Source: Myxococcota bacterium
GTDB lineage: Bacteria; Myxococcota_A; Bradymonadia; UBA7976; UBA1532
DNA length: 64,000 bases
Reading direction: 5' to 3'
NCBI GenBank assembly: GCA_963169045.1
Contig: CAUJDF010000044.1
Coordinates: forward strand, 558,001-622,000
Made by a program: the position numbers and the translations under genes. Positions 1 through 64,000 of this stretch are shown one piece after another (within the stretch, counting starts at the first letter, position 1; each line of letters opens with the position of its first letter). The notes under the pieces were generated by a model. That model was not told the DNA's origin. It made no database searches and saw nothing but the letters and a program-made list of their open reading frames with translations.

Positions 1-224
1 TCGTCTCGATCAAGGAGTTCGGCTGCTTCGTGCGCATCGCCGACCATGAGGGGCTCGTGCACGTCTCGGAGCTCGACGACAAGCGGGTGGAGAGCGTCGA
101 GAGCGTCGTCCAGCAGGGCCAGGAGATCCTGGTGCGCGTGCTCGGCGCCGACGAGCGCGGTCGCCTCAAGTTGAGCCGACGGGCCGCCCTCGGGGAGAGC
201 CGCGACGCCGCCATCAACGCCTGA
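1..224 (+). CDS. pnp: Polyribonucleotide nucleotidyltransferase, C-terminal S1 domain (partial)
   Basis: Only the last 73 codons are in the window; the frame is open from base 3, so the gene begins to the left. The visible part is the C-terminal half of an S1 RNA-binding domain: it reads FGCFVRI, then GLVHVSEL, a VxxV(V)xxGQE stretch and GRLKLSRRAAL, which is how PNPase proteins end. PNPase degrades mRNA 3' to 5' by phosphorolysis, as a trimer that normally associates with RNase E-type complexes. The next gene is convergent and only 12 bases away. Another S1-domain protein (for example RpsA) is possible, but the LSRRAAL end favours PNPase. Confidence 0.8.
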   Translation, partial: VSIKEFGCFVRIADHEGLVHVSELDDKRVESVESVVQQGQEILVRVLGADERGRLKLSRRAALGESRDAAINA

Positions 225-236
225 CGGGGCGGTGCG

Positions 237-722
237 TCAGCGGCCGTTCCAGACGCGGAGCCACGCCGGATCGATCTCGGCGACCCGACGGGCGGTGTCG
301 CCGTCGACGATCGACCACTCGCCCTCCGGGCTCTCGGTGATCGCGGCGCCGCCGCGCTCGAGGCGCTGGGCGACGTCGTCGGTCACCTCGAGGCACGGCA
401 GGCGGTCGTCGCGGGTGACGAAATAGAAGCGCCGCGGCCCGCGCGTCTTCTCGAGGCGACCGGAGGCGATCGTCTGGCGCAGTCGATTCTCGGTCTCGCG
501 ATCGAGGACGCGCTCGCGGCGGGCGCTCTCGCGGGCCCGATCGGACTCGCGCTTCGCCTGTTGCTCGGCTTCGACCTTGTGCTTGCGCTGCTCACGTTCG
601 GCCTCGACGCCCTGGCGGCCCTGCTGCTTGCGGTCGACCCGCTGCGCATGGGCCGCCTGGCGCGCCTGCTTCTCGCTGACGAGGCCGGCCTTGAGGAGCT
701 GGTCGCGGAGGCTGTCGCTCAC
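237..722 (-). CDS. DUF2058 (YaiL-like) protein
   Basis: 161-aa protein of the DUF2058 family (E. coli YaiL type), a small family annotated as nucleoprotein/polynucleotide-associated with no proven activity. The N-terminus has the family signature SLRDQLLKAGLVSEKQA, followed by a highly charged Arg/Lys/Glu/Gln-rich helix (about residues 20-80, probably coiled or RNA-binding) and a globular C-terminal part with RRFYFVTRDDRLPCLEV. The GTG at 722 is chosen because it places the conserved SDSLRDQ at residue 2; frames further upstream run into the tRNA gene. It is convergent with pnp and separated from it by 12 bases. Function unknown; family assignment fairly secure. Confidence 0.75.
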   Translation of the reverse strand: MSDSLRDQLLKAGLVSEKQARQAAHAQRVDRKQQGRQGVEAEREQRKHKVEAEQQAKRESDRARESARRERVLDRETENRLRQTIASGRLEKTRGPRRFYFVTRDDRLPCLEVTDDVAQRLERGGAAITESPEGEWSIVDGDTARRVAEIDPAWLRVWNGR

Positions 723-750
723 GTCCGACCCTCCCGGATGCGGAGGCCAG

Positions 751-781
751 AAAAACGAAAGCCCCGACCGGGGTCGGGGCT
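751..781 (-). terminator. Rho-independent terminator of tRNA-Val
   Basis: Ten-base perfect inverted repeat (agccccgacc / ggtcggggct, 760-781) with a 2-base gap, followed on the minus strand by a T-rich run (complement of 751-759). It lies 8 bases past the tRNA-Val 3' end. Confidence 0.85.
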
Positions 782-789
782 TCTGGCGG

Positions 790-861
790 TGGGCGATGCA
801 GGATTTGAACCTGCGACTTCTTCCGTGTGAAGGAAGCACTCTCCCGCTGAGTTAATCGCCC
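790..861 (-). tRNA. tRNA-Val (anticodon CAC)
   Basis: Cloverleaf read on the minus strand. The acceptor stem is GGGCGAT/ATCGCCC (861-855 with 797-791). The anticodon stem CTTCC/GGAAG holds the loop TTCACAC, giving anticodon CAC, which reads GTG. The T arm GCAGG-TTCAAAT-CCTGC is perfect. The discriminator is A at 790, and the genome continues CCG, so the CCA end is not encoded and must be added after transcription. A terminator follows directly. Confidence 0.93.
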
Positions 862-875
862 ATCGGGTGTCGGGT

Positions 876-904
876 CTTCTATCAGCGGTGATCGGGAAAG
901 GCAA
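876..904 (-). promoter_or_regulatory. Promoter of tRNA-Val
   Basis: On the minus strand TTGCCT (904-899) and TAGAAG (881-876) are 17 bases apart, 15 bases before the tRNA 5' end at 861. The spacing fits a housekeeping-sigma promoter that starts a few bases before the mature tRNA. Confidence 0.6.
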
Positions 905-982
905 GCGAAAAACCCCGAGTTGGATTACCCTGCCGCGCGAACACATCCATCAGGCGTCCAGCCGGAGCCGGTCACCCCGCCC

Positions 983-1870
983 ATGAACCACCTGCGCGCG
1001 CTGCGCCCCCACCAGTGGATCAAGAACTTCTTCGTCTTCGCGGCGCTCGTCTTCTCGCGGAGGCTCACCGATCCCGATGCGGCGCTGCGCACGCTGGTCG
1101 CCTTCGGGGCGTTCTGCGCGGTCGCCAGCGCCATCTACCTCGTCAACGACGTCGCCGACTACGAGCGCGACCGCGTCCACCCGACGAAGCGGAACCGGCC
1201 CATCGCCAGCGGCGCCATCTCGCGCGGGACGGCGCTGGTCATGGCCGCGCTGCTCGCGCCCCTCGGCGCCGCGGCCGCCTTCTGGCTCAACGTCCCGACG
1301 GGCGTGATCATCAGCTGCTATGGCGTGATCAACCTCACGTACTCGCTCTGGCTGAAGCACGTCGTGCTGCTGGACGTGTTCATCATCGCGCTCGGCTTCC
1401 TCCTGCGCGTGACCGTCGGCGCGGTGTCGATCCCCGTCCCCATCAGCCCGTGGCTGCTCATCTGCACGTTCTTCATCGCCCTGTTCCTGGGCATCTGCAA
1501 GCGGCGGCACGAGCTGGTCACGCTCGGCGAGGACGCGGCGAGCCACCGCGGCATCCTGGCGCACTACAACACGCCCTTCATCGACAAGATGGTCTCGGCG
1601 CTGGCCGGCATGACGGTGATGAGCTACGCGCTGTACACCATCGACCCCCGCGTCGCCGCGCGCCTCGGCACGGACGGCCTGGTGCTGACGGTGCCGTTCG
1701 TGCTGTTCGGGATCTTCCGGTACCTGTACCTCGTGCACCTGCGGCAGAAGGGCGGCTCGCCGACCGAGGTCGTGCTGACGGACCCGGGCATGCAGACGAC
1801 CATCGCCCTCTACCTCGGGCTGACGCTCGTCCTCATCTACTTCAACGTGAACCTCGGCCTGACGGGCTGA
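983..1870 (+). CDS. UbiA-family prenyltransferase, decaprenyl-phosphate phosphoribosyltransferase-like
   Basis: 295-aa integral membrane protein with about eight hydrophobic helices. The first Asp-rich motif is NDVADYERDRVHPTKRNRPIA (about residues 55-75), the N-D-x-x-D-x-E-x-D-R-x-H-P-x-K-x-x-R-P-I signature of the UbiA branch that includes decaprenyl-phosphate phosphoribosyltransferase (Rv3806c). The N-terminus LRPHQWIKN is also typical of that branch. The family transfers a phosphoribosyl or similar group to a polyprenyl phosphate in the inner membrane. ATG 983 was chosen because it starts directly before the conserved LRALRPHQWIKN; an upstream in-frame start at 920 would add 21 unremarkable residues. 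There is no partner epimerase or arabinosyltransferase nearby, so the substrate is uncertain. Confidence 0.8.
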   Translation: MNHLRALRPHQWIKNFFVFAALVFSRRLTDPDAALRTLVAFGAFCAVASAIYLVNDVADYERDRVHPTKRNRPIASGAISRGTALVMAALLAPLGAAAAFWLNVPTGVIISCYGVINLTYSLWLKHVVLLDVFIIALGFLLRVTVGAVSIPVPISPWLLICTFFIALFLGICKRRHELVTLGEDAASHRGILAHYNTPFIDKMVSALAGMTVMSYALYTIDPRVAARLGTDGLVLTVPFVLFGIFRYLYLVHLRQKGGSPTEVVLTDPGMQTTIALYLGLTLVLIYFNVNLGLTG

Positions 1871-1876
1871 CGCCGC

Positions 1877-3010
1877 TCAGGGCCCGATCGGCACCCACGC
1901 CGTCGCGTACACCACGAGCAGGTCCTCGGCCTCGCAGGCCTCGCCGTCGAAGTCGACGTGGTGCTCGGCGATCGCGTGGAGCGTGTACGGGCCCTCGCCC
2001 TCGAGGTCGCCGCGCTCGAACCAGGACTCGACGCGCGTGCAGCCCTCCGGGGCGGGGCCGACGAGGTCCGCCGGCAGGTCGAAGGTGAGCTGGAACATGT
2101 CGCGGCCCTCGGGGAAGAAGAAGCGGGCCTCGGCGATCGTGAGCTCCGGCTCGCCGTTTGGGTTCAGCAGCTCGAGGCGGTAGATGGGTCGAGCGACGCG
2201 GCGGACACGGGCCGTGGACTCGAGGACGGTGCCGGCCCGCAGACCGGGATCGCCCGAGAGCAGCACGGTGCGCGTCAGCGTGTAGGTGGCCGCCAGATCG
2301 ATGGCGCGGGGCACCGGCGCGGCGTCCTCGGGCGCGGCGGCGTCGGGACCGGCGGCGGCGTCCGGATCGCCGGCGGCGTCCGGAACGGCGGCGTCGACCG
2401 GTCCGGCGTCGAGGTCGACCGGTCCGGCGTCGGGCGCCGAGGCGTCGTCGCGCGGCGCGGCGTCCGGCAGGCCCGCGTCGCCCGGCAGCGCGGCGTCTGC
2501 GCCCGCGTCGTCCGGCGGCGCGGCGTCTGCGCCCGCGTCTCCCGGCGGCGCGGCGTCTGCGCCGGCGTCTCCCGGCGTCGCGGCGTCTGCGCCGGCGTCG
2601 CCCGGCGTCGCGGCGTCTGCGCCGGCGTCGCCCGGCGTCGCGGCGTCTGCGCCGGCGTCGCCCGGCGTCGCGTCTCCCAGCGGTGGCGTCGCGTCCGCCG
2701 GCGGCGTCGCGTCCGCCGGCGGAACCGCGTCGGGCGCCGCGTCGGACGCCGCGTCGCCGCATCCCGCCTCGGCGTCGCATGGCTCGTCGCGGCCCGCCTC
2801 GCCGATCGCGCCGCACACCCCGTCGTTGCAGGCCTGGTCGAGCGGGCAGTCGCCGTCCCCGCCGCACGTCACGACGCAGTCGCCGAGCACGCAGGTCTCG
2901 CCCGCCGCACAGTCGCTGTGACGCGCGCAGGTTTCGCCGCGACAGCCCGCGAAGGCCAGGCAGGCGAGCACGGCGAACGCGATCCGGGAGAGCAGTAAAC
3001 GTCTCGTCAC
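1877..3010 (-). CDS. Lipoprotein with tandem Gly-Asp-Ala repeats
   Basis: 377 aa. The GTG start at 3010 has GGTGAG seven bases upstream. A lipoprotein signal ends in the lipobox LAFAG-C (Cys about residue 23). Next comes a Cys-rich segment (about 25-80) in which C-x(5)-C-x(4)-C spacing is repeated twice, as in other myxobacterial surface lipoproteins. An Ala/Asp/Pro low-complexity spacer (about 85-200) holds some seven copies of a 10-residue unit GDAGADAATP. A globular C-terminal domain (about 225-377, from DLAATYTLTRT onward) resembles nothing I recognise. It probably sits on the cell surface or in the outer membrane with the repeats acting as a stalk. Function unknown. The divergent neighbour at 3104 shares the short upstream region. 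Confidence 0.75.
   Translation of the reverse strand: MTRRLLLSRIAFAVLACLAFAGCRGETCARHSDCAAGETCVLGDCVVTCGGDGDCPLDQACNDGVCGAIGEAGRDEPCDAEAGCGDAASDAAPDAVPPADATPPADATPPLGDATPGDAGADAATPGDAGADAATPGDAGADAATPGDAGADAAPPGDAGADAAPPDDAGADAALPGDAGLPDAAPRDDASAPDAGPVDLDAGPVDAAVPDAAGDPDAAAGPDAAAPEDAAPVPRAIDLAATYTLTRTVLLSGDPGLRAGTVLESTARVRRVARPIYRLELLNPNGEPELTIAEARFFFPEGRDMFQLTFDLPADLVGPAPEGCTRVESWFERGDLEGEGPYTLHAIAEHHVDFDGEACEAEDLLVVYATAWVPIGP
2490..2675. repeat. 30-bp tandem repeat in the lipoprotein stalk
   Basis: About six copies of a 30-base unit (core gcggcgtctgcgccggcgtc) in perfect register with the reading frame, coding for GDAGADAATP on the minus strand. The copies at the right end are nearly identical and those at the left are diverged, which suggests recent expansion and likely length variation. 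Shorter 18-base units follow at about 2685-2730. Confidence 0.85.
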
Positions 3011-3025
3011 GATGAACTCACCGAC

Positions 3026-3054
3026 TTGCCGCCCCGATCGGGTCGCGCTATGGT
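3026..3054 (+). promoter_or_regulatory. Promoter for the outer-membrane-type gene
   Basis: TTGCCG (3026-3031) and TATGGT (3049-3054) with a 17-base spacer. The predicted start near 3061 lies downstream of the open frame's earliest possible starts (3026, 3050) and therefore argues for the GTG at 3104. Confidence 0.55.
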
Positions 3055-3103
3055 CCGAGACAGGCCACGCGCCTTCGCTCGGGCCTCGCCACACGGTCTG
3101 CAG

Positions 3104-3637
3104 GTGACCTTGCCGCACCGTCCCCATCCGCTGTCCCCGCAAGTCTTCGTCGCTACTGTTGCATTCTACGTGCCGTCGCTCGCGGGCGCTCAGGCGCTCG
3201 ACGTGCTCGTCGACACGTCGTTCGGCAGCGGGGTGACCCTGACCCAGGGGGACGGTGAGACGGTGTCGGTGCGGTCTCCAGTCTACGCCGACATCGACCT
3301 CGGTCTGGTGACCGAGAACGACTTCGGCAGCGAGTGGGGACTCGGGGTCACCTTTCAGCTCGAGGACGCCGCCGCCGTCGCCCTGACGCCGCAGGTCAGA
3401 CTCGTCCGCGGAGACGAGCCGCTGCGGTTCTATGGCGGCATCGGCGCGCCCGTGTACATCACCCCCGACACCCTGTTCGGGGCCGAGCTGGCCGGAGGCG
3501 TCATCTACGCGCTCGCCGATCCGTTCGCGCTGGTCGGCGGCGTGCAGGTCGACGTCTTCTTCGCGGGCGGGGACCTCCCCGAGGGAGGCGCGCTGACCAT
3601 GTTCAACCTGGGGGTCGGCGGGCGGGTCGCCTTTTAG
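3104..3637 (+). CDS. Secreted beta-barrel-like hypothetical protein
   Basis: 177 aa from GTG 3104. The N-terminus carries a signal peptide (hydrophobic stretch VFVATVAFYV, cleavage likely after LAGAQA). The mature part alternates short hydrophobic strands and turns (VRLVRGDEPLRFYGGIGAPVYI, ELAGGVIYALADPFALVGGVQVDVFFAG) and ends in GVGGRVAF with a terminal Phe, like a small outer-membrane beta-barrel. The start was placed at 3104 because a promoter lies at 3026-3054; earlier starts at 3026 or 3050 would sit inside it. The ribosome site is weak. No family recognised. Confidence 0.6.
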   Translation: MTLPHRPHPLSPQVFVATVAFYVPSLAGAQALDVLVDTSFGSGVTLTQGDGETVSVRSPVYADIDLGLVTENDFGSEWGLGVTFQLEDAAAVALTPQVRLVRGDEPLRFYGGIGAPVYITPDTLFGAELAGGVIYALADPFALVGGVQVDVFFAGGDLPEGGALTMFNLGVGGRVAF

Positions 3638-3716
3638 TCCGGCGACGCCTGCGCCGAACCACCCGGGACTGGCATGGACGATGGGCCCCGTCAGCGGCGG
3701 GGCCTCGGAGGGCAGA

Positions 3717-4052
3717 ATGAACCTGGAGCTCGTTGGCAAGGAAGTGCAGGCGTCGGAGGAGCTGAAGGGCCGCATCGCGCACAAGCTCGAGAAGATCGAG
3801 CAGCGCCTGGGCCGCAAGCTCTTCTTCCGCGTCACGCTCGGCAAAGAGGGCCCGACCTTCTCGTGCGCCGTGCACTTCGCGCTCAACCGCCATGTCTTCG
3901 ACGCCTCGGCCGAGGCGGACGACCTCTACAAGTGCACGGACGAGGCGCTCGCCAAGATCGGCCGCCAGGTGCGCAAGCACCTCGAGAGCGGCCACCGTCG
4001 CACGCATGACTCCATCCGCACGACGATCGAATCCGACGAGCTGCTGGCCTGA
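3717..4052 (+). CDS. hpf: Ribosome hibernation promoting factor / RaiA family
   Basis: 111-aa short-form HPF/YfiA family protein. It has the N-terminal beta strand MNLELVGKEVQASEELK, a basic helix (HKLEKIEQRLG) and the family core in which A-x-x-x-x-D-D-x-Y-x-x-x-D is seen as AEADDLYKCTDEALAKIGRQVRKH. Short HPFs bind the 30S decoding region in stationary phase, blocking tRNA and mRNA and storing 70S/100S ribosomes. ATG 3717 follows GGAGGG at a suitable distance; starts further upstream lack this. It is usually next to rpoN, but here it stands alone between a secreted protein and ridA, followed by its own terminator. Confidence 0.85.
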   Translation: MNLELVGKEVQASEELKGRIAHKLEKIEQRLGRKLFFRVTLGKEGPTFSCAVHFALNRHVFDASAEADDLYKCTDEALAKIGRQVRKHLESGHRRTHDSIRTTIESDELLA

Positions 4053-4081
4053 GCCTGCCGAACCCCTGAGACCGAACCACT

Positions 4082-4113
4082 GACGGGCCGCGAAAGCGGC
4101 CCGTCGCATTTTT
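4082..4113 (+). terminator. Rho-independent terminator after hpf
   Basis: Ten-base perfect stem gacgggccgc/gcggcccgtc with a GAAA tetraloop (4092-4095), followed by GCATTTTT. The ridA ribosome site begins directly after the T run. Confidence 0.9.
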
Positions 4114-4124
4114 GGGAGGACGAG

Positions 4125-4517
4125 ATGACCAGGCAGGCGATCCACCCGTCGGGCGCGCCCCGACCGCTGGCGCCCTACAGCCCCGCGATCCGGGCCGGCG
4201 ACACCGTCTGGTGCAGCGGCCAGATCGCGCTCGACCCGGCCACCGGCCAGATCGTCGGCGCCACCGCCGCCGAGCAGGCGCGGCAAGCGCTGCGCAACCT
4301 CGAGGCGGTCCTCGCCGCCGCCGACTGCACGTTCGGCGACGTCGTGCGCTGCACGGTCTACCTGAAGGACATGAACGACTACGCGGCGGTCAACGCGGTC
4401 TACGCCGAGTTCGTGACCGATCCTGCGCCGGCGCGCGTCGCCGTCGAAGTGAGCCGCCTGCCGAAGGACGCGCTCGTCGAGATCGACGCCGTCGCGTGGA
4501 AGCCGGCGAACGCCTGA
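4125..4517 (+). CDS. ridA: RidA family enamine/imine deaminase
   Basis: 130-aa YjgF/YER057c/UK114 family protein, full length. It has the opening PLAPYSPAIRAGDTVWCSGQI, the helix AAEQARQALRNLEAVLAAADC, VVRCTVYLKDMNDYAAVNAVYAEF, and the signature P-A-R-V-A-V-E-V-x-x-L-P-K-D-A-L-V-E-I-D, which holds the substrate-binding Arg. RidA proteins hydrolyse reactive 2-aminoacrylate-type enamines released by PLP enzymes, as cytosolic trimers. GGGAGGA lies just before ATG 4125, immediately after the T run of the preceding terminator, so a read-through or very short leader transcript would place the ribosome site at the terminator's foot. Confidence 0.92.
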   Translation: MTRQAIHPSGAPRPLAPYSPAIRAGDTVWCSGQIALDPATGQIVGATAAEQARQALRNLEAVLAAADCTFGDVVRCTVYLKDMNDYAAVNAVYAEFVTDPAPARVAVEVSRLPKDALVEIDAVAWKPANA

Positions 4518-4625
4518 CGCGCCGGTGCTGCGCGCCGGTGGCCGGCGACCCCGTGCGGACGGGATGACCTCGGGCCAGCGAGGAAAGCGAAGCGGAGCCC
4601 GTCGGCAGGCGCCGACCGGCGTCTC

Positions 4626-4823
4626 CTACTGATGAACGCGCTTGACGATCTTGCCGCCGCGGATGCAGCGGGTGCAGGCGGTGACGCGCTGAGGGCGGCC
4701 GTCGACGTAGGCGCGCACCTTCTGCACGTTCACCATCCACTCGGTCTTGGTCTTGATATTGGAGTGGGAGATCTTGTGGCCGATCTGGCGGCCCTTCCCA
4801 CAGACGTCGCAAACACGAGACAC
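4626..4823 (-). CDS. rpmB: 50S ribosomal protein L28
   Basis: 65 aa. It starts SRVCDVCGKGRQIGHKISHSN and contains the L28 core (K-T-x-W-x-x-N-V-Q) and C-T-R-C-I near the C-terminus. The two CxxC pairs make this the zinc-binding (C+) form. The GTG start at 4823 has AAGGAG seven bases upstream and a good promoter further up. The gene is alone; rpmG, its usual neighbour, is not adjacent. Confidence 0.95.
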   Translation of the reverse strand: MSRVCDVCGKGRQIGHKISHSNIKTKTEWMVNVQKVRAYVDGRPQRVTACTRCIRGGKIVKRVHQ

Positions 4824-4866
4824 GGCCCAGCTCCTTGCGTGCGCGAACCGGCAAAACAGGCGGGGG

Positions 4867-4895
4867 CTTATAACACGGCCCTCCCCCCTCCGCAA
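4867..4895 (-). promoter_or_regulatory. rpmB promoter
   Basis: Minus-strand TTGCGG (4895-4890) and TATAAG (4872-4867), 17 bases apart, 44 bases before the rpmB start. Confidence 0.65.
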
Positions 4896-4932
4896 GCGCC
4901 CACGGCGCGCGGATCCCGGCCACTGAAAGCAC

Positions 4933-4961
4933 TTGCGTCCGGCGGGTGGCGCGCCTATAAA
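4933..4961 (+). promoter_or_regulatory. tRNA-Arg promoter
   Basis: TTGCGT (4933-4938) and TATAAA (4956-4961) with a 17-base spacer; the tRNA starts 12 bases after the -10 box. Together with the rpmB promoter this makes a compact back-to-back arrangement. Confidence 0.7.
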
Positions 4962-4972
4962 GCCGAGACGCT

Positions 4973-5046
4973 GCGCCCGTAGCTCAGCTGGATAGAGCGC
5001 CGGCCTCCGGAGCCGTAGGTCGCAGGTTCGAATCCTGCCGGGCGCG
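4973..5046 (+). tRNA. tRNA-Arg (anticodon CCG)
   Basis: Acceptor GCGCCCG/CGGGCGC, D arm GCTC-AGCTGGATA-GAGC, anticodon loop CTCCGGA giving CCG (reads CGG), T arm GCAGG-TTCGAAT-CCTGC, discriminator G at 5046. The anticodon stem CCGGC/GCCGT has four good pairs and a C27-U43 mismatch at its base. CCA is not encoded (GCA follows). Confidence 0.92.
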
Positions 5047-5051
5047 CAGAG

Positions 5052-5086
5052 AAAAAGCCCCGTGACGTGCGTCACGGGGCTTTTTC
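5052..5086 (+). terminator. Bidirectional Rho-independent terminator after tRNA-Arg
   Basis: Sixteen-base perfect stem (aaaaagccccgtgacg / cgtcacggggcttttt) around a 2-base loop. The A run on the left and T run on the right allow it to stop transcription from both strands, so it may also end the minus-strand gene at 5275-6399. Confidence 0.93.
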
Positions 5087-5094
5087 GTTTCCGG

Positions 5095-5277
5095 CGTCCA
5101 GACGCGAGTTTCGCCATTTTCGGCTGCCTGCGGCCGGCCCCGACCGGCCGCCGCTGCGTCGCGCGGCGCATTTCGGTCTCGCCGTGCATCAAGCACGCCT
5201 TCGACCGAAATCCGCCTTGCTCCTTGCTGCGGCTCGGTCGTTGCCCGGCCTCGTCGACGCTGAAATGGCGCGAGTCA
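5095..5277. repeat. Imperfect long palindrome, left copy
   Basis: A gene-free stretch with nested inverted repeats. The outer arms are cgccattttc (about 5116) and the complement of gaaatggcg (about 5264). The inner arms atttcggtc and gaccgaaat (about 5171 and 5203) match perfectly over 9 bases. A local hairpin gcggccgg-ccccga-ccggccgc sits at about 5131-5152. It resembles the element at 8982-9162 in layout and in a motif of the type CGGCTC(C/G)GT-TTGC. It overlaps the last codons of the minus-strand gene. Nature unknown. Confidence 0.5.
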
Positions 5278-6399
5278 GACGACGGAGCGCTGCGCCCGGG
5301 CGATGACGAGCGCCGCCTCGTCGGGCGGCACGTCCAGCCCCTCGGCCGAGCGGCCGACGACGCCTTCGACGACGAGGCCGGCGCGCGCCAGCAGGCCCTC
5401 CACGGCGGGGACGGAAAGGCGGAGCAGGTCGGCGCCGGCGGCGCGTGGGCCCGGCACGAGCAGGTGCAACTGGCCGCCGTGTGGCATCGCGGCGACGACA
5501 TGCGCGAGGGCGGCCTCGGGGCAGAGCGTCTCGGAGATCCAGCCGACGGCGACGACGTGGTGCCACCGGCCGGGTGCCACGGGCAGCGCCTCCGGGGCGC
5601 CGACCGCGTCGACGCCCGGCGCGGGCTGCGCGGCGACGACGGTCGTGGCGCCGTGCCGGAAGAGCGGCCGAAGCGCCGGCGCGCCCTCCCCGAGCAGCAG
5701 AGCGCGCTCCCCCGCCATCACCTCGCGGGACACGGTCCAGGCCCAGTTGAAGACGGCGTCGGTGGCGGGCCGGTCCCAGGCGGCCGCGAAGGCCGCCCGC
5801 GACTCGGCGATCGGCGGCGTGCAGACCTCGCGCGACGGCGGCGGCGTCGACGGCAGGCCGGCGAGCGCCTCGGTCAACCCCGGGATGGCCAGCGCCTCGG
5901 CGCGGGCGACCACGTGGTGGACGAAGTCGGCGCGCCCGCAGTCCGCCAGGATGCGGAGGAGCGCGCGCAGGCCCCAGATGCGCTCCGTCGTCGACATCGC
6001 CGGCATCACGTCGATGCGCTCGTTCCGCTTCGCGGCGAGGATGAGGCGCACGAGCGCGTGCTCCCCCGTGGCGCAAGGCGGGTCGGTCAGGCTCTGGCAC
6101 ACGTCGTCGAGGCCGAGCGCCAGCGCCGACACGGCGAGCAGGACCTCGAGGTGGGGATCGGGCGAGCCGGCCTCCCACGCGGGGATCAGCGCGCGCATCG
6201 CGGCGGCGGCGTCGCCCCGGGCCAGCGCCCGCTCGGCGATGCGCATCGCGACGCGGTCGTCGACCTCGTGGGCCGCCGCCAGGGCGAGCGCCGCCTCGCC
6301 GCCCGCGAAGTCGCCGTCGCGCTCGAGGGCGTCGGCGAGCTGGATCGCGAGAGAGGCGACGTCGGCGGTGACGGTGGACGGCGAAGACCGGAGCGACAT
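5275..6399 (-). CDS. Hypothetical protein, helical-repeat N-terminus and Rossmann-like C-terminus
   Basis: 374 aa from ATG 6399. No signal peptide. The first 190 residues are Ala/Leu-rich helices (ALERDGDFAGGEAALALAAAHEVDD and similar), compatible with a TPR-like solenoid. The second half (about 215-374) reads like a degenerate methyltransferase or Rossmann fold: FNWAWTVSREVM, ATTVVAAQPAPGVDAVGAPEALPVAPGRWHHVVAVGWIS, a long helix, GQLHLLVPG, then a terminal helix and strand. There is no clear SAM-binding glycine loop. It is divergent from the lipoprotein at 6584 and flanked by palindromic elements. Function unknown. Confidence 0.6.
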   Translation of the reverse strand: MSLRSSPSTVTADVASLAIQLADALERDGDFAGGEAALALAAAHEVDDRVAMRIAERALARGDAAAAMRALIPAWEAGSPDPHLEVLLAVSALALGLDDVCQSLTDPPCATGEHALVRLILAAKRNERIDVMPAMSTTERIWGLRALLRILADCGRADFVHHVVARAEALAIPGLTEALAGLPSTPPPSREVCTPPIAESRAAFAAAWDRPATDAVFNWAWTVSREVMAGERALLLGEGAPALRPLFRHGATTVVAAQPAPGVDAVGAPEALPVAPGRWHHVVAVGWISETLCPEAALAHVVAAMPHGGQLHLLVPGPRAAGADLLRLSVPAVEGLLARAGLVVEGVVGRSAEGLDVPPDEAALVIARAQRSVV

Positions 6400-6524
6400 G
6401 CGGTGCCTCGAGGATCAGGGTCCCGCAGAGGCCAGGAGCAAGCGCCGGGCCACGCGTGACGGCCCGCATCGGAAGCGGGATCGGCGTCGGGACCGTCGGT
6501 GGGCTGGCGCCGGGCGTCAGGGGG

Positions 6525-6553
6525 TTGGCGCAGGCCGCCGAATTGCCTATCGT
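6525..6553 (+). promoter_or_regulatory. Promoter of the hydrolase-like lipoprotein
   Basis: TTGGCG (6525-6530), 17-base spacer, TATCGT (6548-6553); the predicted start is about 24 bases before ATG 6584, which has GGAG at 6574-6577. Confidence 0.5.
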
Positions 6554-6583
6554 CTCGCGATTCGTCCGGGCACGGAGCGAACG

Positions 6584-8968
6584 ATGCGGCGCGGTCGGCG
6601 GTGGCAGGTGTGGATCGTCCTGTGGGGGCTGGCGGCGTGCGACCTCGCGCGAGACAACGAGTCGGCGCGCGGCCTCGTCGACGACCCCTGTGACAGCCAG
6701 GGCGACTGCGCCGGCGGCCACGTGTGCTCGTCCGAAGGCTTCTGCGCCGAGCCCGGCGCCACCGGGACCGTGCCCGAGGACGCCGCCTGCGCCGCCGACG
6801 CCGACTGTCTCTTCGGGCTCGTGTGCAACGCCGACGGGAAGTGCGCGGAGCGGCGCCAGGGCGCGGTGGGCGCCTCGTGTCGGGGCGGCGACACGGAGTG
6901 CCGCGACGCGCTCGTGTGCGACCAGGACGGCAAGTGCGCCGCCGCGGGCGAGCCGGGCACGACGGCGGAGGGCGGCGAGTGCGCCGCCGACGCCGACTGC
7001 GCATACCGGCTCGTGTGCGGACCGGAGTCGCGCTGCGTCGCGCTGTCGCGATGGGCCGGCGTCTCGTGCGACGCCGCCGGCGACGCCGAGGGCCCGCCGC
7101 GCGTGATCTTCGAGCGGCCGTTCGCCGGCGGAGAGTTCTTCCGCCTGCCCTTCCCCAACGACGCGCGGGCCAACGACGGCGTGATCGATCTCTCCGGCTT
7201 CCCCGGGCTCGACCAGTCGCCCGAGCCCGGGGACCTGCTCGGGCGCTTCGCCGCGGCCGTCGTCGAGCAGCGCCGCGGGTTCGGGCTGAACCCGTCGGTC
7301 GTCTTCCGGTTCAGCACGGCGCTCGACTTCGACACGCTGAAGTTCGGCGGCGAGACGTCGACGTTCACCTTCGTGGATGTGACGCCGGGCGGTCCGCGGC
7401 ACGGGCGGCGTCCGCGCTCGCGCTTCTTCGCGACGACGGACCGCGCGCGCTACGTCTGCAACCACTGGCTCGGCATCCGGCCCAGCGAGGGCTCGCCGCT
7501 GGACCCCGAGAGCACGTACGCGGTGGTGTTCCGCAAGGGCATCCGCGACGCCCGCGGGCGACTGCTCGAGCCCGACCGCGACTTGGCCGCCGTCGTCGGC
7601 GAGGCGGAGCCGGACCACCCGGCGCTGCGCGCCATCTGGAACAAGTACGCGCCCTTGCGCGCGTGGATGCGCGAAGAGGGCATCCCGCCCGGCGACGTGA
7701 TCGGCGGGACGGTCTTCACGACCGGGAACCCGGTGGCCTCGGTGCTCGGGCTGCGCGACGCCGTGCAGGCGGCGCCGCCACCGCAGATCGAGGCGCTGAC
7801 GCGCTGCGGTCCGGGCGTGACGTCGCCGTGCGAGGCCGGCGGCGAGCGGACGTGCGGCGCCGCGAACGACGCCTTCGACGAGTACCACGGGCGCGTGACG
7901 CTGCCCGTGTTCCAGCGGGGCGTCCCGCCCTATGCGGAGCGCGGCGGCGATGTGGTGCAGGCCGACGGCGTCATCCGACGACAGCGGATGGAGTCGGTCT
8001 GCGTGGCGTTCACGGTGCCCAAGGGGAGCGACGGGCGGTCGCCGGTGGCCCTGTATGCGCACGACCTCGGCGGTCACTTCCGATCGTTCGTGGTCGACGG
8101 CTTCGCGGCGAGGATGGCGTCGCTCGGGTGGGCCGTCATCGGCTTCGACGGCGTGCTGCACGGTCCGCGCGCGGGCGAGGCGCCGCCGGGGGACGCCGCG
8201 GGCGCGGCGGCGCTGCTCTTCAACCTGAAGAACCCGTCGGTGCCGCGAGACACCTACCTGCAGGCGGCGGCGGATCTCATGCAGCTGACGCGTTTCGCGC
8301 GCGACGTCGAGCTCGAGGAGGACGGACGTACGCTGGCCTTCCGGCGCAACGCCATCGCGTTCTTCGGGCACGGCTTCGGCGCCGAGGCCGGCACGCTCTT
8401 CCTGGCGCTCGAGCCCGAGGTGCGCGCCGGCGTGCTCGCGGCGGGCGGCGGCGGCATGGCGGACCGCCTGCGGCTGACGCGGGCGCCCTTCCCCGTGGCC
8501 GCCGAGGTGGCGCAGGGCCTGGCCGAGCCCGAGCCCAACGGCATGCATCCGGGCCTGGCGCTGATGCAGACGTGGCTCGATCCCGCCGATCCCGTGAACT
8601 TCGGGGAGTTGCTGCGCGCGCCGCCGGAGGGCGTCCCCGGCAAGCACGTGTTCCTCCTCGCCGGCATCGACGACCCGGTGATGCCGCCGGCGAACACGAA
8701 CCAGCTGGCGATCGCGCTGCGGGCGGAGCGCGTGGGGCCCGAGCTCGCGCGGATGGAGGCCGTGCCACCGGTCGAGGGCGGCGTCGCCCGCGGCAACGTG
8801 CGCGTGCGCGGCGGCGACGTCACCCGCGCGGTGCGCCAGTACACGGCGGCCGACGGGCGGGATCCGCACCGCGTCGCGTTCGAGCTCCCCGCGGCGACGC
8901 GCGACGTCGAGGTCTTCTTCGAGAGCCTCCTCGCCGATCCCGACGGCATCCCGCGCGTCGTGCCCTGA
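6584..8968 (+). CDS. Large lipoprotein, alpha/beta-hydrolase fold without nucleophile Ser
   Basis: 794 aa. The lipoprotein signal MRRGRRWQVWIVLWGLAAC puts the lipidated Cys at 19, followed by Asp. Residues about 30-160 hold four Cys-rich units of the type C-x(5)-C-x(6)-C-x(5)-C (CAADADCLFGLVCNADGKC and relatives), a Dickkopf-like pattern common in myxobacterial surface proteins. The rest resembles the large bacterial lipase family: FPNDARAN near the start, VALYAHDLGGH as oxyanion-side strand, then FFGHGFGAEAGTLFLAL where G-H-S-x-G is expected, and a late HVFLLAGIDDPVMPPANT strand with an Asp. The nucleophile position is Gly, so catalysis by the usual triad looks lost. Probably an exported binding or structural protein. 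Confidence 0.7.
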   Translation: MRRGRRWQVWIVLWGLAACDLARDNESARGLVDDPCDSQGDCAGGHVCSSEGFCAEPGATGTVPEDAACAADADCLFGLVCNADGKCAERRQGAVGASCRGGDTECRDALVCDQDGKCAAAGEPGTTAEGGECAADADCAYRLVCGPESRCVALSRWAGVSCDAAGDAEGPPRVIFERPFAGGEFFRLPFPNDARANDGVIDLSGFPGLDQSPEPGDLLGRFAAAVVEQRRGFGLNPSVVFRFSTALDFDTLKFGGETSTFTFVDVTPGGPRHGRRPRSRFFATTDRARYVCNHWLGIRPSEGSPLDPESTYAVVFRKGIRDARGRLLEPDRDLAAVVGEAEPDHPALRAIWNKYAPLRAWMREEGIPPGDVIGGTVFTTGNPVASVLGLRDAVQAAPPPQIEALTRCGPGVTSPCEAGGERTCGAANDAFDEYHGRVTLPVFQRGVPPYAERGGDVVQADGVIRRQRMESVCVAFTVPKGSDGRSPVALYAHDLGGHFRSFVVDGFAARMASLGWAVIGFDGVLHGPRAGEAPPGDAAGAAALLFNLKNPSVPRDTYLQAAADLMQLTRFARDVELEEDGRTLAFRRNAIAFFGHGFGAEAGTLFLALEPEVRAGVLAAGGGGMADRLRLTRAPFPVAAEVAQGLAEPEPNGMHPGLALMQTWLDPADPVNFGELLRAPPEGVPGKHVFLLAGIDDPVMPPANTNQLAIALRAERVGPELARMEAVPPVEGGVARGNVRVRGGDVTRAVRQYTAADGRDPHRVAFELPAATRDVEVFFESLLADPDGIPRVVP

Positions 8969-8981
8969 CCGCGCCGGTCGT

Positions 8982-9162
8982 CCAAGTGGACTTCGCCTCG
9001 CTTGTCCGGCGAGGCGATGGCCCCTTCGGGGCGAGCCTACGGCCCCGTCGTGTCGAAGGCCTCGGCTCCGTTGCGACCCCTCGACAGGACGACGGCCCTG
9101 CCTTCGGGGCCGCGTCTTGCCCTCGCCTCGCCGTCCGGCGCGAGCCTTCGTCCACTTGAACG
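8982..9162. repeat. Imperfect long palindrome, right copy
   Basis: A 180-base gene-free stretch whose two halves are reverse complements with gaps. It starts caagtggac-ttcg and ends with cgtccacttg. Inside, tccggcgaggcga on the left faces the complement of tcgcctcgccgtccgg on the right, and ggccccgtcgt faces the complement of acgacggccc. It could form one long cruciform or RNA hairpin. It lies between the hydrolase-like lipoprotein and the convergent gene ending at 9177, so it may act as a two-way terminator or be a dispersed repeat. Confidence 0.6.
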
Positions 9163-9176
9163 CCCGCCGCTGTGAG

Positions 9177-10763
9177 TCAGCTCCGCGGGCGCGCCGTGAG
9201 CACCCACTGAATGCCGAGCGGATCGGCGACGCGGCGCGTCACGGCGAAGCCCGCGTTGTCGAGCAGGGTGGTGAGCGCGTCCGGCGATCGTGCGCGCGTC
9301 TCCCAGCCGAGCCACGCGCGCATCGCGTTCCGCTGCGGATGCTCGGCCGTCGTGGTCGCGAGGAGCGCCCCGTCGGGCGCGAGGCGGGCGCGCAGGGCGC
9401 GCAGGTGCGCGACCACCGCGGCGTCGTCGAGATACTCGGAGAGGCCGACGTACAGGACGAGGTCGAACGGTCCGTCGGGGGCGCGCTCCACGGTGCCGTC
9501 GAGCACCTCGGCTCCCGGACACCGCGCCGCGGCCAGGGCGCGCGCGGCGGGATCGGGGTCGACGAGGACGGTTCGCGGCGCGGCGATGGCCGCAGCGTCC
9601 CCGGCGCCGCCGCACGGCACCGAAAGCAGCGACGCGGGCGCGAGCGCGCGGCCGGCATCGATGGTGGCGAGGCGGCGGTGCCGCACGGCGCGCGAAGCCG
9701 GCGACGCGAGCGCGACGCGATCGGCGAGCAGGCCGCGCGTCGTCCGGCCCGCCGGACGGTTCGCGTAGATCCGCTCCATGACCGGCGCCGCGCCGCCCAG
9801 CCGACGCGCCAGGAACGGCACGCCGGCGTCGTCGAGCCACGGTCGCCCCTCGGTGGGGCGCGCGGCGGTCAGCGCGGGGGGAGCGCCCTCGGGAAGCGCC
9901 GGAAACTCCTGCGGATTCGCGCGCGGACGGGCGCGCGCGAGGCCGAGCGCGAGCGCCGGCTCGAGCAGCCAGCCGGCGAGGGCGAGCGGCAGGCCGAAGT
10001 CGTCGCGCACGGCCAACATGAGGCGTGCGAGCGTGCCGAGGCCCAGCGCGATCGCCGCCGGCGTCGGCGCGAACGGGAGCGCGACGAGGGGGCCCAGGCA
10101 GAGCAGCGGGGGCACCGCCACCACGAGCGCCCAGACGAGCGGGTCGCGGTCGAGCTGGTCAGCCGCGCCGGCGACGTGATCGGCGAAGGTGCGCGCCGGC
10201 GCCGTGACGGCGGCGCCGTCGCCATCGGGGTGCGGCAGTCCCCCGCCCTCGCGCAGGTCGACGGGCAGCCCGTGGGCCTTGCGGGCGCGAGCCGCGCGCA
10301 GGACCGGGTCGTCGCCCGCGGCGGGCAGGTCGAGATCGGCGCGGCGCAGCCAGGCGCAGCGGCCGTCGGCCCAACCGGCGGGATCGCGCACGTCGACCAC
10401 CCGGGCGAGGCCCGCGAAGTCGCGTCGCCAGCGCTCGACCGCCTGGGCGACGAGGCCGCCGACAGGCCGCGGCAGGACCGAGACGAAGTCGCCACCGCAC
10501 GCCGCGAGCCGGCCCGGCAGGTCGACCGGCACGCGAACGCCGCGCCCGAGCACGAGGAGGCGGTCGGCGTCGGGGGGCACGGGTCCGCGGTGCACGGCGG
10601 CGGGCGCGGGGCTGAGCGCCGGCGCGTCGCCTCCCTCCGGCAGCCAGAGCGTGAAGTCCGGGACGGCGGGCACCGGCGGCGGCAGGCGGCGCAGCGGCCA
10701 GCGCGCGGTCGACAGGAGCACCAGCGCGAAGGCGGCGGCGAGCAGCCAGGCGATCACCGACAT
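9177..10763 (-). CDS. Decayed family-2 glycosyltransferase fused to a SAM methyltransferase domain, membrane protein
   Basis: 528 aa from ATG 10763. There is a membrane anchor at residues 2-20. The N-terminal domain (about 35-200) can be aligned with the glycosyltransferase at 21784: DADRLLVLGRGVRVPVDLPGRL here against DGDWLLFVDADVRLAPDGPARL there. The metal-binding DAD is therefore replaced by GRG, and the nucleotide-binding start is also missing. Hydrophobic segments (about 205-275) correspond to the C-terminal helices of such enzymes. The C-terminal part (about 365-528) is methyltransferase-like: SLLSVPCGGAGDAA, TVLVDPDPAA, FDLVLYVGLSEYLDD, LAPDGALLATTTAEHP. Likely an inactive glycosyltransferase scaffold carrying a methyltransferase. 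Substrate unknown. Confidence 0.6.
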   Translation of the reverse strand: MSVIAWLLAAAFALVLLSTARWPLRRLPPPVPAVPDFTLWLPEGGDAPALSPAPAAVHRGPVPPDADRLLVLGRGVRVPVDLPGRLAACGGDFVSVLPRPVGGLVAQAVERWRRDFAGLARVVDVRDPAGWADGRCAWLRRADLDLPAAGDDPVLRAARARKAHGLPVDLREGGGLPHPDGDGAAVTAPARTFADHVAGAADQLDRDPLVWALVVAVPPLLCLGPLVALPFAPTPAAIALGLGTLARLMLAVRDDFGLPLALAGWLLEPALALGLARARPRANPQEFPALPEGAPPALTAARPTEGRPWLDDAGVPFLARRLGGAAPVMERIYANRPAGRTTRGLLADRVALASPASRAVRHRRLATIDAGRALAPASLLSVPCGGAGDAAAIAAPRTVLVDPDPAARALAAARCPGAEVLDGTVERAPDGPFDLVLYVGLSEYLDDAAVVAHLRALRARLAPDGALLATTTAEHPQRNAMRAWLGWETRARSPDALTTLLDNAGFAVTRRVADPLGIQWVLTARPRS

Positions 10764-10814
10764 CGAGCCGCACCCGTCGCGCGCAGGCCGCCGTTGGCGA
10801 TATGGTGGTGCGGC

Positions 10815-11792
10815 ATGGACGCCCCGGTCACCCTCGAGTCCCCCGACTGCCTCGTCTGCGGCGGTCGCACCTTCCGCACGGTGCTGCGCGACGTGCGCGA
10901 CCTGGTGTGGCGCAAGCCCGGCACCTTCACGCTCCAGCAATGCGACGGCTGTGGTCTGGTCGTCACGCGGCCCCGCCCGGCCACGGACGTGCTGGGGTTC
11001 TACTACGAGAACGCCTACTCGGGCGAGGCCCAGGACGGCATGCGGCGCTTCCAGACCGAGAGCGGGCTGATGCGGCTCATCAACCGCTACCGCCTCGCCG
11101 TCGTCCAGAGGGTGCGCAAGCTCGGCGGCGAGGACCGGCTGCTCGACGTCGGGTGCAGCTACGGCGGCTTCCTGCGGGTCGCGCGCGAGGGGACGGGCTG
11201 CGTGACGGCGGGCATCGACTTCGACGCCGGGAGCATCGAGCGTGCGGTCGACAAGGCGGTGACCGAGTACCGCACGGGCGCGCTGGTCGACGCCGACTAC
11301 GCGCCGGGCAGCTTCACGGTGATCACGTTCTTCGAGTCGCTCGAGCACCACCCGGACCCGGTCGCGGCGCTCGTCCGGGCCCGCGAGCTGCTGGCGCCCG
11401 GGGGGCTGTGCGTCGTCGAGGTGCCGAACTGGGGCGGCTTCTGGCGGCGCGTGTTCGGCCGCACCTGGTTGCCGCTCCTCGTCCCGCAGCACCTCGTGCA
11501 CTTCACGCCGGCGACGCTGCGGCAGGCCTTCGAGAAGGCCGGCTTCCGGCGCATGGAGCGGCAGCAGACGATGTTCTTCCCGCTCGAGGGCGTGGCGAGC
11601 CTGGGGCTGTGGCTGGGGCGGCTGCTGAGGATGCCGCCTCCGGGGAGCAAGCCCTCGTGGCGGACGCCGTTCGACGTCTCAGTCGGGCTCGGATTGCTCG
11701 CGCTGTACTTCGCGTTCGAGATCCCCAGCCAGGCGTTGCTGCGGCTGGTCGGCGCGGCGGGACACCAGATCGCCGTCGCTCGGCGCGATTGA
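10815..11792 (+). CDS. Class I SAM-dependent methyltransferase with N-terminal zinc ribbon
   Basis: 325 aa. The N-terminus has two CxxC pairs (CLVCGG at about 13-18 and CDGCG at about 44-48), a zinc ribbon often seen on sugar or natural-product methyltransferases. The SAM fold follows: DRLLDVGCSYGGFLRVA (motif I), AGIDFDAGSIERA, ITFFESLEHHPDP (motif II region), LAPGGLCVVEVPNWGGFWRR. Residues about 255-325 are hydrophobic and may form membrane helices. The divergent gene at 9177-10763 carries a related domain, which suggests a shared modification pathway, perhaps of a cell-surface glycan. The last 114 bases overlap the end of the opposing gene. Confidence 0.8.
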   Translation: MDAPVTLESPDCLVCGGRTFRTVLRDVRDLVWRKPGTFTLQQCDGCGLVVTRPRPATDVLGFYYENAYSGEAQDGMRRFQTESGLMRLINRYRLAVVQRVRKLGGEDRLLDVGCSYGGFLRVAREGTGCVTAGIDFDAGSIERAVDKAVTEYRTGALVDADYAPGSFTVITFFESLEHHPDPVAALVRARELLAPGGLCVVEVPNWGGFWRRVFGRTWLPLLVPQHLVHFTPATLRQAFEKAGFRRMERQQTMFFPLEGVASLGLWLGRLLRMPPPGSKPSWRTPFDVSVGLGLLALYFAFEIPSQALLRLVGAAGHQIAVARRD

Positions 11793-12962
11793 CTTCACCG
11801 TCTTGCCGACGACCTTGAGGGGCCCCTGGCCGGCGACATCGGCGGGGATGCGGCTCACCACGTCGTCCGGGTCGCGGATGATGAAGCAGCCGTTGGGCAC
11901 CATGCGCCCGCTGGCGAGCCAGAAGCCGGTGCCGGCGCGGCTGTGGTGGCCGAACGCCGAGCCCAGGAAGCGCGTGCCGGAGTCGTGCAGCTTGCCGTCG
12001 AGCGGTACGCGGATGGTCGCCTCGAAGTTGAGGTCGATCGAGAACGCGCCGCCAGTCGTGACCGCGCCGCGGCCGAGCACGCACTGCTGCATGAGGTACT
12101 GGCCGGCGACGGCCTCGGGGTACATCACGCAGAGGCGGACGACGGTGCTCTGGCTGACGAGGGCGCGCGGGCCGAGGGTCGAGAACTCCACCTGCCCCGC
12201 GGACATGACCGAGGCGCCGTCGCCGAGGCGGCTGAAGAGCACGCGCGCGAACGGGCCGACGCTCACGCCGTCGCCGAGGGTGCTGCCCTCGACGACCGCC
12301 GTCGGATGGATGTCGCAGTTGCGCCCGATTTGATTGAGCTTTCTCAACACGCGCCACTTGTTCGTCGAGCCGGCGCGGAAGGCGGCGCCAACGGCGCGCA
12401 GCATCCACTTCCACTTCGGCGTGCCGAGCAGCTCGATGCCGCCCGCGATCTGGTTGGCCCAGAGGATGTGCACCCAGTGGTGGAGCGTCATCAGCGGGTG
12501 CCGCGCGATGCCCAGCTTCATAGGCCCGTCGGCCGCGAGGAATGGCGACGCGGGCAGCTCGAGCACTTTCTCTTGCGGGTCGACCACGACATCGACCGGC
12601 GCCTCGCCGCGACCGCTCAGGAAGCGGATGCGGGTGAAGCGCCAGCCGGCCTCGACCGCCTCGACGTCGGGCTGGACCGGCACCGTCGTCCGCCCGACCT
12701 CGGATTGCTTGAGCACCAGCACGGCGTCTCGCCCGGCAGCGCCGTCGACGAACGCACGCAGCGCCCCGCCGGTGGTGAAGAGCGTGTCGGGGATGACCAG
12801 GCACGGCGGCCGCGGAGCGTCGGCGCGCGTGAAGCCGCCCTCGCGCAGGGCGTCCTCCTGCCAGGCCGAGAGCGGCCGGTTGTGGATGAGCGCGTCGCCG
12901 GGCGCGTCGCCGAAGGGCTCGATGCGGCGGCCGGTCACCTCGACGAAGACGGGCGTGGTCAC
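11679..12962 (-). CDS. Left-handed beta-helix (hexapeptide repeat) protein, sugar-nucleotidyltransferase-like
   Basis: 427 aa from GTG 12962. The middle part (about 215-345) has imperfect hexapeptide repeats (IGRNCDIHPTAVVEGSTLGDGVSVGPFARV, then LGDGASVMSAGQ and VLGRGAVTTGG), the left-handed beta-helix of acyltransferases and GlmU-type enzymes. The N-terminus (LIHNRPLSAWQEDAL) vaguely resembles nucleotidyltransferase-like leaders of sugar pyrophosphorylases, but I see no G-x-G-T-R-x nucleotide loop. The start overlaps the stop of the giant lipoprotein gene (GTGA at 12959-12962), so it is translationally coupled to it. The last 38 residues are antisense to the methyltransferase and highly charged. 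Reaction unknown. Confidence 0.65.
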   Translation of the reverse strand: MTTPVFVEVTGRRIEPFGDAPGDALIHNRPLSAWQEDALREGGFTRADAPRPPCLVIPDTLFTTGGALRAFVDGAAGRDAVLVLKQSEVGRTTVPVQPDVEAVEAGWRFTRIRFLSGRGEAPVDVVVDPQEKVLELPASPFLAADGPMKLGIARHPLMTLHHWVHILWANQIAGGIELLGTPKWKWMLRAVGAAFRAGSTNKWRVLRKLNQIGRNCDIHPTAVVEGSTLGDGVSVGPFARVLFSRLGDGASVMSAGQVEFSTLGPRALVSQSTVVRLCVMYPEAVAGQYLMQQCVLGRGAVTTGGAFSIDLNFEATIRVPLDGKLHDSGTRFLGSAFGHHSRAGTGFWLASGRMVPNGCFIIRDPDDVVSRIPADVAGQGPLKVVGKTVKSIAPSDGDLVSRRADQPQQRLAGDLEREVQREQSEPD

Positions 12963-15900
12963 GGACGGAGCTCGACGGTCAGCTCGATGGCGCCCGACGA
13001 TTCACGATCGCCCGGGTAGAAGAGGTCGGCGGCGATGGCCTCGGCCACGTCGGCCGCCGGCGCGTAACCCGGGGCGAAGTACAGGGCCGCCGGCAGGTCG
13101 ATCTGCGCCCCGCGCATGCGCACCGCCTGCTCGCCGATGAGGCGGTACTGCACGCCCGCGACCTGGTCGACGCGGCTCGGTACGAGCGCGAAGACCACCT
13201 GCGTCGAGTCGACGAAGCCGTCGTGGTCCGTCACGAAGTACGGCAGCTGTACGTCCCCGACCGCCATCTGCCGGACCTCGGCGACGTCGGCGGACTCCGC
13301 CAGCGTGCTGAGCGACTCGATGAACAGCGGTCCCGAGTCGTCGCCGGCGGGCAGGAGGCGCACGCGCAGCACGGTCGGCGCCGCGAAGTCGGTCAGGACC
13401 CGCACCAGCAGGCCATTGACGTTCACCCGCCGGTCCCCGGGGACGAGCGACAGCCCCGTGGGCACATTCTCGTGCCACAGCGACACACCGCCGAGCGTCT
13501 CACCGCTCTCGGGCGTCCAGGCGTCGCTCCCGTCGGCGTCCGGCGGCGAGAACAGGCGACCGGGGGTGTAGGTGCCTTCGCCGTCGGGGCCGGGCGACGG
13601 CAGCTCGATCGCCGAGGCGCGGCTCGTGACGAGCGGAGCGCCGACCCCGTCGACGACGATGTAGTAGTCGCCGGAGCGCGCGTCCGGGAGGGTCACGGTG
13701 CCGCCCTCGCCATCGGCGCAGGCCAGCTCGGTATCGGGGTCGTCGCAGAAGCGGCGCACGCTCACCACGGCGCCGTCGATGGCGGTGCCGGGGTTGGCGA
13801 TCGACGCGACGAGGGTGCCGCCCGCCTGATCCTCCTTGACGCGGAAGCGGAAGACGGCGTCGCCGGCCCCGCGCCCGCCGCACGCGAGCGTCACGTCGGC
13901 GTCGGCGAGCTCGGTGTTGTCGACGATGGCGCCGCCGGTGTCCGTCAGGTCGACGGCCCGGCGCTCGGCGCAGAACTGCGCCTCCTCGTCGCCGCCCGCG
14001 GTCGCGCACGCGAGATCGGCGAGGTCGACGAAGCCGTCGTCGTCGTTGTCGACGCCGTCGGCGCAGGCCGGCAGCTCGGCGGGATCGGTCTCGTCGCCGT
14101 CGTCGGCGCCCGTGCAGCCGGGATCGTCAGCGTCGATCCGCCCGTCGCGATCGTTGTCCTCGCCGTCGGCGCACGCCTCGACGAGGGCGGTGACCGTGGC
14201 CACGAGGTCGACCGGGCCGAAGTCGTCGTCGTTGAAGCCGTCGACGAAGACGAAGTACGTGCCCGCCTCGAGGCGATCGAACTCGAGGCGCGACAGCGGG
14301 CTGTCGCCGCCGTCGTCGTCGCAATCGAGCTCCGTGGCGACGTCGTCGCAATCGGAGCGGACGTAGAGGATCGTGTCCTCGCTGCTGTCGTCGGTCTCGA
14401 GCGTGACCCGCGACGCGACGCGCAGCGTCAGGGCGACGACGCGCTCCGGGGCGCCGTCGCTGCCGCAGGCGTCGCCCGCGTAGTTGTCGCCGGCGCCGGC
14501 GGTGTTCAGCGACAGGCGCCCGCCCTCCTGACCGAGCTCGACGACCTCCGCGAGCTCGCAGCGCGCCACCTCGGCGCCGCCGCCCGCCGCGCCACACTCG
14601 GGATCGGCCGGATAGTCGGTGCGCCCGTCGCCGTCGTCGTCCGCGCCGTTGGCGCAGACCGGCGGCACCGCCGGATCGACCTCGCTGGCGTCCCGTGGGC
14701 CGGTGCAGCCCGGATCGAGCAGGTCGACGAGCGCGTCGTCGTCGTTGTCGGCCTCGTCGCTGCACTCGGTGATGTTGCTCGTGATCGTCACCGACGCGGT
14801 GATGGCGCCGTCGCGCCGGCCGTCGACGAAGACGAAGTACGTCCCGCGGGCGAGGCCGGTCATCGCGATGCGCGAGTCGAGGCCGTTGCCCCCGTCGTCG
14901 TCGCACGCGATCTCGGTGCCGCCGTCGTCGCAGTCGCGACGCGCGAAGAGGTAGGGATCGCCGTCGCCGCCCGAGGTCTCGACCACCACGTCCGACGGCT
15001 GGTCGAGGCGGATGACGAGCACCACCTCGGCCATGTCGCGGAACTCGCCGACGCACGATCCGCGCGTCGCGTTCGCGCGCATCGAGAGCGGCACCTCGAA
15101 GCGGCCGCCGGCCTGGCCGACCTCGATCGTCTCCACGTCGAGGCTGCAGGCCCGCGCCTCGTTGCGCGCGCCCGCCGCCGGGCAGTCCGCATCGGCGGGC
15201 CAGTCGGTCTGCCCGTCCATGTCGTCGTCGAGCCCGTTGCCGCACTCGGGCAGCGGATCGGGGTCGCGCTCGTCGTTGTCGCCGCGCGACTCGCAGCCGG
15301 GATCGGCCAGATCGAGGCGCCCGTCGCCGTCGTCGTCCTGGCCGTTCCCGCACAGCGGCGGGTTGGATTCGTCGTTGTCCCCCGCCGCGCTGCAGCCGGG
15401 GTCGTCCGGCCAGTCGACGAGGCCGTCGCGGTCGTCGTCGAAGCGGTTGTGGCACCGGGCCGGCGGGACCGGGTCGATCTCGTCGGAATCGCTGGCCCAG
15501 CCGCAGCCGGCGTCCTCGGGCCAGTCGGTGAAGCCGTCGGCATCGTCGTCGCGCCCGTTCGCGCACCGCGGCGCCTCGGCGGGATCGGCCTCGTCGTCGT
15601 CGCCGCGGCCGCGGCAGCCGGGATCGGCGGGCCAGTCGGCCAGGCCGTCGCCATCGTCGTCGCGTCCGTTCGCGCACGTCGGCACGCCCGCGCCCTCGGC
15701 CTCGCTCCAGTCGCCGGGGCCGGCGCAGCCAGGATCGTCCGGCTCGTCGATCAGGCCGTCCTCGTCGTTGTCGGCGCGATCGCTGCACGCCGGGGTGCGC
15801 GCGGGATCATCCTCGCGCACGTCGCCGCGGCCCTGGCAGCCGGGATCATCGGGGAAGTCGGCGCGGCCGTCGCCGTCGTCGTCGATCCCGTTGGCGCACG

Positions 15901-17842
15901 CCGGCGCGGACGCCGGATCGGCCTCGTCGTCGTCACCGAGGCCGAAACACCCGGGATCACTCGGGAAATCAACGCGCCCGTCCCCGTCGTCGTCCGCCCC
16001 GTTGCCACAAGCGGCGTCGGCATCGCCGGCTTCGTCGTCGTCGGCCGCCGCGCAGCCGCGATCTTCGCCGTCCACCGCGCCGTCCCCATCATCGTCGAGG
16101 CCGTTCGCGCATGCGGGGCCGAGAAGGCGCGCCTCGAGGCTGAGCTCGAAGGCCGCGGGCTCGCCGTGGGGCTCCACGATCAAGTAGTGGCGGCCGGCGG
16201 GCAGCACGCGGACCTCGACGCGCGCGCCCGGCGCGACGTCGGTGCCGCGGGCGCAGGCCGCTTCGGTCGCGACGTCGTCGCAGTCGCTGCGGAGGGTCAG
16301 CGCCGTGCGCCCGACGGTGCCCGGATGCTGCGTGCTGGCGACCACCGTCGCCGCCTGCGGCAGGAAGAACGTGTAGACCTTCTCGGGGCCGAGGTCCTCG
16401 CCGCCGCACGTGTCGTCGAGCGCGTCCTCGGGGCCGAAGGCGCCCATCACGCGAGCCGGCATCGGCAGCACGAGCTCCTCGGCGCCGACACCGGCGCCGC
16501 AGGCCTCGACCTCGCTCGCGCCGCCGGCGGCGAGGCACGCCGGATCGGCCGGGAAGTCCGTCCGGCCGTCGGTGTCGTCGTCGATGCGGTTCGAGCACGC
16601 CGGGCGCTCGGCCGGATCGGCCTCGTCGCCGTCGGCCAGGCTGTCGCAGCCGGGATCGCGGCGGTCGATGGCGCCGTCGCCGTCGTTGTCGAGGCCGTCG
16701 CGGCAGGCCGGCGCGGCGAAGCGCTCCACGCCCAGCCGCACCGCCCCCCCCTCGGCGGCGCGCGTATCGACGAAGACGAAGTACGTGCCGGGCAGCGGCT
16801 GCGGCACCCGCACCGTCGATCCGGGCGCGCCCTGGGCGCCGCCGGCGTCACACGCGAGCTCGGCGCCGTTGCAGCTCGACCGCACGGCGAGCGCCGTGGG
16901 CACGCGCGTCTCGGGGAACGCGGTCGTGAAGACGAGCGCGTCCAGCGGTCGCTCGAGGTGGTACTCGAACACGAGCGACGGGCCCTCGGCGCCGCCGCAC
17001 GAAGCGGCGTCGCCCGCGAGGCCGGTGGAGGTGTCGGCGTCGACCGGCGCGCCGTCGGTCAACAGGAGCGTCGGCCGCGTCGTCCCGCAGCCGCCGGCCT
17101 CGTTCGACTCGCCGGCGCCGAGGCATCCGAAGTCGGCGGGCCAGTCGGTCAGACCGTCGCCGTCGTCGTCGACGCCGTTGGCGCACGCCGGCGCGGGATC
17201 GAGGTCCGCCTCGTCGCCGTCGCCGGCCCCGGCGCACCCGGGATCCTCCGGCCAGTCCGTCCGGCCGTCGCCGTCGTCGTCGAGCCCGTCGGCACACGCA
17301 GGCGGCACCTCGAGATCGTCCTCGTCGCCGTCGCCGGCGGCCTCGCAGCCGGGGTCGTACGGGAAGTCGACGCGGCCGTCTCCGTCGTCGTCGCGGTCGT
17401 TCTGGCAGGCGGTGACCGGGTCGAAGCCCGACTCGGTGCGGTCGCGGGGCCCCTCGCAGTCGGGATCTTCGAGGTCGGCGCGGCCGTCGTTGTCGTTGTC
17501 GACGCCGTCGGCGCACTCCGTCTCGGGCGGGTCGAGCTCGTCGTCGTCGTCCTCGCCCGCACAGCCGGGATCGGCCGGGAAGTCGACGCGGTCGTCGCGA
17601 TCGTTGTCGACCCCGTCCGCGCAGGCGGCGGGAGGCGGCGCGGCGTCGGGGCCGGCATCTTCGCCGGCGGGGCGTGCGTCGACGTCGCGTCCCCCATCGG
17701 ACGGGGCGGCGTCGCCCGCGATGCCCGGCCCGCGATCGGGCGCGTCCTGGCCCTGCCCGCTCTCCCCGTCGTCACAACCCGCGGCCACGGCGCCGGCGAC
17801 GGCCAGCAGCCACGCGAGCCGTCGCCCGGCACGCTCCCCCAT
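12959..17842 (-). CDS. Giant repeat lipoprotein B, 20 Asp-rich repeats and 5 beta-sandwich modules
   Basis: 1627 aa. Signal peptide with lipobox VAAG-C (about residue 23), then an Asp/Ala-rich linker. From about 74 to 1290 there are 20 copies of a 34-37-residue unit with core C-A-N-G-x-D-D-D-G-D-G-x-x-D-x-P-x-D-P-G-C, whose D-x-D-x-D-G loops look calcium-binding like thrombospondin type 3 or EF-hand loops. Five inserted beta-sandwich modules of the bacterial pre-peptidase C-terminal type end in (Y/H)-Y/F-x-(F/V/I)-V-(D/E). A unique domain closes the protein (about 1400-1627). ATG 17842 is preferred because AGGAG lies 8 bases upstream; GTG 17848 overlaps the preceding stop. It should stand at the cell surface as a rigid, Ca-dependent rod. 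Confidence 0.75.
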   Translation of the reverse strand: MGERAGRRLAWLLAVAGAVAAGCDDGESGQGQDAPDRGPGIAGDAAPSDGGRDVDARPAGEDAGPDAAPPPAACADGVDNDRDDRVDFPADPGCAGEDDDDELDPPETECADGVDNDNDGRADLEDPDCEGPRDRTESGFDPVTACQNDRDDDGDGRVDFPYDPGCEAAGDGDEDDLEVPPACADGLDDDGDGRTDWPEDPGCAGAGDGDEADLDPAPACANGVDDDGDGLTDWPADFGCLGAGESNEAGGCGTTRPTLLLTDGAPVDADTSTGLAGDAASCGGAEGPSLVFEYHLERPLDALVFTTAFPETRVPTALAVRSSCNGAELACDAGGAQGAPGSTVRVPQPLPGTYFVFVDTRAAEGGAVRLGVERFAAPACRDGLDNDGDGAIDRRDPGCDSLADGDEADPAERPACSNRIDDDTDGRTDFPADPACLAAGGASEVEACGAGVGAEELVLPMPARVMGAFGPEDALDDTCGGEDLGPEKVYTFFLPQAATVVASTQHPGTVGRTALTLRSDCDDVATEAACARGTDVAPGARVEVRVLPAGRHYLIVEPHGEPAAFELSLEARLLGPACANGLDDDGDGAVDGEDRGCAAADDDEAGDADAACGNGADDDGDGRVDFPSDPGCFGLGDDDEADPASAPACANGIDDDGDGRADFPDDPGCQGRGDVREDDPARTPACSDRADNDEDGLIDEPDDPGCAGPGDWSEAEGAGVPTCANGRDDDGDGLADWPADPGCRGRGDDDEADPAEAPRCANGRDDDADGFTDWPEDAGCGWASDSDEIDPVPPARCHNRFDDDRDGLVDWPDDPGCSAAGDNDESNPPLCGNGQDDDGDGRLDLADPGCESRGDNDERDPDPLPECGNGLDDDMDGQTDWPADADCPAAGARNEARACSLDVETIEVGQAGGRFEVPLSMRANATRGSCVGEFRDMAEVVLVIRLDQPSDVVVETSGGDGDPYLFARRDCDDGGTEIACDDDGGNGLDSRIAMTGLARGTYFVFVDGRRDGAITASVTITSNITECSDEADNDDDALVDLLDPGCTGPRDASEVDPAVPPVCANGADDDGDGRTDYPADPECGAAGGGAEVARCELAEVVELGQEGGRLSLNTAGAGDNYAGDACGSDGAPERVVALTLRVASRVTLETDDSSEDTILYVRSDCDDVATELDCDDDGGDSPLSRLEFDRLEAGTYFVFVDGFNDDDFGPVDLVATVTALVEACADGEDNDRDGRIDADDPGCTGADDGDETDPAELPACADGVDNDDDGFVDLADLACATAGGDEEAQFCAERRAVDLTDTGGAIVDNTELADADVTLACGGRGAGDAVFRFRVKEDQAGGTLVASIANPGTAIDGAVVSVRRFCDDPDTELACADGEGGTVTLPDARSGDYYIVVDGVGAPLVTSRASAIELPSPGPDGEGTYTPGRLFSPPDADGSDAWTPESGETLGGVSLWHENVPTGLSLVPGDRRVNVNGLLVRVLTDFAAPTVLRVRLLPAGDDSGPLFIESLSTLAESADVAEVRQMAVGDVQLPYFVTDHDGFVDSTQVVFALVPSRVDQVAGVQYRLIGEQAVRMRGAQIDLPAALYFAPGYAPAADVAEAIAADLFYPGDRESSGAIELTVELRP
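13970..17623. repeat. Coding repeat array of lipoprotein B
   Basis: Twenty units of about 105-111 bases, all in frame, clustered as 5 + 2 + 9 + 2 + 2 between beta-sandwich modules. Units differ at many positions, so the array is old and not a recent slippage product, but runs of gtcgtcgtc (Asp codons on the minus strand) recur in each. Confidence 0.8.
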
Positions 17843-17844
17843 GC

Positions 17845-20800
17845 TCACTGCTCCTGGACGGAAACCTCGAAGTTGCCGAAGCGCGGGGCGTCCTCGCCGC
17901 CGGGTCCGGCCTGCAGCTCGACGTCGGTCAGGATCGCCTGCGCCACCGCGCCGTTCTCGGCGTAGGTGAGCGCCACGTAGAACGTGGCGGGCAGCTTGAT
18001 GTCGGTGGCGGTGATCGTGATGTTGTCGTTGTTGTTCTGGTAGCGCACGCGCCCCAGCTCCTCCGGATCCGCCGGCAACATCATGAAGACGATCGGCGGG
18101 TCGAAGGCCGGGTTGGCGAAGTCGCGCTCGGCGGTGTTGAGGTAGGACACCTGCCGGCCCTCGAACTCGATGTTGCGCACCGCCGCCACCGTCGAGCCGT
18201 CGCTGCCCAGGTTGCCGGTGACGGTGATCGTGACCGGGCGGTCGTCGAATTCCTCCTGGGGCACGAACCGCACGCGCCACAGGTTCTGCGCCGGGAAGTC
18301 GCTCGAGAACGTGAACGCGTAGCCGCCGACGTTGTAGGGCCGGCTGCCGATCGACGGATCGATGTTCTCGTTGCGGGCCCCCTGGTGGGCGAACGTGAAC
18401 CTGCCGAAGCAGTCGAAGCCGTCGTTGCCGCCATCGGCCCAGCCGCAGCCCGGCGACGGGTCGCGCTCGTTGTGCTGCGCCTGGAAGTTGCGGGGATCGT
18501 TGGGCATGACGACCGGCCGGCCGCCGCTGACGTAGCGCTCCGGGCCCGCGCCGTCGATGAAGATGTAGTACTCGCCGGGCTCGGCGTCCTGCAGCGTCAC
18601 CGTCGGCTCGGGCCGCGCGAAGTCACCGGCGCAGGCCAGCATCGACGACGGCTCCTCGCAGTCGTTGCGGACGGAGACGACCACCGGGTAGTCGGTCCCC
18701 TCGTTCGCCGCGCTGATGCGCAGCGTCGCCGCCTGCGCGAGGACGTACTTGTAGACCGCGTCGGGCGCGTTCCGGCCGCCGCAGCGGGCGTTGTAGTCGT
18801 CGGGCTCGTCCTCGGCGGTGGCGCCCCGAACCGTGCCGTTGCGCGGGATGAGCGGCGTCGCGCGCTCCGGGCGGCACGCCTGGCTCTCGGTCAGGTCGCC
18901 GCGCGCCTGGCAACCGGGGTCGTTCGGCCAGTCGGCGAGGTCGTCCTCGTCGTCGTCCATCGCATTGCCGCACAGCGGCACGACGTCGGGGTCGCCCTCG
19001 TCGTCGTCGCCGCCGTCGAGGCAGCCGATGTCCTGAAGGTCGACGAAGCCATCGAAGTCGTTGTCGACGCCGTCTCCGCAGCGCGGCGGCAGGAAGCCCG
19101 GGTTGACCTCGTCGTTGTCGGCGGCGAACCGGCAGCCGGGGTCGTCCGGGAAGTCGGTGCGCCCGTCGGCGTCGTCGTCGCGCCCGTTGGCGCACTGGTT
19201 GTTGAAGCCCTGGTTCTCTTCGCTGGGATCGGCGGCGTAGGTGCAGCCGGGATCGAGGGGGAAGTCGGGGCGGTCGTCCATGTCGTCGTCGGCGCCGTTC
19301 GAGCAGACGGGCGGCACCTCGGGATCGACCTCGGAGTTGTGGGACGCCGCGATGCAGCCGCGGTCGAACGGGAAGTCGGCGATACCGTCGCGGTCGTCGT
19401 CGACGCCGTTCGAGCACACCGGGCGCTGGGCCGGATCGGCCTCATTGGCGTCGCCGGCGGAGAGGCACCCGGGATCGTTGGGGTAGTCGGCGATGCCGTC
19501 CATGTCGTCGTCGATGGCGTTGCCGCAGGCCGGCGGCGGCACCGGATTGCGCTCCTCGGTGTCACCGCGGCTCTGGCAGCCGGGATCGGCGGGGAAGTCG
19601 ATGCGGCCGTCGCCGTCGTCGTCGAGCCCGTTGCTGCACGGCGGCGGCGCGTCGGGATCCGTCTCGTCGTCGTCGCCGAGCGCGGCGCAGCCCGGGTCGT
19701 ACGGGTAGTCGGCGAGGCCATCGCCGTCGTCGTCCTCGAGGTTGCGGCAAGCCGAGGGCGGCGAGCCGCGCGGCGGATCGCGCTCGTCCTGGTCGTCGGG
19801 GCCGGCACAGCCAGGGTCGTCGGCGTCGACCTCACCGTCGCCGTCGCCGTCGCGGCCGTCGCTGCACCCGGGCGCCAGCGGCTCGACGTCGACGCTCACG
19901 CGGACGCGGGTGCCGTCGCGCATGCCGAGGGCGCTGTCGACGAAAAGGTAATACTCACCTGGACTTGCGCGATCGACCGTGATGCGTCCGGCGAGCGCGC
20001 CCGCCTGCAGCGGCTCGACACAGCCCCGCTCGCTGCCCGCCGTCGAGCACTCGGTGCGCACGTACAGCGTGGGCGTGAACTGGGTGTCCTCGTGCTGGGT
20101 GGAGAACGTCAGGCGGGCGTTGATCGGGTTCGAGTAGCGGACGATCACCTCGGGCTGGTTCAGCCCGCCGCAGCTCCCCGCCGCGGCGTTCGTCCCGTCG
20201 ACGGCGACGTCGTACAGGACCGAGTCCTGGTTGAACGGCCAGTCTTTGAAGCGCACGCCCTGCCCGCAGCGGTCGACCTCGTCGCGTCCGGACGCCGCGA
20301 TGCAGCCGGCGTCGAGCGGGAAGTCGACGCGGCCGTCGCGGTCGTCGTCGGCGTCGTTGGCGCAGGCCGGCGGCTCGTCGGGATCGGTCTCGTCGCGGTC
20401 GGCCGGGTCGTCGCAGCCCGGCTCGTTCGGGTAGTCGACGCGGCCGTCCTCGTCGTCGTCGAGGCCGTTGCGGCACGCGGCCAGCGCCACCTCCGACACC
20501 GTCAGCTGGACCGGGCCGCCGCGCCCCTGGGCGCCGTCCACGAAGATGTAGTAGTCGCCCGCCGCCGGCTCCTCGAGCAGCAGCGTGTGGCCGGGCTCGC
20601 CCTCGTCGCGCTGGCAGGCCACCTCGGCGCCGGCGTCGAGGCACGCCGTCCGGCGCACGTACAGCGTCGTGGCGGTCGTCGTCGCCGCGCCCTCGGTCGA
20701 GATGCGCAAGGCCTCGACGGCCCGGTTGAGCCGGTAGTGGTAGACGACCTCGGGGCTGCCGGCGCCGCCGCACGTCCCCTCGGCCCGGAACACGCCGCGG

Positions 20801-21699
20801 GCGATATCGACGACCAGCGTCTGGCCGTCGCTCAGGCTCGCCGGCGAGTACTGGCGGCCGCACGAGCCCGCTTCGTTGTAGTCGCTGGCCGCGCGGCATC
20901 CGTCGTCGTCGGGGAAGTCGATCTTCCCGTCGCCGTCGTCGTCGCGCCCGTTGGCGCACTGCGGCTGGATCGCCTTGTCGGTCTCGTCGCGATCACCCAC
21001 GCCGGCGCAACCGGGATCGAGCGGGTAGTCGATCAGCCCGTCGCCGTCGTCGTCGCTGCCGTTGCCGCAGGCGGGCGCCTGCGCCGGGTTGGCCTCGTCC
21101 TCGTCGCCCGCAGCGCTGCAGCCCGGCTCGTTGGGGAAGTCGATCACACCGTCGGCGTCGTCGTCGAGACCGTTGCTGCACGCCGGCGGCGTCGCGAGGT
21201 CGGCCTCGCTCGGATCGGCCACGCTCGAGCAGCCCGGATCCTCCTCGTCGACGAGGCCGTCACGCTCGTTGTCGAGGCTGTCGCCGCACTGCGGGAGCGG
21301 CGCGTCGTTCGTCTCGTCGTCGTCGCCGGCCGAGGCGCAGCCCGGATCCTCCGGAAAGTCGCGGTAGCCGTCGGCGTCGTCGTCCTCGCCGTTGGCGCAC
21401 GCCGGCGGGGGCGGCGGATCGCGCTCGTCCCGATCGTCGGGGCCGTCGCAGCCGGGATCGTCGCCGTCGACCTTGCCGTCGCCGTCGTTGTCGGCGCCGT
21501 CGCTGCAGTCCGGATGGTTCGCGTCCGGCGGCGCGCCGTCGCGCGCCCCGGCGTCGGGCATGCCGCCCTGTCCGCCGGCGCCGCCTTCGCCGCCCATCCC
21601 CCCGTTCCCGTCGTCGTCCCCGCTGCTGTCCTGACCGCACCCCGCCGCCGCGAGGGCGACGACCATCACGGCCGCGAGCGTTCCACGCCAAGCGCGCAT
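17845..21699 (-). CDS. Giant repeat lipoprotein A, 17 Asp-rich repeats and 3 beta-sandwich modules
   Basis: 1284 aa from ATG 21699. Lipoprotein signal with LAAAG-C (Cys 21), a Gly-rich linker (GGMGGEGGAGGQGG), then from about residue 65 to 942 seventeen units of the C-x-(N/D)-G-x-D-D-D-x-D-G-x-x-D-x-P-x-D-P-G-C type. The units are grouped 6 + 2 + 9, each group followed by a beta-sandwich module ending in YYIFVDG or similar. The C-terminal domain (from about 1050) is mostly beta (YAFTFSSDFPAQNLWRVRFVP, ITITATDIKLPATFYVALTY) and differs from that of lipoprotein B. It heads an operon with B and the beta-helix protein. The two look like an ancient tandem duplication whose C-terminal ends have been exchanged or diverged. 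Function unknown; adhesion or surface layer is a guess. Confidence 0.75.
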   Translation of the reverse strand: MRAWRGTLAAVMVVALAAAGCGQDSSGDDDGNGGMGGEGGAGGQGGMPDAGARDGAPPDANHPDCSDGADNDGDGKVDGDDPGCDGPDDRDERDPPPPPACANGEDDDADGYRDFPEDPGCASAGDDDETNDAPLPQCGDSLDNERDGLVDEEDPGCSSVADPSEADLATPPACSNGLDDDADGVIDFPNEPGCSAAGDEDEANPAQAPACGNGSDDDGDGLIDYPLDPGCAGVGDRDETDKAIQPQCANGRDDDGDGKIDFPDDDGCRAASDYNEAGSCGRQYSPASLSDGQTLVVDIARGVFRAEGTCGGAGSPEVVYHYRLNRAVEALRISTEGAATTTATTLYVRRTACLDAGAEVACQRDEGEPGHTLLLEEPAAGDYYIFVDGAQGRGGPVQLTVSEVALAACRNGLDDDEDGRVDYPNEPGCDDPADRDETDPDEPPACANDADDDRDGRVDFPLDAGCIAASGRDEVDRCGQGVRFKDWPFNQDSVLYDVAVDGTNAAAGSCGGLNQPEVIVRYSNPINARLTFSTQHEDTQFTPTLYVRTECSTAGSERGCVEPLQAGALAGRITVDRASPGEYYLFVDSALGMRDGTRVRVSVDVEPLAPGCSDGRDGDGDGEVDADDPGCAGPDDQDERDPPRGSPPSACRNLEDDDGDGLADYPYDPGCAALGDDDETDPDAPPPCSNGLDDDGDGRIDFPADPGCQSRGDTEERNPVPPPACGNAIDDDMDGIADYPNDPGCLSAGDANEADPAQRPVCSNGVDDDRDGIADFPFDRGCIAASHNSEVDPEVPPVCSNGADDDMDDRPDFPLDPGCTYAADPSEENQGFNNQCANGRDDDADGRTDFPDDPGCRFAADNDEVNPGFLPPRCGDGVDNDFDGFVDLQDIGCLDGGDDDEGDPDVVPLCGNAMDDDEDDLADWPNDPGCQARGDLTESQACRPERATPLIPRNGTVRGATAEDEPDDYNARCGGRNAPDAVYKYVLAQAATLRISAANEGTDYPVVVSVRNDCEEPSSMLACAGDFARPEPTVTLQDAEPGEYYIFIDGAGPERYVSGGRPVVMPNDPRNFQAQHNERDPSPGCGWADGGNDGFDCFGRFTFAHQGARNENIDPSIGSRPYNVGGYAFTFSSDFPAQNLWRVRFVPQEEFDDRPVTITVTGNLGSDGSTVAAVRNIEFEGRQVSYLNTAERDFANPAFDPPIVFMMLPADPEELGRVRYQNNNDNITITATDIKLPATFYVALTYAENGAVAQAILTDVELQAGPGGEDAPRFGNFEVSVQEQ
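18872..21507. repeat. Coding repeat array of lipoprotein A
   Basis: Seventeen in-frame units of about 105-114 bases, same design as the array in lipoprotein B. Confidence 0.8.
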
Positions 21700-21733
21700 G
21701 ATTCCCCTGACCTCGAGCCTTGCCGACGCGCGG

Positions 21734-21763
21734 ACCATAACCGAAGAGTGACGAATGGGTAAA
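21734..21763 (-). promoter_or_regulatory. Promoter of the giant lipoprotein operon
   Basis: Minus-strand TTTACC (21763-21758) and TATGGT (21739-21734) with an 18-base spacer, 35 bases before ATG 21699. It overlaps the promoter of the divergent operon. Confidence 0.45.
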
Positions 21764-21777
21764 CCCGCGGATACAAT
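21749..21777 (+). promoter_or_regulatory. Promoter of the fatty-acid/polyketide-like operon, possibly leaderless
   Basis: TGACGA (21749-21754), 17-base spacer, TACAAT (21772-21777). The expected start is at about 21784, which is the A of the first ATG, so the message may lack a leader; there is indeed no Shine-Dalgarno sequence before that ATG. Confidence 0.45.
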
Positions 21778-21783
21778 CGGCCA

Positions 21784-22974
21784 ATGCTCATCTGGTGGCT
21801 GTCGGTGGTGGGCCTCGGGCTCTTGCTCCTGGGGTGGCTCGGGGCGCTGCGCAACGTGCTGCGGCGCGCCGATCAGCCGCCCGAGTTCACGCTCGATGGC
21901 CGGCATCCGCCCGATCCGCTGCCCGATCCGCCGCCGTCGCTCTCGATCGTCATCCCGGCGCGCAACGAGGCGCACAACATCGAGGCCGCCGTGCGCTCGG
22001 CGCTGGCCGTGGTCTGGCCGGGCCGCCTCCAGGTGGTGGTCGTCGACGACCGCTCGACCGACGGCACCGGCGAGATCCTCGCCCGCCTCGCCGCCGAGGA
22101 CCCTCGCCTCGTCGTGATCGGCGGCGCCGATCCGCCGAAGGGCTGGCTCGGCAAGCCGCACGCGCTGCACCTCGCCCAGCAGCGCGCCGACGGCGACTGG
22201 CTGCTGTTCGTCGACGCCGACGTGCGCCTCGCCCCGGACGGCCCCGCGCGCCTCGTCGGCCGCGCGATCCTCCAGGGCGCGCAGATGGCGAGCGGGCTCG
22301 GCCGCCTCACCGTCGAGACCTTCTGGGAGCGCGTCGTCCAGACGCGCATGGGCGCGGTCATCGCCGGCGGCAACCCGCTCGCCAAGGTCAACGATCCCGA
22401 CCGCGAGGACGTGATGGCCAACGGCCAGTGCCTGCTCTTCTCGCGCGCGGCCTACGACGCGATGGGCGGCCACGAGGGCATCCGGGGCAGCGTCCTCGAC
22501 GACGTGGACTTCGCGCGCAAGGCGAAGGCGCAGCGCGTGCCGTACCGGCTCTACTTCGCGCCGGACGTCTTCGCCTGCCGCATGTACAGCGGGCTGACCG
22601 AGATCTGGCACGGCTGGACGAAGAACCTTTTCCCCGCCCTCAAGTACAGCCTCGCCACGACCGCCTTCGTCACCTTCTTCATGTTCGCGACGAGCCTGCT
22701 GCCCTTCGTGCTGCTGCTGAAGAACGCCGCGCTCGCGGCGATGGGGCACCCGGTCGACCCGACGCTCGTCGCGCTCGAGGGCGCGCTGTGCGTGGTCATC
22801 CTCGCCGTCGACGGTATCGGCCATCGCGTCAACGGCTACCGCGCCGATCTCTTCTGGACGTTCCCGCTGGGCATGTCCTTGATCATCCTGCTCTTCTGGA
22901 ACAGCGCCTGGCGCATCCGCACGGGGCGCGGCGCCGTCTGGAAGGGCCGCGTGGTCGAAGGGCGTGGCGCTTGA
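21784..22974 (+). CDS. Family-2 glycosyltransferase, membrane-bound
   Basis: 396 aa. One N-terminal helix (2-20), then a GT2 domain: LSIVIPARNEAHNIEAAVRSAL, VVVVDDRSTDGTGEIL, GKPHALHLAQQRADGDWLLFVDADVRL (the DAD metal site), NGQCLLFSRAAYDAMGGHEGIRGSVLDDVDFARKAK with the acidic base. Three or four C-terminal helices follow (about 285-380). This layout matches CrtQ/HpnI-type enzymes that glycosylate lipids or carotenoid-like acids. It opens the operon with the dehydratase, ketosynthases and reductases 37 bases downstream, which suggests that the assembled acyl product is glycosylated at the membrane. Confidence 0.85.
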   Translation: MLIWWLSVVGLGLLLLGWLGALRNVLRRADQPPEFTLDGRHPPDPLPDPPPSLSIVIPARNEAHNIEAAVRSALAVVWPGRLQVVVVDDRSTDGTGEILARLAAEDPRLVVIGGADPPKGWLGKPHALHLAQQRADGDWLLFVDADVRLAPDGPARLVGRAILQGAQMASGLGRLTVETFWERVVQTRMGAVIAGGNPLAKVNDPDREDVMANGQCLLFSRAAYDAMGGHEGIRGSVLDDVDFARKAKAQRVPYRLYFAPDVFACRMYSGLTEIWHGWTKNLFPALKYSLATTAFVTFFMFATSLLPFVLLLKNAALAAMGHPVDPTLVALEGALCVVILAVDGIGHRVNGYRADLFWTFPLGMSLIILLFWNSAWRIRTGRGAVWKGRVVEGRGA

Positions 22975-23011
22975 ACGCCGACCCGCTCCGCTGTCACTAT
23001 TGAGGACCCGA

Positions 23012-23518
23012 ATGCGCTGGATCTTCCTCGACCGTATCACCGAGATCGTGCCCGGCGAGCACGCCGTCGGCCTGAAGGGTGTCGCCTCCAGCGAGGACTT
23101 CTTCGCCGACCACTTCCCCGGCTTCCCCGTCGTGCCCGGCGTCGTGCAGATCGAGGCGCTCGCCCAGCTGTCGGGCAAGCTCGTGCAGGTGTCGGTCGTC
23201 GAGCAGAAGAAGCGCTGGGTCTGGCCGATCCTCAGCATCGTCCGCAAGGCCAAGTTCCGGCGCTTCGTGCGGCCCGGCTCCTCGCTCGAGCTGCGCAGCG
23301 AGCTGTCGGAGCTGCGGGACGAGTCGGCGCTGTGCAAGGTGCAGGCGCGCTGTGAGGGCGAGCGTACCACCGAGGCCGAGCTGCTCTTCGTGTTCAGCCC
23401 CGGTGGGCTCGACACCGACCACTTCCAGGCGGAGCTCGAGACGTACGAGCGCAAGGCGCTGCAGATGCTCTGGGCCGATTTCCCCAACTGGGACGCGCGC
23501 ATGCGGAGCGAGCGATGA
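23012..23518 (+). CDS. FabZ-like 3-hydroxyacyl-ACP dehydratase
   Basis: 168-aa hotdog-fold protein. The FabZ signature F-x-D-H-F-P-x-x-P-V-x-P-G-V-x-x-I-E-A-L-A-Q is seen as FADHFPGFPVVPGVVQIEALAQ (about 31-52), with the catalytic His and Glu both present. It would dehydrate 3-hydroxyacyl-ACP to trans-2-enoyl-ACP. At 168 residues it is longer than the usual 140-150, with an extra charged C-terminal helix (QAELETYERKALQMLWADFPNW). The ATG follows TTGAGGACCCGA, a usable ribosome site. The stop overlaps the start of the first ketosynthase (ATGA). Confidence 0.85.
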   Translation: MRWIFLDRITEIVPGEHAVGLKGVASSEDFFADHFPGFPVVPGVVQIEALAQLSGKLVQVSVVEQKKRWVWPILSIVRKAKFRRFVRPGSSLELRSELSELRDESALCKVQARCEGERTTEAELLFVFSPGGLDTDHFQAELETYERKALQMLWADFPNWDARMRSER

Positions 23519-24759
23519 GGCGCCGCGTCGTCGTCACGGGCCTCGGGTGCGTCACGCCGCTCGGCAACGACGTCGAACGCACCTGGGCCGGCGCCGTCGC
23601 CGGGCGATCGGCGATCGCACCCATCACGCGCTTCGACGCCTCCGGCTTCGGCACGCGCTTCGCCGCCGAAGTCCGCGACTACGCGCCGCCCGCGCTCGAC
23701 CAGAAGTTCCAGCGCTGGCTCGACGCCAAGGCCGGCTTCGCCGTCGGCGCCGCCACCGAGGCCGTGACCGACGCCGGCCTGGGTGCGGTCTCGCCCGACC
23801 GGTTCGGCGTCAGCGTCGGCGCCGAGGTCAGCCGCCCCGACCTCGACGTGATGGCGCAGCGCCTGCGCAAGTTCGCCGTCGCCGGCGCGAAGGAGGCCTA
23901 CCGCGCCCTCGATCCGCGCGAGTTCGTGACGGTGACCGCCTGGCACCCGGCGGCCCTGCTCTCGTGCCTCTTCGACGCGCGCGGCCCGAACCTCACGACG
24001 AGCACCGCCTGCACCAGCTCGGCGCAGTCCGTGGGCGACGCGGCGCGCGTCATCCGCCGCGGCGACGCCGACGTGATGCTCGCCGGCGGCTGTGACCGCC
24101 TCGTCGAGGAGCTCATGGTCATGGGCTTCGGCCTGCTCGGTGCGCTCTCCACGCGCAACGACGAGCCGGCGCGTGCCTCCCGCCCGTTCGACCGCACCCG
24201 CGACGGCTTCGTCCTCGGCGAGGGCGCCGGCTTCGTCGTCCTCGAGTCGCTCGAGCACGCGCTCGCCCGCGGCGCGCGCATCCACGCCGAGCTGCTCGGC
24301 TACGGCTGCTCGGCCAACGCGTGGCGCATCACCGACAGCCCGCCCGACGGGCGCGGCGCGCGGCAGTCGATGGAAATGGCGTTGCGGGACGCGGGGTTGC
24401 GGCCCGACGACGTCGACTACGTCAACGCGCACGGCACCAGCACGCAGCAGAACGACGCCAGCGAGTCGGCGGCCATCCACGCCGTCTTCGGCGAGCGCCG
24501 CGTGCCCGTCTCGTCGACCAAGTCGAGCATGGGCCACCTCGTCGCCGCGTGCGGCGCCGTCGAGCTCATCCTCTGCGTGCGCGCCATCGAGGCGGGCCTG
24601 CTCCCGCCGACGGCCCACTACGAGCATCCCGATCCGGCCTGCAACCTCGACGTCGTCCCCAACGAGGCGCGGGCGGCCGAGGTGAACGTGGCGCTCACCA
24701 ACGCGTTCGGCTTCGGCGGCAGCAACGGCACGCTCGCCGTGGGCCGGTACCGGCCGTGA
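23515..24759 (+). CDS. Beta-ketoacyl-ACP synthase (FabF type), first ketosynthase
   Basis: 414 aa, full FabF/KAS II length. The catalytic triad is complete: Cys166 in STACTSSAQS, His306 in NAHGTST and His341 in SSMGHLVAACG. The C-terminus has the usual NAFGFGGSNGTL. It condenses malonyl-ACP with a growing acyl chain. Start ATG 23515 overlaps the dehydratase stop by 4 bases; its own stop overlaps the next start (GTGA). Three further ketosynthase units lie downstream, so this may be one member of a heteromeric pair rather than a housekeeping FabF. Confidence 0.88.
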   Translation: MRRRVVVTGLGCVTPLGNDVERTWAGAVAGRSAIAPITRFDASGFGTRFAAEVRDYAPPALDQKFQRWLDAKAGFAVGAATEAVTDAGLGAVSPDRFGVSVGAEVSRPDLDVMAQRLRKFAVAGAKEAYRALDPREFVTVTAWHPAALLSCLFDARGPNLTTSTACTSSAQSVGDAARVIRRGDADVMLAGGCDRLVEELMVMGFGLLGALSTRNDEPARASRPFDRTRDGFVLGEGAGFVVLESLEHALARGARIHAELLGYGCSANAWRITDSPPDGRGARQSMEMALRDAGLRPDDVDYVNAHGTSTQQNDASESAAIHAVFGERRVPVSSTKSSMGHLVAACGAVELILCVRAIEAGLLPPTAHYEHPDPACNLDVVPNEARAAEVNVALTNAFGFGGSNGTLAVGRYRP

Positions 24760-26951
24760 AGACGGCGGTCGTCACCGGCATCGGACTCGTCACCCCCCAG
24801 GGCGTCGGTCACGCCGCGACGGTGGCCCGCCTGCGCGCCGGCCCCCGCCCGCCCGAGCCACCGGCCCCCGACGAGACGCCGGGGCTGGCCGCGCCGGCCC
24901 TGCTGCGCGTGCCCGACGACTTCGACCCCCTCCAGTGGATCCGCCGCCGCAAGGATCTGAAGCTCATGGCGCGGGCCAACGTGCTGGCGGTGGCCGCCGC
25001 GCGCCTCGCGCTCGAGGACGCCGGCCTCGCCGGCGCGTCCCTCGCCGAGTGCGGCCTGTTCCTCGGCGTCGGGCGCGAGGCGGGGACGCTGGACGACCTC
25101 GAGTCGCTGCTGCGCAGCCGCGCCGACGACGGGCGCCTCTCGCTCGATCTCGTGATGCAGCGGGGCGTTCAGTACATGAACCCGCTGGCCTCGTTGAAGA
25201 CGATGCCCAACATGAGCGTGGCCCACGTCTCGATCGCCGTCGGCGCGATGGGGCCGGGGCAGGCGCTCTGCGCCGGGCACGACGCCGGCGCGCGGGCGTT
25301 GCTCGAAGCGGCCCACGCCGTCGTCGAAGGTCGGACACCGTTCGCGCTCGCCGGCGGCGCCGACTCGCGGACGAACTTCCCCGACCGCCTGTCGCACTTT
25401 CGCCAGGGCCTGCTCGAGCCGGTCGGCGAGGCCGCCGCGATCTTCGTCGTCGAGACCGAGGAGGCGGCCCGCGCCCGCGGCGCCCGGATCTACGCCACGA
25501 TCCACCCGAGCGCCGAGGGCGCCGCGCTCGAGCCGGCGTTCGGCGACTGTGGCGCCGCCGCGGCGGCCGCCGCCCTCGCGCTCGCCGCCGCCCGCGGTGA
25601 GCCGGCCGTCCATGCCCCCGTCGGCCTGCGCCCCCCGACGGCCAGGGCGCCGGCCCTCCGTGCGACCCGCCGCGAGCCGATCGCCATCACCGGCGTCGGC
25701 CTGCGCACGCCGCTCGGCCACACCTTCGCGGCCTTCTCGGACGCGCTCCTCGCCGGCCGCTCGGGCGCCGGGCCGATCCGCCGCTTCGACACCCGCGCGT
25801 TCCAGACGAAGATCGCCTGTGAGATCCATGACTTCGACGCGCAGGCGGAGCTGCCCGAGGCCCTCGTCCGGGCGATGCACGAGCTCGACGACCGCAAGGG
25901 CGAGCTGACGCTGGCCGCGGCGCTCGCGGCGGTCGCCGACCACGGCGCCTTCGACCCCGCGGGGGGCATCGCGTTCGGCACCGGCCTGTCGTGCCTCACG
26001 CTCCGCGAGCTCGACCAGGACGTCGTCCCGTTCCTGCGCGACGACGCCTCCCTCGACTTCGCCGCGTTCGGCCGTTTCGAACGCGACGGCGGCGAGCGCC
26101 TGCAGGCGCCCTGGCGCCACCTCGTCGACCGTCCGCCGCACCTGCTGGCCGAGCACCTCGGCCTGCGCGGGCCCGTCGTCGGCCACTTCAGCGCCTGCGC
26201 CGCCGGGGCCGCCGCCGTCGCCCACGCGTGCGACCTCCTCCGTCGGGGCGAGGTGCCGATGATGCTGGCCGGCGCCGCCGACACCATGCTGCACCCGTTC
26301 GGCCTGCTGCCGTTCGTCCTGCTCGGCGCCACGACGACGCAGACCGACCCGGACCTCGCCGGCCGCCCCTTCGACAAGGATCGCGACGGCTTCGTCATGG
26401 GCGAGGGCGCCGCGTTCTTCGTGCTCGAGCCGCTCGCGAGCGCGCGCGCCGCCGGCCGCCGCGTGTACGGCCTCGTCCTCGGCCACGGCACGTCGTGCGA
26501 CGCCTACAACGTCACCGCGCCGCATCCCGAGGGCGCCGGCGCCGAGCGCGCGATGCGCGCCGCGCTCGCCGACGCCGGCCTGCCGCCGTCGGCGGTGGGC
26601 TACGTCAACGCCCACGGCACCGGGACGCCCCTCAACGACGTCACCGAGGCCGCGGCCATCGCGCGCGTGTTCGGCGACGGCGTCGCGGTGAGCAGCAGCA
26701 AGGGCCAGCTGGGACACGCCATCGCCGCCGCCGGCGCCGTCGAGCTCGCCGCGTGCCTCGCCGCCTTCGCCGGCGGTCGCCTGCCCCCCAACGCGCACCT
26801 GCGCACACCCGATCCGAAGATCACCGTCGATCTCGTGGAGCGCGAGGGCCGCGCGGCGACGCCGTCCGTGATCCTCAGCAACTCCTTCGGGTTCGGCGGG
26901 CAGAACGCCTGCCTGCTGCTCGGCCGGCCGGACCTGGGAGCCCGCGAGTGA
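24756..26951 (+). CDS. Fused half-ketosynthase plus complete ketosynthase
   Basis: 731 aa in one frame from GTG 24756. Residues 1-306 are a truncated ketosynthase: TAVVTGIGLVTPQGVG, RRKDLKLMARAN, NPLASLKTMPNMSVAHVSI and ALCAGHDAGARALLEA, which aligns without gaps with NYCTSGAGGLQAIGEA of the ketosynthase at 27865. Cys172 thus sits at the nucleophile position, but both catalytic His and the whole C-terminal thiolase-like half are missing. Residues 307-731 are a full ketosynthase with Cys481 (SACAAGA), His620 (NAHGTGT) and His654 (GQLGHAIAAAG), ending NSFGFGGQNACLLL. The short half resembles the ketoacyl-synthase-2-type partners of aryl polyene clusters. It may be a built-in chain-length factor. 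Confidence 0.82.
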   Translation: MKTAVVTGIGLVTPQGVGHAATVARLRAGPRPPEPPAPDETPGLAAPALLRVPDDFDPLQWIRRRKDLKLMARANVLAVAAARLALEDAGLAGASLAECGLFLGVGREAGTLDDLESLLRSRADDGRLSLDLVMQRGVQYMNPLASLKTMPNMSVAHVSIAVGAMGPGQALCAGHDAGARALLEAAHAVVEGRTPFALAGGADSRTNFPDRLSHFRQGLLEPVGEAAAIFVVETEEAARARGARIYATIHPSAEGAALEPAFGDCGAAAAAAALALAAARGEPAVHAPVGLRPPTARAPALRATRREPIAITGVGLRTPLGHTFAAFSDALLAGRSGAGPIRRFDTRAFQTKIACEIHDFDAQAELPEALVRAMHELDDRKGELTLAAALAAVADHGAFDPAGGIAFGTGLSCLTLRELDQDVVPFLRDDASLDFAAFGRFERDGGERLQAPWRHLVDRPPHLLAEHLGLRGPVVGHFSACAAGAAAVAHACDLLRRGEVPMMLAGAADTMLHPFGLLPFVLLGATTTQTDPDLAGRPFDKDRDGFVMGEGAAFFVLEPLASARAAGRRVYGLVLGHGTSCDAYNVTAPHPEGAGAERAMRAALADAGLPPSAVGYVNAHGTGTPLNDVTEAAAIARVFGDGVAVSSSKGQLGHAIAAAGAVELAACLAAFAGGRLPPNAHLRTPDPKITVDLVEREGRAATPSVILSNSFGFGGQNACLLLGRPDLGARE

Positions 26952-27868
26952 AGACCGCCCTGCTCTTCGCCGGCCAGGCCACGCAGTTCGTCGGCATGGG
27001 CCGCCACCTCTTCGACGCGTTCCCTGAGGCGCGCGCCGTCTTCGAGGCCGCCGACGAGGCGCTCGGCGAGCCCCTCTCGCGCGTGATCTTCGAAGGACCC
27101 GCGGCCGACCTCGACCGCACCGAGAACACGCAGCCGGCGGTGCTCACCGTCGCCTGCGCCGCCTGGGCGGTGCTCGACGCGCGCGGCTTCGTGCCCGCCG
27201 TCGTCGCCGGGCACTCGCTCGGCGAGTACGGCGCGCTCGTCGCCGCCGGCGCGCTGCGTTTCGACGACGCCGTGCGCCTCTGCCGACGGCGCGGCCAGTA
27301 CATGCAGCAGGCCGTCCCCGAGGGCGCCGGCGCGATGGCCGCCATCCAGCGCCTCGATCGCGACCAGATCGAGGCCGCCTGCCGCGCCGTCGAGGGTGTC
27401 TGTGAGATCGCCGCGATCAACGCGCCCGGCCTCATCGTCATCAGCGGCGAGCGGGCCGCCGTCGAGGCCGTCTGCAAGACCCTCGAGGGCGAGGCCATCG
27501 TGACGCCCCTGCCGGTCTCGGCGCCGTTCCATTGCAGCCTGCTCCGTCCCGCCGCGGACAGGCTGGCCGTCGACCTCGCCGCCGTCGATCTCGGCGCGCT
27601 GCGCTTCCCGTACGTGCCCAACGTCGACCCCGTCTTCACCGCGTCAGCCGACGGCGCGCGCGAGCGCCTCGTGCGCCAGGTGACGGAGGCGGTGCGCTGG
27701 TCGGAGACGATCGCGCACATGATCGAGCGCGGCGTCGAGCGCTTCTGGCACCTCGGTCCCGGCCGTTCCAACCTCACCCACGTGAAGCGCCAGGCGCGCC
27801 GCGCGGCCATGGGCAGCGCCGACGATCCGAAGGAGCTCGCGTCCATGTTGCAGGAGCTTTCGGCATGA
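26948..27868 (+). CDS. fabD: Malonyl-CoA:ACP transacylase
   Basis: 306 aa, usual FabD length. LLFAGQATQFVGMG at the start holds the oxyanion Gln, Ser90 lies in AGHSLGEYGAL, the Arg that binds malonate is in RRRGQYMQ, and His195 lies in APFHCSLL. It loads malonyl units on an acyl carrier protein for the ketosynthases around it. The start GTG overlaps the preceding stop. A dedicated fabD inside the operon, together with the missing acyl carrier protein gene, suggests either a shared housekeeping ACP or one encoded elsewhere. Confidence 0.92.
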   Translation: MKTALLFAGQATQFVGMGRHLFDAFPEARAVFEAADEALGEPLSRVIFEGPAADLDRTENTQPAVLTVACAAWAVLDARGFVPAVVAGHSLGEYGALVAAGALRFDDAVRLCRRRGQYMQQAVPEGAGAMAAIQRLDRDQIEAACRAVEGVCEIAAINAPGLIVISGERAAVEAVCKTLEGEAIVTPLPVSAPFHCSLLRPAADRLAVDLAAVDLGALRFPYVPNVDPVFTASADGARERLVRQVTEAVRWSETIAHMIERGVERFWHLGPGRSNLTHVKRQARRAAMGSADDPKELASMLQELSA

Positions 27869-29139
27869 GCGGACCCCGCGGGGTCGTCATCACCGGCGTC
27901 GGCTTCGTCTCGACGCTCGGCGGCACGTCCGCCGAGGCACTCGACGCGATGCTCGCCGGGCGCACCGGCGTCGCGCCGTTGACCGACCCGGAGCTCGAGT
28001 TCCTGCCGTGCCGGCTCGGCGCGCGCATTACCGGTTTCCGCGGCCAGGACTGGGTCGACAACCGCAAGAACCTGCGCCTCATGACGCCGGCGGTGCAGTA
28101 CGGCCTCGCCGCGGTCCGCAAGGCGGCCGACGCCGCCGGCCTCGCGCCCGGCGTGCTGCCGCCCGACCGCCTCGGCATGTTCGTCGGCGCCGGCACCGCG
28201 TTCGGCGACGGCCGCGAGCTCCTGCCCGCCCTGCAGAAGGGCATCGGCGAGGAGGGCTTCGACGTCCGGCGCTTCGCCACCGAGGGCGTCCCCCTGATCA
28301 ACCCCCTGTGGCTGCTCAAGGGCCTGTCGAACAACGTGCTCGGCTTCGCGACGGCGTCGCTCGACGCGCAGGGCATCAACCAGAACTACTGCACCTCGGG
28401 CGCCGGCGGCCTGCAGGCCATCGGCGAGGCGGCGTGGGCGCTGACCGAGGGCCGCGCGGACGCCATCGTCGCCGGCGGCGCCGATTCCGCAATGAATCCG
28501 GAGCATTACACCGGGTTCGCCCGCCTCGGGCTGCTCACGGAGGGTCACACGCCCGACGCCGTGCGACCGTTCGACGCGCGCCACGACGGGTTCGCGCCCG
28601 GCGAGGGCGCGGCGTTCTTCACGCTCGAGACCGAGGAGAGCGCCCGCCGCCGCGGCCGCCCCGTCCTGGCCCGGGTCGTGGGCTTCGGCGACCGCGCCTC
28701 CGCCGGCACCCCGCTGCACGCCGAGCCGGAGTCGGTGGCCGCCGCGTGCCGCCGCGCCATCGAGGGCGCCGGCTGGACGCAGGTCGACGCCGTCTGGGCC
28801 CACGGCAACGCCAACCCCGGCTTCGACGACGTCGAGGCGCGCGCGCTCCGCGAGGTGTTCGGCGCCAGGACGCCGCCGGTGACCGCCGACAAGGGCCAGC
28901 TCGGCCACGCCATCGCCGCCGCCGGCCCCCTGTCGCTCGCGCTCGCCCTCGAGGCCGGCCGCCGCGGCGTCCTCCCCGCGGTCGCGCACCTCGAGACGCC
29001 GGCGCCGCACTGCGCGGGCGTCGACTTCGTCGCCGGCGAGCCGCGCCAGCGCACATTGCGTCGCGTCCTCGTCCACGCCGCCGGCCTCGGCGGACAGACC
29101 ACCTTCCTCGCCGTCGAGCTCCCGGAGGTCACGCCGTGA
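27865..29139 (+). CDS. Beta-ketoacyl synthase, third ketosynthase, divergent
   Basis: 424 aa. Cys176 (QNYCTSGAGG), His313 and His348 (GQLGHAIAAAG) are all present, but the first His motif is WAHGNANPGFDD instead of NAHGTxTxxND, and the end is HAAGLGGQTTFLA instead of N-S-F-G-F-G-G. Its first 250 residues match the truncated half of the fused protein more closely than the other ketosynthases do (NRKNLRLM against RRKDLKLM). A ketosynthase acting on an unusual chain or a semi-active partner subunit are both possible. ATGA overlap with fabD. Confidence 0.82.
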   Translation: MSGPRGVVITGVGFVSTLGGTSAEALDAMLAGRTGVAPLTDPELEFLPCRLGARITGFRGQDWVDNRKNLRLMTPAVQYGLAAVRKAADAAGLAPGVLPPDRLGMFVGAGTAFGDGRELLPALQKGIGEEGFDVRRFATEGVPLINPLWLLKGLSNNVLGFATASLDAQGINQNYCTSGAGGLQAIGEAAWALTEGRADAIVAGGADSAMNPEHYTGFARLGLLTEGHTPDAVRPFDARHDGFAPGEGAAFFTLETEESARRRGRPVLARVVGFGDRASAGTPLHAEPESVAAACRRAIEGAGWTQVDAVWAHGNANPGFDDVEARALREVFGARTPPVTADKGQLGHAIAAAGPLSLALALEAGRRGVLPAVAHLETPAPHCAGVDFVAGEPRQRTLRRVLVHAAGLGGQTTFLAVELPEVTP

Positions 29140-29870
29140 TCGCCTTCGTCACCGGCGCCAACCGCGGCATCGGCCGCGCCATCGCCGAGCGCCTCGCGCG
29201 CGACCACCGCGCGCGCCTCGTCCTGACCTACAACAAGCGCGAGGTCGAGGCGCGTGAGACGGCCGAGGCCTGCCGCGCCGCCGGCGCCGCCGACATCCAC
29301 GTCCAACAGCTCGACGTGGCCGACGCCGAGGCCGTCAAGGCGGCCATCGAAGGCTGCGTCGAGCGCTTCGGCGGCATCGACGTGCTCGTGAACAACGCCG
29401 GCATGACCGCCGACGGCCTGTCGCTGAGCATGAACGACGCGCAGTGGGCCCAGGTGCTCCACACCAACCTCGACGGCGCCTTCTTCGCCGCCCGCGCCGC
29501 CGCGCGCCCGATGCTGCTCAAGCGCCACGGCCGCATCATCAACGTCAGCAGCGTCTCCGCGCGCCGGCCGAACCGCGGTCAGGCCAACTACGCCGCCAGC
29601 AAGGGCGGCCTCGAGGCGCTCACCCGCGCGCTCGCCGTCGAGCTCGCGCCCAAGGGCATCACCGTCAACGCGGTGGCGCCCGGCGTCATCGAGACGGAGA
29701 TGAGCCAGCGCGTGCGCGACGCCGCCGGCGACGAGATCAAGAAGGCCGTGCCCATGCGCCGCTTCGGACGCCCCGAGGACGTCGCCGGGCTCGTCAGCTT
29801 CCTCGCCGGACCCGACGCGGGGTACATCACCGGCCAGGTCATCGGCGTCGACGGCGGCGTGGGCCTCTGA
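29136..29870 (+). CDS. fabG: 3-oxoacyl-ACP reductase
   Basis: 244-aa short-chain dehydrogenase with TGANRGIGRAIA (NADPH loop), VLVNNAG, NVSSVSARRPNRGQANYAASKGG (catalytic Ser, Tyr, Lys) and the FabG ending ITGQVIGVDGG. It reduces the 3-keto group made by the ketosynthases with NADPH. The start GTG overlaps the ketosynthase stop. With the dehydratase it completes the keto-to-enoyl steps of the operon. Confidence 0.93.
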   Translation: MIAFVTGANRGIGRAIAERLARDHRARLVLTYNKREVEARETAEACRAAGAADIHVQQLDVADAEAVKAAIEGCVERFGGIDVLVNNAGMTADGLSLSMNDAQWAQVLHTNLDGAFFAARAAARPMLLKRHGRIINVSSVSARRPNRGQANYAASKGGLEALTRALAVELAPKGITVNAVAPGVIETEMSQRVRDAAGDEIKKAVPMRRFGRPEDVAGLVSFLAGPDAGYITGQVIGVDGGVGL

Positions 29871-31798
29871 TGACGCGCTGGCCGCGCCTCTTCTCGCCGC
29901 TCCGGCTCGGCCCCCTCACCCTCCCCAACCGCATCGTCATGCCGGGCATGGACCCGTCGCTCGGCGCGCCCGACGGCGGCGTCACCGACGCGATGATCCG
30001 GCACTACCGCGATCGCGCGGCGGGCGGCGCCGGCCTGCTCGTCACCGGCAACATCGCCTGCCAGACGATCGGCCGCGTCAGCCCATGGATGCCGCTGATC
30101 AGCGACGACCGGTTCGTCCCCGGGCTGGCGCGCGTCTGCGACGCCGTGCACGCCGCCGGCGGCCGCATCTTCCTGCAGGTCAGCCACGCCGGCCGCCAGA
30201 CGCTGAGCCAGTTCGCCGGTGGACAGACCGTGTCCGCCAGTGCCATCCCCTGCCCGGTCATGCGCGAGGTCCCCCGCCCGCTCGAGGACGACGAGGTCGA
30301 GCAGGTCGCCGACGCCTTCGCCGCGGGCGCCCGGCGCGCGCAGCAGGCCGGCGCCGACGGCGTCGAGTTCCACATGGCCCACGGTTACCTCGTGTGCCAG
30401 TTCCTCAGCCCCTACTCGAACCACCGCACGGACCGCTGGGGCGGCGACGAGGCCGGTCGCGCGCGCCTCGCCGTCGAGATCGTACGGCGCACGCGCGCGC
30501 TGTGCGGCCCCGCCTTCCCGGTGCAGTGCCGCCTCAGCGCGGACGAGCGCGTCGACGGCGGCATCGATCCCCCGCTCGCGGTAGCCTACGCGCGTCGCCT
30601 CGTGGCCGTCGGCGCCACGTCGCTCTCGATCAGCGCCTGCAACTACGAGAGCTACCGCTACAACATGCCGGCGTACTACCTGCCCGAGGCCACGTACGCC
30701 CCGCTCGCCCGCGCCGTGCGCGAGGGCATCGACGGCGCCGTGCCAGTGGTCGCCGTCGGCCGCTTTCGCCGGCCCGAGGTCGCCGAGGCCACGCTGGAAC
30801 GCGGCGACGCCGACCTCGTCGCGTTCGGCCGCGCGCTCATCGCCGACCCCGACCTGCCGCGGCACCTCGCCGCCGGCGATCCCGGCGCGGCGCGGCCCTG
30901 CGTGGCGTGCAACCGCTGCGCAGAGGCCATCACGCGCGGACCGCTCCGCTGCCTCGTCAACCCGGAGGCCGGCCGGGACGCTGCGCCGGCGCCCGCCGCC
31001 GAGCCCCGCCGCGTGCTCGTCGTCGGCGGCGGCCCCGCCGGCGTCACCGCCGCCGTCGAGGCCGCGCGCCGGGGGCACCGCGTCCGCCTCGTCGACGCCG
31101 CCGACCGCCTCGGCGGCAAGGCCCTCGCGAGCGCGCTCCCGCCCGAGAAGCAGGCGTTCGCCGAGTACGCCGACTGGCTCGCCCGCGAGGCGCACGACGC
31201 CGGCGTCGTGATCGAGACGAACCGCTGTATCGACCCGGCCGACCTCGCCGCGGAGACGGCCGACGTGCTGCTCGTCGCCGTCGGCGCCGACGCCAACCCC
31301 GCGCCGCCGATCTCCGGCCTCGAGACGCACCCCGCGGTCATGCGGCCCGAGGCGGCGCTGCACGACGCCACGCCCCGCGCCCACGTGCTCGTCCTCGGCG
31401 GCGGCCCCGAGGGTTGCGAGGTGGCCGATGCCATCGCGCACCGGCCGGACCGACCGCGCGTCACCCTCGTCGAGCTGCGCCCCAAGGTCGGCCTCGGCCT
31501 GCCCACGAGCGTGCGTTTCCTGCTCGAGGAGCGCCTCGAGGCCGCCGGCGTCCACGTCCGGACGCGCCGCACCCTCCACGCCGTCTCGCCCGAGGGCGTG
31601 ACGCTGGCGGACCACAAGGGCCGCCCGGCCGAGGCGCTCCCCCCCGCGGACCTCGTCGTCCTCGCGATCGGCGTTCGCGCGCCTGCCGCCTGGGCCGCCG
31701 TGTCCGATCCGCGCGTGCGACTGCTCGGCGACGCCCATCGCCCGGCCACGGTGCTCGAGGCGGTGGCGGACGCGTGGCATGCCGGCCGCACGGTCTGA
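29870..31798 (+). CDS. FMN/FAD/4Fe-4S dienoyl (enoyl) reductase, old yellow enzyme family
   Basis: 642 aa, same layout as 2,4-dienoyl-CoA reductase FadH. It has an FMN barrel (FSPLRLGPLTLPNRIVMPGM, QVSHAGRQT, HMAHGYLVCQFLSPYSNHRTDRWGG, VAFGRALIADPDL), an iron-sulfur segment, and a FAD/NAD(P)H half (VLVVGGGPAGVTAAVEAARRGHRVRLVDAADRLGG, VLVLGGGPEGCEVAD). The cluster ligands are Cys344, 347, 350 and 361; the family usually has three residues rather than two between the second and third Cys. It is the only enoyl-type reductase in the operon, so it may reduce enoyl or dienoyl chains on a carrier. TGATG coupling with fabG. Confidence 0.85.
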   Translation: MTRWPRLFSPLRLGPLTLPNRIVMPGMDPSLGAPDGGVTDAMIRHYRDRAAGGAGLLVTGNIACQTIGRVSPWMPLISDDRFVPGLARVCDAVHAAGGRIFLQVSHAGRQTLSQFAGGQTVSASAIPCPVMREVPRPLEDDEVEQVADAFAAGARRAQQAGADGVEFHMAHGYLVCQFLSPYSNHRTDRWGGDEAGRARLAVEIVRRTRALCGPAFPVQCRLSADERVDGGIDPPLAVAYARRLVAVGATSLSISACNYESYRYNMPAYYLPEATYAPLARAVREGIDGAVPVVAVGRFRRPEVAEATLERGDADLVAFGRALIADPDLPRHLAAGDPGAARPCVACNRCAEAITRGPLRCLVNPEAGRDAAPAPAAEPRRVLVVGGGPAGVTAAVEAARRGHRVRLVDAADRLGGKALASALPPEKQAFAEYADWLAREAHDAGVVIETNRCIDPADLAAETADVLLVAVGADANPAPPISGLETHPAVMRPEAALHDATPRAHVLVLGGGPEGCEVADAIAHRPDRPRVTLVELRPKVGLGLPTSVRFLLEERLEAAGVHVRTRRTLHAVSPEGVTLADHKGRPAEALPPADLVVLAIGVRAPAAWAAVSDPRVRLLGDAHRPATVLEAVADAWHAGRTV

Positions 31799-31874
31799 GG
31801 GCCGACGATCCCTTGCCGGTGATCGTCCCCTGTGCAACGATACCGACGCTTGTGGACCCTGAAGGGAGGTTGTC

Positions 31875-32243
31875 GTGAGCCTGACGGCGGAAGCGGTCAC
31901 GCAGATTCTCGAGAGCCGGTACGACTGGTACTCGGCGCGCGCCGTCCTGCGCATGGCGGCGACGACCGCCGGCGTCGACCCGAACGGCCCGTTCGACGCG
32001 CGTGCCCTCGACGCGCTCGCCACCGCGCTCCTTCAGGTCGGTCAACGGGTGGAGTCCACCGCCGCCGGGCTGCGCGAGGCCGCCGCCAACGCCGCGCCCG
32101 CCAAGAAGCCGACGGGGCCGGTCGTCGAGGCATCGCCGCCGGCCGCCGCCGACGATGGCGCGACGGCGTCCCCCGACGACGGCGACGCCGAAGACAAGAA
32201 GGCCGCCCGCCCCAGCAAGCAGCAGCCCTCCGGCAAGAAGTGA
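31875..32243 (+). CDS. Small hypothetical protein with disordered tail
   Basis: 122 aa from GTG 31875 with GGGAGG seven bases upstream. The first 70 residues form two or three helices (EAVTQILESRYDWYSARAVLRMAATTAGV, ARALDALATALLQVGQRVESTAAGLREAA). The rest is an Ala/Pro/Asp/Lys-rich tail ending in KQQPSGKK, probably disordered. It lies 76 bases after the reductase and has its own ribosome site, so it may be the last gene of that operon or separate. No family recognised. Confidence 0.65.
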   Translation: MSLTAEAVTQILESRYDWYSARAVLRMAATTAGVDPNGPFDARALDALATALLQVGQRVESTAAGLREAAANAAPAKKPTGPVVEASPPAAADDGATASPDDGDAEDKKAARPSKQQPSGKK

Positions 32244-32340
32244 GCGGCGCCGGCCCGCGCCGGCGCTCACCCCATCATCGCGTTCTACGAGGAATTTCGG
32301 GCGAGGGGCCGCGTCGTGACGGCGCGGCCGGCGAGCGCCG

Positions 32341-32655
32341 TCACTCGGCGGTCGCGACCGACTCCGCGGCTTCCTGGGCGGCGGCAGCCTCTTCGCGGGC
32401 GGACGCGAGCGTCTGCAGTCGCTGAGACACCAGCTTCTGCTTGTGCTTCTCGACGGCATCGCGAATGTTCTCGCGGAAGTGCACCTTGCCGCCGGCCACC
32501 TCGCGCAGCGAGGTGACGACGAGCTTGTTCTTGCCCTGGGGCACGAGCGACCTCGCGCCCTTGTGGAGCTGGCGGTACCGGGCCGACGCCAGATGCACGA
32601 GGGCGAAGTGGTCGGGGCAGTTCTCGAGGCAGTCTTCGACGGTGACGCGGGCCAA
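32341..32655 (-). CDS. rpoZ: RNA polymerase omega subunit
   Basis: 104 aa. It opens [29 protein letters not shown], the omega signature, with K-N-K-x-x-V-x-x-L-R-E-V-A following. Omega helps fold and hold the beta' subunit. The start is TTG at 32655, supported by GGAGGA seven bases upstream and by homology; no ATG or GTG lies near. The C-terminal tail (about 75-104) is Ala/Glu-rich and longer than in E. coli (91 aa). The neighbour gmk, common in other bacteria, is absent; the gene is divergent from fliJ. Confidence 0.9.
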
Positions 32656-32742
32656 GGCTCGTTCCTCCGTGGCCGGCACCCCGGCGCGGGGTGCTGGAAA
32701 GGTGAGACGCCGCGACGACGGTCGGCGGCGCACGGTCGCGGT

Positions 32743-32771
32743 ATGATGAGGGCCGTCGCCCGCGATGTCAA
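32743..32771 (-). promoter_or_regulatory. rpoZ promoter
   Basis: Minus-strand perfect TTGACA (32771-32766), 17-base spacer, CATCAT (32748-32743), leaving a leader of about 80 bases that includes a GC-rich hairpin. Confidence 0.6.
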
Positions 32772-32840
32772 CGCCGCGTCCCGCCCGCCGGCACCCGGCT
32801 TGCATTTCGACGCGCCGTCCGCCGGCCCCGGGAGCCGCCG

Positions 32841-33275
32841 TTGAAGAAGTTCACGTTCCGCTTCGAGGCCGTCGAGCGCCAGCGCGCCATCGTCCTCGAT
32901 GGCCGAGTCGCCGAGCTCGCCGAGTCCCAGCGCAAGCGCCAGCTCGCCGAGCAACTGCTGGCGGAGCGCCGCGAGGGCCTCGCCGCCGCCGGCCGCCCCG
33001 ACGCTCTGGCCGCCTTCGACGCCCGGCATGAGGTCGTCCGCCAGCGCTACCTGCACGCCTTGCGCACCGAGATCGCCCGCCGCGAGCAGCAGCTCGCGCT
33101 CATCGATCGCGAGATCAACGAGGCGCGCGGCCGGGTCGCGGAGGCCCATCGCGCCCTCCGGGCGATCGAGCTCCTGCGGGAGCGAGACCTCGAGGAGTGG
33201 AAAGCCGAGCTTCGCCGCGCCGAAGGGCGCGAAATCGACGAGCACAACGCGAACCGGCGTCCGCGCGACGACTAG
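32841..33275 (+). CDS. fliJ: Flagellar export chaperone FliJ
   Basis: 144 aa, entirely helical and charged, with [17 protein letters not shown] at the start and [29 protein letters not shown] at the end, as in FliJ (a two-helix coiled coil that docks in the FliI hexamer and feeds substrates to FlhA). The start is TTG with GGAG six bases upstream. In most bacteria fliJ follows fliI; here it is some 17 kb away and on the opposite strand, convergent with fliA (4-base overlap of the ends at 33272-33275). Expression is thus uncoupled from its usual partners. Confidence 0.8.
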
Positions 33276-34021
33276 ATCGCCTTCTGCAGGCGCTTGCGCA
33301 GGAGCTGAACGGCTTCGGTGTGGAGCTGACTGATGCGCGACTCGGTCACGTCGAGGACGCGCCCGATCTCTTTGAAGTTCAGTTCGTTGTAGTAGTAGAG
33401 CGACATGATCAGCTTGAGGCGTTCGGGCATCGCTTCCAGCGCCTCGACAACCTGTTCGCGCAGCTCGCGAAAGAACGCGTGCCCGAACGGATCTTCGGGC
33501 GCGGCGTTCGTGAGCAGCTCCGAGGGCGTCTCGGTCTGGTCCGCGGGCACGGCGCCCAGATCCTCGAGCGTCAGGAACGCGATCGTCGTCGACTGCGCCA
33601 GCAGCTCCTCGACCTCGGCAGGCTCGAGCCCGGTCTCCTCGGCAAGCTCGCCGACGGTCGGCGCGCGCCCGATCTGCGTCTCGAGGCGCTGGTGGGCCCG
33701 CTCGAGCTTGTTGATCTTGCCGCGCGCCGCCCGCGACATGAAGTCGTACGAGCGCAGCTCGTCGAGCATCGCGCCCTTGATGCGGAACTCCGCATACGCC
33801 TCGAAGCGCGTCCCCTTGCCCGCGTCGAAGTTGTCGATGGCGTGCAGCAGACCCATGGTGCCCACGGCCATCAGGTCCTCGACGTCGACCGACGGCGGCA
33901 GCCGGTGGATGAGCCGATACGCGACCTTCTTGACCAGAGGCGCGTACTGGCGGACCAGCTCCTCCTGGCGCTTCTGCCGGGTGTAGGCGTTCTCCTGATA
34001 GGCTTTGATGCCGGGGTTCAT
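33272..34021 (-). CDS. fliA: Flagellar sigma factor FliA (sigma-28)
   Basis: 249 aa. Region 2 reads LVKKVAYRLIHRLPPSVDVEDLMAVGTMGLLHAIDNFDAGKGTRFEAYAEFRIKGAMLDELRSYDFMSR; region 4 has MPERLKLIMSLYYYNELNFKEIGRVLDVTESRISQLHTEAVQLLRKRL. It directs RNA polymerase to late flagellar genes (flagellin, chemotaxis). ATG 34021 has GGGAG upstream. It is the last gene of the flh part of the regulon, 10 bases after flhG. No flgM is seen in the window. Confidence 0.95.
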   Translation of the reverse strand: MNPGIKAYQENAYTRQKRQEELVRQYAPLVKKVAYRLIHRLPPSVDVEDLMAVGTMGLLHAIDNFDAGKGTRFEAYAEFRIKGAMLDELRSYDFMSRAARGKINKLERAHQRLETQIGRAPTVGELAEETGLEPAEVEELLAQSTTIAFLTLEDLGAVPADQTETPSELLTNAAPEDPFGHAFFRELREQVVEALEAMPERLKLIMSLYYYNELNFKEIGRVLDVTESRISQLHTEAVQLLRKRLQKAI

Positions 34022-34031
34022 GCGGCTCCCG

Positions 34032-34892
34032 TCAGACGCCCGGCTGCAGCAGCCGTTTCCAGAAGAACTGCATGTTGCCCGTGGGCGCGCGCTCCTCCGA
34101 CCCGAGCAGCAGGCGATCAACCACGTCGCGCACGCCGGCGGCCGCCACCGACTCGGGAAACCGCTCGACGAACAGGCTTCGCTCGATGATCGCCTGGGTG
34201 GCCGCCTCGTCGTGCAGCACGTGCCCCAGGTACTCCATCGCGATGTCCAGCTTGAACTGGTCGGCGACCTGAGTGAGACGCCGGTACACGTTGCGGGCGT
34301 CCTTGGGCGTCGGCGCGCGGTTCACGAGCAGGTGGAACCGCTTCACCGCGTGGTCGCGCGCCATGACCTTCATCAGCGCGTACGCGTCGGTCATCGACGT
34401 GGGCTCGGGCGTCACCACCACGATCACGTCCTGGGCGGCGGCGTTGAAGTGCATCACGTTGGGGCCGATGCCCGCTGCCGTGTCGACGAGCAGCACGTCG
34501 AACTCGAGATCGAGCTCGTCGAGCGCGCCCATCAGCAGCAGGATCTGGTCGTCCCGCAGGTCGACCAGCTCCTTCACCCCGGACGCGCCCGGCAGCACCG
34601 TCACGTGGTCGCGCGCCGGCACGAGCACCTCGCGCAGCGTACGCTCCCCGCGAAAGAACTGTTCGAGCGTCGCCCGCGGCGAGAGGCCCATCAGGATGTC
34701 GACGTTGGCCAGACCGAGGTCGGCGTCGATCAGCAGCACCCGCCGGCCGAGCTGAGCGAACCGCGCGGCGATGTTGCACGTCAGGCTGGTCTTGCCGACG
34801 CCGCCCTTGCCGCTGGTGACGGAGAGGATCTGCATGGGACGTCCGGTGGCCACGTGGCGAGCGATCATTCGCAAGGTCGACGCCTGGTCCAT
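34032..34892 (-). CDS. flhG: Flagellar number regulator FlhG (FleN/YlxH), MinD-like ATPase
   Basis: 286 aa. Deviant Walker A SVTSGKGGVGKTSL (about 25-38), LLIDADLGLANVDILMGL (Walker A'), and DVLLVDTAAGIG (Walker B). The N-terminus MDQASTLRMIARH is the short activation helix that stimulates the FlhF GTPase. FlhG limits the number of flagella, and in polar flagellates it also acts on the FleQ-type master regulator. The flhF gene lies 72 bases upstream, the usual polar-flagellum pair. Confidence 0.93.
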   Translation of the reverse strand: MDQASTLRMIARHVATGRPMQILSVTSGKGGVGKTSLTCNIAARFAQLGRRVLLIDADLGLANVDILMGLSPRATLEQFFRGERTLREVLVPARDHVTVLPGASGVKELVDLRDDQILLLMGALDELDLEFDVLLVDTAAGIGPNVMHFNAAAQDVIVVVTPEPTSMTDAYALMKVMARDHAVKRFHLLVNRAPTPKDARNVYRRLTQVADQFKLDIAMEYLGHVLHDEAATQAIIERSLFVERFPESVAAAGVRDVVDRLLLGSEERAPTGNMQFFWKRLLQPGV

Positions 34893-34964
34893 CTTCCCCC
34901 GAAGCTGCGCCGGGCCTCGCCGCGCGCCATCTTATCTTGCCACTTCCGCGGGCCGCAAATGCGC

Positions 34965-36293
34965 TCAGCCGACGGCGGCCATCATCGCGTGGCCCGACAC
35001 CTTCTGGCCGATGCGCTCCGCGATGGCCTCGGGCGACGCCACCTCGATGTCCTCCGGCACGCGCTGGCCGTTCGTCAGCCACGTCAGCGGCCGGCCGGCG
35101 CGCCGCGCGAGGCTGTAGAGCACGCCGGGCGCATCGGTCTCGTCCATCTTGGTCGCGCAGAGATAGCGCACGCCGAGCCGCTCGAACGCGTCCACCGCGG
35201 CGAACAGGTCGCGCTCGCGCACGTTCGCCGCCACCGTGAGCACGAGCTCGCCGCCCCACCCCTGCGGGAAGTAGCGGGCCAGCGCGTTGACCTGGTCGGC
35301 ATAGCGCGGGTTGCGGCCGGTGGTGTCGACCAGGACGAGGCGGCGGTCCGAGAGCTCGGCGATGGTGCCGGGCAGGTCCTCCGGGTCGCGCACCACGCGC
35401 AGCGGGCACTCGAGGATGTCGGCGTAGCGCGCCAGCTGCTCGATGGCGGCGAGGCGATAGGTGTCGACCGTCACCAGCGCCGTCGGGATGCCCCGCAGCA
35501 GCGCGGCGTGGGCCGCCACCTTGCCGATCGTCGTCGTCTTGCCCACGCCGGTCGGCCCGACGAAGGCGAGCACGCGGCGCTGCGGCCCGCCGGGGCCCAG
35601 CAGGTCGCCGGTACAGCGCAGCTCCTTCATGAAGTCGCCGCCGAGGCGCGCCAGCGTCTCCGCGTCGTCGGGAGTGCAGCCGGGGCGCTCGCGTTGGGCG
35701 CGCCACGCCACGTCGCGCGCGTGGCTGGCCGTGAGGCCGGCGCGCTGCAGCGCGTCCTGCAGGGCGCGCACCTGGTACCGATCGCCATCCTCGTCCTCCA
35801 CGCGCCGTTCGCGGACGGGGATGGACAACGTGCGCGCCGGCGCGGCCTCCGCCCCGTCGGACCGAGCGCCCATGCGCGCGGCGAGCACCGAGACCATGTC
35901 GCGCAGCTGGGCCACGTCCTGGCGGAGCGACTCGACGGCGCCCGTCTCCCGCGGCGCCGACACCGGCAGCGGCGCCGGCAGCGGCGAGACCGGCGGGAGC
36001 GTCGCGGGCCGCGGCGTCGGCTTCGCCTCGACGATCGCCGCCTGCGCTCCGGCCGCGCGCCGATAGGCCGCCGCGGCGCCCAGCAGGCCGCCGAGCGCCG
36101 CCACGCCGTCGTCGGCGGCGACCGTCGCCGACGGCGCGTCCGGCGCTGCCGTGGCGTGGATCTCGACGAAGCCCCCCTCGGGGTCCTGCACGCGACGCGT
36201 GCCGACGATGACGGCCTCCGCCCCCAGCGCCGCCTTCAGCTTCGTCACCGCATCGCGCATCGTGCGCCCACGGAACGTGTACGTCGCGCTCAC
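34965..36293 (-). CDS. flhF: Flagellar placement GTPase FlhF
   Basis: 442 aa from GTG 36293. The N-terminal B domain (TYTFRGRTMRDAVTKLKAALGAEAVIVGTRRV) is followed by a Pro/Ala-rich linker (about 60-125), the N domain, and an SRP-type G domain with FVGPTGVGKTTTIGKVAA, DTYRLAAIEQLARYADI, LVDTTGRN and TKMDET. FlhF recruits the first MS-ring components to the cell pole. With flhG it points to polar flagella. Confidence 0.93.
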   Translation of the reverse strand: MSATYTFRGRTMRDAVTKLKAALGAEAVIVGTRRVQDPEGGFVEIHATAAPDAPSATVAADDGVAALGGLLGAAAAYRRAAGAQAAIVEAKPTPRPATLPPVSPLPAPLPVSAPRETGAVESLRQDVAQLRDMVSVLAARMGARSDGAEAAPARTLSIPVRERRVEDEDGDRYQVRALQDALQRAGLTASHARDVAWRAQRERPGCTPDDAETLARLGGDFMKELRCTGDLLGPGGPQRRVLAFVGPTGVGKTTTIGKVAAHAALLRGIPTALVTVDTYRLAAIEQLARYADILECPLRVVRDPEDLPGTIAELSDRRLVLVDTTGRNPRYADQVNALARYFPQGWGGELVLTVAANVRERDLFAAVDAFERLGVRYLCATKMDETDAPGVLYSLARRAGRPLTWLTNGQRVPEDIEVASPEAIAERIGQKVSGHAMMAAVG

Positions 36294-36349
36294 GTCGCTC
36301 CCCCTCTGCTCATGCCGGCTCGCGGCGCGCTACGGGCGCCGCCGCCGGC

Positions 36350-38491
36350 TCACGCGATGCTCGGTTGCAATCCACGGGCCGGGCCCGGCACCGCTGGCGC
36401 CTGCGGCTTCTTGACCAGCCCGCGGCCGACCTCGCCGTCGGCGGTCACCTCGACGCCCGACACCACCTCCTTGTGGGAGATGACGACGAGCTGCGGCACG
36501 AAACGCTCCACCAGGTTGCGCACCGGGCGCCGCAGCTCCGGTGGCACCAGCAGCACCGGCTGGTAGCCCATCTGCGCCTGCCGGTTCACCGCCTCCTCGA
36601 GCCCCCGCAGGAAGCCCTCGGCCAGACGCGGGTCGACGGCGAGATGGAAGTCACCGTCGATCTGCTGGATCATGGTGCGGAACTGCTCTTCCAGCGCCGA
36701 GTCGACCGTCAGCACGTGGATCTTGCCATCGGGCGCCTTCAGCCGGTTCGACATCGGCCGGGCCATTCGCTGGCGCACGAACTCGGTCAGGATCTCGGGG
36801 TTCTTCGTCAGGTGCACGTAGTCCGCGAGCGCCTCGAGGATCGTCCGCAGGTCGCGCACGCCGATCTGCTCCTTGAGCAGGTTCTTCATCACCCGCAGCA
36901 CGTCGCCGAGCTGCAGCTTCTCGGGCACGAGGTCCTCGACCACCTTCGGCGCCTGCTTCGCGAACAGGTCCAGCAGGTTCTGCAGCTCCTGGCGGCCCAG
37001 CAGCTCGTGCGCGTTTTCCTTCAGGATCTCGGACAGATGCGTCGCGACGACCGTCGCCGGGTCGACGACGGTGTAGCCGTACTGCTCGGCGCGGTCCTTG
37101 TGGTCCTTCGTGATCCACAGGGCCGGCAGACCGAACGCCGGCTCGGTCGTCTCGATGCCGGGCACCGCGCCGATGACCTCGCCCGGGTTCATGGCCAGGA
37201 AGCGATCGGCGATGAGCTCGCCACGCGCCACCTCCACGCCCTTGATCAGCACCGAGTACGTGCCGGGCGGCAGCTGCAGGTTGTCGCGGATGTGGATGGG
37301 CGGGACGATGATGCCCATCGAGCTCGCGTACTGGCGCCGGATGCTCTGGATGCGGTCGAGCAGCTCGCCGTTCTGGTTGCGGTCGACGAGCGGGATGAGG
37401 CCGTAGCCCACCTCGAGCTCGAGCAGATCGATCGGCAGCAGGTTCTCGATCTTCTCCTTGTCGGGCGCGCCCTCGCCGCCGGCCACCGCCGCCGCGGGAC
37501 GTCCCGCCGACGCGCCGCCGCCCGCGCCCTCCGCCGCGCCTTCCGGGGTCGCCTCGCCGCCGACGCTGCGACCGGCGAAGAACATGACCGCCGCCACGCC
37601 CCAAAACACCAGCAGCGGCATGCCGGGCATGAGGCCCATCACCGCCAGGATGCCGGCGACGAGGTACATCACCTTGCGGCTGTTGAAGAGTTGGTGGACG
37701 AGCTCCGAGCCGAGGTCGCTGCTGCCGGCGGCCCGCGTGACGATGATGCCCGAGGCGGTCGAGATGAGCAGCGCCGGCAGCTGGCTGACGAGGCCGTCGC
37801 CGACGCTCAGGATGGTGTAGGTGGCCGCGGCTTCGCGGGCCGGCATGCCGTGCTGGGCGATGCCGATGATGAAGCCGCCGACGATGTTGATCGCCGTGAT
37901 CAGGATGCCGGCGATGGCGTCGCCGCGGACGAACTTGGAAGCGCCGTCCATCGCGCCGTAGAAGTCCGCCTCCTGCTCGATGCGCTTGCGTCGACTGCGC
38001 GCCGTGTCCTCGTTGATGAGCCCGGCGTTCAGGTCGGCGTCGATCGCCATCTGCTTGCCGGGCATCGCGTCCAGGGTGAAGCGCGCGCCGACCTCGGCGA
38101 TGCGGCCCGAGCCCTTGGTGATGACCACGAAGTTGATGATCACCAGGATGACGAAGACGATCACACCAACGACGTAATTACCGCCCACGACGAAGTTGCC
38201 GAACGTGGCGATGATGTGACCCGCAGCTTCGGGTCCTTCGCCGCCATTCAGCAGGATGAGTCGTGTCGACGCGATGTTCAGCGACAATCGGAACAGCGTC
38301 GAGATCAGGAGGATGGAGGGAAAGCCCGAGAAGCCGAGCGGCTCCTTCAGATACAGCGAGACGAGGAGGATGACGAGCGCCAGCGTGATGTCGAAGGCCA
38401 GAAGGATGTCGAGCAGGACGATGGGCACCGGCAGGATCATCAGCAGCAGGAGGCCGACGATCGCCAGTGGGAACAACGTCTGCTTCATCAC
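36350..38491 (-). CDS. flhA: Flagellar export gate protein FlhA
   Basis: 713 aa. Eight N-terminal helices contain the family stretch FPSILLISTLFRLSLNIASTRLIL and the FHIPEP-region loop GSGRIAEVGARFTLDAMPGKQMAIDADLNAG. The large cytoplasmic domain (about 330-713) docks FliI and chaperones. The linker at about 305-340 is Gly/Ala-rich. Two starts are possible (GTG 38491 and ATG 38488); the outer one is given. It lies 12 bases after flhB. Confidence 0.96.
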   Translation of the reverse strand: MMKQTLFPLAIVGLLLLMILPVPIVLLDILLAFDITLALVILLVSLYLKEPLGFSGFPSILLISTLFRLSLNIASTRLILLNGGEGPEAAGHIIATFGNFVVGGNYVVGVIVFVILVIINFVVITKGSGRIAEVGARFTLDAMPGKQMAIDADLNAGLINEDTARSRRKRIEQEADFYGAMDGASKFVRGDAIAGILITAINIVGGFIIGIAQHGMPAREAAATYTILSVGDGLVSQLPALLISTASGIIVTRAAGSSDLGSELVHQLFNSRKVMYLVAGILAVMGLMPGMPLLVFWGVAAVMFFAGRSVGGEATPEGAAEGAGGGASAGRPAAAVAGGEGAPDKEKIENLLPIDLLELEVGYGLIPLVDRNQNGELLDRIQSIRRQYASSMGIIVPPIHIRDNLQLPPGTYSVLIKGVEVARGELIADRFLAMNPGEVIGAVPGIETTEPAFGLPALWITKDHKDRAEQYGYTVVDPATVVATHLSEILKENAHELLGRQELQNLLDLFAKQAPKVVEDLVPEKLQLGDVLRVMKNLLKEQIGVRDLRTILEALADYVHLTKNPEILTEFVRQRMARPMSNRLKAPDGKIHVLTVDSALEEQFRTMIQQIDGDFHLAVDPRLAEGFLRGLEEAVNRQAQMGYQPVLLVPPELRRPVRNLVERFVPQLVVISHKEVVSGVEVTADGEVGRGLVKKPQAPAVPGPARGLQPSIA

Positions 38492-38503
38492 CTTCCCCCG
38501 CGG

Positions 38504-39649
38504 TCAGGGCCCTTCGCCTGCCGCCCTCGCCTTGCGCCGCTCCGTCTCTTCGGCCACCAGCTGCTGGCGCCGCCGTTCCAGCCAGGGCTTTGCCCGGCGC
38601 AGGCGGTAGACGTAACCGAGCACCTCGGCCACCGCCCGGTAGAACTGCGACGGCACGGGTTTGCCGACCTTGACGTGCTTGTACAAGACGCGTGCCAGCG
38701 GGACGTTGGTGACCATCGGCACCTCGTACTCGCGGGCGACGGCGCGGATGCGCAGCGCCAGGTCGTCGGCGCCCTTGGCGACCACCACCGGCGCGGCGTC
38801 AACCCCCTGGCGGTAGCGCAGGGCAATTGACAGGTGGGTGGGGTTGTTGACGATGACGTCGGCGAGCGGCACCTGCTGCATCATCCGCTGATTGGCGATC
38901 TCGCGCGCGCGACGGCCGATCTTGCCCTTCACGTGCGGGTTGCCCTCGTGCTCCTTCGACTCGTCCTTCACCTCCTGCTTGCTCATCTTCATCTTCTGTT
39001 GGAGTGACCACCGGTTCCACGCGTAGTCCGCAGCCGCGATGACGATGAGCACGAGCGCGACGTTCATGACCACGTCCATGGCACGATCGATCATGTACGC
39101 GACTCCGCTCGCCAGAGGCACGCCGGCCAGCGATCGGATGCGCTGCGCCTCGCCTTCGAGCGTCATCCAGACGACCAATCCCACCACGGTGATCTTGGCG
39201 ACACTGCCCACGAGCTGTCCGAGGGAGTGCTTGCTGAAGAAGGTGCTGATCAAGCGCGGGAGCGGGTTGAGCTTGTTCAGATCGAGCTCGAGCGGCTTGG
39301 TCGTGAACAGCATGCCGACCTGGGCGACGTTCGCCAGCACGCTCACGCCGATGATCATGCCGACGAGCGGGCCGACGAGCAGCGCCATGCGGCCGACGAG
39401 CTCCCAGCCGAGCGCCTGCAGGCCCTGCACGTCGAGGTCCCCGGCGCGGCGCAGGTCGAGGTAGAACGTCATCACCTCCGACAGGCCGGTGACGAGGCCG
39501 CGGCCGAGGGCCGCGAAGTAGAACAGCGCGCAGAACAGCACCAGCACCGACACGATGTCGCGCGAGCGCGGGATCTCGCCGCGCTCGCGGAACTCCTGCC
39601 GTCGTTTCTCTGACGGCTGCTCTGTCTTCTCGCCGCCCCCGTCCGCCAT
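38504..39649 (-). CDS. flhB: Flagellar export switch protein FlhB
   Basis: 381 aa. It starts EKTEQPSEKRRQEFRERGEIPRSRD, has four membrane helices, and carries the autocleavage site N269-P270-T271-H272 in the same position as in Salmonella. Cleavage there switches export from rod/hook to filament substrates, under control of FliK (49124). The fliR stop lies 7 bases upstream of its ATG. Confidence 0.96.
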   Translation of the reverse strand: MADGGGEKTEQPSEKRRQEFRERGEIPRSRDIVSVLVLFCALFYFAALGRGLVTGLSEVMTFYLDLRRAGDLDVQGLQALGWELVGRMALLVGPLVGMIIGVSVLANVAQVGMLFTTKPLELDLNKLNPLPRLISTFFSKHSLGQLVGSVAKITVVGLVVWMTLEGEAQRIRSLAGVPLASGVAYMIDRAMDVVMNVALVLIVIAAADYAWNRWSLQQKMKMSKQEVKDESKEHEGNPHVKGKIGRRAREIANQRMMQQVPLADVIVNNPTHLSIALRYRQGVDAAPVVVAKGADDLALRIRAVAREYEVPMVTNVPLARVLYKHVKVGKPVPSQFYRAVAEVLGYVYRLRRAKPWLERRRQQLVAEETERRKARAAGEGP

Positions 39650-39656
39650 GCGCGCC

Positions 39657-40445
39657 TCAGAGGGCCCGGGTGAGGCGCACGGCGCCCTCGACGCCCTCGC
39701 GCACCACCGCCTTCAGGAACTCGACCATCGACGGCAGGGCCATGATCAGCACGAACAGGCCGAGGCCGATGCTCAGGATGAACCCGACGAGGAAGACGTT
39801 CACCTGTGGGACCGTCCGCGCGATGGTGGCGAGCGCCACGTTCACGAGCAGCACCACACAGGTGATGGGCAGGGCCAGGCGCAGCCCGTACTCGAACAGT
39901 TTCCCGCCGAGCCGGACCAGCTCCGAGAGGATGACGGCCTGGTTCGGGTCGCCGCCGCCCAGCGGCAGCGTCTGGAAGCTCTCGAAGAGCGCGCGCAACA
40001 TCAACACGTGGCCGTCGAACGCCAGGAACACGAACAGCGCCAGGATGTTGAGGATCTGCGCGACCACCCCCACCTGCTGCGAGTTCACCGGGTCGATGAC
40101 GTTGACGATGGCGAAGCCCATCTGCGTGCCCATCAACTGGCCGCCGAGGTGCACGCACGCGAACAGCGCCGAGACCGCGAGCCCCATCACCGCGCCGGCG
40201 ACGAGCTCGGTCACCACGGCGCCGGCGAGCGCCAGGTCGCGCAGCTCGCCGACGGCGGGGACGGGCCCGACGCGCAGGAAGACGAGCATCGAGAGCACGC
40301 CCACCAGCCCCGCCTTGACCAGGGGCGGGATGGTCATCGACGAGAACACGGGCGACGTCAGCACCACGCCGCCGACACGCGCCATGATGAGCGCGAACGC
40401 GACGAACGCGGGGCCGAAGACGGAGAACGTGCCCTCGGCGACCAC
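39657..40445 (-). CDS. fliR: Flagellar export gate protein FliR
   Basis: 262 aa with six hydrophobic helices and family stretches MTIPPLVKAGLVGVLSMLVF, HLGGQLMGTQMGFAIVNVIDP and YGLRLALPI. It forms the export gate with FliP and FliQ. GTG start, 3 bases after the fliQ stop. Confidence 0.95.
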   Translation of the reverse strand: MVAEGTFSVFGPAFVAFALIMARVGGVVLTSPVFSSMTIPPLVKAGLVGVLSMLVFLRVGPVPAVGELRDLALAGAVVTELVAGAVMGLAVSALFACVHLGGQLMGTQMGFAIVNVIDPVNSQQVGVVAQILNILALFVFLAFDGHVLMLRALFESFQTLPLGGGDPNQAVILSELVRLGGKLFEYGLRLALPITCVVLLVNVALATIARTVPQVNVFLVGFILSIGLGLFVLIMALPSMVEFLKAVVREGVEGAVRLTRAL

Positions 40446-40448
40446 GGA

Positions 40449-40718
40449 TCAGCCCGGGAGGTTCTGGATCTGAACGAAGACGTGCTCGGTGAACGTCACG
40501 AGGCGCGTGAGCATCCAGTTCCCGAACAACATGAGCGCGCCGACGATGGCGACGATCTTCGGGATGAGCGTGAGCGTCTGCTCCTGGATCTGGGTCACGG
40601 CCTGGAACACGGAGACGGCGAGGCCCACCACGAGGCCGAGCAGGAGCGACGGCATCGACAGCGTGGCCGCCACAGTGAGCGCATCTTGGAAGAACGAGAT
40701 GACGTAGGTCGTGTTCAT
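40449..40718 (-). CDS. fliQ: Flagellar export gate protein FliQ
   Basis: 89 aa, two long helices, with LLLGLVVGLAVSVFQAVTQIQEQTLTLIPKI, the FliQ signature. Its ATG overlaps the fliP stop by 4 bases, so the gate subunits are translationally coupled. Confidence 0.96.
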   Translation of the reverse strand: MNTTYVISFFQDALTVAATLSMPSLLLGLVVGLAVSVFQAVTQIQEQTLTLIPKIVAIVGALMLFGNWMLTRLVTFTEHVFVQIQNLPG

Positions 40719-41569
40719 CGGGCGAAGCTCTTGATCAGGCTGCCGACGAGCAGGTTCCAGCCGTCGACGAGTACGAACAGCATGATCTTGAACGGCAACG
40801 AGATCAGGATCGGCGGGAGCATCATCATGCCCATCGCCATCAGGATCGCGGCGACCACCATGTCGAGGACGAGGAAGGGTACATACAGCATGAACCCCAT
40901 TTGAAAAGCGGTCTTCAGCTCGGAGATGACGAAGGCCGGGATGAGCTGCCACGTCCGCACGTCGGCTTCCGTCTTCGGCTTGTCGGCGCCGCTGGCCTGG
41001 ACGAAGAGCGCGAGGTCCTTCTGACGGGTGTGATCGAACATGAACCTGCGGATGGGCGCGACGGCTTCGTCCAAGGCGACCTCCTGACTGATCGTGCCGG
41101 CCATGTAGGGCTGCAGGGCCTTCTCGTTCACCTGCCCCCAGACCGGCTGCATGATGAACACGGTCATGAACAGGGCGAGCGCGAGCAGGACCTGGTTGGG
41201 CGGCGACTGCTGGGTGCCGATCGCCTGCCGCAGGAAGCCGAAGACGATGATGATCCGCGTGAAGCAGGTCATCGTGAGGACGATCCCCGGCGCGATCGTC
41301 AGGATCGTCATCAGGCCGAGGACGCGCAGGATGCCGACCCAGTCGCCCTCGCCGCCGCCGACGGAGAGCTCGACCTTCGGCAGGCCGACCACCGGCGAGA
41401 TCGGGCCGGCGGGCGGCTGCAGCGGCGCGCCGGCGGACGCGGGCGCGGGGGCGACGGGCAGGACCGACGCGGGGGCCGGGGCGGCCCCGGAGGCGGGCGC
41501 CGGCTGGGCCGCGGCGAGGCCGGCCGCCAGCATCAGGCCGGCGCCGATGGCGAGGGCGCGTGCGCGCAC
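40715..41569 (-). CDS. fliP: Flagellar export gate protein FliP
   Basis: 284 aa. A signal peptide (AIGAGLMLAAGLAAA) leads to a Pro/Ala-rich stretch (about 22-60) longer than in E. coli, then the FliP core: TCFTRIIIVFGFLRQAIGTQQSPPNQVLLALALFMTVFIM and FQMGFMLYVPFLVLDMVVAAILMAMGMMMLPP. GTG 41569 is supported by TGAGG seven bases before; it starts 8 bases after the fliO stop. Confidence 0.95.
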   Translation of the reverse strand: MRARALAIGAGLMLAAGLAAAQPAPASGAAPAPASVLPVAPAPASAGAPLQPPAGPISPVVGLPKVELSVGGGEGDWVGILRVLGLMTILTIAPGIVLTMTCFTRIIIVFGFLRQAIGTQQSPPNQVLLALALFMTVFIMQPVWGQVNEKALQPYMAGTISQEVALDEAVAPIRRFMFDHTRQKDLALFVQASGADKPKTEADVRTWQLIPAFVISELKTAFQMGFMLYVPFLVLDMVVAAILMAMGMMMLPPILISLPFKIMLFVLVDGWNLLVGSLIKSFAR

Positions 41570-41577
41570 GGTCGACC

Positions 41578-42981
41578 TCAAGCGCTCTGAAGCTGGCGAA
41601 TCTTCTCGAGAATGTCGCTGGTGAGGGGCTCGCCGCCCTCGCCGCGCAACGACGAGGCGGGCGCGGGCGCCGGCGCCGGACGCACGGGAGGCCGTGCCTG
41701 GCGGACGACCGGCGTCCGGCCGACGCGCGGCATCGGCGCGGCGAGGCGGACATCGTCGGTCGTGTCGCCGGCGAGCGCGGCGAGCGCGTCGTCCTCGCCG
41801 GCCTCGCGCACGGCGGCGTCGGCCCGCTCGAAGAAGCCGCGCTCGACCGCGTCGCCGCTCACCTCGTCGCTTCCGGCGCCCCAGGCCCTCGAGAACATGC
41901 GGCCGAAGCGGTCCGCCAGCGTGGTGGCCGGCGCGCCGCTCGCGATCGCGGCGGGCACCTCCTCCGCGAGGCGGCGCGCGGCGTCGGCGGCGTGGGCCGG
42001 GTCGATCTTCGTGAGGAGCTGGACGCCCTTCTCGTTCGTGCTGAGCAGCACGAGCTCGCCGGCCACCTCGACCAGCAGCAGCGCGTGCTTCGGGCCGAGG
42101 AAGTGGGAGCCGACGGTGCGGATGAGCTTCTGCGGGCCCGCCGCGCCCTTGCGCATCGCCTTCGCCTTGCGCAGCAGGTACCAGGCCGTCCCCGCGAGGA
42201 GGAGCAGCGCCGCCGCCACCGCGCCGAGGCTCGGCCCGGTCGGCGCCTCGGGCTCGCCCGCCAGGGGGCGGGCGGCGTCGGTGGCGAGCGTCAAGGACTC
42301 GACGGCCGGCGTCACGGCCACGTCGTTCGCCGCGAGGACCAGCGGCTGCGCCGCCTCGGCGGCCGCGGGCGCTTCGGCGGGCGCGGCCGCCGCGGCCGCG
42401 ACGGGCGCCTCGTCCTCCACGGCGGGCGCATCGGCGACGGCGGGCGCCTCGGCTGCGGGGGCCGTCTCGGCGACGGCGGGCGCGTCGGCGACCGGAGCGG
42501 CCTCGACCGGCGCCGCGGGGGCCTCGACCGGCGCCGCAGCGACCGCGACCACCGCCGCGGGCGCCGCCCACTGGGCCGCGATGGCCGCGGTGCGCGGCAT
42601 CGACGCCACCAGGCGGCCGTCCGTCACGCGCACCTTCACGTTCGCCACGACCGAGCGGTCGACCGGCGCCTTCAAGCGCACCCGCAGCTTCGCCGACTTC
42701 CCGTCGGGCGACGGGTGCAGGAACGTGCGGTTGATCGCCGCGTCGGCGAACGCCAGCCAGCGCCGCTCCGTCTTCGCGCCGGCGACGCCGAAGATGATCA
42801 CCTCGCCCTCGGCCGTCGTCTGTAGCCGGTCCGCCGTCAGCGGTCCGTCGGCCACGAACGTGAACTCGAGCGCCTCGGCGGCGGCCGCGAACTTCACGTC
42901 GGTCAGCGTCCTGACGTCCTGCGTCTGGGCATTGACGGCCACGGGCAGGCACAGCGCCAGCGCCAGCAGAATCGCGCGCAT
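41578..42981 (-). CDS. fliO: FliO-like protein with N-terminal AMIN-type domain
   Basis: 467 aa, about three times the usual FliO. It has a signal peptide (ILLALALCLPVAVNAQ), then a beta-rich domain (about 20-125: DVKFAAAAEALEFTFVADGP, LRVRLKAP, GRLVASMPR) that resembles AMIN domains of envelope proteins. An Ala/Glu/Pro/Val-rich spacer runs about 135-215. One membrane helix (GAVAAALLLLAGTAWYLL) is followed by the FliO-type cytoplasmic segment IRTVGSHFLGPKHALLLVEVAGELVLL, and a long tail. FliO helps assemble the FliP ring. The position between fliN and fliP supports the assignment. The periplasmic extension may bind peptidoglycan. Confidence 0.8.
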   Translation of the reverse strand: MRAILLALALCLPVAVNAQTQDVRTLTDVKFAAAAEALEFTFVADGPLTADRLQTTAEGEVIIFGVAGAKTERRWLAFADAAINRTFLHPSPDGKSAKLRVRLKAPVDRSVVANVKVRVTDGRLVASMPRTAAIAAQWAAPAAVVAVAAAPVEAPAAPVEAAPVADAPAVAETAPAAEAPAVADAPAVEDEAPVAAAAAAPAEAPAAAEAAQPLVLAANDVAVTPAVESLTLATDAARPLAGEPEAPTGPSLGAVAAALLLLAGTAWYLLRKAKAMRKGAAGPQKLIRTVGSHFLGPKHALLLVEVAGELVLLSTNEKGVQLLTKIDPAHAADAARRLAEEVPAAIASGAPATTLADRFGRMFSRAWGAGSDEVSGDAVERGFFERADAAVREAGEDDALAALAGDTTDDVRLAAPMPRVGRTPVVRQARPPVRPAPAPAPASSLRGEGGEPLTSDILEKIRQLQSA

Positions 42982-43070
42982 ACGAACCCCCTCGCCGCCC
43001 GGCCCGTCGCCGGACAGCCTCGCGTCCGTTTCGAAAAGTCTTTCGAAATCCCGGAGTTATCGAGGGAGGA

Positions 43071-43349
43071 TCAGTCCCGCAGGCCCTGGACGCGCTCCAT
43101 GGGCGACACGATCTCGGTGAGGCGCACGCCGAACTTCTCGTTCACCACGACGGCTTCGCCGCGCGCGATCACCTTGTCGTTCACCAGGATGTCCAGGGCC
43201 TCACCGGCCAGCTTGTTCAGCTCCACGACCGAGCCGGCCTGGAGCGCGAGCAGCTCGCGGATGGTCATGCGGGCGCGGCCGAGCACCACCACGACCTGGA
43301 GCTCCACGTCGTAGAGGAATTCGATGTTGCGCGGTGAAGGCTCGGCCAT
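43071..43349 (-). CDS. fliN: Flagellar motor switch protein FliN
   Basis: 92 aa, a single SpoA domain: FLYDVELQVVVVLGRARMTIRELLALQAGSVVELNKLAGEALDILVNDKVIARGEAVVVNEKFGVRLTEI. It forms the bottom of the C-ring and docks FliH. It follows fliM by 21 bases. Confidence 0.95.
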   Translation of the reverse strand: MAEPSPRNIEFLYDVELQVVVVLGRARMTIRELLALQAGSVVELNKLAGEALDILVNDKVIARGEAVVVNEKFGVRLTEIVSPMERVQGLRD

Positions 43350-43370
43350 GCTCGGGGATCCTCCCGGGGG

Positions 43371-44462
43371 TCACGTTCCAGCAATCGACGTGCCAGAGGG
43401 TTTCTTCTCGGAGGTCGGCTTCTCGCCGCCGGGCAGCGCGACGCCCCGCAGGCGGCGCAGCAGGTCCTCGGCGATGGGGATCGGCTTCTCGACGCGGACG
43501 CCCACGTGGCCCGCGCGGGCCACCGGCGTCACCTCGAACTTGTCGCGGCCGCCCACACGCAGCCGCAGCGGCCCACCCGCGTCCTGGTCGAGCGCCAGGA
43601 TGTCGCCGACGCGCAAGTCGAGCAGCTCGCGGACCGTCACCGGCGTCGACCCCAGCTGGACCGTCGCCTCGACGGGCGCGGCGTTCAGGTGGGCCGTCAG
43701 CTGCTCACCCCAGCTCTGGTCGGCGTCGCCGCCCTCCGCCTGCATGCCGGTGGCGAGGTTCTGACGGATCGGCTCGATCGTCCCGTACGGCACCACGAGC
43801 TGGACCGTGCCGCGCACGCTCTCCATCTCGAGGTCGAAGCTCGTGAGCACCACCACGTCGCTCGGCGCCGCCACCGCCAGGAACTGGGGGTTGATCTCGG
43901 TGCGCAGGTACTCGCCGTCGAGCCGGTACACGGGCTCCCAGGCCTCTTCGAGGTCCTCGAGGAACAGGTCGACCACCTTGCGCACGATCATCAGCTCGAC
44001 GGCGGTGAAGTCGCGACTCTCCACGCGCTCCTGGGCGTTGGTGGCGCCCCCGAAGAAATTGTTGAGAAACGCGAAGATCAGCTTCGCCTCGACGACGACC
44101 ACACACAACCCGCGCAGCGGGTGCAGGCGAACGATGTTGAGGCAGCTGGGGATGGGGAGGTAGTTGAGAAACTCCCCGTACTTCATCAGGCTCGTGCTCT
44201 CGACCGACACCTGCACCATCTTGCGCAGCGCGTTCGACACCGTGATGCGGAACTGGCGCGCGAAGCGGTCGTTGATGATGTCGAGCGTGGGCATGCGCCC
44301 GCGGATGATCCGGTCCTGGCTGAGGAGGTCGTACTTGACCACCTCGGCCGGGCCGTCGTGCGCGGCGTTGCGGCCGTCGCCCTCGAGATCGAGCTGTCCC
44401 TGGTTGACGACCGACAGCAGCGCGTCGATCTCGTGTTGGGAGAGCGTGTGCTCCGAAGCCAT
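43371..44462 (-). CDS. fliM: Flagellar motor switch protein FliM
   Basis: 363 aa. The N-terminus LSQHEIDALLSVVN is the CheY-P binding peptide, so the motor can be controlled by chemotaxis. The middle domain has YGEFLNYLPIPSCLNIVRLHPLRG and the C-terminal SpoA domain has VTVRELLDLRVGDILALDQ. It is 11 bases after fliL. Confidence 0.96.
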   Translation of the reverse strand: MASEHTLSQHEIDALLSVVNQGQLDLEGDGRNAAHDGPAEVVKYDLLSQDRIIRGRMPTLDIINDRFARQFRITVSNALRKMVQVSVESTSLMKYGEFLNYLPIPSCLNIVRLHPLRGLCVVVVEAKLIFAFLNNFFGGATNAQERVESRDFTAVELMIVRKVVDLFLEDLEEAWEPVYRLDGEYLRTEINPQFLAVAAPSDVVVLTSFDLEMESVRGTVQLVVPYGTIEPIRQNLATGMQAEGGDADQSWGEQLTAHLNAAPVEATVQLGSTPVTVRELLDLRVGDILALDQDAGGPLRLRVGGRDKFEVTPVARAGHVGVRVEKPIPIAEDLLRRLRGVALPGGEKPTSEKKPSGTSIAGT

Positions 44463-44473
44463 GTCGTGCCCGC

Positions 44474-45052
44474 CTACTGGACGATCCAGACCTCGGGCCA
44501 CACCCCGACGATGCGGCCCGAGGTCAGGACGGCGTTCACGCGGCGCACCATCGCCTGGCGGAGCGCTTCCATCTTCTCGGGGCCCTGCACGTCGGCCATG
44601 CGCTGGCCCGCGAGCAACATGTTGATCTGGTACTTGATCTGGCTGAGACGCGCCTCGACCTCGGGCCGGGTCTCCTCGACGTCGAGCTCGAGGCTGAGCT
44701 TCGTCTTGAGGAAGTGGTCGCCGCCGGGCTCGCGCAGGTTCACGATCACGTCGCCGAGCTCGAGCATCGGACCGGCGGCGCCGCTCTCGGGCGCGCCGGC
44801 GGGCTTCGGCTCTCTCGCGGCGCCGTGGCCGCCCATGCCGCCCTGCTCCTTGCCGCCGGTGCCGCCCTGCGCGGCCATCTCCTCGGGGGACATCGCGGCG
44901 GGCGCGCCCTTGGGCATGACCAGCACGACGTAGGCGCCGACTCCCAGCACGCCGAGCGTGTTGACGAGCAGCAGCACCATCATCAACGGGAAGCCTTTCT
45001 TCTTGGGCTTCTCGCCGTCTTCGCCGTGGGTCTCTTCCTCGTCGGCCGCCAT
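44474..45052 (-). CDS. fliL: Flagellar basal body protein FliL
   Basis: 192 aa from ATG 45052. The cytoplasmic start is highly charged (DEEETHGEDGEKPKKKG), followed by one helix (FPLMMVLLLVNTLGVLGVGAYVVLV), a Gly/Met-rich periplasmic linker and the FliL domain (DVIVNLREPGGDHFLKTKLSLELD, QMADVQGPEKMEALRQAMV). FliL rings surround the stator. It opens the second half of the flagellar regulon after a 0.5-kb gap with a terminator, so it probably has its own promoter. Confidence 0.9.
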   Translation of the reverse strand: MAADEEETHGEDGEKPKKKGFPLMMVLLLVNTLGVLGVGAYVVLVMPKGAPAAMSPEEMAAQGGTGGKEQGGMGGHGAAREPKPAGAPESGAAGPMLELGDVIVNLREPGGDHFLKTKLSLELDVEETRPEVEARLSQIKYQINMLLAGQRMADVQGPEKMEALRQAMVRRVNAVLTSGRIVGVWPEVWIVQ

Positions 45053-45547
45053 CACCCCCCCGCACGCCGTTCTCAGTTCATGGCCAGCGTCGCTCGCCCG
45101 GAGCCTAACCGTGCGTCCCGGCGAGCGTAAAGATCCGAAAAAGGGTCGGGCGCCCGGCGTGGGTCGTCGCCGGGCGCCCCGGGTCTGTCGCGGACGCGCG
45201 GGATGGGTCGGTCCCATCGCGTCCTTCTCGCTTCATGGAGACAACAGATGGGCCGTCAACCAGCCCCACGAACGTCGCACGTCGAACGCGGCACACCTCC
45301 TTTGCGCGACACCCCTGCCCACGGCCCGTTCCATCCGTGGAACCCGGCCGAGGGGCCACCCGACGCCTGCCGCTCGGAACCCGGAAGCGCGCCGTCCCTG
45401 GCGCTCGCTCCGGCTCGCCGGTCCCTCCGTGGACCGACCGGCACGCGTCGGGTGGCCGACCCGACCTCGCGTCCTTCCCTGGGCGAGGGCCCCTCGCGCA
45501 CACCGCCTGGTGTGCGCGGGCTGCCGACGCCGTGGGGGGTGCCTGGC
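45053..45547. other. 495-base gene-free gap inside the flagellar regulon
   Basis: No credible gene. It holds a strong hairpin with a T run on the minus strand (45138-45179); an inverted repeat with 16 of 17 bases matching (45354-45370 and 45441-45457, cores ccacccgacgc and gcgtcgggtgg); and a small hairpin gcgcacacc-gcct-ggtgtgcgc at about 45497-45518 just past flgE. A minus-strand open frame across it has the composition of a non-coding GC-rich sequence and no ribosome site. It may be a structured 3' region of the flgE message or a small RNA. Confidence 0.5.
45138..45179 (-). terminator. Likely terminator between flgE and fliL
   Basis: Twelve-base perfect stem (gggcgcccggcg / cgccgggcgccc, 45148-45179) with an 8-base loop; five T on the minus strand (45142-45138) follow after a 5-base interval. 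The distance of the T run makes efficiency uncertain. Confidence 0.55.
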
Positions 45548-46855
45548 TCACCTCAAGAGCTGAAATACTTCCTGCAACAGGCCATCGGCGGTCTGGATCG
45601 TCCGCGCGTTGGCCTGGTATCCACGCTGGTAGGCGATGAGATCGATGAACTGGTCACTGATCTCGACGTTCGACTGTTCCAGCGTGCCGCTGAAGATCAT
45701 CCCGCGGCCGCCGGTCTGCGGCGCGCCGATGTTCGGCTGGCCGCTGTCCGGCGTCTCGACGAAGGCGTTGCCGCCCACTGCCTGCAGCTCCGTCGGATCG
45801 GCGAAGCGGGCGGTGGCGATCTGGCCGAGCACCAGCGTCTGGCCGTTGGTGAAGCCGCCGCTGATGACACCCTGCTCGCTGATCGACAGGCGTTCGAGGT
45901 CGCCCGTCCCATAGCCGTTCTGGCTGATGAACGTCGTCGCGCTCTCGCTGACGAGGTTCCACTGGGTCGTCCCGGCGCGCCCCGTGCCGCCGTTGTTGAT
46001 GGCATCGCCGAAATTGAAGGACACCGCGCCGGCGTTTGCGCCGTTCCAAGCGATGTTCACCGGGTTGGCGACGCCGTCGTTCTGCAGCAGGCCGTTCTGA
46101 TCGAACTGCAGCTGCCCCAGGTTGATCGCAACGGGCTGCCCCGCCTGACCGCCGGCCACATCGTCGCCGGGAACCACCAGGTTCATGTCCCAGGTGCCCT
46201 GCGCGGTCTGGGTGCCGTACAGGTCCACCTGGTGCGCGTTGCCCAGCGAGTCGTAGAGCACCATGCTGGCGTGGTAGCTCGACGTCGTGTCGGGCGTGGC
46301 CACGTTGAAGCCGCCGGCGATGATGGGATCGTCCGGTCGCAGGTTCGCCTGGATTTCGACCGCGTCCGTGGCCTTCGGTTCCAGGTTCCGCTTGCTGAGG
46401 CGGACGTCGCTCAGCGTCGCCGCCAGCACGCCGGCGGGATCGGCGTTGAAGCCCTGGGCCCGGAAGCCCGCCTGGTTGACGAGGAAGCCCTCCTCGTCGA
46501 AGCGGAACTGCCCGGCGCGCGTGTAGAAGTTCTGCGTGACGCCGCCGGCGGTGCCACGTGTCACGAAGAAGCCGTCGCCGCTGATGGCGAGGTCCGTCGG
46601 CACGCCGGTCGACTGGAGCGCGCCCTGCGTGAACATGCGCTCGATGCGCTCGAGCCCGACGCCGAGGCCGAGCTGGCTTGTGCCACCCGCCGAGCCGACG
46701 ACGAACTGGTTCATCAGATCGCCGAAGTGCGCGCGGCTCGCCTTGTAGCCGACCGTGTTGCTGTTCGCGATGTTGTTGCCGACGACACCGACCCCGATGC
46801 TGTTCGCGTCGAGGCCCGTGTTGCCCGTGTACAACGACGCCAGAAGGTTGCCCAT
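45548..46855 (-). CDS. flgE: Flagellar hook protein FlgE
   Basis: 435 aa from ATG 46855, GGGGAGGA upstream. The N-terminal rod/hook helix LLASLYTGNTGLDANSIGVGVVGNNIANSNTVGYKASRAHFGDLM holds the family motif N-N-I-A-N-x-N-T-V-G-Y-K. LAISGDGFFVTRG and FYTRAGQFRFDEEGFLVNQAG follow, and the end is SNVEISDQFIDLIAYQRGYQANARTIQTADGLLQEVFQLLR, as in FlgE. FlgF or FlgG would be shorter (about 250-260). It polymerises into the hook outside the cell. Last gene of the flgB operon. Confidence 0.93.
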   Translation of the reverse strand: MGNLLASLYTGNTGLDANSIGVGVVGNNIANSNTVGYKASRAHFGDLMNQFVVGSAGGTSQLGLGVGLERIERMFTQGALQSTGVPTDLAISGDGFFVTRGTAGGVTQNFYTRAGQFRFDEEGFLVNQAGFRAQGFNADPAGVLAATLSDVRLSKRNLEPKATDAVEIQANLRPDDPIIAGGFNVATPDTTSSYHASMVLYDSLGNAHQVDLYGTQTAQGTWDMNLVVPGDDVAGGQAGQPVAINLGQLQFDQNGLLQNDGVANPVNIAWNGANAGAVSFNFGDAINNGGTGRAGTTQWNLVSESATTFISQNGYGTGDLERLSISEQGVISGGFTNGQTLVLGQIATARFADPTELQAVGGNAFVETPDSGQPNIGAPQTGGRGMIFSGTLEQSNVEISDQFIDLIAYQRGYQANARTIQTADGLLQEVFQLLR

Positions 46856-46905
46856 CGGCGCAGTCCTCCCCTTTTGCGCCGGCGCCATCGCGCGCCGGCG
46901 GTCAT

Positions 46906-46931
46906 GGGCAGCCTCGGTCGTTCGGCTGCCC
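46906..46931. other. Hairpin before flgE
   Basis: Eight-base perfect stem gggcagcc/ggctgccc with a 10-base loop, in the 129-base gap between the flagellar operon protein and flgE. There is no T run, so it is more likely a processing or stability element that sets flgE level than a terminator. Confidence 0.35.
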
Positions 46932-46984
46932 AGGGCTTCCCTGTCCGGGTCCGGCCCTGTTGTCTGTTCCCGTGCGTCGAGACT

Positions 46985-47383
46985 TCAGTCGACGATCACG
47001 GCGCTGTCGATCTGCGTGAAGACGTTGTCCCTCAGCTCGTCCCGCGCCATCGCGGTGATCACCGTGCGGTTGGGCACGCTCACCACGAACGCCGCGTCCG
47101 GTCTGATGACGAGCGCCTCCCGCCCTCCCTTGCGCGCCACCTGGTCCATCGCCTGGCCGATGGCATCGAGCTCGACCTGACCGAGCGGGATGCCACGGAT
47201 CCGGGCGCGTTCCTGAGCGTGGCCCGACACCTTGACCGTCCCTCCGCCGAGCTCCCCCTTGAGGATGTCGTCGAAGCGGACCTTGCCCGGGGTGTGCTCC
47301 CCCGGCTGTGCCGGCCTCGGCCCGATGGGATCGACGATCGATCGCGGGCCCGCCCTGGGCAGCAACACGTCGTAACGGCTCAT
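46985..47383 (-). CDS. Flagellar operon protein (TIGR02530 type)
   Basis: 132 aa. Contains the family pattern V-S-G-H-A-Q-E-R-A-R-I-R-G-I, then MDQVARKGGREALVIRPDAAFVVSVPNRTVITAMARDELRDNVFTQIDSAVIVD, as in the short conserved protein found between flgD and flgE in many bacteria. Its role is not settled; it is thought to help hook assembly. Spaced 12 bases from flgD. Confidence 0.85.
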   Translation of the reverse strand: MSRYDVLLPRAGPRSIVDPIGPRPAQPGEHTPGKVRFDDILKGELGGGTVKVSGHAQERARIRGIPLGQVELDAIGQAMDQVARKGGREALVIRPDAAFVVSVPNRTVITAMARDELRDNVFTQIDSAVIVD

Positions 47384-47395
47384 GAATTCTCCTTC

Positions 47396-48064
47396 CTAGC
47401 CGTTCACCTCCAGCACGTCGCCGAGGCGCAGGCGGCGGTCGCCGACCAGCAGCTCGGGGTATCCGTTGTCGAAGCGGACGCCGGTGACCGTGCCGCGGAC
47501 GTAGGTATCCACGCCGACCGGCTGGCCGTCGGGGTCCTTCGCCTCGACGCTGACGCGGTAGCGACCGGCGGGTGCGGGAGCGCCCGCGTCGGTGCGGCCG
47601 TCCCAGGTATAGGTCGCCATGCCGGCGCCGGCGGCGGGCACTTCCTCGGTGCGCACGACGTCGCCGTCCTCGTCGGTGACGGTGAACGTGAGCGTGCGCG
47701 CGCCCTCGCCGGCGCGGTAGCGCACCTCGGCGGTGCCGCCGGCCTCGAGGTCGACGGTGTCGCCGGTGGCCACGATCTCCTTGCCGATGAAGCGCAGCGC
47801 CTGCTGGCTGTTGGCGCCGGCCTGCCCCACCGCAAGGTTGCCGAGGCCCGAGTTCACGTTCATCAGCTGCTCGAGCATCGAGAACTGTGTGATCTGCTGC
47901 ATGTACTGGTCGCTGTCTTGGGGCTGCAGCGGATCCTGGTTCCCGATCTGCGCGACGAGCAGCTTGAGGAACGCCTCCTTCTCGACCGTGACGGGGCCGG
48001 TGTCCGGCGGGGCCGCGCTGGCCTGCGTCGGGTCGGTGGCGCCGATGCTGCCGATCATCTCCAT
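47396..48064 (-). CDS. flgD: Flagellar hook cap FlgD
   Basis: 222 aa. The N-terminal signature is EKEAFLKLLVAQIGNQDPLQPQDSDQYMQQITQFSMLEQLMNVN, followed by a Tudor/FnIII-like C-terminal domain (TLTFTVTDEDGDVV, ATYTWDGRTDAGAPAPAGRYRVSVEA). It caps the growing hook and is replaced by FlgK. 7 bases after fliK. Confidence 0.95.
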   Translation of the reverse strand: MEMIGSIGATDPTQASAAPPDTGPVTVEKEAFLKLLVAQIGNQDPLQPQDSDQYMQQITQFSMLEQLMNVNSGLGNLAVGQAGANSQQALRFIGKEIVATGDTVDLEAGGTAEVRYRAGEGARTLTFTVTDEDGDVVRTEEVPAAGAGMATYTWDGRTDAGAPAPAGRYRVSVEAKDPDGQPVGVDTYVRGTVTGVRFDNGYPELLVGDRRLRLGDVLEVNG

Positions 48065-48071
48065 CCCCCCG

Positions 48072-49124
48072 TCAGGCCGTCACGTCGATGCGGCCGGTGT
48101 GCGCGCGGCGTGCGTAGGCGGGCACCGTCCGTGGCACCCGGTCCGCGCTTTGCTCGCCGCGCTCGGCTGGCTCGCGCCCGTCGTCGCCGCGGTCGGCGAA
48201 GCCGCCGGCCTCCTGTCGCACCTCGACGTCGACGTTTTGCACGCCTTGTGCCAGCAGGTCCTGTCTCAGACGCTCCACGCCGGCCGCCATGAGCTCCCGC
48301 ACGTGGGCGTGCTCGGCGGCGAGCATGACGCGAGCGTTTCCGCCCTCCATCTCGACGCGGACGCGCACGCGGCCGAGCTCGGCCGGGTCGAGCGCGATCT
48401 CGGCGGAGCGGACGGCACCGTCGGCGGACGGACGCAAGGTGTCAGTGATCTGACGCATCACCGACGCCTCGATGGCGGGCGTCCAGGACGGCGCCGCGGG
48501 CGGCGGCGCGGGCCGGGGCGGCGCGGCGGCCGGCGGCGCGGCGACCTCGATCTTCGGCGCGGCGGCCGCGACGCGGCCCTCCCAGCGCAGGCCCTCGGCG
48601 GTCGGCTCCGCGGGCTTCGCCGCCGGCGCCTCCACCGTGAGGACGACGGCGGGCTCGTCCACGACGGCCTCGACCGCCGCCGGCTCGACGGCGTCCGGCT
48701 CCAGGGGCGCGACGAACTGTTCGAATTCACTGAGATCTTCGGGCGCCGGGGCGAGCGCGGGCGCTTCGGCGGCGCCCGCCGAGAGCTGGACGACGGCCGC
48801 CGGCGTCGCCATGAGCGCGAGCGCCTCGGCCGGCGCCTCCTCGAGGCTCACCGCCGCGGCGGGCAGCGCGAGCCGCGCGCCCTCGGCGGCCTTCGGCGCG
48901 GGCGCCTTCGCGGCGGGCGGGTCGACGCGCGGGCGCGCGGGCTTGCGGTTCGCGGCCTCCGGCCGGCCGCCTTCGTCCGGGCGCGACGGCGGCGGCGAGC
49001 GCTCGGGCGCCGCCGTCACCCCGAGCGCGCCGGCCAGCGCGTCGCCGAACCCGTCGTCCTCGAGCGCCTTCGGCTTCGTCGAGGGCCGCGCGCTCCCGCC
49101 GCCCCTGATCGCGCTCACGTCCAT
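48072..49124 (-). CDS. fliK: Flagellar hook-length control protein FliK
   Basis: 350 aa. A long Ala/Pro/Glu-rich N-terminal part (about 1-225) serves as ruler. The C-terminal Flg_hook domain has RSAEIALDPAELGRVRVRVEMEGGNARVMLAAEHAHVRELMAAGVERLRQDLLAQGVQNVDVEV. It measures hook length and triggers FlhB switching. It directly precedes flgD in transcription order. Confidence 0.9.
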   Translation of the reverse strand: MDVSAIRGGGSARPSTKPKALEDDGFGDALAGALGVTAAPERSPPPSRPDEGGRPEAANRKPARPRVDPPAAKAPAPKAAEGARLALPAAAVSLEEAPAEALALMATPAAVVQLSAGAAEAPALAPAPEDLSEFEQFVAPLEPDAVEPAAVEAVVDEPAVVLTVEAPAAKPAEPTAEGLRWEGRVAAAAPKIEVAAPPAAAPPRPAPPPAAPSWTPAIEASVMRQITDTLRPSADGAVRSAEIALDPAELGRVRVRVEMEGGNARVMLAAEHAHVRELMAAGVERLRQDLLAQGVQNVDVEVRQEAGGFADRGDDGREPAERGEQSADRVPRTVPAYARRAHTGRIDVTA

Positions 49125-49140
49125 GACATCCCCCCGCCCA

Positions 49141-49779
49141 TCACTTCTTCTCGGCGACCTCTCGTTTGCGTCGCTCGACGAGCTTCTTCGTAAGCCGCCC
49201 GGCCAGCTCCGGCTCGATGCCGCCCAGGATCTTGGCCGCCTGCCGCTCTTTCAGCCGCGCCAGGACCTCGACGGCCAGGTCCTCTTCCATCTGCGGCACG
49301 ACCTTCGACGCTTCCGCCGGCTTCATCTTCTCGAAGACCCTGGCGAGCTGCTGGACGTTGGCCTCTTTCTCCTCGACACGGGCCGCCTGCTTCTTCAGGT
49401 CCTCCGGCGTCGGTGGAGGCGGCGCTGTGGACTGCATCGCCTTCACCTTCGCCGACAGTTCCTCCTGCAGAAGGCGCAGCGCCTCGTACTGCGCCTCTAC
49501 TTCCTGCTCGAGCCCCTGCAGACGGACCTCGCGCCGCTTCAGATCCAGCTCGCGCCGGCGCAGATCCTCGCGCTGGCGGTTCACCTGGCCCGCGATGCGC
49601 ACCAGCGTCTCGGCATCGGGCGGCGACGTCGGATCGAACGCGTCGACGCCCTGGTCCTCGACCACGGGCGGCGGCGCGAGGATCGCCGGTGGCGCCGGCG
49701 GCCCCACGGGACCGGCGTCCGGCTCCGCGGCGGCGACCAGGGCCGGTACGAGCCCGATCAGGAGCGCACCCGGCCGCAT
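49141..49779 (-). CDS. MotE-like flagellar protein (MgtE-N/FliG-like helical domain)
   Basis: 212 aa. Signal peptide (ALLIGLVPALVAAA), a Pro-rich linker (about 20-55), a long coiled coil (about 60-140: REDLRRRELDLKRREVRLQGLEQEVEAQYEALRLLQEEL), and a C-terminal helical domain VFEKMKPAEASKVVPQMEEDLAVEVLARLKERQAAKILGGIEPELAGRLTKKL, the MgtE-N/MotE fold. MotE works as a periplasmic chaperone of the stator protein MotC in rhizobia. The gene sits in the place where fliJ normally stands. Its ATG overlaps the fliI stop by one base. Confidence 0.75.
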   Translation of the reverse strand: MRPGALLIGLVPALVAAAEPDAGPVGPPAPPAILAPPPVVEDQGVDAFDPTSPPDAETLVRIAGQVNRQREDLRRRELDLKRREVRLQGLEQEVEAQYEALRLLQEELSAKVKAMQSTAPPPPTPEDLKKQAARVEEKEANVQQLARVFEKMKPAEASKVVPQMEEDLAVEVLARLKERQAAKILGGIEPELAGRLTKKLVERRKREVAEKK

Positions 49780-51128
49780 CACTTCGCCCCCGGATGGGCG
49801 CGCACCAGCCCCAGCAGGTGCCGCTTCGCCGCGTCCGGAGCGACCCGCTCGTCGAACTCCTGGCGCAACATCCCCGTGATGGCGTCGATCTGCGCGACCG
49901 CGCGGTCGATCGTCGGGTTCGCGCCCTTCTGGTACGCGCCGATGTTGATCAGGTCCTCGGCCTTGCGGTGCACGGCCAACAGCTCGCGCACCACCCCCGC
50001 CGCCTGGCGATGATCGCGGTCGATCACCTCGTTCATCACGCGGCTGGCGCTCGCCAGCACGTCGATGGCCGGGTAGTGGTTGCGGGCGGCGAGCGCGCGG
50101 CTGAGCACGATGTGCCCGTCGAGGATCGACCGCACCGAGTCGCCGATGGGGTCGTTCATGTCGTCGGCCTCGACGAGCACGGTGTAGAGGCCGGTGATGC
50201 TCCCCTCGCCGTCGTCGGTGCCGGCGCGCTCGAGCAGGCGCGGCAACAGCGCGAAGACGCTCGGCGTATAGCCGCGGGTCGTCGGCGGCTCGCCGATGGC
50301 CAAGCCGATCTCGCGCTGGGCCATGGCGAAGCGCGTGACCGAGTCCATCATCAGCAGCACGTTGCGGCCGCGGGACCGGAAGAACTCGGCGATCGCGGTG
50401 GCGGTGTAGGCGCCGCGCAGGCGGACGAGCGGCGACGTGTCGCTGGTCGCGGTGACGACGACGGAGCGCGCCAGGCCCTCCGGCCCGAGATTCTGCTCGA
50501 TGAAGGCGCGCACCTCGCGGCCGCGCTCGCCGATCAGCGCGATCACGTTGACGTCGGACAGCGCGTTGCGCGCCATCATGCCGAGCGTCACCGACTTGCC
50601 GACGCCCGAGCCGGCGAAGATGCCGACACGCTGACCGCGGCCGCAGGTCAGCATCGTGTCGATCGCGCGGATGCCGAGCCACATCGGCTCGTGAATCGTC
50701 TTGCGCGTCAAGGGGTTGAGCGGCTCGGCGTACAGCGGCACGTGCGCATCCGCGGGCGGCAGCGGGCGGCCGTCGAGCGGGCGGCCGAGGCCGTCGAGGA
50801 CGCGCCCGAGCAGCGCCTCGCTCACGGCCACGCGCGGCAGCGAGGCGCGCGGGCGCACGGCGCTGCCCATGCGAACGCCGTTGACGTCGCCGAGCGGCAT
50901 CAGCAGCGCCGTCGAGTCGCGGAAGCCGACGACCTCGGCGAGGATGGGGCGCCCGTCCGCCGCCTGGATCTCGCACAGCGAGCCGACGTGCACGCCGGGC
51001 ACCGTCGCCTCGACGACGAGGCCGACCACCTGCGTGACCTTGCCGTAGCGCGCGAACGTCGGCAGGGCATCGAGGCGCTTCGACATCGCCGCGAGGTCCA
51101 GATCGAAGTCGTGGACGTCGAGCCGCAT
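49779..51128 (-). CDS. fliI: Flagellar export ATPase FliI
   Basis: 449 aa. Walker A GIFAGSGVGKSVTLG, NVIALIGERGREVRAFIE, Walker B NVLLMMDSVTRFAMAQREIGLAIGEPPTTRGYTPSVFALLPRLLERAG, the F1-like hallmark. It hydrolyses ATP to unload chaperones and unfold substrates at the FlhA gate. Start ATG 51128 overlaps the fliH stop by one base. Confidence 0.96.
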   Translation of the reverse strand: MRLDVHDFDLDLAAMSKRLDALPTFARYGKVTQVVGLVVEATVPGVHVGSLCEIQAADGRPILAEVVGFRDSTALLMPLGDVNGVRMGSAVRPRASLPRVAVSEALLGRVLDGLGRPLDGRPLPPADAHVPLYAEPLNPLTRKTIHEPMWLGIRAIDTMLTCGRGQRVGIFAGSGVGKSVTLGMMARNALSDVNVIALIGERGREVRAFIEQNLGPEGLARSVVVTATSDTSPLVRLRGAYTATAIAEFFRSRGRNVLLMMDSVTRFAMAQREIGLAIGEPPTTRGYTPSVFALLPRLLERAGTDDGEGSITGLYTVLVEADDMNDPIGDSVRSILDGHIVLSRALAARNHYPAIDVLASASRVMNEVIDRDHRQAAGVVRELLAVHRKAEDLINIGAYQKGANPTIDRAVAQIDAITGMLRQEFDERVAPDAAKRHLLGLVRAHPGAK

Positions 51129-51862
51129 CAGCCTTCTCCGTCCGGCGCGCGCAGCGCCTCCTCGGCATCGGCGACGCGACGCGACAGGCGGGCGTCGACC
51201 GATCCCGTGCGCGCCTCGACGCGGAAGTCGCCGGGCTCGAGCGACTCGTCGGCGACGACCTGGACCCGGAAGGTGTCGCCGTGGCCCTGCCGCAGGTCCG
51301 GGCGGCGCGCCGTCAGGAACGTGTAGTCGCCCGGGCAGCAGTGAATGACGACCTCGTCGCGCTCCTCGAGCTCGTGCATCGCCTCGCGCACCAGGCCGAG
51401 GAGGTGCTCGGGGTGCGTCGAGAGATGATGGCGCACGAGCCGCTCGGCGACGCGGCACGCCAGCTGGATGACATGCATGCGGTTGCGGTCGACCAGCTGC
51501 CGGCCGACGCCCTCGAGCCGCTCGACCGACGCCACGTACCGCTCCTGCAGCGCCTTGAGCTCGGCGTGGTACTCGCCGAGCAGCTGCGAGCGGATCTCCT
51601 CGCGGCCGCGGTTGATTACGTCCTCGTACAGCGCCTCGACGAGCTCCTGGGGCACCTCGACCACCGGCGGCGCCGGCGGGGGCGCGGGCGGGGGCGGCGG
51701 CGGCGGGGGCTCCGTCTTCGCCTTGGGCGGCGCCGGCGGGGGCGGCGGGCGCGGCGTGACGTCCTCGAACGCCACCGGACGCGCCTGCGGCGCCCCCTTG
51801 CCGAGCGTCGCGAGGTCGAAGGGCTGCACGCCCTGCGCCTGATCTCGACGGATGATCGCCAT
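51128..51862 (-). CDS. fliH: FliI regulator FliH
   Basis: 244 aa. A Pro-rich linker with long proline runs (about 35-70) is followed by a helix (VPQELVEALYEDVINRGREEIRSQLLGEYHAELKALQERY) and the C-terminal FliH/V-ATPase E-like domain (IQLACRVAERLVRHHLSTHPEHLLGLVREAMHEL). The proline run is unusual in length. FliH holds FliI at the C-ring protein FliN. Confidence 0.88.
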   Translation of the reverse strand: MAIIRRDQAQGVQPFDLATLGKGAPQARPVAFEDVTPRPPPPPAPPKAKTEPPPPPPPPAPPPAPPVVEVPQELVEALYEDVINRGREEIRSQLLGEYHAELKALQERYVASVERLEGVGRQLVDRNRMHVIQLACRVAERLVRHHLSTHPEHLLGLVREAMHELEERDEVVIHCCPGDYTFLTARRPDLRQGHGDTFRVQVVADESLEPGDFRVEARTGSVDARLSRRVADAEEALRAPDGEG

Positions 51863-51872
51863 CGTCCCCCGC

Positions 51873-52877
51873 CTACACGAACGCGTCGTCGGAGCCGCTC
51901 TTGGCGATCACGATCCGCCCCTCGGCCTCGAGCCGGAGCGCCGTCTGCGTGATCGCCGTCTGGGCCTTCTCCACGTCGGACAGACGCGTCGGGCCCATCA
52001 TCTCCATGTCTTCCTTGAGCATCTGAACGGCGCGGGACGACAGGTTGCGGAACACCTTGTCGCGCACGCCCTCGGCCGCGGTCTTGAGCGCCAGCAGCAG
52101 CGTGTTGTTGTCGACCTCTTTCAGGAGCGTCTGGATGCCGCGGTCGTCGATGTTCACCAGGTCGTCGAACACGAACATCTTGTTGCGGATCTCCTCCGCC
52201 AGCTCCGGGTCGATCTCCATCAGCTGCTCGAAGATGCGCTCCTCCTGCGCCTTCTCGATGCTGTTCAGGATCTCGGCGACGAGCACGACGCCCGATGTCT
52301 CCTCGCCGCCGCTCACAACCATGCCCTTCATCTCGCTCATGAGGGCGCGCTCGACCTCCCGCAGCGTCTGCGGGCTGACGGCGTCGAGACTTGCCATGCG
52401 CAGGCAGACCTCGACCTGAGTCTCGAGCGGGAGCTGCGCCAGCACCGCCGCCGCCTTCCCGGAGTCGATGTAGCCCATCACGAGCGCGATCGTCTGCGGG
52501 TGTTCCTTGCGGATGAGGTTCGCCAGCGTACGCGCGTCGACCGGTTCCAGCGCCTTGAGGCGCAGGTCCGCCTCGTCCTCGAGCTCCTGCAGCAGCTTCT
52601 CGCCCTCGGGACCATGCGTCTTCTGCATGATCTTGCGCAGGTAGTCGTCACCGCGCCCGATGAGCGTCAGATCGTTCTTCTGCAGCAGATCGAAGTACTC
52701 CTTGAGGATGCCTTCGCGCGTGGTGTCGTCGAGCTCCGCGAGCTTGTTCATGCCCTTGTTGAGCGCCTTGATGTCCTCGCGCGTGAAGTGCGGGAACATC
52801 TCGGCCGCCAGTTCCTCGCCGAGCATCAGCACGACGAGGGCGGCTTTCACTTCGGGCGCGATGTCGGTCACGGCCAC
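51873..52877 (-). CDS. fliG: Flagellar motor switch protein FliG
   Basis: 334 aa. KAALVVLMLGEELAAEMFPHF at the start binds FliF; the EHPQTIALVM motif is in the middle domain; the torque helix FVFDDLVNIDDRGIQTLLKEVDNNTLLLALKTA has its charged residues. GTG start at 52877, 12 bases after fliF. Confidence 0.96.
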   Translation of the reverse strand: MAVTDIAPEVKAALVVLMLGEELAAEMFPHFTREDIKALNKGMNKLAELDDTTREGILKEYFDLLQKNDLTLIGRGDDYLRKIMQKTHGPEGEKLLQELEDEADLRLKALEPVDARTLANLIRKEHPQTIALVMGYIDSGKAAAVLAQLPLETQVEVCLRMASLDAVSPQTLREVERALMSEMKGMVVSGGEETSGVVLVAEILNSIEKAQEERIFEQLMEIDPELAEEIRNKMFVFDDLVNIDDRGIQTLLKEVDNNTLLLALKTAAEGVRDKVFRNLSSRAVQMLKEDMEMMGPTRLSDVEKAQTAITQTALRLEAEGRIVIAKSGSDDAFV

Positions 52878-52889
52878 GGTGCGTTCACC

Positions 52890-54491
52890 TCAGGTCGACG
52901 ACTTGGCGAGCCAGTGGCGCACGACGGACGCGGCCAGCTCGGGGCGCTCTTGCGCCAGCGCGCGCACCTGCTCGATGAGGCGCGGCGGCTGGACCTCGAT
53001 CTCGGCCAGGGCCTCCTCGCCCGGGAGCGCCAGCGGCTCCTCGCCCGGCAGCCGGCCCGCCTCCACGATCTCCTCGGCGGCCTCGGGCGGCGCGATGAGC
53101 CAGCGCACGAGCGGGCGCAGCACGAGCAGGATGATCAGGAGCGCCAGCAGCGCGATGAGGCCGTACTTCACCGCCATCGTGACGTATCGGTCGCGCTCGG
53201 CGGCCTGAATGACCGCCGCCGTCAGGTCCTCGCTCTCCTGGAACTGCACGTTGGCGACCTCGATCTGGTCGCCACGGTCCTGGTTGAACTCCACCGCGCC
53301 CGCCACGAGCTTGCGGATGGTCTCGATCTCTTCGGGCGAGCGCGCCTTGTAGACCGGCGCGGCGCCTTCGCCCTCGCCGGGCACGTACGTGCCGTCGATG
53401 ATCGCCGCCACCGAGATGCGCTCGACGCGGGGGGTGATCGCGCCGCGCACGCGCTTCGTCACCCGGCTGATCTCGTAGTTCGTGACCGTCTTTTCGCGGT
53501 TGGACGCGGTGGCGTCGCCGACGCGGACGACGCCCTGGGCGACGTTCGGGTCGTTGGCGGCCGCGCCGGCGCCGGCACCGACGCGGTCGGCCCCGTTCTG
53601 GCGCTGCTCGTTGAGCACCTCTTCGCTGCGGATGACCTGGCCCTCGGGGTCGTAGGTCTCCTCGGTGCGCTCCTCGCGGCTGAAGTCGAGCTTGGCGCGG
53701 ACCCGGACGACCGCCTTGCCGGCGCCGGCGAACTTCTCGAGCACGGACGCGGCCTTGCGCTCCAGCTCGGACTCGAGGTTGCGCTGGTAGGCCATGGCGG
53801 CGTCGGTCTCGGCCTCGTCGCCATGCTTGTCGCTGAGGACCTTGCCGTGCTGGTCGACGACCGAGACGTTCTCCGGCTCGAGCTTGGGCACCGCCGACGC
53901 GACCAGATTGATGATGCCCTGCACCTGACGCTGCCCGAGGATCGCTCCCGGCTCCATCTGCAGGATCACCGACGCGCTCGGCGGACGCTCGTCCTCGACG
54001 AAGAGCGCGTCGGGCGTCTCGGCGAGGTGCACACGCGCGGTACGGATCTCCTCGAGCGCCTCGATCGATCGCGACAGCTCGCCCTCGAGGATCCGTCGCT
54101 TGTTCAGCTGGATGATCTCGTCGGGCATGCCGAACATGTCGTTCTGGTCGATGAGCTTGTAGCCCGAGATGCCGCCCGCGCCGCCGTCGGCGGCCAGGGT
54201 GACGCGCAGCTCGCCCACCTGCGACGCAGGGACCTCGACCGTGCGGCCGCCGTTGCTCACGCGGTACTGGACCTTGCGGTCCTGCAACTTGGAGACGACG
54301 ACACCAGCCTCTTCTTCGGTGAGGTTGGTGTAGAGCGGCACGTAGTCCGGCTGACTCGCCTTGTACGCGAGGAAGGCCGTGCCGCCGATCGTCAGCAACA
54401 GCAGGGCGGCCAACGCGACCTTCTGCGGCCGCGTGAGGCGCTGATTGAGCCGGGAGAGCTGTTCCCGGATGCGCTGCAGCGTCCCGTTCAT
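52890..54491 (-). CDS. fliF: Flagellar MS-ring protein FliF
   Basis: 533 aa. Two membrane helices (about 25-45 and 440-460) enclose the periplasmic ring domains (YVPLYTNLTEEEAGVVVSKLQDRKVQYRVSNGG, FGMPDEIIQLNKRRILEGELSRSIEALEEIRTARVHLA). The C-terminal tail (ERPELAASVVRHWLAK) binds FliG. Full length. Confidence 0.96.
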   Translation of the reverse strand: MNGTLQRIREQLSRLNQRLTRPQKVALAALLLLTIGGTAFLAYKASQPDYVPLYTNLTEEEAGVVVSKLQDRKVQYRVSNGGRTVEVPASQVGELRVTLAADGGAGGISGYKLIDQNDMFGMPDEIIQLNKRRILEGELSRSIEALEEIRTARVHLAETPDALFVEDERPPSASVILQMEPGAILGQRQVQGIINLVASAVPKLEPENVSVVDQHGKVLSDKHGDEAETDAAMAYQRNLESELERKAASVLEKFAGAGKAVVRVRAKLDFSREERTEETYDPEGQVIRSEEVLNEQRQNGADRVGAGAGAAANDPNVAQGVVRVGDATASNREKTVTNYEISRVTKRVRGAITPRVERISVAAIIDGTYVPGEGEGAAPVYKARSPEEIETIRKLVAGAVEFNQDRGDQIEVANVQFQESEDLTAAVIQAAERDRYVTMAVKYGLIALLALLIILLVLRPLVRWLIAPPEAAEEIVEAGRLPGEEPLALPGEEALAEIEVQPPRLIEQVRALAQERPELAASVVRHWLAKSST

Positions 54492-54501
54492 GCCCGCGTC
54501 C

Positions 54502-54837
54502 TCACACGCTCATGCGCATGATCTCCTGGTAGGCGTCGATCACCTTGTTCCGCACGCGGGTCAGCATGCGGAACGAGACGTCGGCCTTATCCAGGGCGAT
54601 CATCATCTCGTGCAGGTTGTTGCTCTGCCCCGTGGCCACGGCGGCCACCGTGGTGTCGGCCTCCTGCTGCAGCTTGTTCACATTGCCCACCTGCTCCTGC
54701 AGGTAGGACAGAAACGGCTTGCCGACCTCATGAGGCGCCTGCGCGGCGGGCGTATCGAAGCCCACCTCGCTCGGCACGCGCTGCTCCGCCGGCACACGGA
54801 TCGGCGGAAGGCCGTTGAAGCGCAAGGGATCGGCCAT
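54502..54837 (-). CDS. fliE: Flagellar rod-MS ring junction protein FliE
   Basis: 111 aa. The C-terminal motif ATGQSNNLHEMMIALDKADVSFRMLTRVRNKVIDAYQEIMRM is the FliE signature. It connects FliF and FlgB. Lies 2 bases after the flgC stop. Confidence 0.94.
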   Translation of the reverse strand: MADPLRFNGLPPIRVPAEQRVPSEVGFDTPAAQAPHEVGKPFLSYLQEQVGNVNKLQQEADTTVAAVATGQSNNLHEMMIALDKADVSFRMLTRVRNKVIDAYQEIMRMSV

Positions 54838-54839
54838 GG

Positions 54840-55277
54840 TTACTCCCCGATCTCCAGCGCGGTCTGCGACATCCCCTTGAGCGCCTGCAGCGCGCTCACG
54901 TTCGCCTCATAGGCACGCGAGATGTTCACCAGGTCGACCATCTCGGTGATCACGTTGACGTCGGGCATGGCCACATACCCCTCGTCGTTCGCGTCGGGGT
55001 GCTCGGGGTTGTACACGAGCCGAGGATCCCCCTCGTTTTGGGCGATGGTGACCACTTCCGCGCTGGCGACCTTGTCGTTCAACTCGTCGTGCAGCACGTC
55101 CTGGAAGGACTGCGCCAATGGGATGGCGGCGACCACCGCGCTGCGGCGCCGATAGGGTCCCCCCTCCTCGGTGCGCGTCGTCTCGGCGTTCGCCAGATTG
55201 CTGGCGGTCACATTCATGCGCGTGCGCTGCACGCTCAATCCGGTGGCGCTGATGCGCATCGCGGTGAAGAAGTCCAT
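54840..55277 (-). CDS. flgC: Flagellar proximal rod protein FlgC
   Basis: 145 aa. FFTAMRISATGLSVQRTRMNVTASNLANAETTRTEEGGPYRRR at the start and EMVDLVNISRAYEANVSALQALKGMSQTALEIG at the end, the FlgC signature. Its ATG overlaps the flgB stop by one base. Confidence 0.95.
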   Translation of the reverse strand: MDFFTAMRISATGLSVQRTRMNVTASNLANAETTRTEEGGPYRRRSAVVAAIPLAQSFQDVLHDELNDKVASAEVVTIAQNEGDPRLVYNPEHPDANDEGYVAMPDVNVITEMVDLVNISRAYEANVSALQALKGMSQTALEIGE

Positions 55278-55687
55278 CAGCGGCCTCCCTCGGTGATGGC
55301 GTACTTCATGAGCGCCATCCGCTTGTTGTAGGCCCGTGTCGAGGAGCGGTACCCCGACTGGTTCGAGGCCAGCTTCACCATCTCGTGGTCCAGGTCCACC
55401 GAGTTCCCGTCCACGTCGGGCAGCGAGTAGAGGTCGAACTCGGGCTCCGCCCGCAGGTCGTCGACCTCGCCGGGCATGTGCTCGGCCTCGGTCTGCCCCA
55501 GCGCCGGCTTCGGATCCTCACCGTTCAGGAAGCGCTGCAGTTGCTCCTGGAAGTTGAGCTCGAGCGGCGTGTAGCCCGGGGTGTCGACGTTCGCGAGGTT
55601 GGCGTTGATGACGTTGGCGCGCTCGAGCCGGTAGTCGAGGTTCCGCTCGAGCGTGGCGCTCAACCGATCGAACAGCAGCGACGGCAT
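55277..55687 (-). CDS. flgB: Flagellar proximal rod protein FlgB
   Basis: 136 aa from ATG 55687, with GGGAGGAGG just upstream, the strongest ribosome site in the regulon. It has ANVINANLANVDTPGYTPLELNFQEQL and a C-terminal helix NQSGYRSSTRAYNKRMALMKYAITEGG. First gene of the operon, preceded by a sigma-54 promoter. Confidence 0.95.
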   Translation of the reverse strand: MPSLLFDRLSATLERNLDYRLERANVINANLANVDTPGYTPLELNFQEQLQRFLNGEDPKPALGQTEAEHMPGEVDDLRAEPEFDLYSLPDVDGNSVDLDHEMVKLASNQSGYRSSTRAYNKRMALMKYAITEGGR

Positions 55688-55714
55688 TCGACCTCCTCCC
55701 GGAGAGGCAGGCAT

Positions 55715-55730
55715 TGCCAGCGGCGTGCCA
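55715..55730 (-). promoter_or_regulatory. Sigma-54 promoter of the flgB operon
   Basis: Minus-strand TGGCACGCCGCTGGCA: the -24 GG and -12 GC are exactly 10 bases apart, and the -24 half matches the TGGCAC consensus perfectly; the -12 half is TGGCA instead of TTGCA. The expected start is about 16 bases before the flgB ATG at 55687. Confidence 0.8.
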
Positions 55731-55794
55731 TCGATTGTGTCGCGGGACTTGCGAGGTCGAAGCGGCGCTCGGGCGCCAAGCACCCGACGGAGTG

Positions 55795-58200
55795 TCAGCG
55801 CGATGACGGCGGGAGGGCGGCGCCCACGACGGCGGGCGCCTCGAGCAACCGCCAGCGCATCGCCTCGAGCTCGCGCTTCGCGAGGCGGCCGAAGGGGCCC
55901 TTGGGATCTTCGTGGAGCACGCGATCCCAGGCGCGCGCGGCGCCGTGCGTGTCGCCCATGCCTCGCAGGGCGCGGCCCCGCAGGTACATGGCCTCGAGCC
56001 GCGCCGGATCGAGCGGGTGGTGTTCGAGGAAGGTCGTCGACGCGGCCACCGCCTCGGGCCACTGCCCGGCGAGGTCGTGGAGCTCCGCGAGACGCCAGCG
56101 CGCGTCGCGGGCGCGGGGCGCGCCCGGGGGATCGCCGGCCTCGGCCTGCAGCGCCAGTTGGGCCTCGACGGCGCGCGCCGCCTTCGCCGGGTCGCCGAGC
56201 GCCTCGTACACGTCGGCGATGCGCTCGGCCAGCTCGACGCGCTGCGCGGGCGTGGCCGGCCCGTTCAGCGCGAAGCGCAGCACGTCGCGGGCCTCCTCGA
56301 AGCGGCCCTGCCAGAGCGCGCTCGTCCCCTTGGCCATCCAGAACTCGAAGTCGTCGAAGCGACCGGCGTGGGAGCGCTCGATGTACTCGAGGATCTGCTT
56401 GAGGCGGAAGGCGTCGCCGGCCTCGCGCAGCACGCCGGCCATCTCGAGGTATACGCGCGCGGCGTCCTGCGGATGCGCGCGCTCGGCCGGGCCGCGCAAG
56501 CCGCGCTGGAGCACCGTCATCGCCTCCTCGGAGAGGCCGAGACGGCGCATCGCCCGCGCGACGAGCAGGTGCACCTGGTCCGGGCGCCGATGCACCTCGA
56601 AGCGCCTCCGGTCGCCGTAGTACAGGCTCAGCAGCCGCCGCGACCGATCGTTCTCGAGATAGGCCCGCGCCAGCATCTGCAGGACCCGGTCGAACAGCAA
56701 TGGCGCCCGCCGGAGCACCAGGTCCTCGGGTGACAACCGCCACAGTTCGCGAAGTCGATCGAACGCTTCGCGGAGGCGGCCCTCGTACAGCGACTCACGA
56801 CCCAGATCGAGCAACATCTCGACGCGGGCATGGTCGTCGACCATCTCGCGACGCATGAGGAACAAAGTCTTTACGCGCTCGGGTCGGTCCGACATCCGCG
56901 CGTACATCACGCGCGCCAGGTTGCGCCCTTCGCTCGCCCTGAGCGTCTCGGCCAACCCCTTCAGGTCTTCCCTCGCCCCCTCCGGATCCGTATGCGAGCG
57001 CAACATCGCCAGACGCACCCGGGCGAGCCACTCCACCGGCGCCTCCGGAAAGCGCATCCGCACGTCCTCGTACAGCGTGCGGGCCTCGCCGAGGCGGCTG
57101 TGCAGGAAGTAGAGCTCCGCCGTGCGCAGCAGAGCGTCGGGCGTGCCCGCCAGCAGCTCGGGCCAGCGCGTGCGCAGGACCTCGTACAAGCCGAGGGCGT
57201 CGGTCCAGGCGCGCTCCTCGTAGCTCAGCGCGGCCAGCGCGGCGAACGCCTGCCCCACTCCGGGCGTATCGCCAGGACGCTGACGCAAGGCGTCGAGGAG
57301 CTGGCGCGCCCCGTCGCGGTCGCCGAGCTGCAGCTTCATGCTGGCCCGCGCCACGTCCAGATAGGCCTGTCCGGCGGTGCCGGCGTAGGTGCCCGCCCGC
57401 CCCTCGAGGAACATCTCGGCCCGCTCCGGCAGCCGGCGCAGCCCGAGCGCCCGCGCCGCCAGCAGCGGATAGCGGACACGGTCCAGCGGCGTCGGCGCCG
57501 CCGCCTCGGCTGCCTCGAGCGCCGCCGTCAGCTCTTCGACGGACACCCCCTCGCCCGCGACCGACCGCTCGGCGACGATCTCGCCCCGGACGACACGCGC
57601 CCGCGCGGCGGCCGCCGTCCCCGGGAAGCGGCTCTCGACCTGGGCGCACAGGCCGCCGGCCGCGGCATCCTGCCGGCGCCACGCGCGAAAGCACTCGTTG
57701 AATGCGTCATGCTCGACGCTGCCCTCGGGGAGCGGCTCGAGCCGCGCCGTCGGGAGCGGGGCCTCGACCGCCGGCGCCGGCAGCGGGAACGGCCGGAACG
57801 GGTGCTCGTCCTCGACGGCGGTGCCCATCAGCTCCGCCTCGCCGGCCTCCACCACCCAGCGCGGCGGACCGTCGAGACGCGCCTGTAGCACCACGACTTC
57901 GGGGCCGCGCCGCTCGAACTCGAGGACGAGTCCCCGCTTGTCGTTGCCGACGAGGCGGACGTCGGCGACGACACCGCCCTCCAGCGCGACGATGCTGCGG
58001 TAGAACCCCTCGGGCACGTCGCTGAGCGCGCAGCGGAGCACCGGGCCGCGCGCCTGGCAGGTCGCGCGGAACTCCGGCGGCACGAGCACCTCGACCCGGC
58101 GGTAGGCGTCGAAGGCGCGGTCGAAGGTGGCGGCGGCAGGCTGAGCGGAGGCCACCCCGGCGGCGAGCATTCCGAGCAGCGGCAACAGGCGATGCGACAC
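55795..58200 (-). CDS. Exported TPR-repeat protein of the flagellar region
   Basis: 801 aa from GTG 58200. Signal peptide (LLPLLGMLAAGVASAQ), then a beta-like domain (about 25-125: RVEVLVPPEFRATCQARGPVLRCALSDVPEGFYRS) with two Cys. From about 160 to 780 it is continuous helical TPR-like repeats (YEERAWTDALGLYEVLRTRWPELLAG, FEEARDVLRFALNG, HGAARAWDRVLHEDPKGPFGRLAKRELE). Probably periplasmic. It lies between the sigma-54 activator/cyclase pair and flgB. The role could be assembly or anchoring of the motor in the periplasm, as TPR proteins do in other polar flagellates; this is inference. Confidence 0.65.
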   Translation of the reverse strand: MSHRLLPLLGMLAAGVASAQPAAATFDRAFDAYRRVEVLVPPEFRATCQARGPVLRCALSDVPEGFYRSIVALEGGVVADVRLVGNDKRGLVLEFERRGPEVVVLQARLDGPPRWVVEAGEAELMGTAVEDEHPFRPFPLPAPAVEAPLPTARLEPLPEGSVEHDAFNECFRAWRRQDAAAGGLCAQVESRFPGTAAAARARVVRGEIVAERSVAGEGVSVEELTAALEAAEAAAPTPLDRVRYPLLAARALGLRRLPERAEMFLEGRAGTYAGTAGQAYLDVARASMKLQLGDRDGARQLLDALRQRPGDTPGVGQAFAALAALSYEERAWTDALGLYEVLRTRWPELLAGTPDALLRTAELYFLHSRLGEARTLYEDVRMRFPEAPVEWLARVRLAMLRSHTDPEGAREDLKGLAETLRASEGRNLARVMYARMSDRPERVKTLFLMRREMVDDHARVEMLLDLGRESLYEGRLREAFDRLRELWRLSPEDLVLRRAPLLFDRVLQMLARAYLENDRSRRLLSLYYGDRRRFEVHRRPDQVHLLVARAMRRLGLSEEAMTVLQRGLRGPAERAHPQDAARVYLEMAGVLREAGDAFRLKQILEYIERSHAGRFDDFEFWMAKGTSALWQGRFEEARDVLRFALNGPATPAQRVELAERIADVYEALGDPAKAARAVEAQLALQAEAGDPPGAPRARDARWRLAELHDLAGQWPEAVAASTTFLEHHPLDPARLEAMYLRGRALRGMGDTHGAARAWDRVLHEDPKGPFGRLAKRELEAMRWRLLEAPAVVGAALPPSSR

Positions 58201-58230
58201 GGCTCTCCCTCGGGCGTCCGGGGAGCGCGT

Positions 58231-59520
58231 CTACGACGCCACGGCCGACGCCCCCGGCGGGTGGCGCGGCGCCCCCTGCAGTTCCTTCTCGGTCACCGCG
58301 CGGTTGCGGCCGGCCTGCTTCGCCAGATAGACGCAGCGGTCGGCGCGCTCGAAGATCTCGGCGAAGCCTTCCTCGGGCTGTGCCTCGGCCACACCGATGC
58401 TGGTGGTGACGGGCACCTCCAGCCCCTGGTGCACGACCGGTTTGCGCTCGAGGAGGGCGCAGAGCCGGCGCGCGACCGCCTCGGCGATGGGCAACGCGCA
58501 GTCGGGCAACACGATGACGAACTCCTCGCCGCCGTAGCGAGCGAGAAAGTCCTTGTCGCGAATGCCAGCCAGCAAGCGCCGTGCCGCCTCCACGAGCACG
58601 CGATCGCCGACGAGGTGACCGTGCACGTCGTTGATCTGTTTGAAGCGGTCGAGGTCGAGGACGAGCAGGCTGAAGGGACGCGCCAGACGCTCGCCTTGGT
58701 ACAGGTTCGCCGCCACCCACTCGTCGAGGGCGCGGCGGTTGGGTACGCGCGTCAGCGGATCGACGTGCATGGCGCGGCGCGACTCGATGAGCGCCTGCTC
58801 GAGCGTATTGATCTGTCGCGAGGACCAGGAGATCTGACGGTTGAGGCGTTCGAGCTCGGCCCGCATGGCCGAAGCCTCCCGCGCCGCGCTCGCCGCCGCC
58901 TCGCCGAGCAGCCCCTGCAGCGCGCGCAGCTCCTCCATGTCGGTGGCGCTCTCGACGCGGCGTCGGATCTCCTCGACCCGCGTGCCGAACGCCGCCGAGC
59001 CGGCGGACGCCGACGCCATGTAGTCGGCGACGGTGCGCAGCACCTCCTGGACGACGGCGCGGTCTTCGGGCGACGTCTTCTCGCTCGCGAGCGTGTGGAG
59101 CCGGCCCATCAGCTCGTCGCGTACGAGGCGCAGGCGCATCGGTTCGCTCACGCCGACGTCCTCGCGCAGGCGGTCGAACGCCGCGACGAGGTCCGCGCGA
59201 CCGGCGGCGAAGCGCCCGAGGAAGTCGATGCAGTGGCGGGCGATGTCGGTGAGCTCGGCGCGCACGAGGCGCCAGTTGCGGTACTCGGCGCTCCCCGGCC
59301 CGGCGAATGTGGCGAAGACGCCGAGGCGGCCGCAGACGGCGTCGCAGACGAGCTGAAAGTTGCGGGGCGTGGGTTCGAGGCGGCGGTTCTTCAGCTCGGC
59401 GAAGACTTCGCGCACGACGGTGAGCACGACGCCGGCGCTCTCGGTGAGATGGTCGCCGGCCGGGATCGGCGTCCCCGTGGCCTGCGGCACCTCCTCTCCT
59501 CGATGCGGCGTTTCGGACAC
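58231..59520 (-). CDS. GGDEF diguanylate cyclase
   Basis: 429 aa from GTG 59520. Residues about 25-230 are a helical sensor-like region without a recognised domain, followed by a coiled coil (about 205-250) and a GGDEF domain with HVDPLTRVPNRRALDEW, FSLLVLDLDRFKQINDVHGH and Y-GGEEF (330-334). The inhibitory site R321-x-x-D324 lies five residues before the active loop, so product inhibition is expected. It makes cyclic di-GMP from two GTP. No membrane helix. The place next to the flagellar activator suggests control of motility. Confidence 0.9.
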   Translation of the reverse strand: MSETPHRGEEVPQATGTPIPAGDHLTESAGVVLTVVREVFAELKNRRLEPTPRNFQLVCDAVCGRLGVFATFAGPGSAEYRNWRLVRAELTDIARHCIDFLGRFAAGRADLVAAFDRLREDVGVSEPMRLRLVRDELMGRLHTLASEKTSPEDRAVVQEVLRTVADYMASASAGSAAFGTRVEEIRRRVESATDMEELRALQGLLGEAAASAAREASAMRAELERLNRQISWSSRQINTLEQALIESRRAMHVDPLTRVPNRRALDEWVAANLYQGERLARPFSLLVLDLDRFKQINDVHGHLVGDRVLVEAARRLLAGIRDKDFLARYGGEEFVIVLPDCALPIAEAVARRLCALLERKPVVHQGLEVPVTTSIGVAEAQPEEGFAEIFERADRCVYLAKQAGRNRAVTEKELQGAPRHPPGASAVAS

Positions 59521-59558
59521 GACCCCCGCTCTCCTTCCGTGGCGGCCCAACGCTGCCG

Positions 59559-60578
59559 TCAGGCCTCTTCCTCGCGCGGGTTCAACATGTCCCGCTTCTT
59601 GAGCTTCTCGACCAGCGTCGTGCGGTTCATGCGAAGCAGCGCCGCCGCGCGGTTCTTGTTCCAATCCGTGCGTTCGAGCGCCTGTCGAATCAGGTGGTCT
59701 TCCAGATTCATCAGGAGCTCCCGAAGGTCCACCCCATCTTCGGGAAGATCCAGCAGCGAACTCGAGGGGGACGCCGAGATGGTGCTTGCACCACCCTCCA
59801 GGATCTTCGGCGGCAGGTCGTCGACCTGGACCATCTCGTCCGTACAAAACACGGACATCCGCTCGACGATGTTCTCGAGCTCGCGGACGTTGCCCGGCCA
59901 GTCATAGGCGATCATGCGGACCATCGCCGCGTCGTCGAAGCCCGCGACCGACCGCCCCTTCCGGGTGGCGAGGCGCGCGTTGAAGAACTCCACGAGGAGC
60001 GGCACGTCGCTGCGACGCTCGCGAAGCGGCGGCAGCCGCACCGGGACGACGTTGAGGCGGTAGTACAGGTCCTCGCGAAAGCGACCCGCCGCGACCTCCT
60101 CCTCCAGATCCTTGTTCGTGGCCGCGATGATGCGCACGTCGACCTCGACGGGACGCGTGCCCCCGACCGGCTCGAACGTCCGCTCCTGCAGGACGCGCAG
60201 GAGCTTCACCTGTAGCAGGGGGCTCATCTCGCCGATCTCGTCGAGGAAGATCGACCCGAACTGCGCGAGCTCGAAGCGTCCCTGGCGGCTGTTCGTCGCG
60301 CCGGTGAACGCGCCCTTCACGTGGCCGAACAGCTCGCTCTCGAGCAACTCGCCGGGAATGGCGCCGCAGTTCACCGGCACGAGCGACTTCGCCGCGCGCG
60401 GGCTCGCCTCGTGGATCGCGCGCGCCACGAGCTCCTTGCCCGTCCCGCTCTCGCCGAGAATGAGCACGGTGCTGTCCGTGCCGGCAACTTTCCCCACGAT
60501 GTCGAGCACGCGTCGAATCGACGGGTGCTGCCCCACCATGGGCCTCGACAGCTCGACCGCCATCAGGGCCTGCCCCAC
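59559..60578 (-). CDS. Sigma-54-dependent transcriptional activator without receiver domain
   Basis: 339 aa from GTG 60578 (ATG 60563 is also possible). The AAA+ domain begins at once: [36 protein letters not shown] (Walker A), the sigma-54 contact loop [17 protein letters not shown] (Walker B), and [19 protein letters not shown]-type sensor region (seen as [22 protein letters not shown]). A Fis-type helix-turn-helix closes it ([27 protein letters not shown]). The N-terminal receiver or FleQ domain is absent. It is the likely activator of the flgB promoter. A perfect TTGACA at 60645-60640 may belong to its promoter. Confidence 0.9.
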
Positions 60579-60781
60579 TCGCCTAACGGGTCCACTTGCG
60601 ACCCCCCGGGTGGCAAGAGTGCGGCGTGCCCTCCCCGTGTGTCAATTCCTTGTCACCTGCGACGGTACTCCGCCTCCGTGCGTCCGATGCGCCTCTGCCT
60701 TCATCGCCCCACACGCATGGATCAACGGCGGCGCGGCGCGCGCGCTTGAGCGGCGGGCGCACGAAGGCTACGTTCGACGCA

Positions 60782-61556
<775 letters not shown>

Positions 61557-61573
<17 letters not shown>

Positions 61574-62228
61574 TGGCGCGCTTCACCTGAACGATGCAGC
61601 CGTTCGGGCCGGGAATGCCACCCTGGATGAGGAGCAGGCCCTGCTCGGCGTCGATGCCGACCACCTTCAGGTTCTGGATCGTGACACGCTCGTTGCCGTA
61701 CTGACCGGGCATGCCCTTGTTCTTGAAGACGTGCGCGGGATAGGTGTTCGAACCGAGCGAGCCACCGTGACGGAAGTACTCGTGCGTACCGTGGCCCGCG
61801 TGCTTGCCGCGGTAGTTCCAGCGCTTCATGACGCCGGTGAAGCCGCGACCCTTGCTGGTGCTCGTCACGTCGACGCGGTCCGCCTCCTTGAAGAGACGGT
61901 CGGCGGCGAAGGACTCGCCCACCTGGAACTTCTCGAGCGTCGCGCCGTCGATGCGGAACTCGCGGATGTGGCGCTTGACGGTCTCGGCGCCCTCGGCGCC
62001 GTCGACCAGCTCGCCCTTCTTGAAGAAGCCGAGCTCGGGCTTCGACGCGCGCTTCGCCGACTTGTCGCCGAAGCCCAGGATGAGCGCGGTGTAGCCGTCA
62101 CGCTGCTCCGTGCGCTTGCCCAGGACCTTGTTGCCACGCGTGCTGACCACCGTCACCGGGATCTGCTGACCCTCGGCGGTGAAGATGGCGGTCATGCCGA
62201 CCTTCTGTCCGAGAATGCCCTCGGCCAT
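61557..62228 (-). CDS. rplC: 50S ribosomal protein L3
   Basis: 223 aa, complete. GILGQKVGMTAIFTAEGQQIPVTVV, VDVTSTSKGRGFTGVMKRW and RHGGSLGSNTYPAHVFKNKGMPGQYGNERVTIQNLKVV are unmistakable. L3 nucleates 50S assembly near the peptidyl transferase centre. Normally it lies inside the S10 operon between rpsJ and rplD; here neither is adjacent, and it is a single gene with its own promoter. Confidence 0.96.
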
Positions 62229-62319
62229 GGGGAACCCCTTTCATGATTCGGGTTGCTGTTCGCGTCCTTTGTGGCGAGCGGCCCCCGTAGCACGGGGCAT
62301 CGCCAGGACGCGGGGCGGC

Positions 62320-62348
62320 ACTGTCGTGTACCCGCCCAGGGAAGTCAA
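62320..62348 (-). promoter_or_regulatory. rplC promoter
   Basis: Minus-strand TTGACT (62348-62343), 17-base spacer, GACAGT (62325-62320). This leaves a leader of about 85 bases with GC-rich inverted repeats, which could carry regulation. Confidence 0.5.
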
Positions 62349-62361
62349 GGATATCGGGAGG

Positions 62362-64000
62362 TCAGAGGGCGAAGGGCAGGTTGATCGACATCGGATCGCC
62401 GCTGAACTGCGGGAAGGTGAAACCGCGGGCGACCCCTTCGACACAGCGGCCAACGTCGGTGCCGGCGAGCGGACCCGACGCCGTGGCTGAGCTGACGCGG
62501 CCGTTCTTGCCGATGCTCAGGCGGACCGTGACCGTCCCGCTGGCGCCGGGCTGACGCTCTTTGCAGGCCTGGACCGCGCCGGCCTTCATCTTGACGACGC
62601 GGAGGATGTCGGCGCGGTCGAGCTGCTCCGGCAGCATCGGATCGGCGGCGGCCGGCGCCGCGGCGGGCGCCGAGCCCCCCGCACGGCCAGCCGGCGCGCT
62701 GCGCGTCCCCTTGCCATCGAGGGCGCCGAGGAGCTCGTCGACCTCCGAGCCACCACCGCCCGAGTTGCGGGCCGGTGCGGGCGGGGGCGTGGGCCTCGGC
62801 GGCGGTTCGGCGACGGCCACCGCCGGCTGCCCGCCGGCGCGGGGCGCGTCCTCATCGTCGCCGCGCGGCCGGGTCTCGGCGCGCCGGGCCTGAGCAGCCG
62901 GCCGGGCCGACTCGGCGGCGCGCGCCGCAGGACGCGGCGGCTCGGCGGGCTTCTCACCGGCCTTGGCGACCGCATCCTTCTCGGAGGCCTCGGACGCGGG
63001 CGCCGCCTCGGAGGTGGGCGCAGCGGCCTGCGACGGAGGCGGCGTCGCCTCCGAAGCGGGCGCCGGCGGCGGCGTCTCGCCACCCACGGCCACCGTCGCG
63101 GGCGTCTGGTCCTTGGCGTTCGCCGCGACGACCGGCTCTTCGCCCTTCTTGGACATCAGGACCGCCGCGAAGATCCCACCGCCGATGAGCAGACCGCACG
63201 CGACGATGGCGACGGCGATCGTCGTGGTGTTGCCGCGCTTGCGGCGCACGAGCGACGGCATCGCCGTCACCGGAGCGGGCGCGGAGGGCGCCATGACCGA
63301 CGGCCCGCCCCCGAACGCGTCATCGCCGCCACGGGCTGGCGCGCTGCCGCCCGGGCCCATCAGCGCCGAGATGTCGATCAGGCCGGAGCCCTCGCTGCCA
63401 CCGGTGTTCGAGACCGCCGGGCGGCTGGCGCTGCGGGGGCTCTCGGACGCGTCGGCCAGGCTGTCGAGGCTGAAGAGCACCGAGTTCTCGTTGCGCTGGT
63501 TGCGCAGCTGCGGCTCGGAGACCCGCGGGCCCGGAGGCTCCTCGTCGCGCCCGCCGAAGAGGCTCTCGGCGGGCGCCGACGGCACCGGCTCGTTGCGCGA
63601 GACGATGACGTCGTCGTCTCCCTCGTCCACCGAGGAGAAGACCGATGCCGGCTCTTCGATGGAAGCAGCGGCGCGATCGCTGCCGCCTGAAAAGAGGTGA
63701 GCGAACTCGGTGATGGCCGAGAGGCGAATCCAGTCGGACATGCCCTCGGCCCACGTGAACGAGTCGGCGTCGATCTCACCGCCGCGATAACGGCGCTCGA
63801 CGTCGGCCACGCTCAGCGGCCCCACCTGCTCGCGATTGACGACGACATACCAGATGGCATCGCTGGCGCCCGAGGTCTGGCCCTCAGGCGGCGCGAAGCC
63901 GACGACGCGCGTGGCCTCGTCCGATCCACCGTCCCGAGGTGCGCTCGCGCTCACCTCCGGACCCTGCGCGCCCGCCTTCACCACGATGACGTGCGAGCAC
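62362..64000 (-). CDS. Zinc-finger/GYF/AgmX-type envelope protein, gliding-machinery-like (5' end missing)
   Basis: 545 residues visible; the frame stays open to the right edge, where it reads C-S-H-V-I-V-V-K, the end of an MJ0042-type zinc finger (C-x-x-C-x-H-x-I-x-V-K), so the start lies outside the window although a GTG at 63984 could mimic one. A GYF_2 domain follows (IWYVVVNREQVGPLSVADVERRYRGGEIDADSFTWAEGMSDWIRL), then an acidic linker and one membrane helix (TTIAVAIVACGLLIGGGIFAAVLM). A long Pro/Ala/Glu periplasmic linker leads to a C-terminal AgmX/PglI domain (AGAVQACKERQPGASGTVTVRLSIGKNGRVSSATASG, RCVEGVARGFTFPQF). The order matches GltJ/AgmX of Myxococcus gliding motility, but the family is also used elsewhere. 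Confidence 0.8.
   Translation of the reverse strand, partial: CSHVIVVKAGAQGPEVSASAPRDGGSDEATRVVGFAPPEGQTSGASDAIWYVVVNREQVGPLSVADVERRYRGGEIDADSFTWAEGMSDWIRLSAITEFAHLFSGGSDRAAASIEEPASVFSSVDEGDDDVIVSRNEPVPSAPAESLFGGRDEEPPGPRVSEPQLRNQRNENSVLFSLDSLADASESPRSASRPAVSNTGGSEGSGLIDISALMGPGGSAPARGGDDAFGGGPSVMAPSAPAPVTAMPSLVRRKRGNTTTIAVAIVACGLLIGGGIFAAVLMSKKGEEPVVAANAKDQTPATVAVGGETPPPAPASEATPPPSQAAAPTSEAAPASEASEKDAVAKAGEKPAEPPRPAARAAESARPAAQARRAETRPRGDDEDAPRAGGQPAVAVAEPPPRPTPPPAPARNSGGGGSEVDELLGALDGKGTRSAPAGRAGGSAPAAAPAAADPMLPEQLDRADILRVVKMKAGAVQACKERQPGASGTVTVRLSIGKNGRVSSATASGPLAGTDVGRCVEGVARGFTFPQFSGDPMSINLPFAL

Follow-up and report, generated by a model that had tools for sequence, protein, structure and literature searches.

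Two giant open reading frames, here called A and B, lie next to each other on the minus strand of the 64,000-nt sequence analysed ('the window': Myxococcota bacterium GCA_963169045.1, contig CAUJDF010000044.1, positions 558,001–622,000, forward strand). Gene B (17845–21699) encodes a giant lipoprotein of 1284 aa and gene A (12959–17842) one of 1627 aa; only two bases separate the B stop codon from the A start codon ATG, and a GTG 6 nt upstream is a possible alternative start for A. A gene resembling left-handed beta-helix (hexapeptide) transferases (11679–12962, minus strand) follows downstream, its start overlapping the stop of A (GTGA). Both proteins begin with a short signal peptide and lipobox cysteine, read from the translation (B, 21637–21699, LAAAGC followed by GQDSSG, lipidated Cys21; A, 17774–17842, VAAGC followed by DDGESG, lipidated Cys23), then a Gly/Asp/Pro-rich linker of approximately 45–50 residues, and then repeat arrays. 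The hydrophobic signal and lipobox cysteine seen on inspection are those of a type II signal peptide in both cases, so that the lipid anchor proposed in an earlier, sequence-only reading of this DNA holds, and A and B are predicted to be exported and lipid-anchored.

With R denoting a repeat, S a sandwich module and C the C-terminal domain, the architecture of B is 6R-S-2R-S-9R-S-C and that of A is 5R-S-2R-S-9R-S-2R-S-2R-S-C. By repeat pattern count, the runs in B comprise repeats 1–6 (20866–21507), repeats 7–8 (20269–20475) and a nine-repeat block, repeats 9–17 (18877–19866); those in A comprise repeats 1–5 (17093–17623), repeats 6–7 (16505–16705), a nine-repeat block, repeats 8–16 (15149–16111), and two extra modules, repeats 17–18 (14564–14764) and 19–20 (13973–14173). 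The totals of 17 (6+2+9) and 20 (5+2+9+2+2) given in the sequence-only reading proved exact, and the profile described below recovered 17 and 20 stretches. That reading had also placed beta-sandwich modules between the groups of repeats, and one module resembling the PPC domain does close every run, with three in B (20476–20865, containing four Cys; 19867–20268; 18520–18876) and five in A. Pfam PPC (PF04151) matched A (38.1 bits, cut-off 25.9) and gave no match in B, although the B modules nonetheless aligned with those of A when all eight were compared. In both proteins the last sandwich leads into the C-terminal domain (B, 17911–18489; A, 12962–13627), and the 2R-S-C tails of A and B were 37% identical.

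The repeats belong to an established family, NCBIfam NF033662 (acidic double-disulfide repeat, acid_disulf_rpt), whose profile matched B with E = 5.6e-49 and A with E = 8e-74; whole-protein scores (163.5 and 243 bits) exceeded the curated cut-off of 41 bits, while single repeats of A and B scored below it. Repeats were 34–39 residues long, and five alignment columns (C1, D6, D10, D14 and C20/21) were invariant in 37/37, with three further columns conserved in at least 90%. Each repeat contains two Cys, C1 and C20/21, which are the outer pair; the second pair of the four-Cys NF033662 form was missing from all 37, and in most copies an aromatic residue (Phe, Trp or Tyr) preceding a Pro took the place of the inner Cys. 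As only the outer pair is present throughout, the A and B repeats can be classed, from their sequences, as a single-disulfide variant of NF033662. Four-Cys copies occur in the same genome, at four loci (L072, L073, L074 and L075; an example from L072 is CDDGGDDDGDGMADCADPECAGREPC). A survey gave 133 matches to the repeat in the host genome and none in 14/14 control genomes, and the arrays are therefore far beyond chance; the repeat was present in 94/111 genomes sampled across the phylum. Acidic repeat proteins abound in myxobacterial genomes. In the literature searched, no function for acidic repeat proteins was found, nor any paper using the name 'acidic double-disulfide repeat', nor any combining Myxococcus, thrombospondin, cohesion and calcium.

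A connection to calcium emerged from structural databases. A four-Cys repeat protein (L129), encoded in a different genome of the phylum, matched the C-rich domain of teneurin-4 (7PLP) with E = 6.1e-6, its next matches being other teneurin structures, and a four-Cys paralogue in the host genome matched 7PLP with E = 2.1e-4. The two-Cys repeats of A and B alone reached only E = 0.11–0.14, and the calcium argument consequently runs through their four-Cys relatives. The teneurin-4 domain was crystallised with three Ca, at two sites like those of thrombospondin type 3 repeats and one like that of an LDL-A module, and contains a disulfide C838–C857 (PMC9058538), which aligns with C1–C20 of the repeat. 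By the same alignment, ligands D840, D843, D845, D847, D851 and D854 correspond to repeat positions 3, 6, 8, 10, 14 and C-3, and all six positions were kept in 37/37 repeats (N/D3, D6, D/E8, D10, D14 and D/E at C-3). An acid at the equivalent of teneurin D856 was present in 3/37, indicating that the third Ca site has probably been lost from A and B. Among 711 Cys-anchored repeats from 34 family proteins, the ligand positions were 95–100% Asp/Glu/Asn in the common 21-residue form, position 26 was acidic in 87% and E29 was present in 95%; this set was chosen by Cys spacing plus a minimum number of acids, a criterion that inflates the percentages slightly without favouring particular positions. 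Within the stretch of the teneurin domain that could be aligned, nothing corresponded to position 26 or E29. Matches to calmodulin were short look-alikes of EF loops and were not taken as homology, and Pfam TSP3 had no match in A or B.

Were the repeats to bind no metal, the Asp pattern would serve to keep an acidic linker, pinned by disulfides, soluble, as would suit a composition that is both acidic and Pro-rich. However, ligand positions have been selectively kept while their neighbours vary, and homology extends to a crystallised Ca domain, making this explanation highly improbable. Calcium binding by the arrays is the preferred reading, and the link to a crystallised Ca-binding domain offers a direct and cheap test of the function of acidic repeat proteins.

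Structure prediction was in keeping with a folded unit. A metal-free model of three tandem repeats, built from a register-true alignment of 18 rows (the window plus one named relative), had a mean pLDDT of 91.5 and a pTM of 0.80, with the repeats predicted to be ordered and to hold a defined mutual orientation. Almost no regular secondary structure was present, as would be expected for a unit held together by metal and a disulfide. An earlier model, covering three repeats, a sandwich and the C-terminus and based on a three-row alignment, gave pLDDT 22–44 for the repeats and was used for the C-terminal domain only; the contrast shows that prediction of the repeats depends on alignment depth. 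Foldseek and VIA-align found no solved structure similar to the three-repeat model, Foldseek returning only two insignificant chains, but as neither teneurin (7PLP) nor a TSP3 structure was among the chains compared, this null result is compatible with a shared fold. The repeats thus came out ordered rather than disordered, and the proposal in the sequence-only reading that they form Ca-stiffened rods is well supported by homology and prediction, given a solved relative with three Ca, ligand positions kept in 37/37 repeats and an ordered, if metal-free, model.

The number of repeats in the long block was strikingly constant. B has full-length homologues in its bacterial family at 51–62% identity, and orthologues in five genomes (G002, G009, G005, G004 and G006) have the exact 6-2-9 count. 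Individual repeats also hold their register: against the G002 orthologue, the best match of 13/17 repeats of B was the repeat in the equivalent position, and against the paralogue C94, whose N-terminal run is one repeat longer, 13/17 matched best with a uniform offset of one. The block following the sandwich contained nine repeats in nearly all genes surveyed, from two families of the order (exceptions: six in L123 and L124, seven in L125 and L126), while the N-terminal run varied from 4 to 8 across complete genes in the same survey, where the spacing was used to restore single repeats that the strict pattern had overlooked. The 2R-S-9R core measured 522–539 aa in 28 genes (standard deviation 4.7), with the caveat that survey loci were the best matches to B and that a gene counted among the 28 only if most of its core could be aligned, two choices that bias the sample towards a similar architecture. 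On these comparisons the 2-sandwich-9 core is ancestral. It is unusual for one array to stay at nine as its neighbour drifts between 4 and 8, which suggests that array length may itself be under selection.

This constancy bears on whether the arrays serve mainly as a reservoir of Ca2+ (or other divalent metal) or as a mineral-binding coat, with length and stiffness incidental. Their composition (approximately 16–17% Asp, pI near 4) and the 133 matches in the genome would both suit such a role, but any repeat number would then do, and yet almost all of the genes have nine in the core; likewise the repeats hold their individual positions (13/17 in either comparison above) and a dedicated C-terminal domain is conserved, so that a reservoir seems improbable. 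A structural role for the calcium-loaded arrays is retained here. Taken further, it would make the core a Ca-loaded ruler, whose selected repeat number sets a stand-off distance, with an aromatic-Pro core replacing the second disulfide, D26/E29 forming an extra and possibly inter-repeat Ca site, and the bacterial repeat family being the source of the animal teneurin C-rich domain; in its entirety this scheme is speculative and rather unlikely.

Since the 2+9 block is common to a gene family present in two bacterial families, its sharing by A and B is no sign that A arose from B. In four relatives (G002, G009, G005 and G011) the transferase-like gene lies directly after the B orthologue, with overlapping stop and start in two, and no A intervenes; in the window, A occupies the place between B and this conserved downstream gene. 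Searches of 14 relatives with A gave no close orthologue. Its tree branch is very long, and constraining A and B of this genome together was weakly rejected (p-AU 0.036), as was, by the same test, a recent tandem duplication of B into A. The sequence-only reading had suggested duplication followed by module gain: A is indeed extra by synteny and has two more 2R-sandwich modules than B, but the 2+9 block that they share is ancestral and A is no close sister of B. On sequence evidence A is best regarded as an added or differentially retained, fast-evolving paralogue carrying two extra 2R-sandwich modules.

Upstream of B and divergent from it, a plus-strand cluster (21784–29139) encodes a GT2 glycosyltransferase, several FabF-like ketosynthases and a FabZ-like dehydratase, and resembles a pathway of the type II fatty acid or aryl-polyene-like kind. 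The order glycosyltransferase-B-transferase was conserved in relatives, which indicates vertical inheritance of the locus and says nothing on function.

Other loci show the repeat in a range of settings. In the host genome, the paralogue L066 (C69, 5971–8661) opens with a sub-threshold match to the TSP3 protein MtsC, by name a cell–cell cohesion protein, and continues with 4R-S-C; the paralogues L062 (6425–9922) and L063 (7563–13319) have a STIG1-like/MXAN6577-like Cys-rich module after the nine-repeat block; and L072 (C60, 5451–8696) encodes an alpha/beta-hydrolase-like lipoprotein ending in seven four-Cys repeats, to whose hydrolase part a window ORF (5303–8968) looks similar. Proteins larger than A and B occur in the same family, where two adjacent giant ORFs (L088, G012:C7, 5326–18701) each encode a 34-repeat array followed by sandwich-2R modules. 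In the same order, an ORF of at least 2561 aa (L087, G014:C17, 1–7683) consists almost wholly of alternating 2-repeat/sandwich modules, about a dozen times.

The C-terminal domain of B (residues 1071–1263) was modelled with moderate confidence as a super-beta-sandwich. In structure comparison it resembled the N-terminal super-beta-sandwich of GH65, GH94, GH116 and GH63 enzymes (Z approximately 10, rmsd 3.4–4.0 over 165–179 residues for the best rows), and the catalytic barrel of these enzymes was absent from it. As a guess from this model, the domain may be a glycan-binding tip.

In E. coli, Asp at +2 causes inner-membrane retention, and A has Asp at +2; in M. xanthus the suggested signal is Lys at +2, which directs proteins to the inner membrane, with Ala at +7 directing them to the extracellular matrix (PMC3222651). 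Neither M. xanthus signal was present in A or B, a pattern compatible with the outer membrane that does not decide on its outer leaflet. Lipobox and disulfides establish export and anchoring only, and, with the Asp at +2 of A and the failure to find a known surface-sorting motif, they would suit periplasmic lipoproteins spanning or bracing the envelope between outer membrane and peptidoglycan. Searches of A and B with Pfam and NCBIfam recognised no peptidoglycan-binding domain, however, and 17–20 repeats plus 3–5 sandwiches seem long for the periplasm; this placement is rather unlikely.

We infer instead that A and B are exposed at the surface. Each acidic repeat would fold around about two Ca2+ and one disulfide (C1–C20/21), and Ca-loaded runs, spaced by PPC-like beta-sandwiches, would build a long, rigid stalk. 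With its N-terminal lipid fixing it in the membrane and the super-beta-sandwich at its far end, the stalk would keep this C-terminal domain, which may bind glycans, a defined distance away from the outer membrane. A Ca-stiffened, outer-membrane-anchored stalk of this kind, displaying its C-terminal domain and working most probably as a Ca-dependent surface adhesin or spacer, is the interpretation we moderately favour, adhesion being the likeliest use.

The sandwich modules of A match the PPC domain, which elsewhere is a protease appendage; in A and B it acts as a spacer separating one repeat run from the next, and has two conserved Cys pairs. Relative to NF033662, the repeats are the same by profile and share the acidic pattern resembling Ca ligands, but have two Cys rather than four, mostly an aromatic residue and Pro in place of the Cys at position 15, and two additional conserved acids, D26 and E29. 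The Asp ligand pattern and first disulfide of the teneurin C-rich domain (7PLP) align one to one with the short repeat form, although in teneurin the domain occurs once and carries three disulfides and three Ca, whereas A and B have arrays in which the D856 ligand is mostly gone. Thrombospondin type 3 repeats, including those of myxobacterial MtsC and TraB, are likewise DxDxDG repeats of Ca-binding type in envelope proteins, but the disulfide and spacing in A and B differ. In M. xanthus, the Cys-rich repeats of TraA have been proposed to act as a stalk that presents a recognition domain at the surface, and TraB of myxobacteria has TSP3 repeats (PMC6372800); together with the sub-threshold MtsC-like stretch of the paralogue L066, these are precedents for the proposed role of A and B. 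The idea of a Cys-rich repeat stalk is common to TraA and the proteins described here, but TraA builds it from different repeats, with a PA14-like tip and MYXO-CTERM sorting, and is not a lipoprotein, as A and B are predicted to be.
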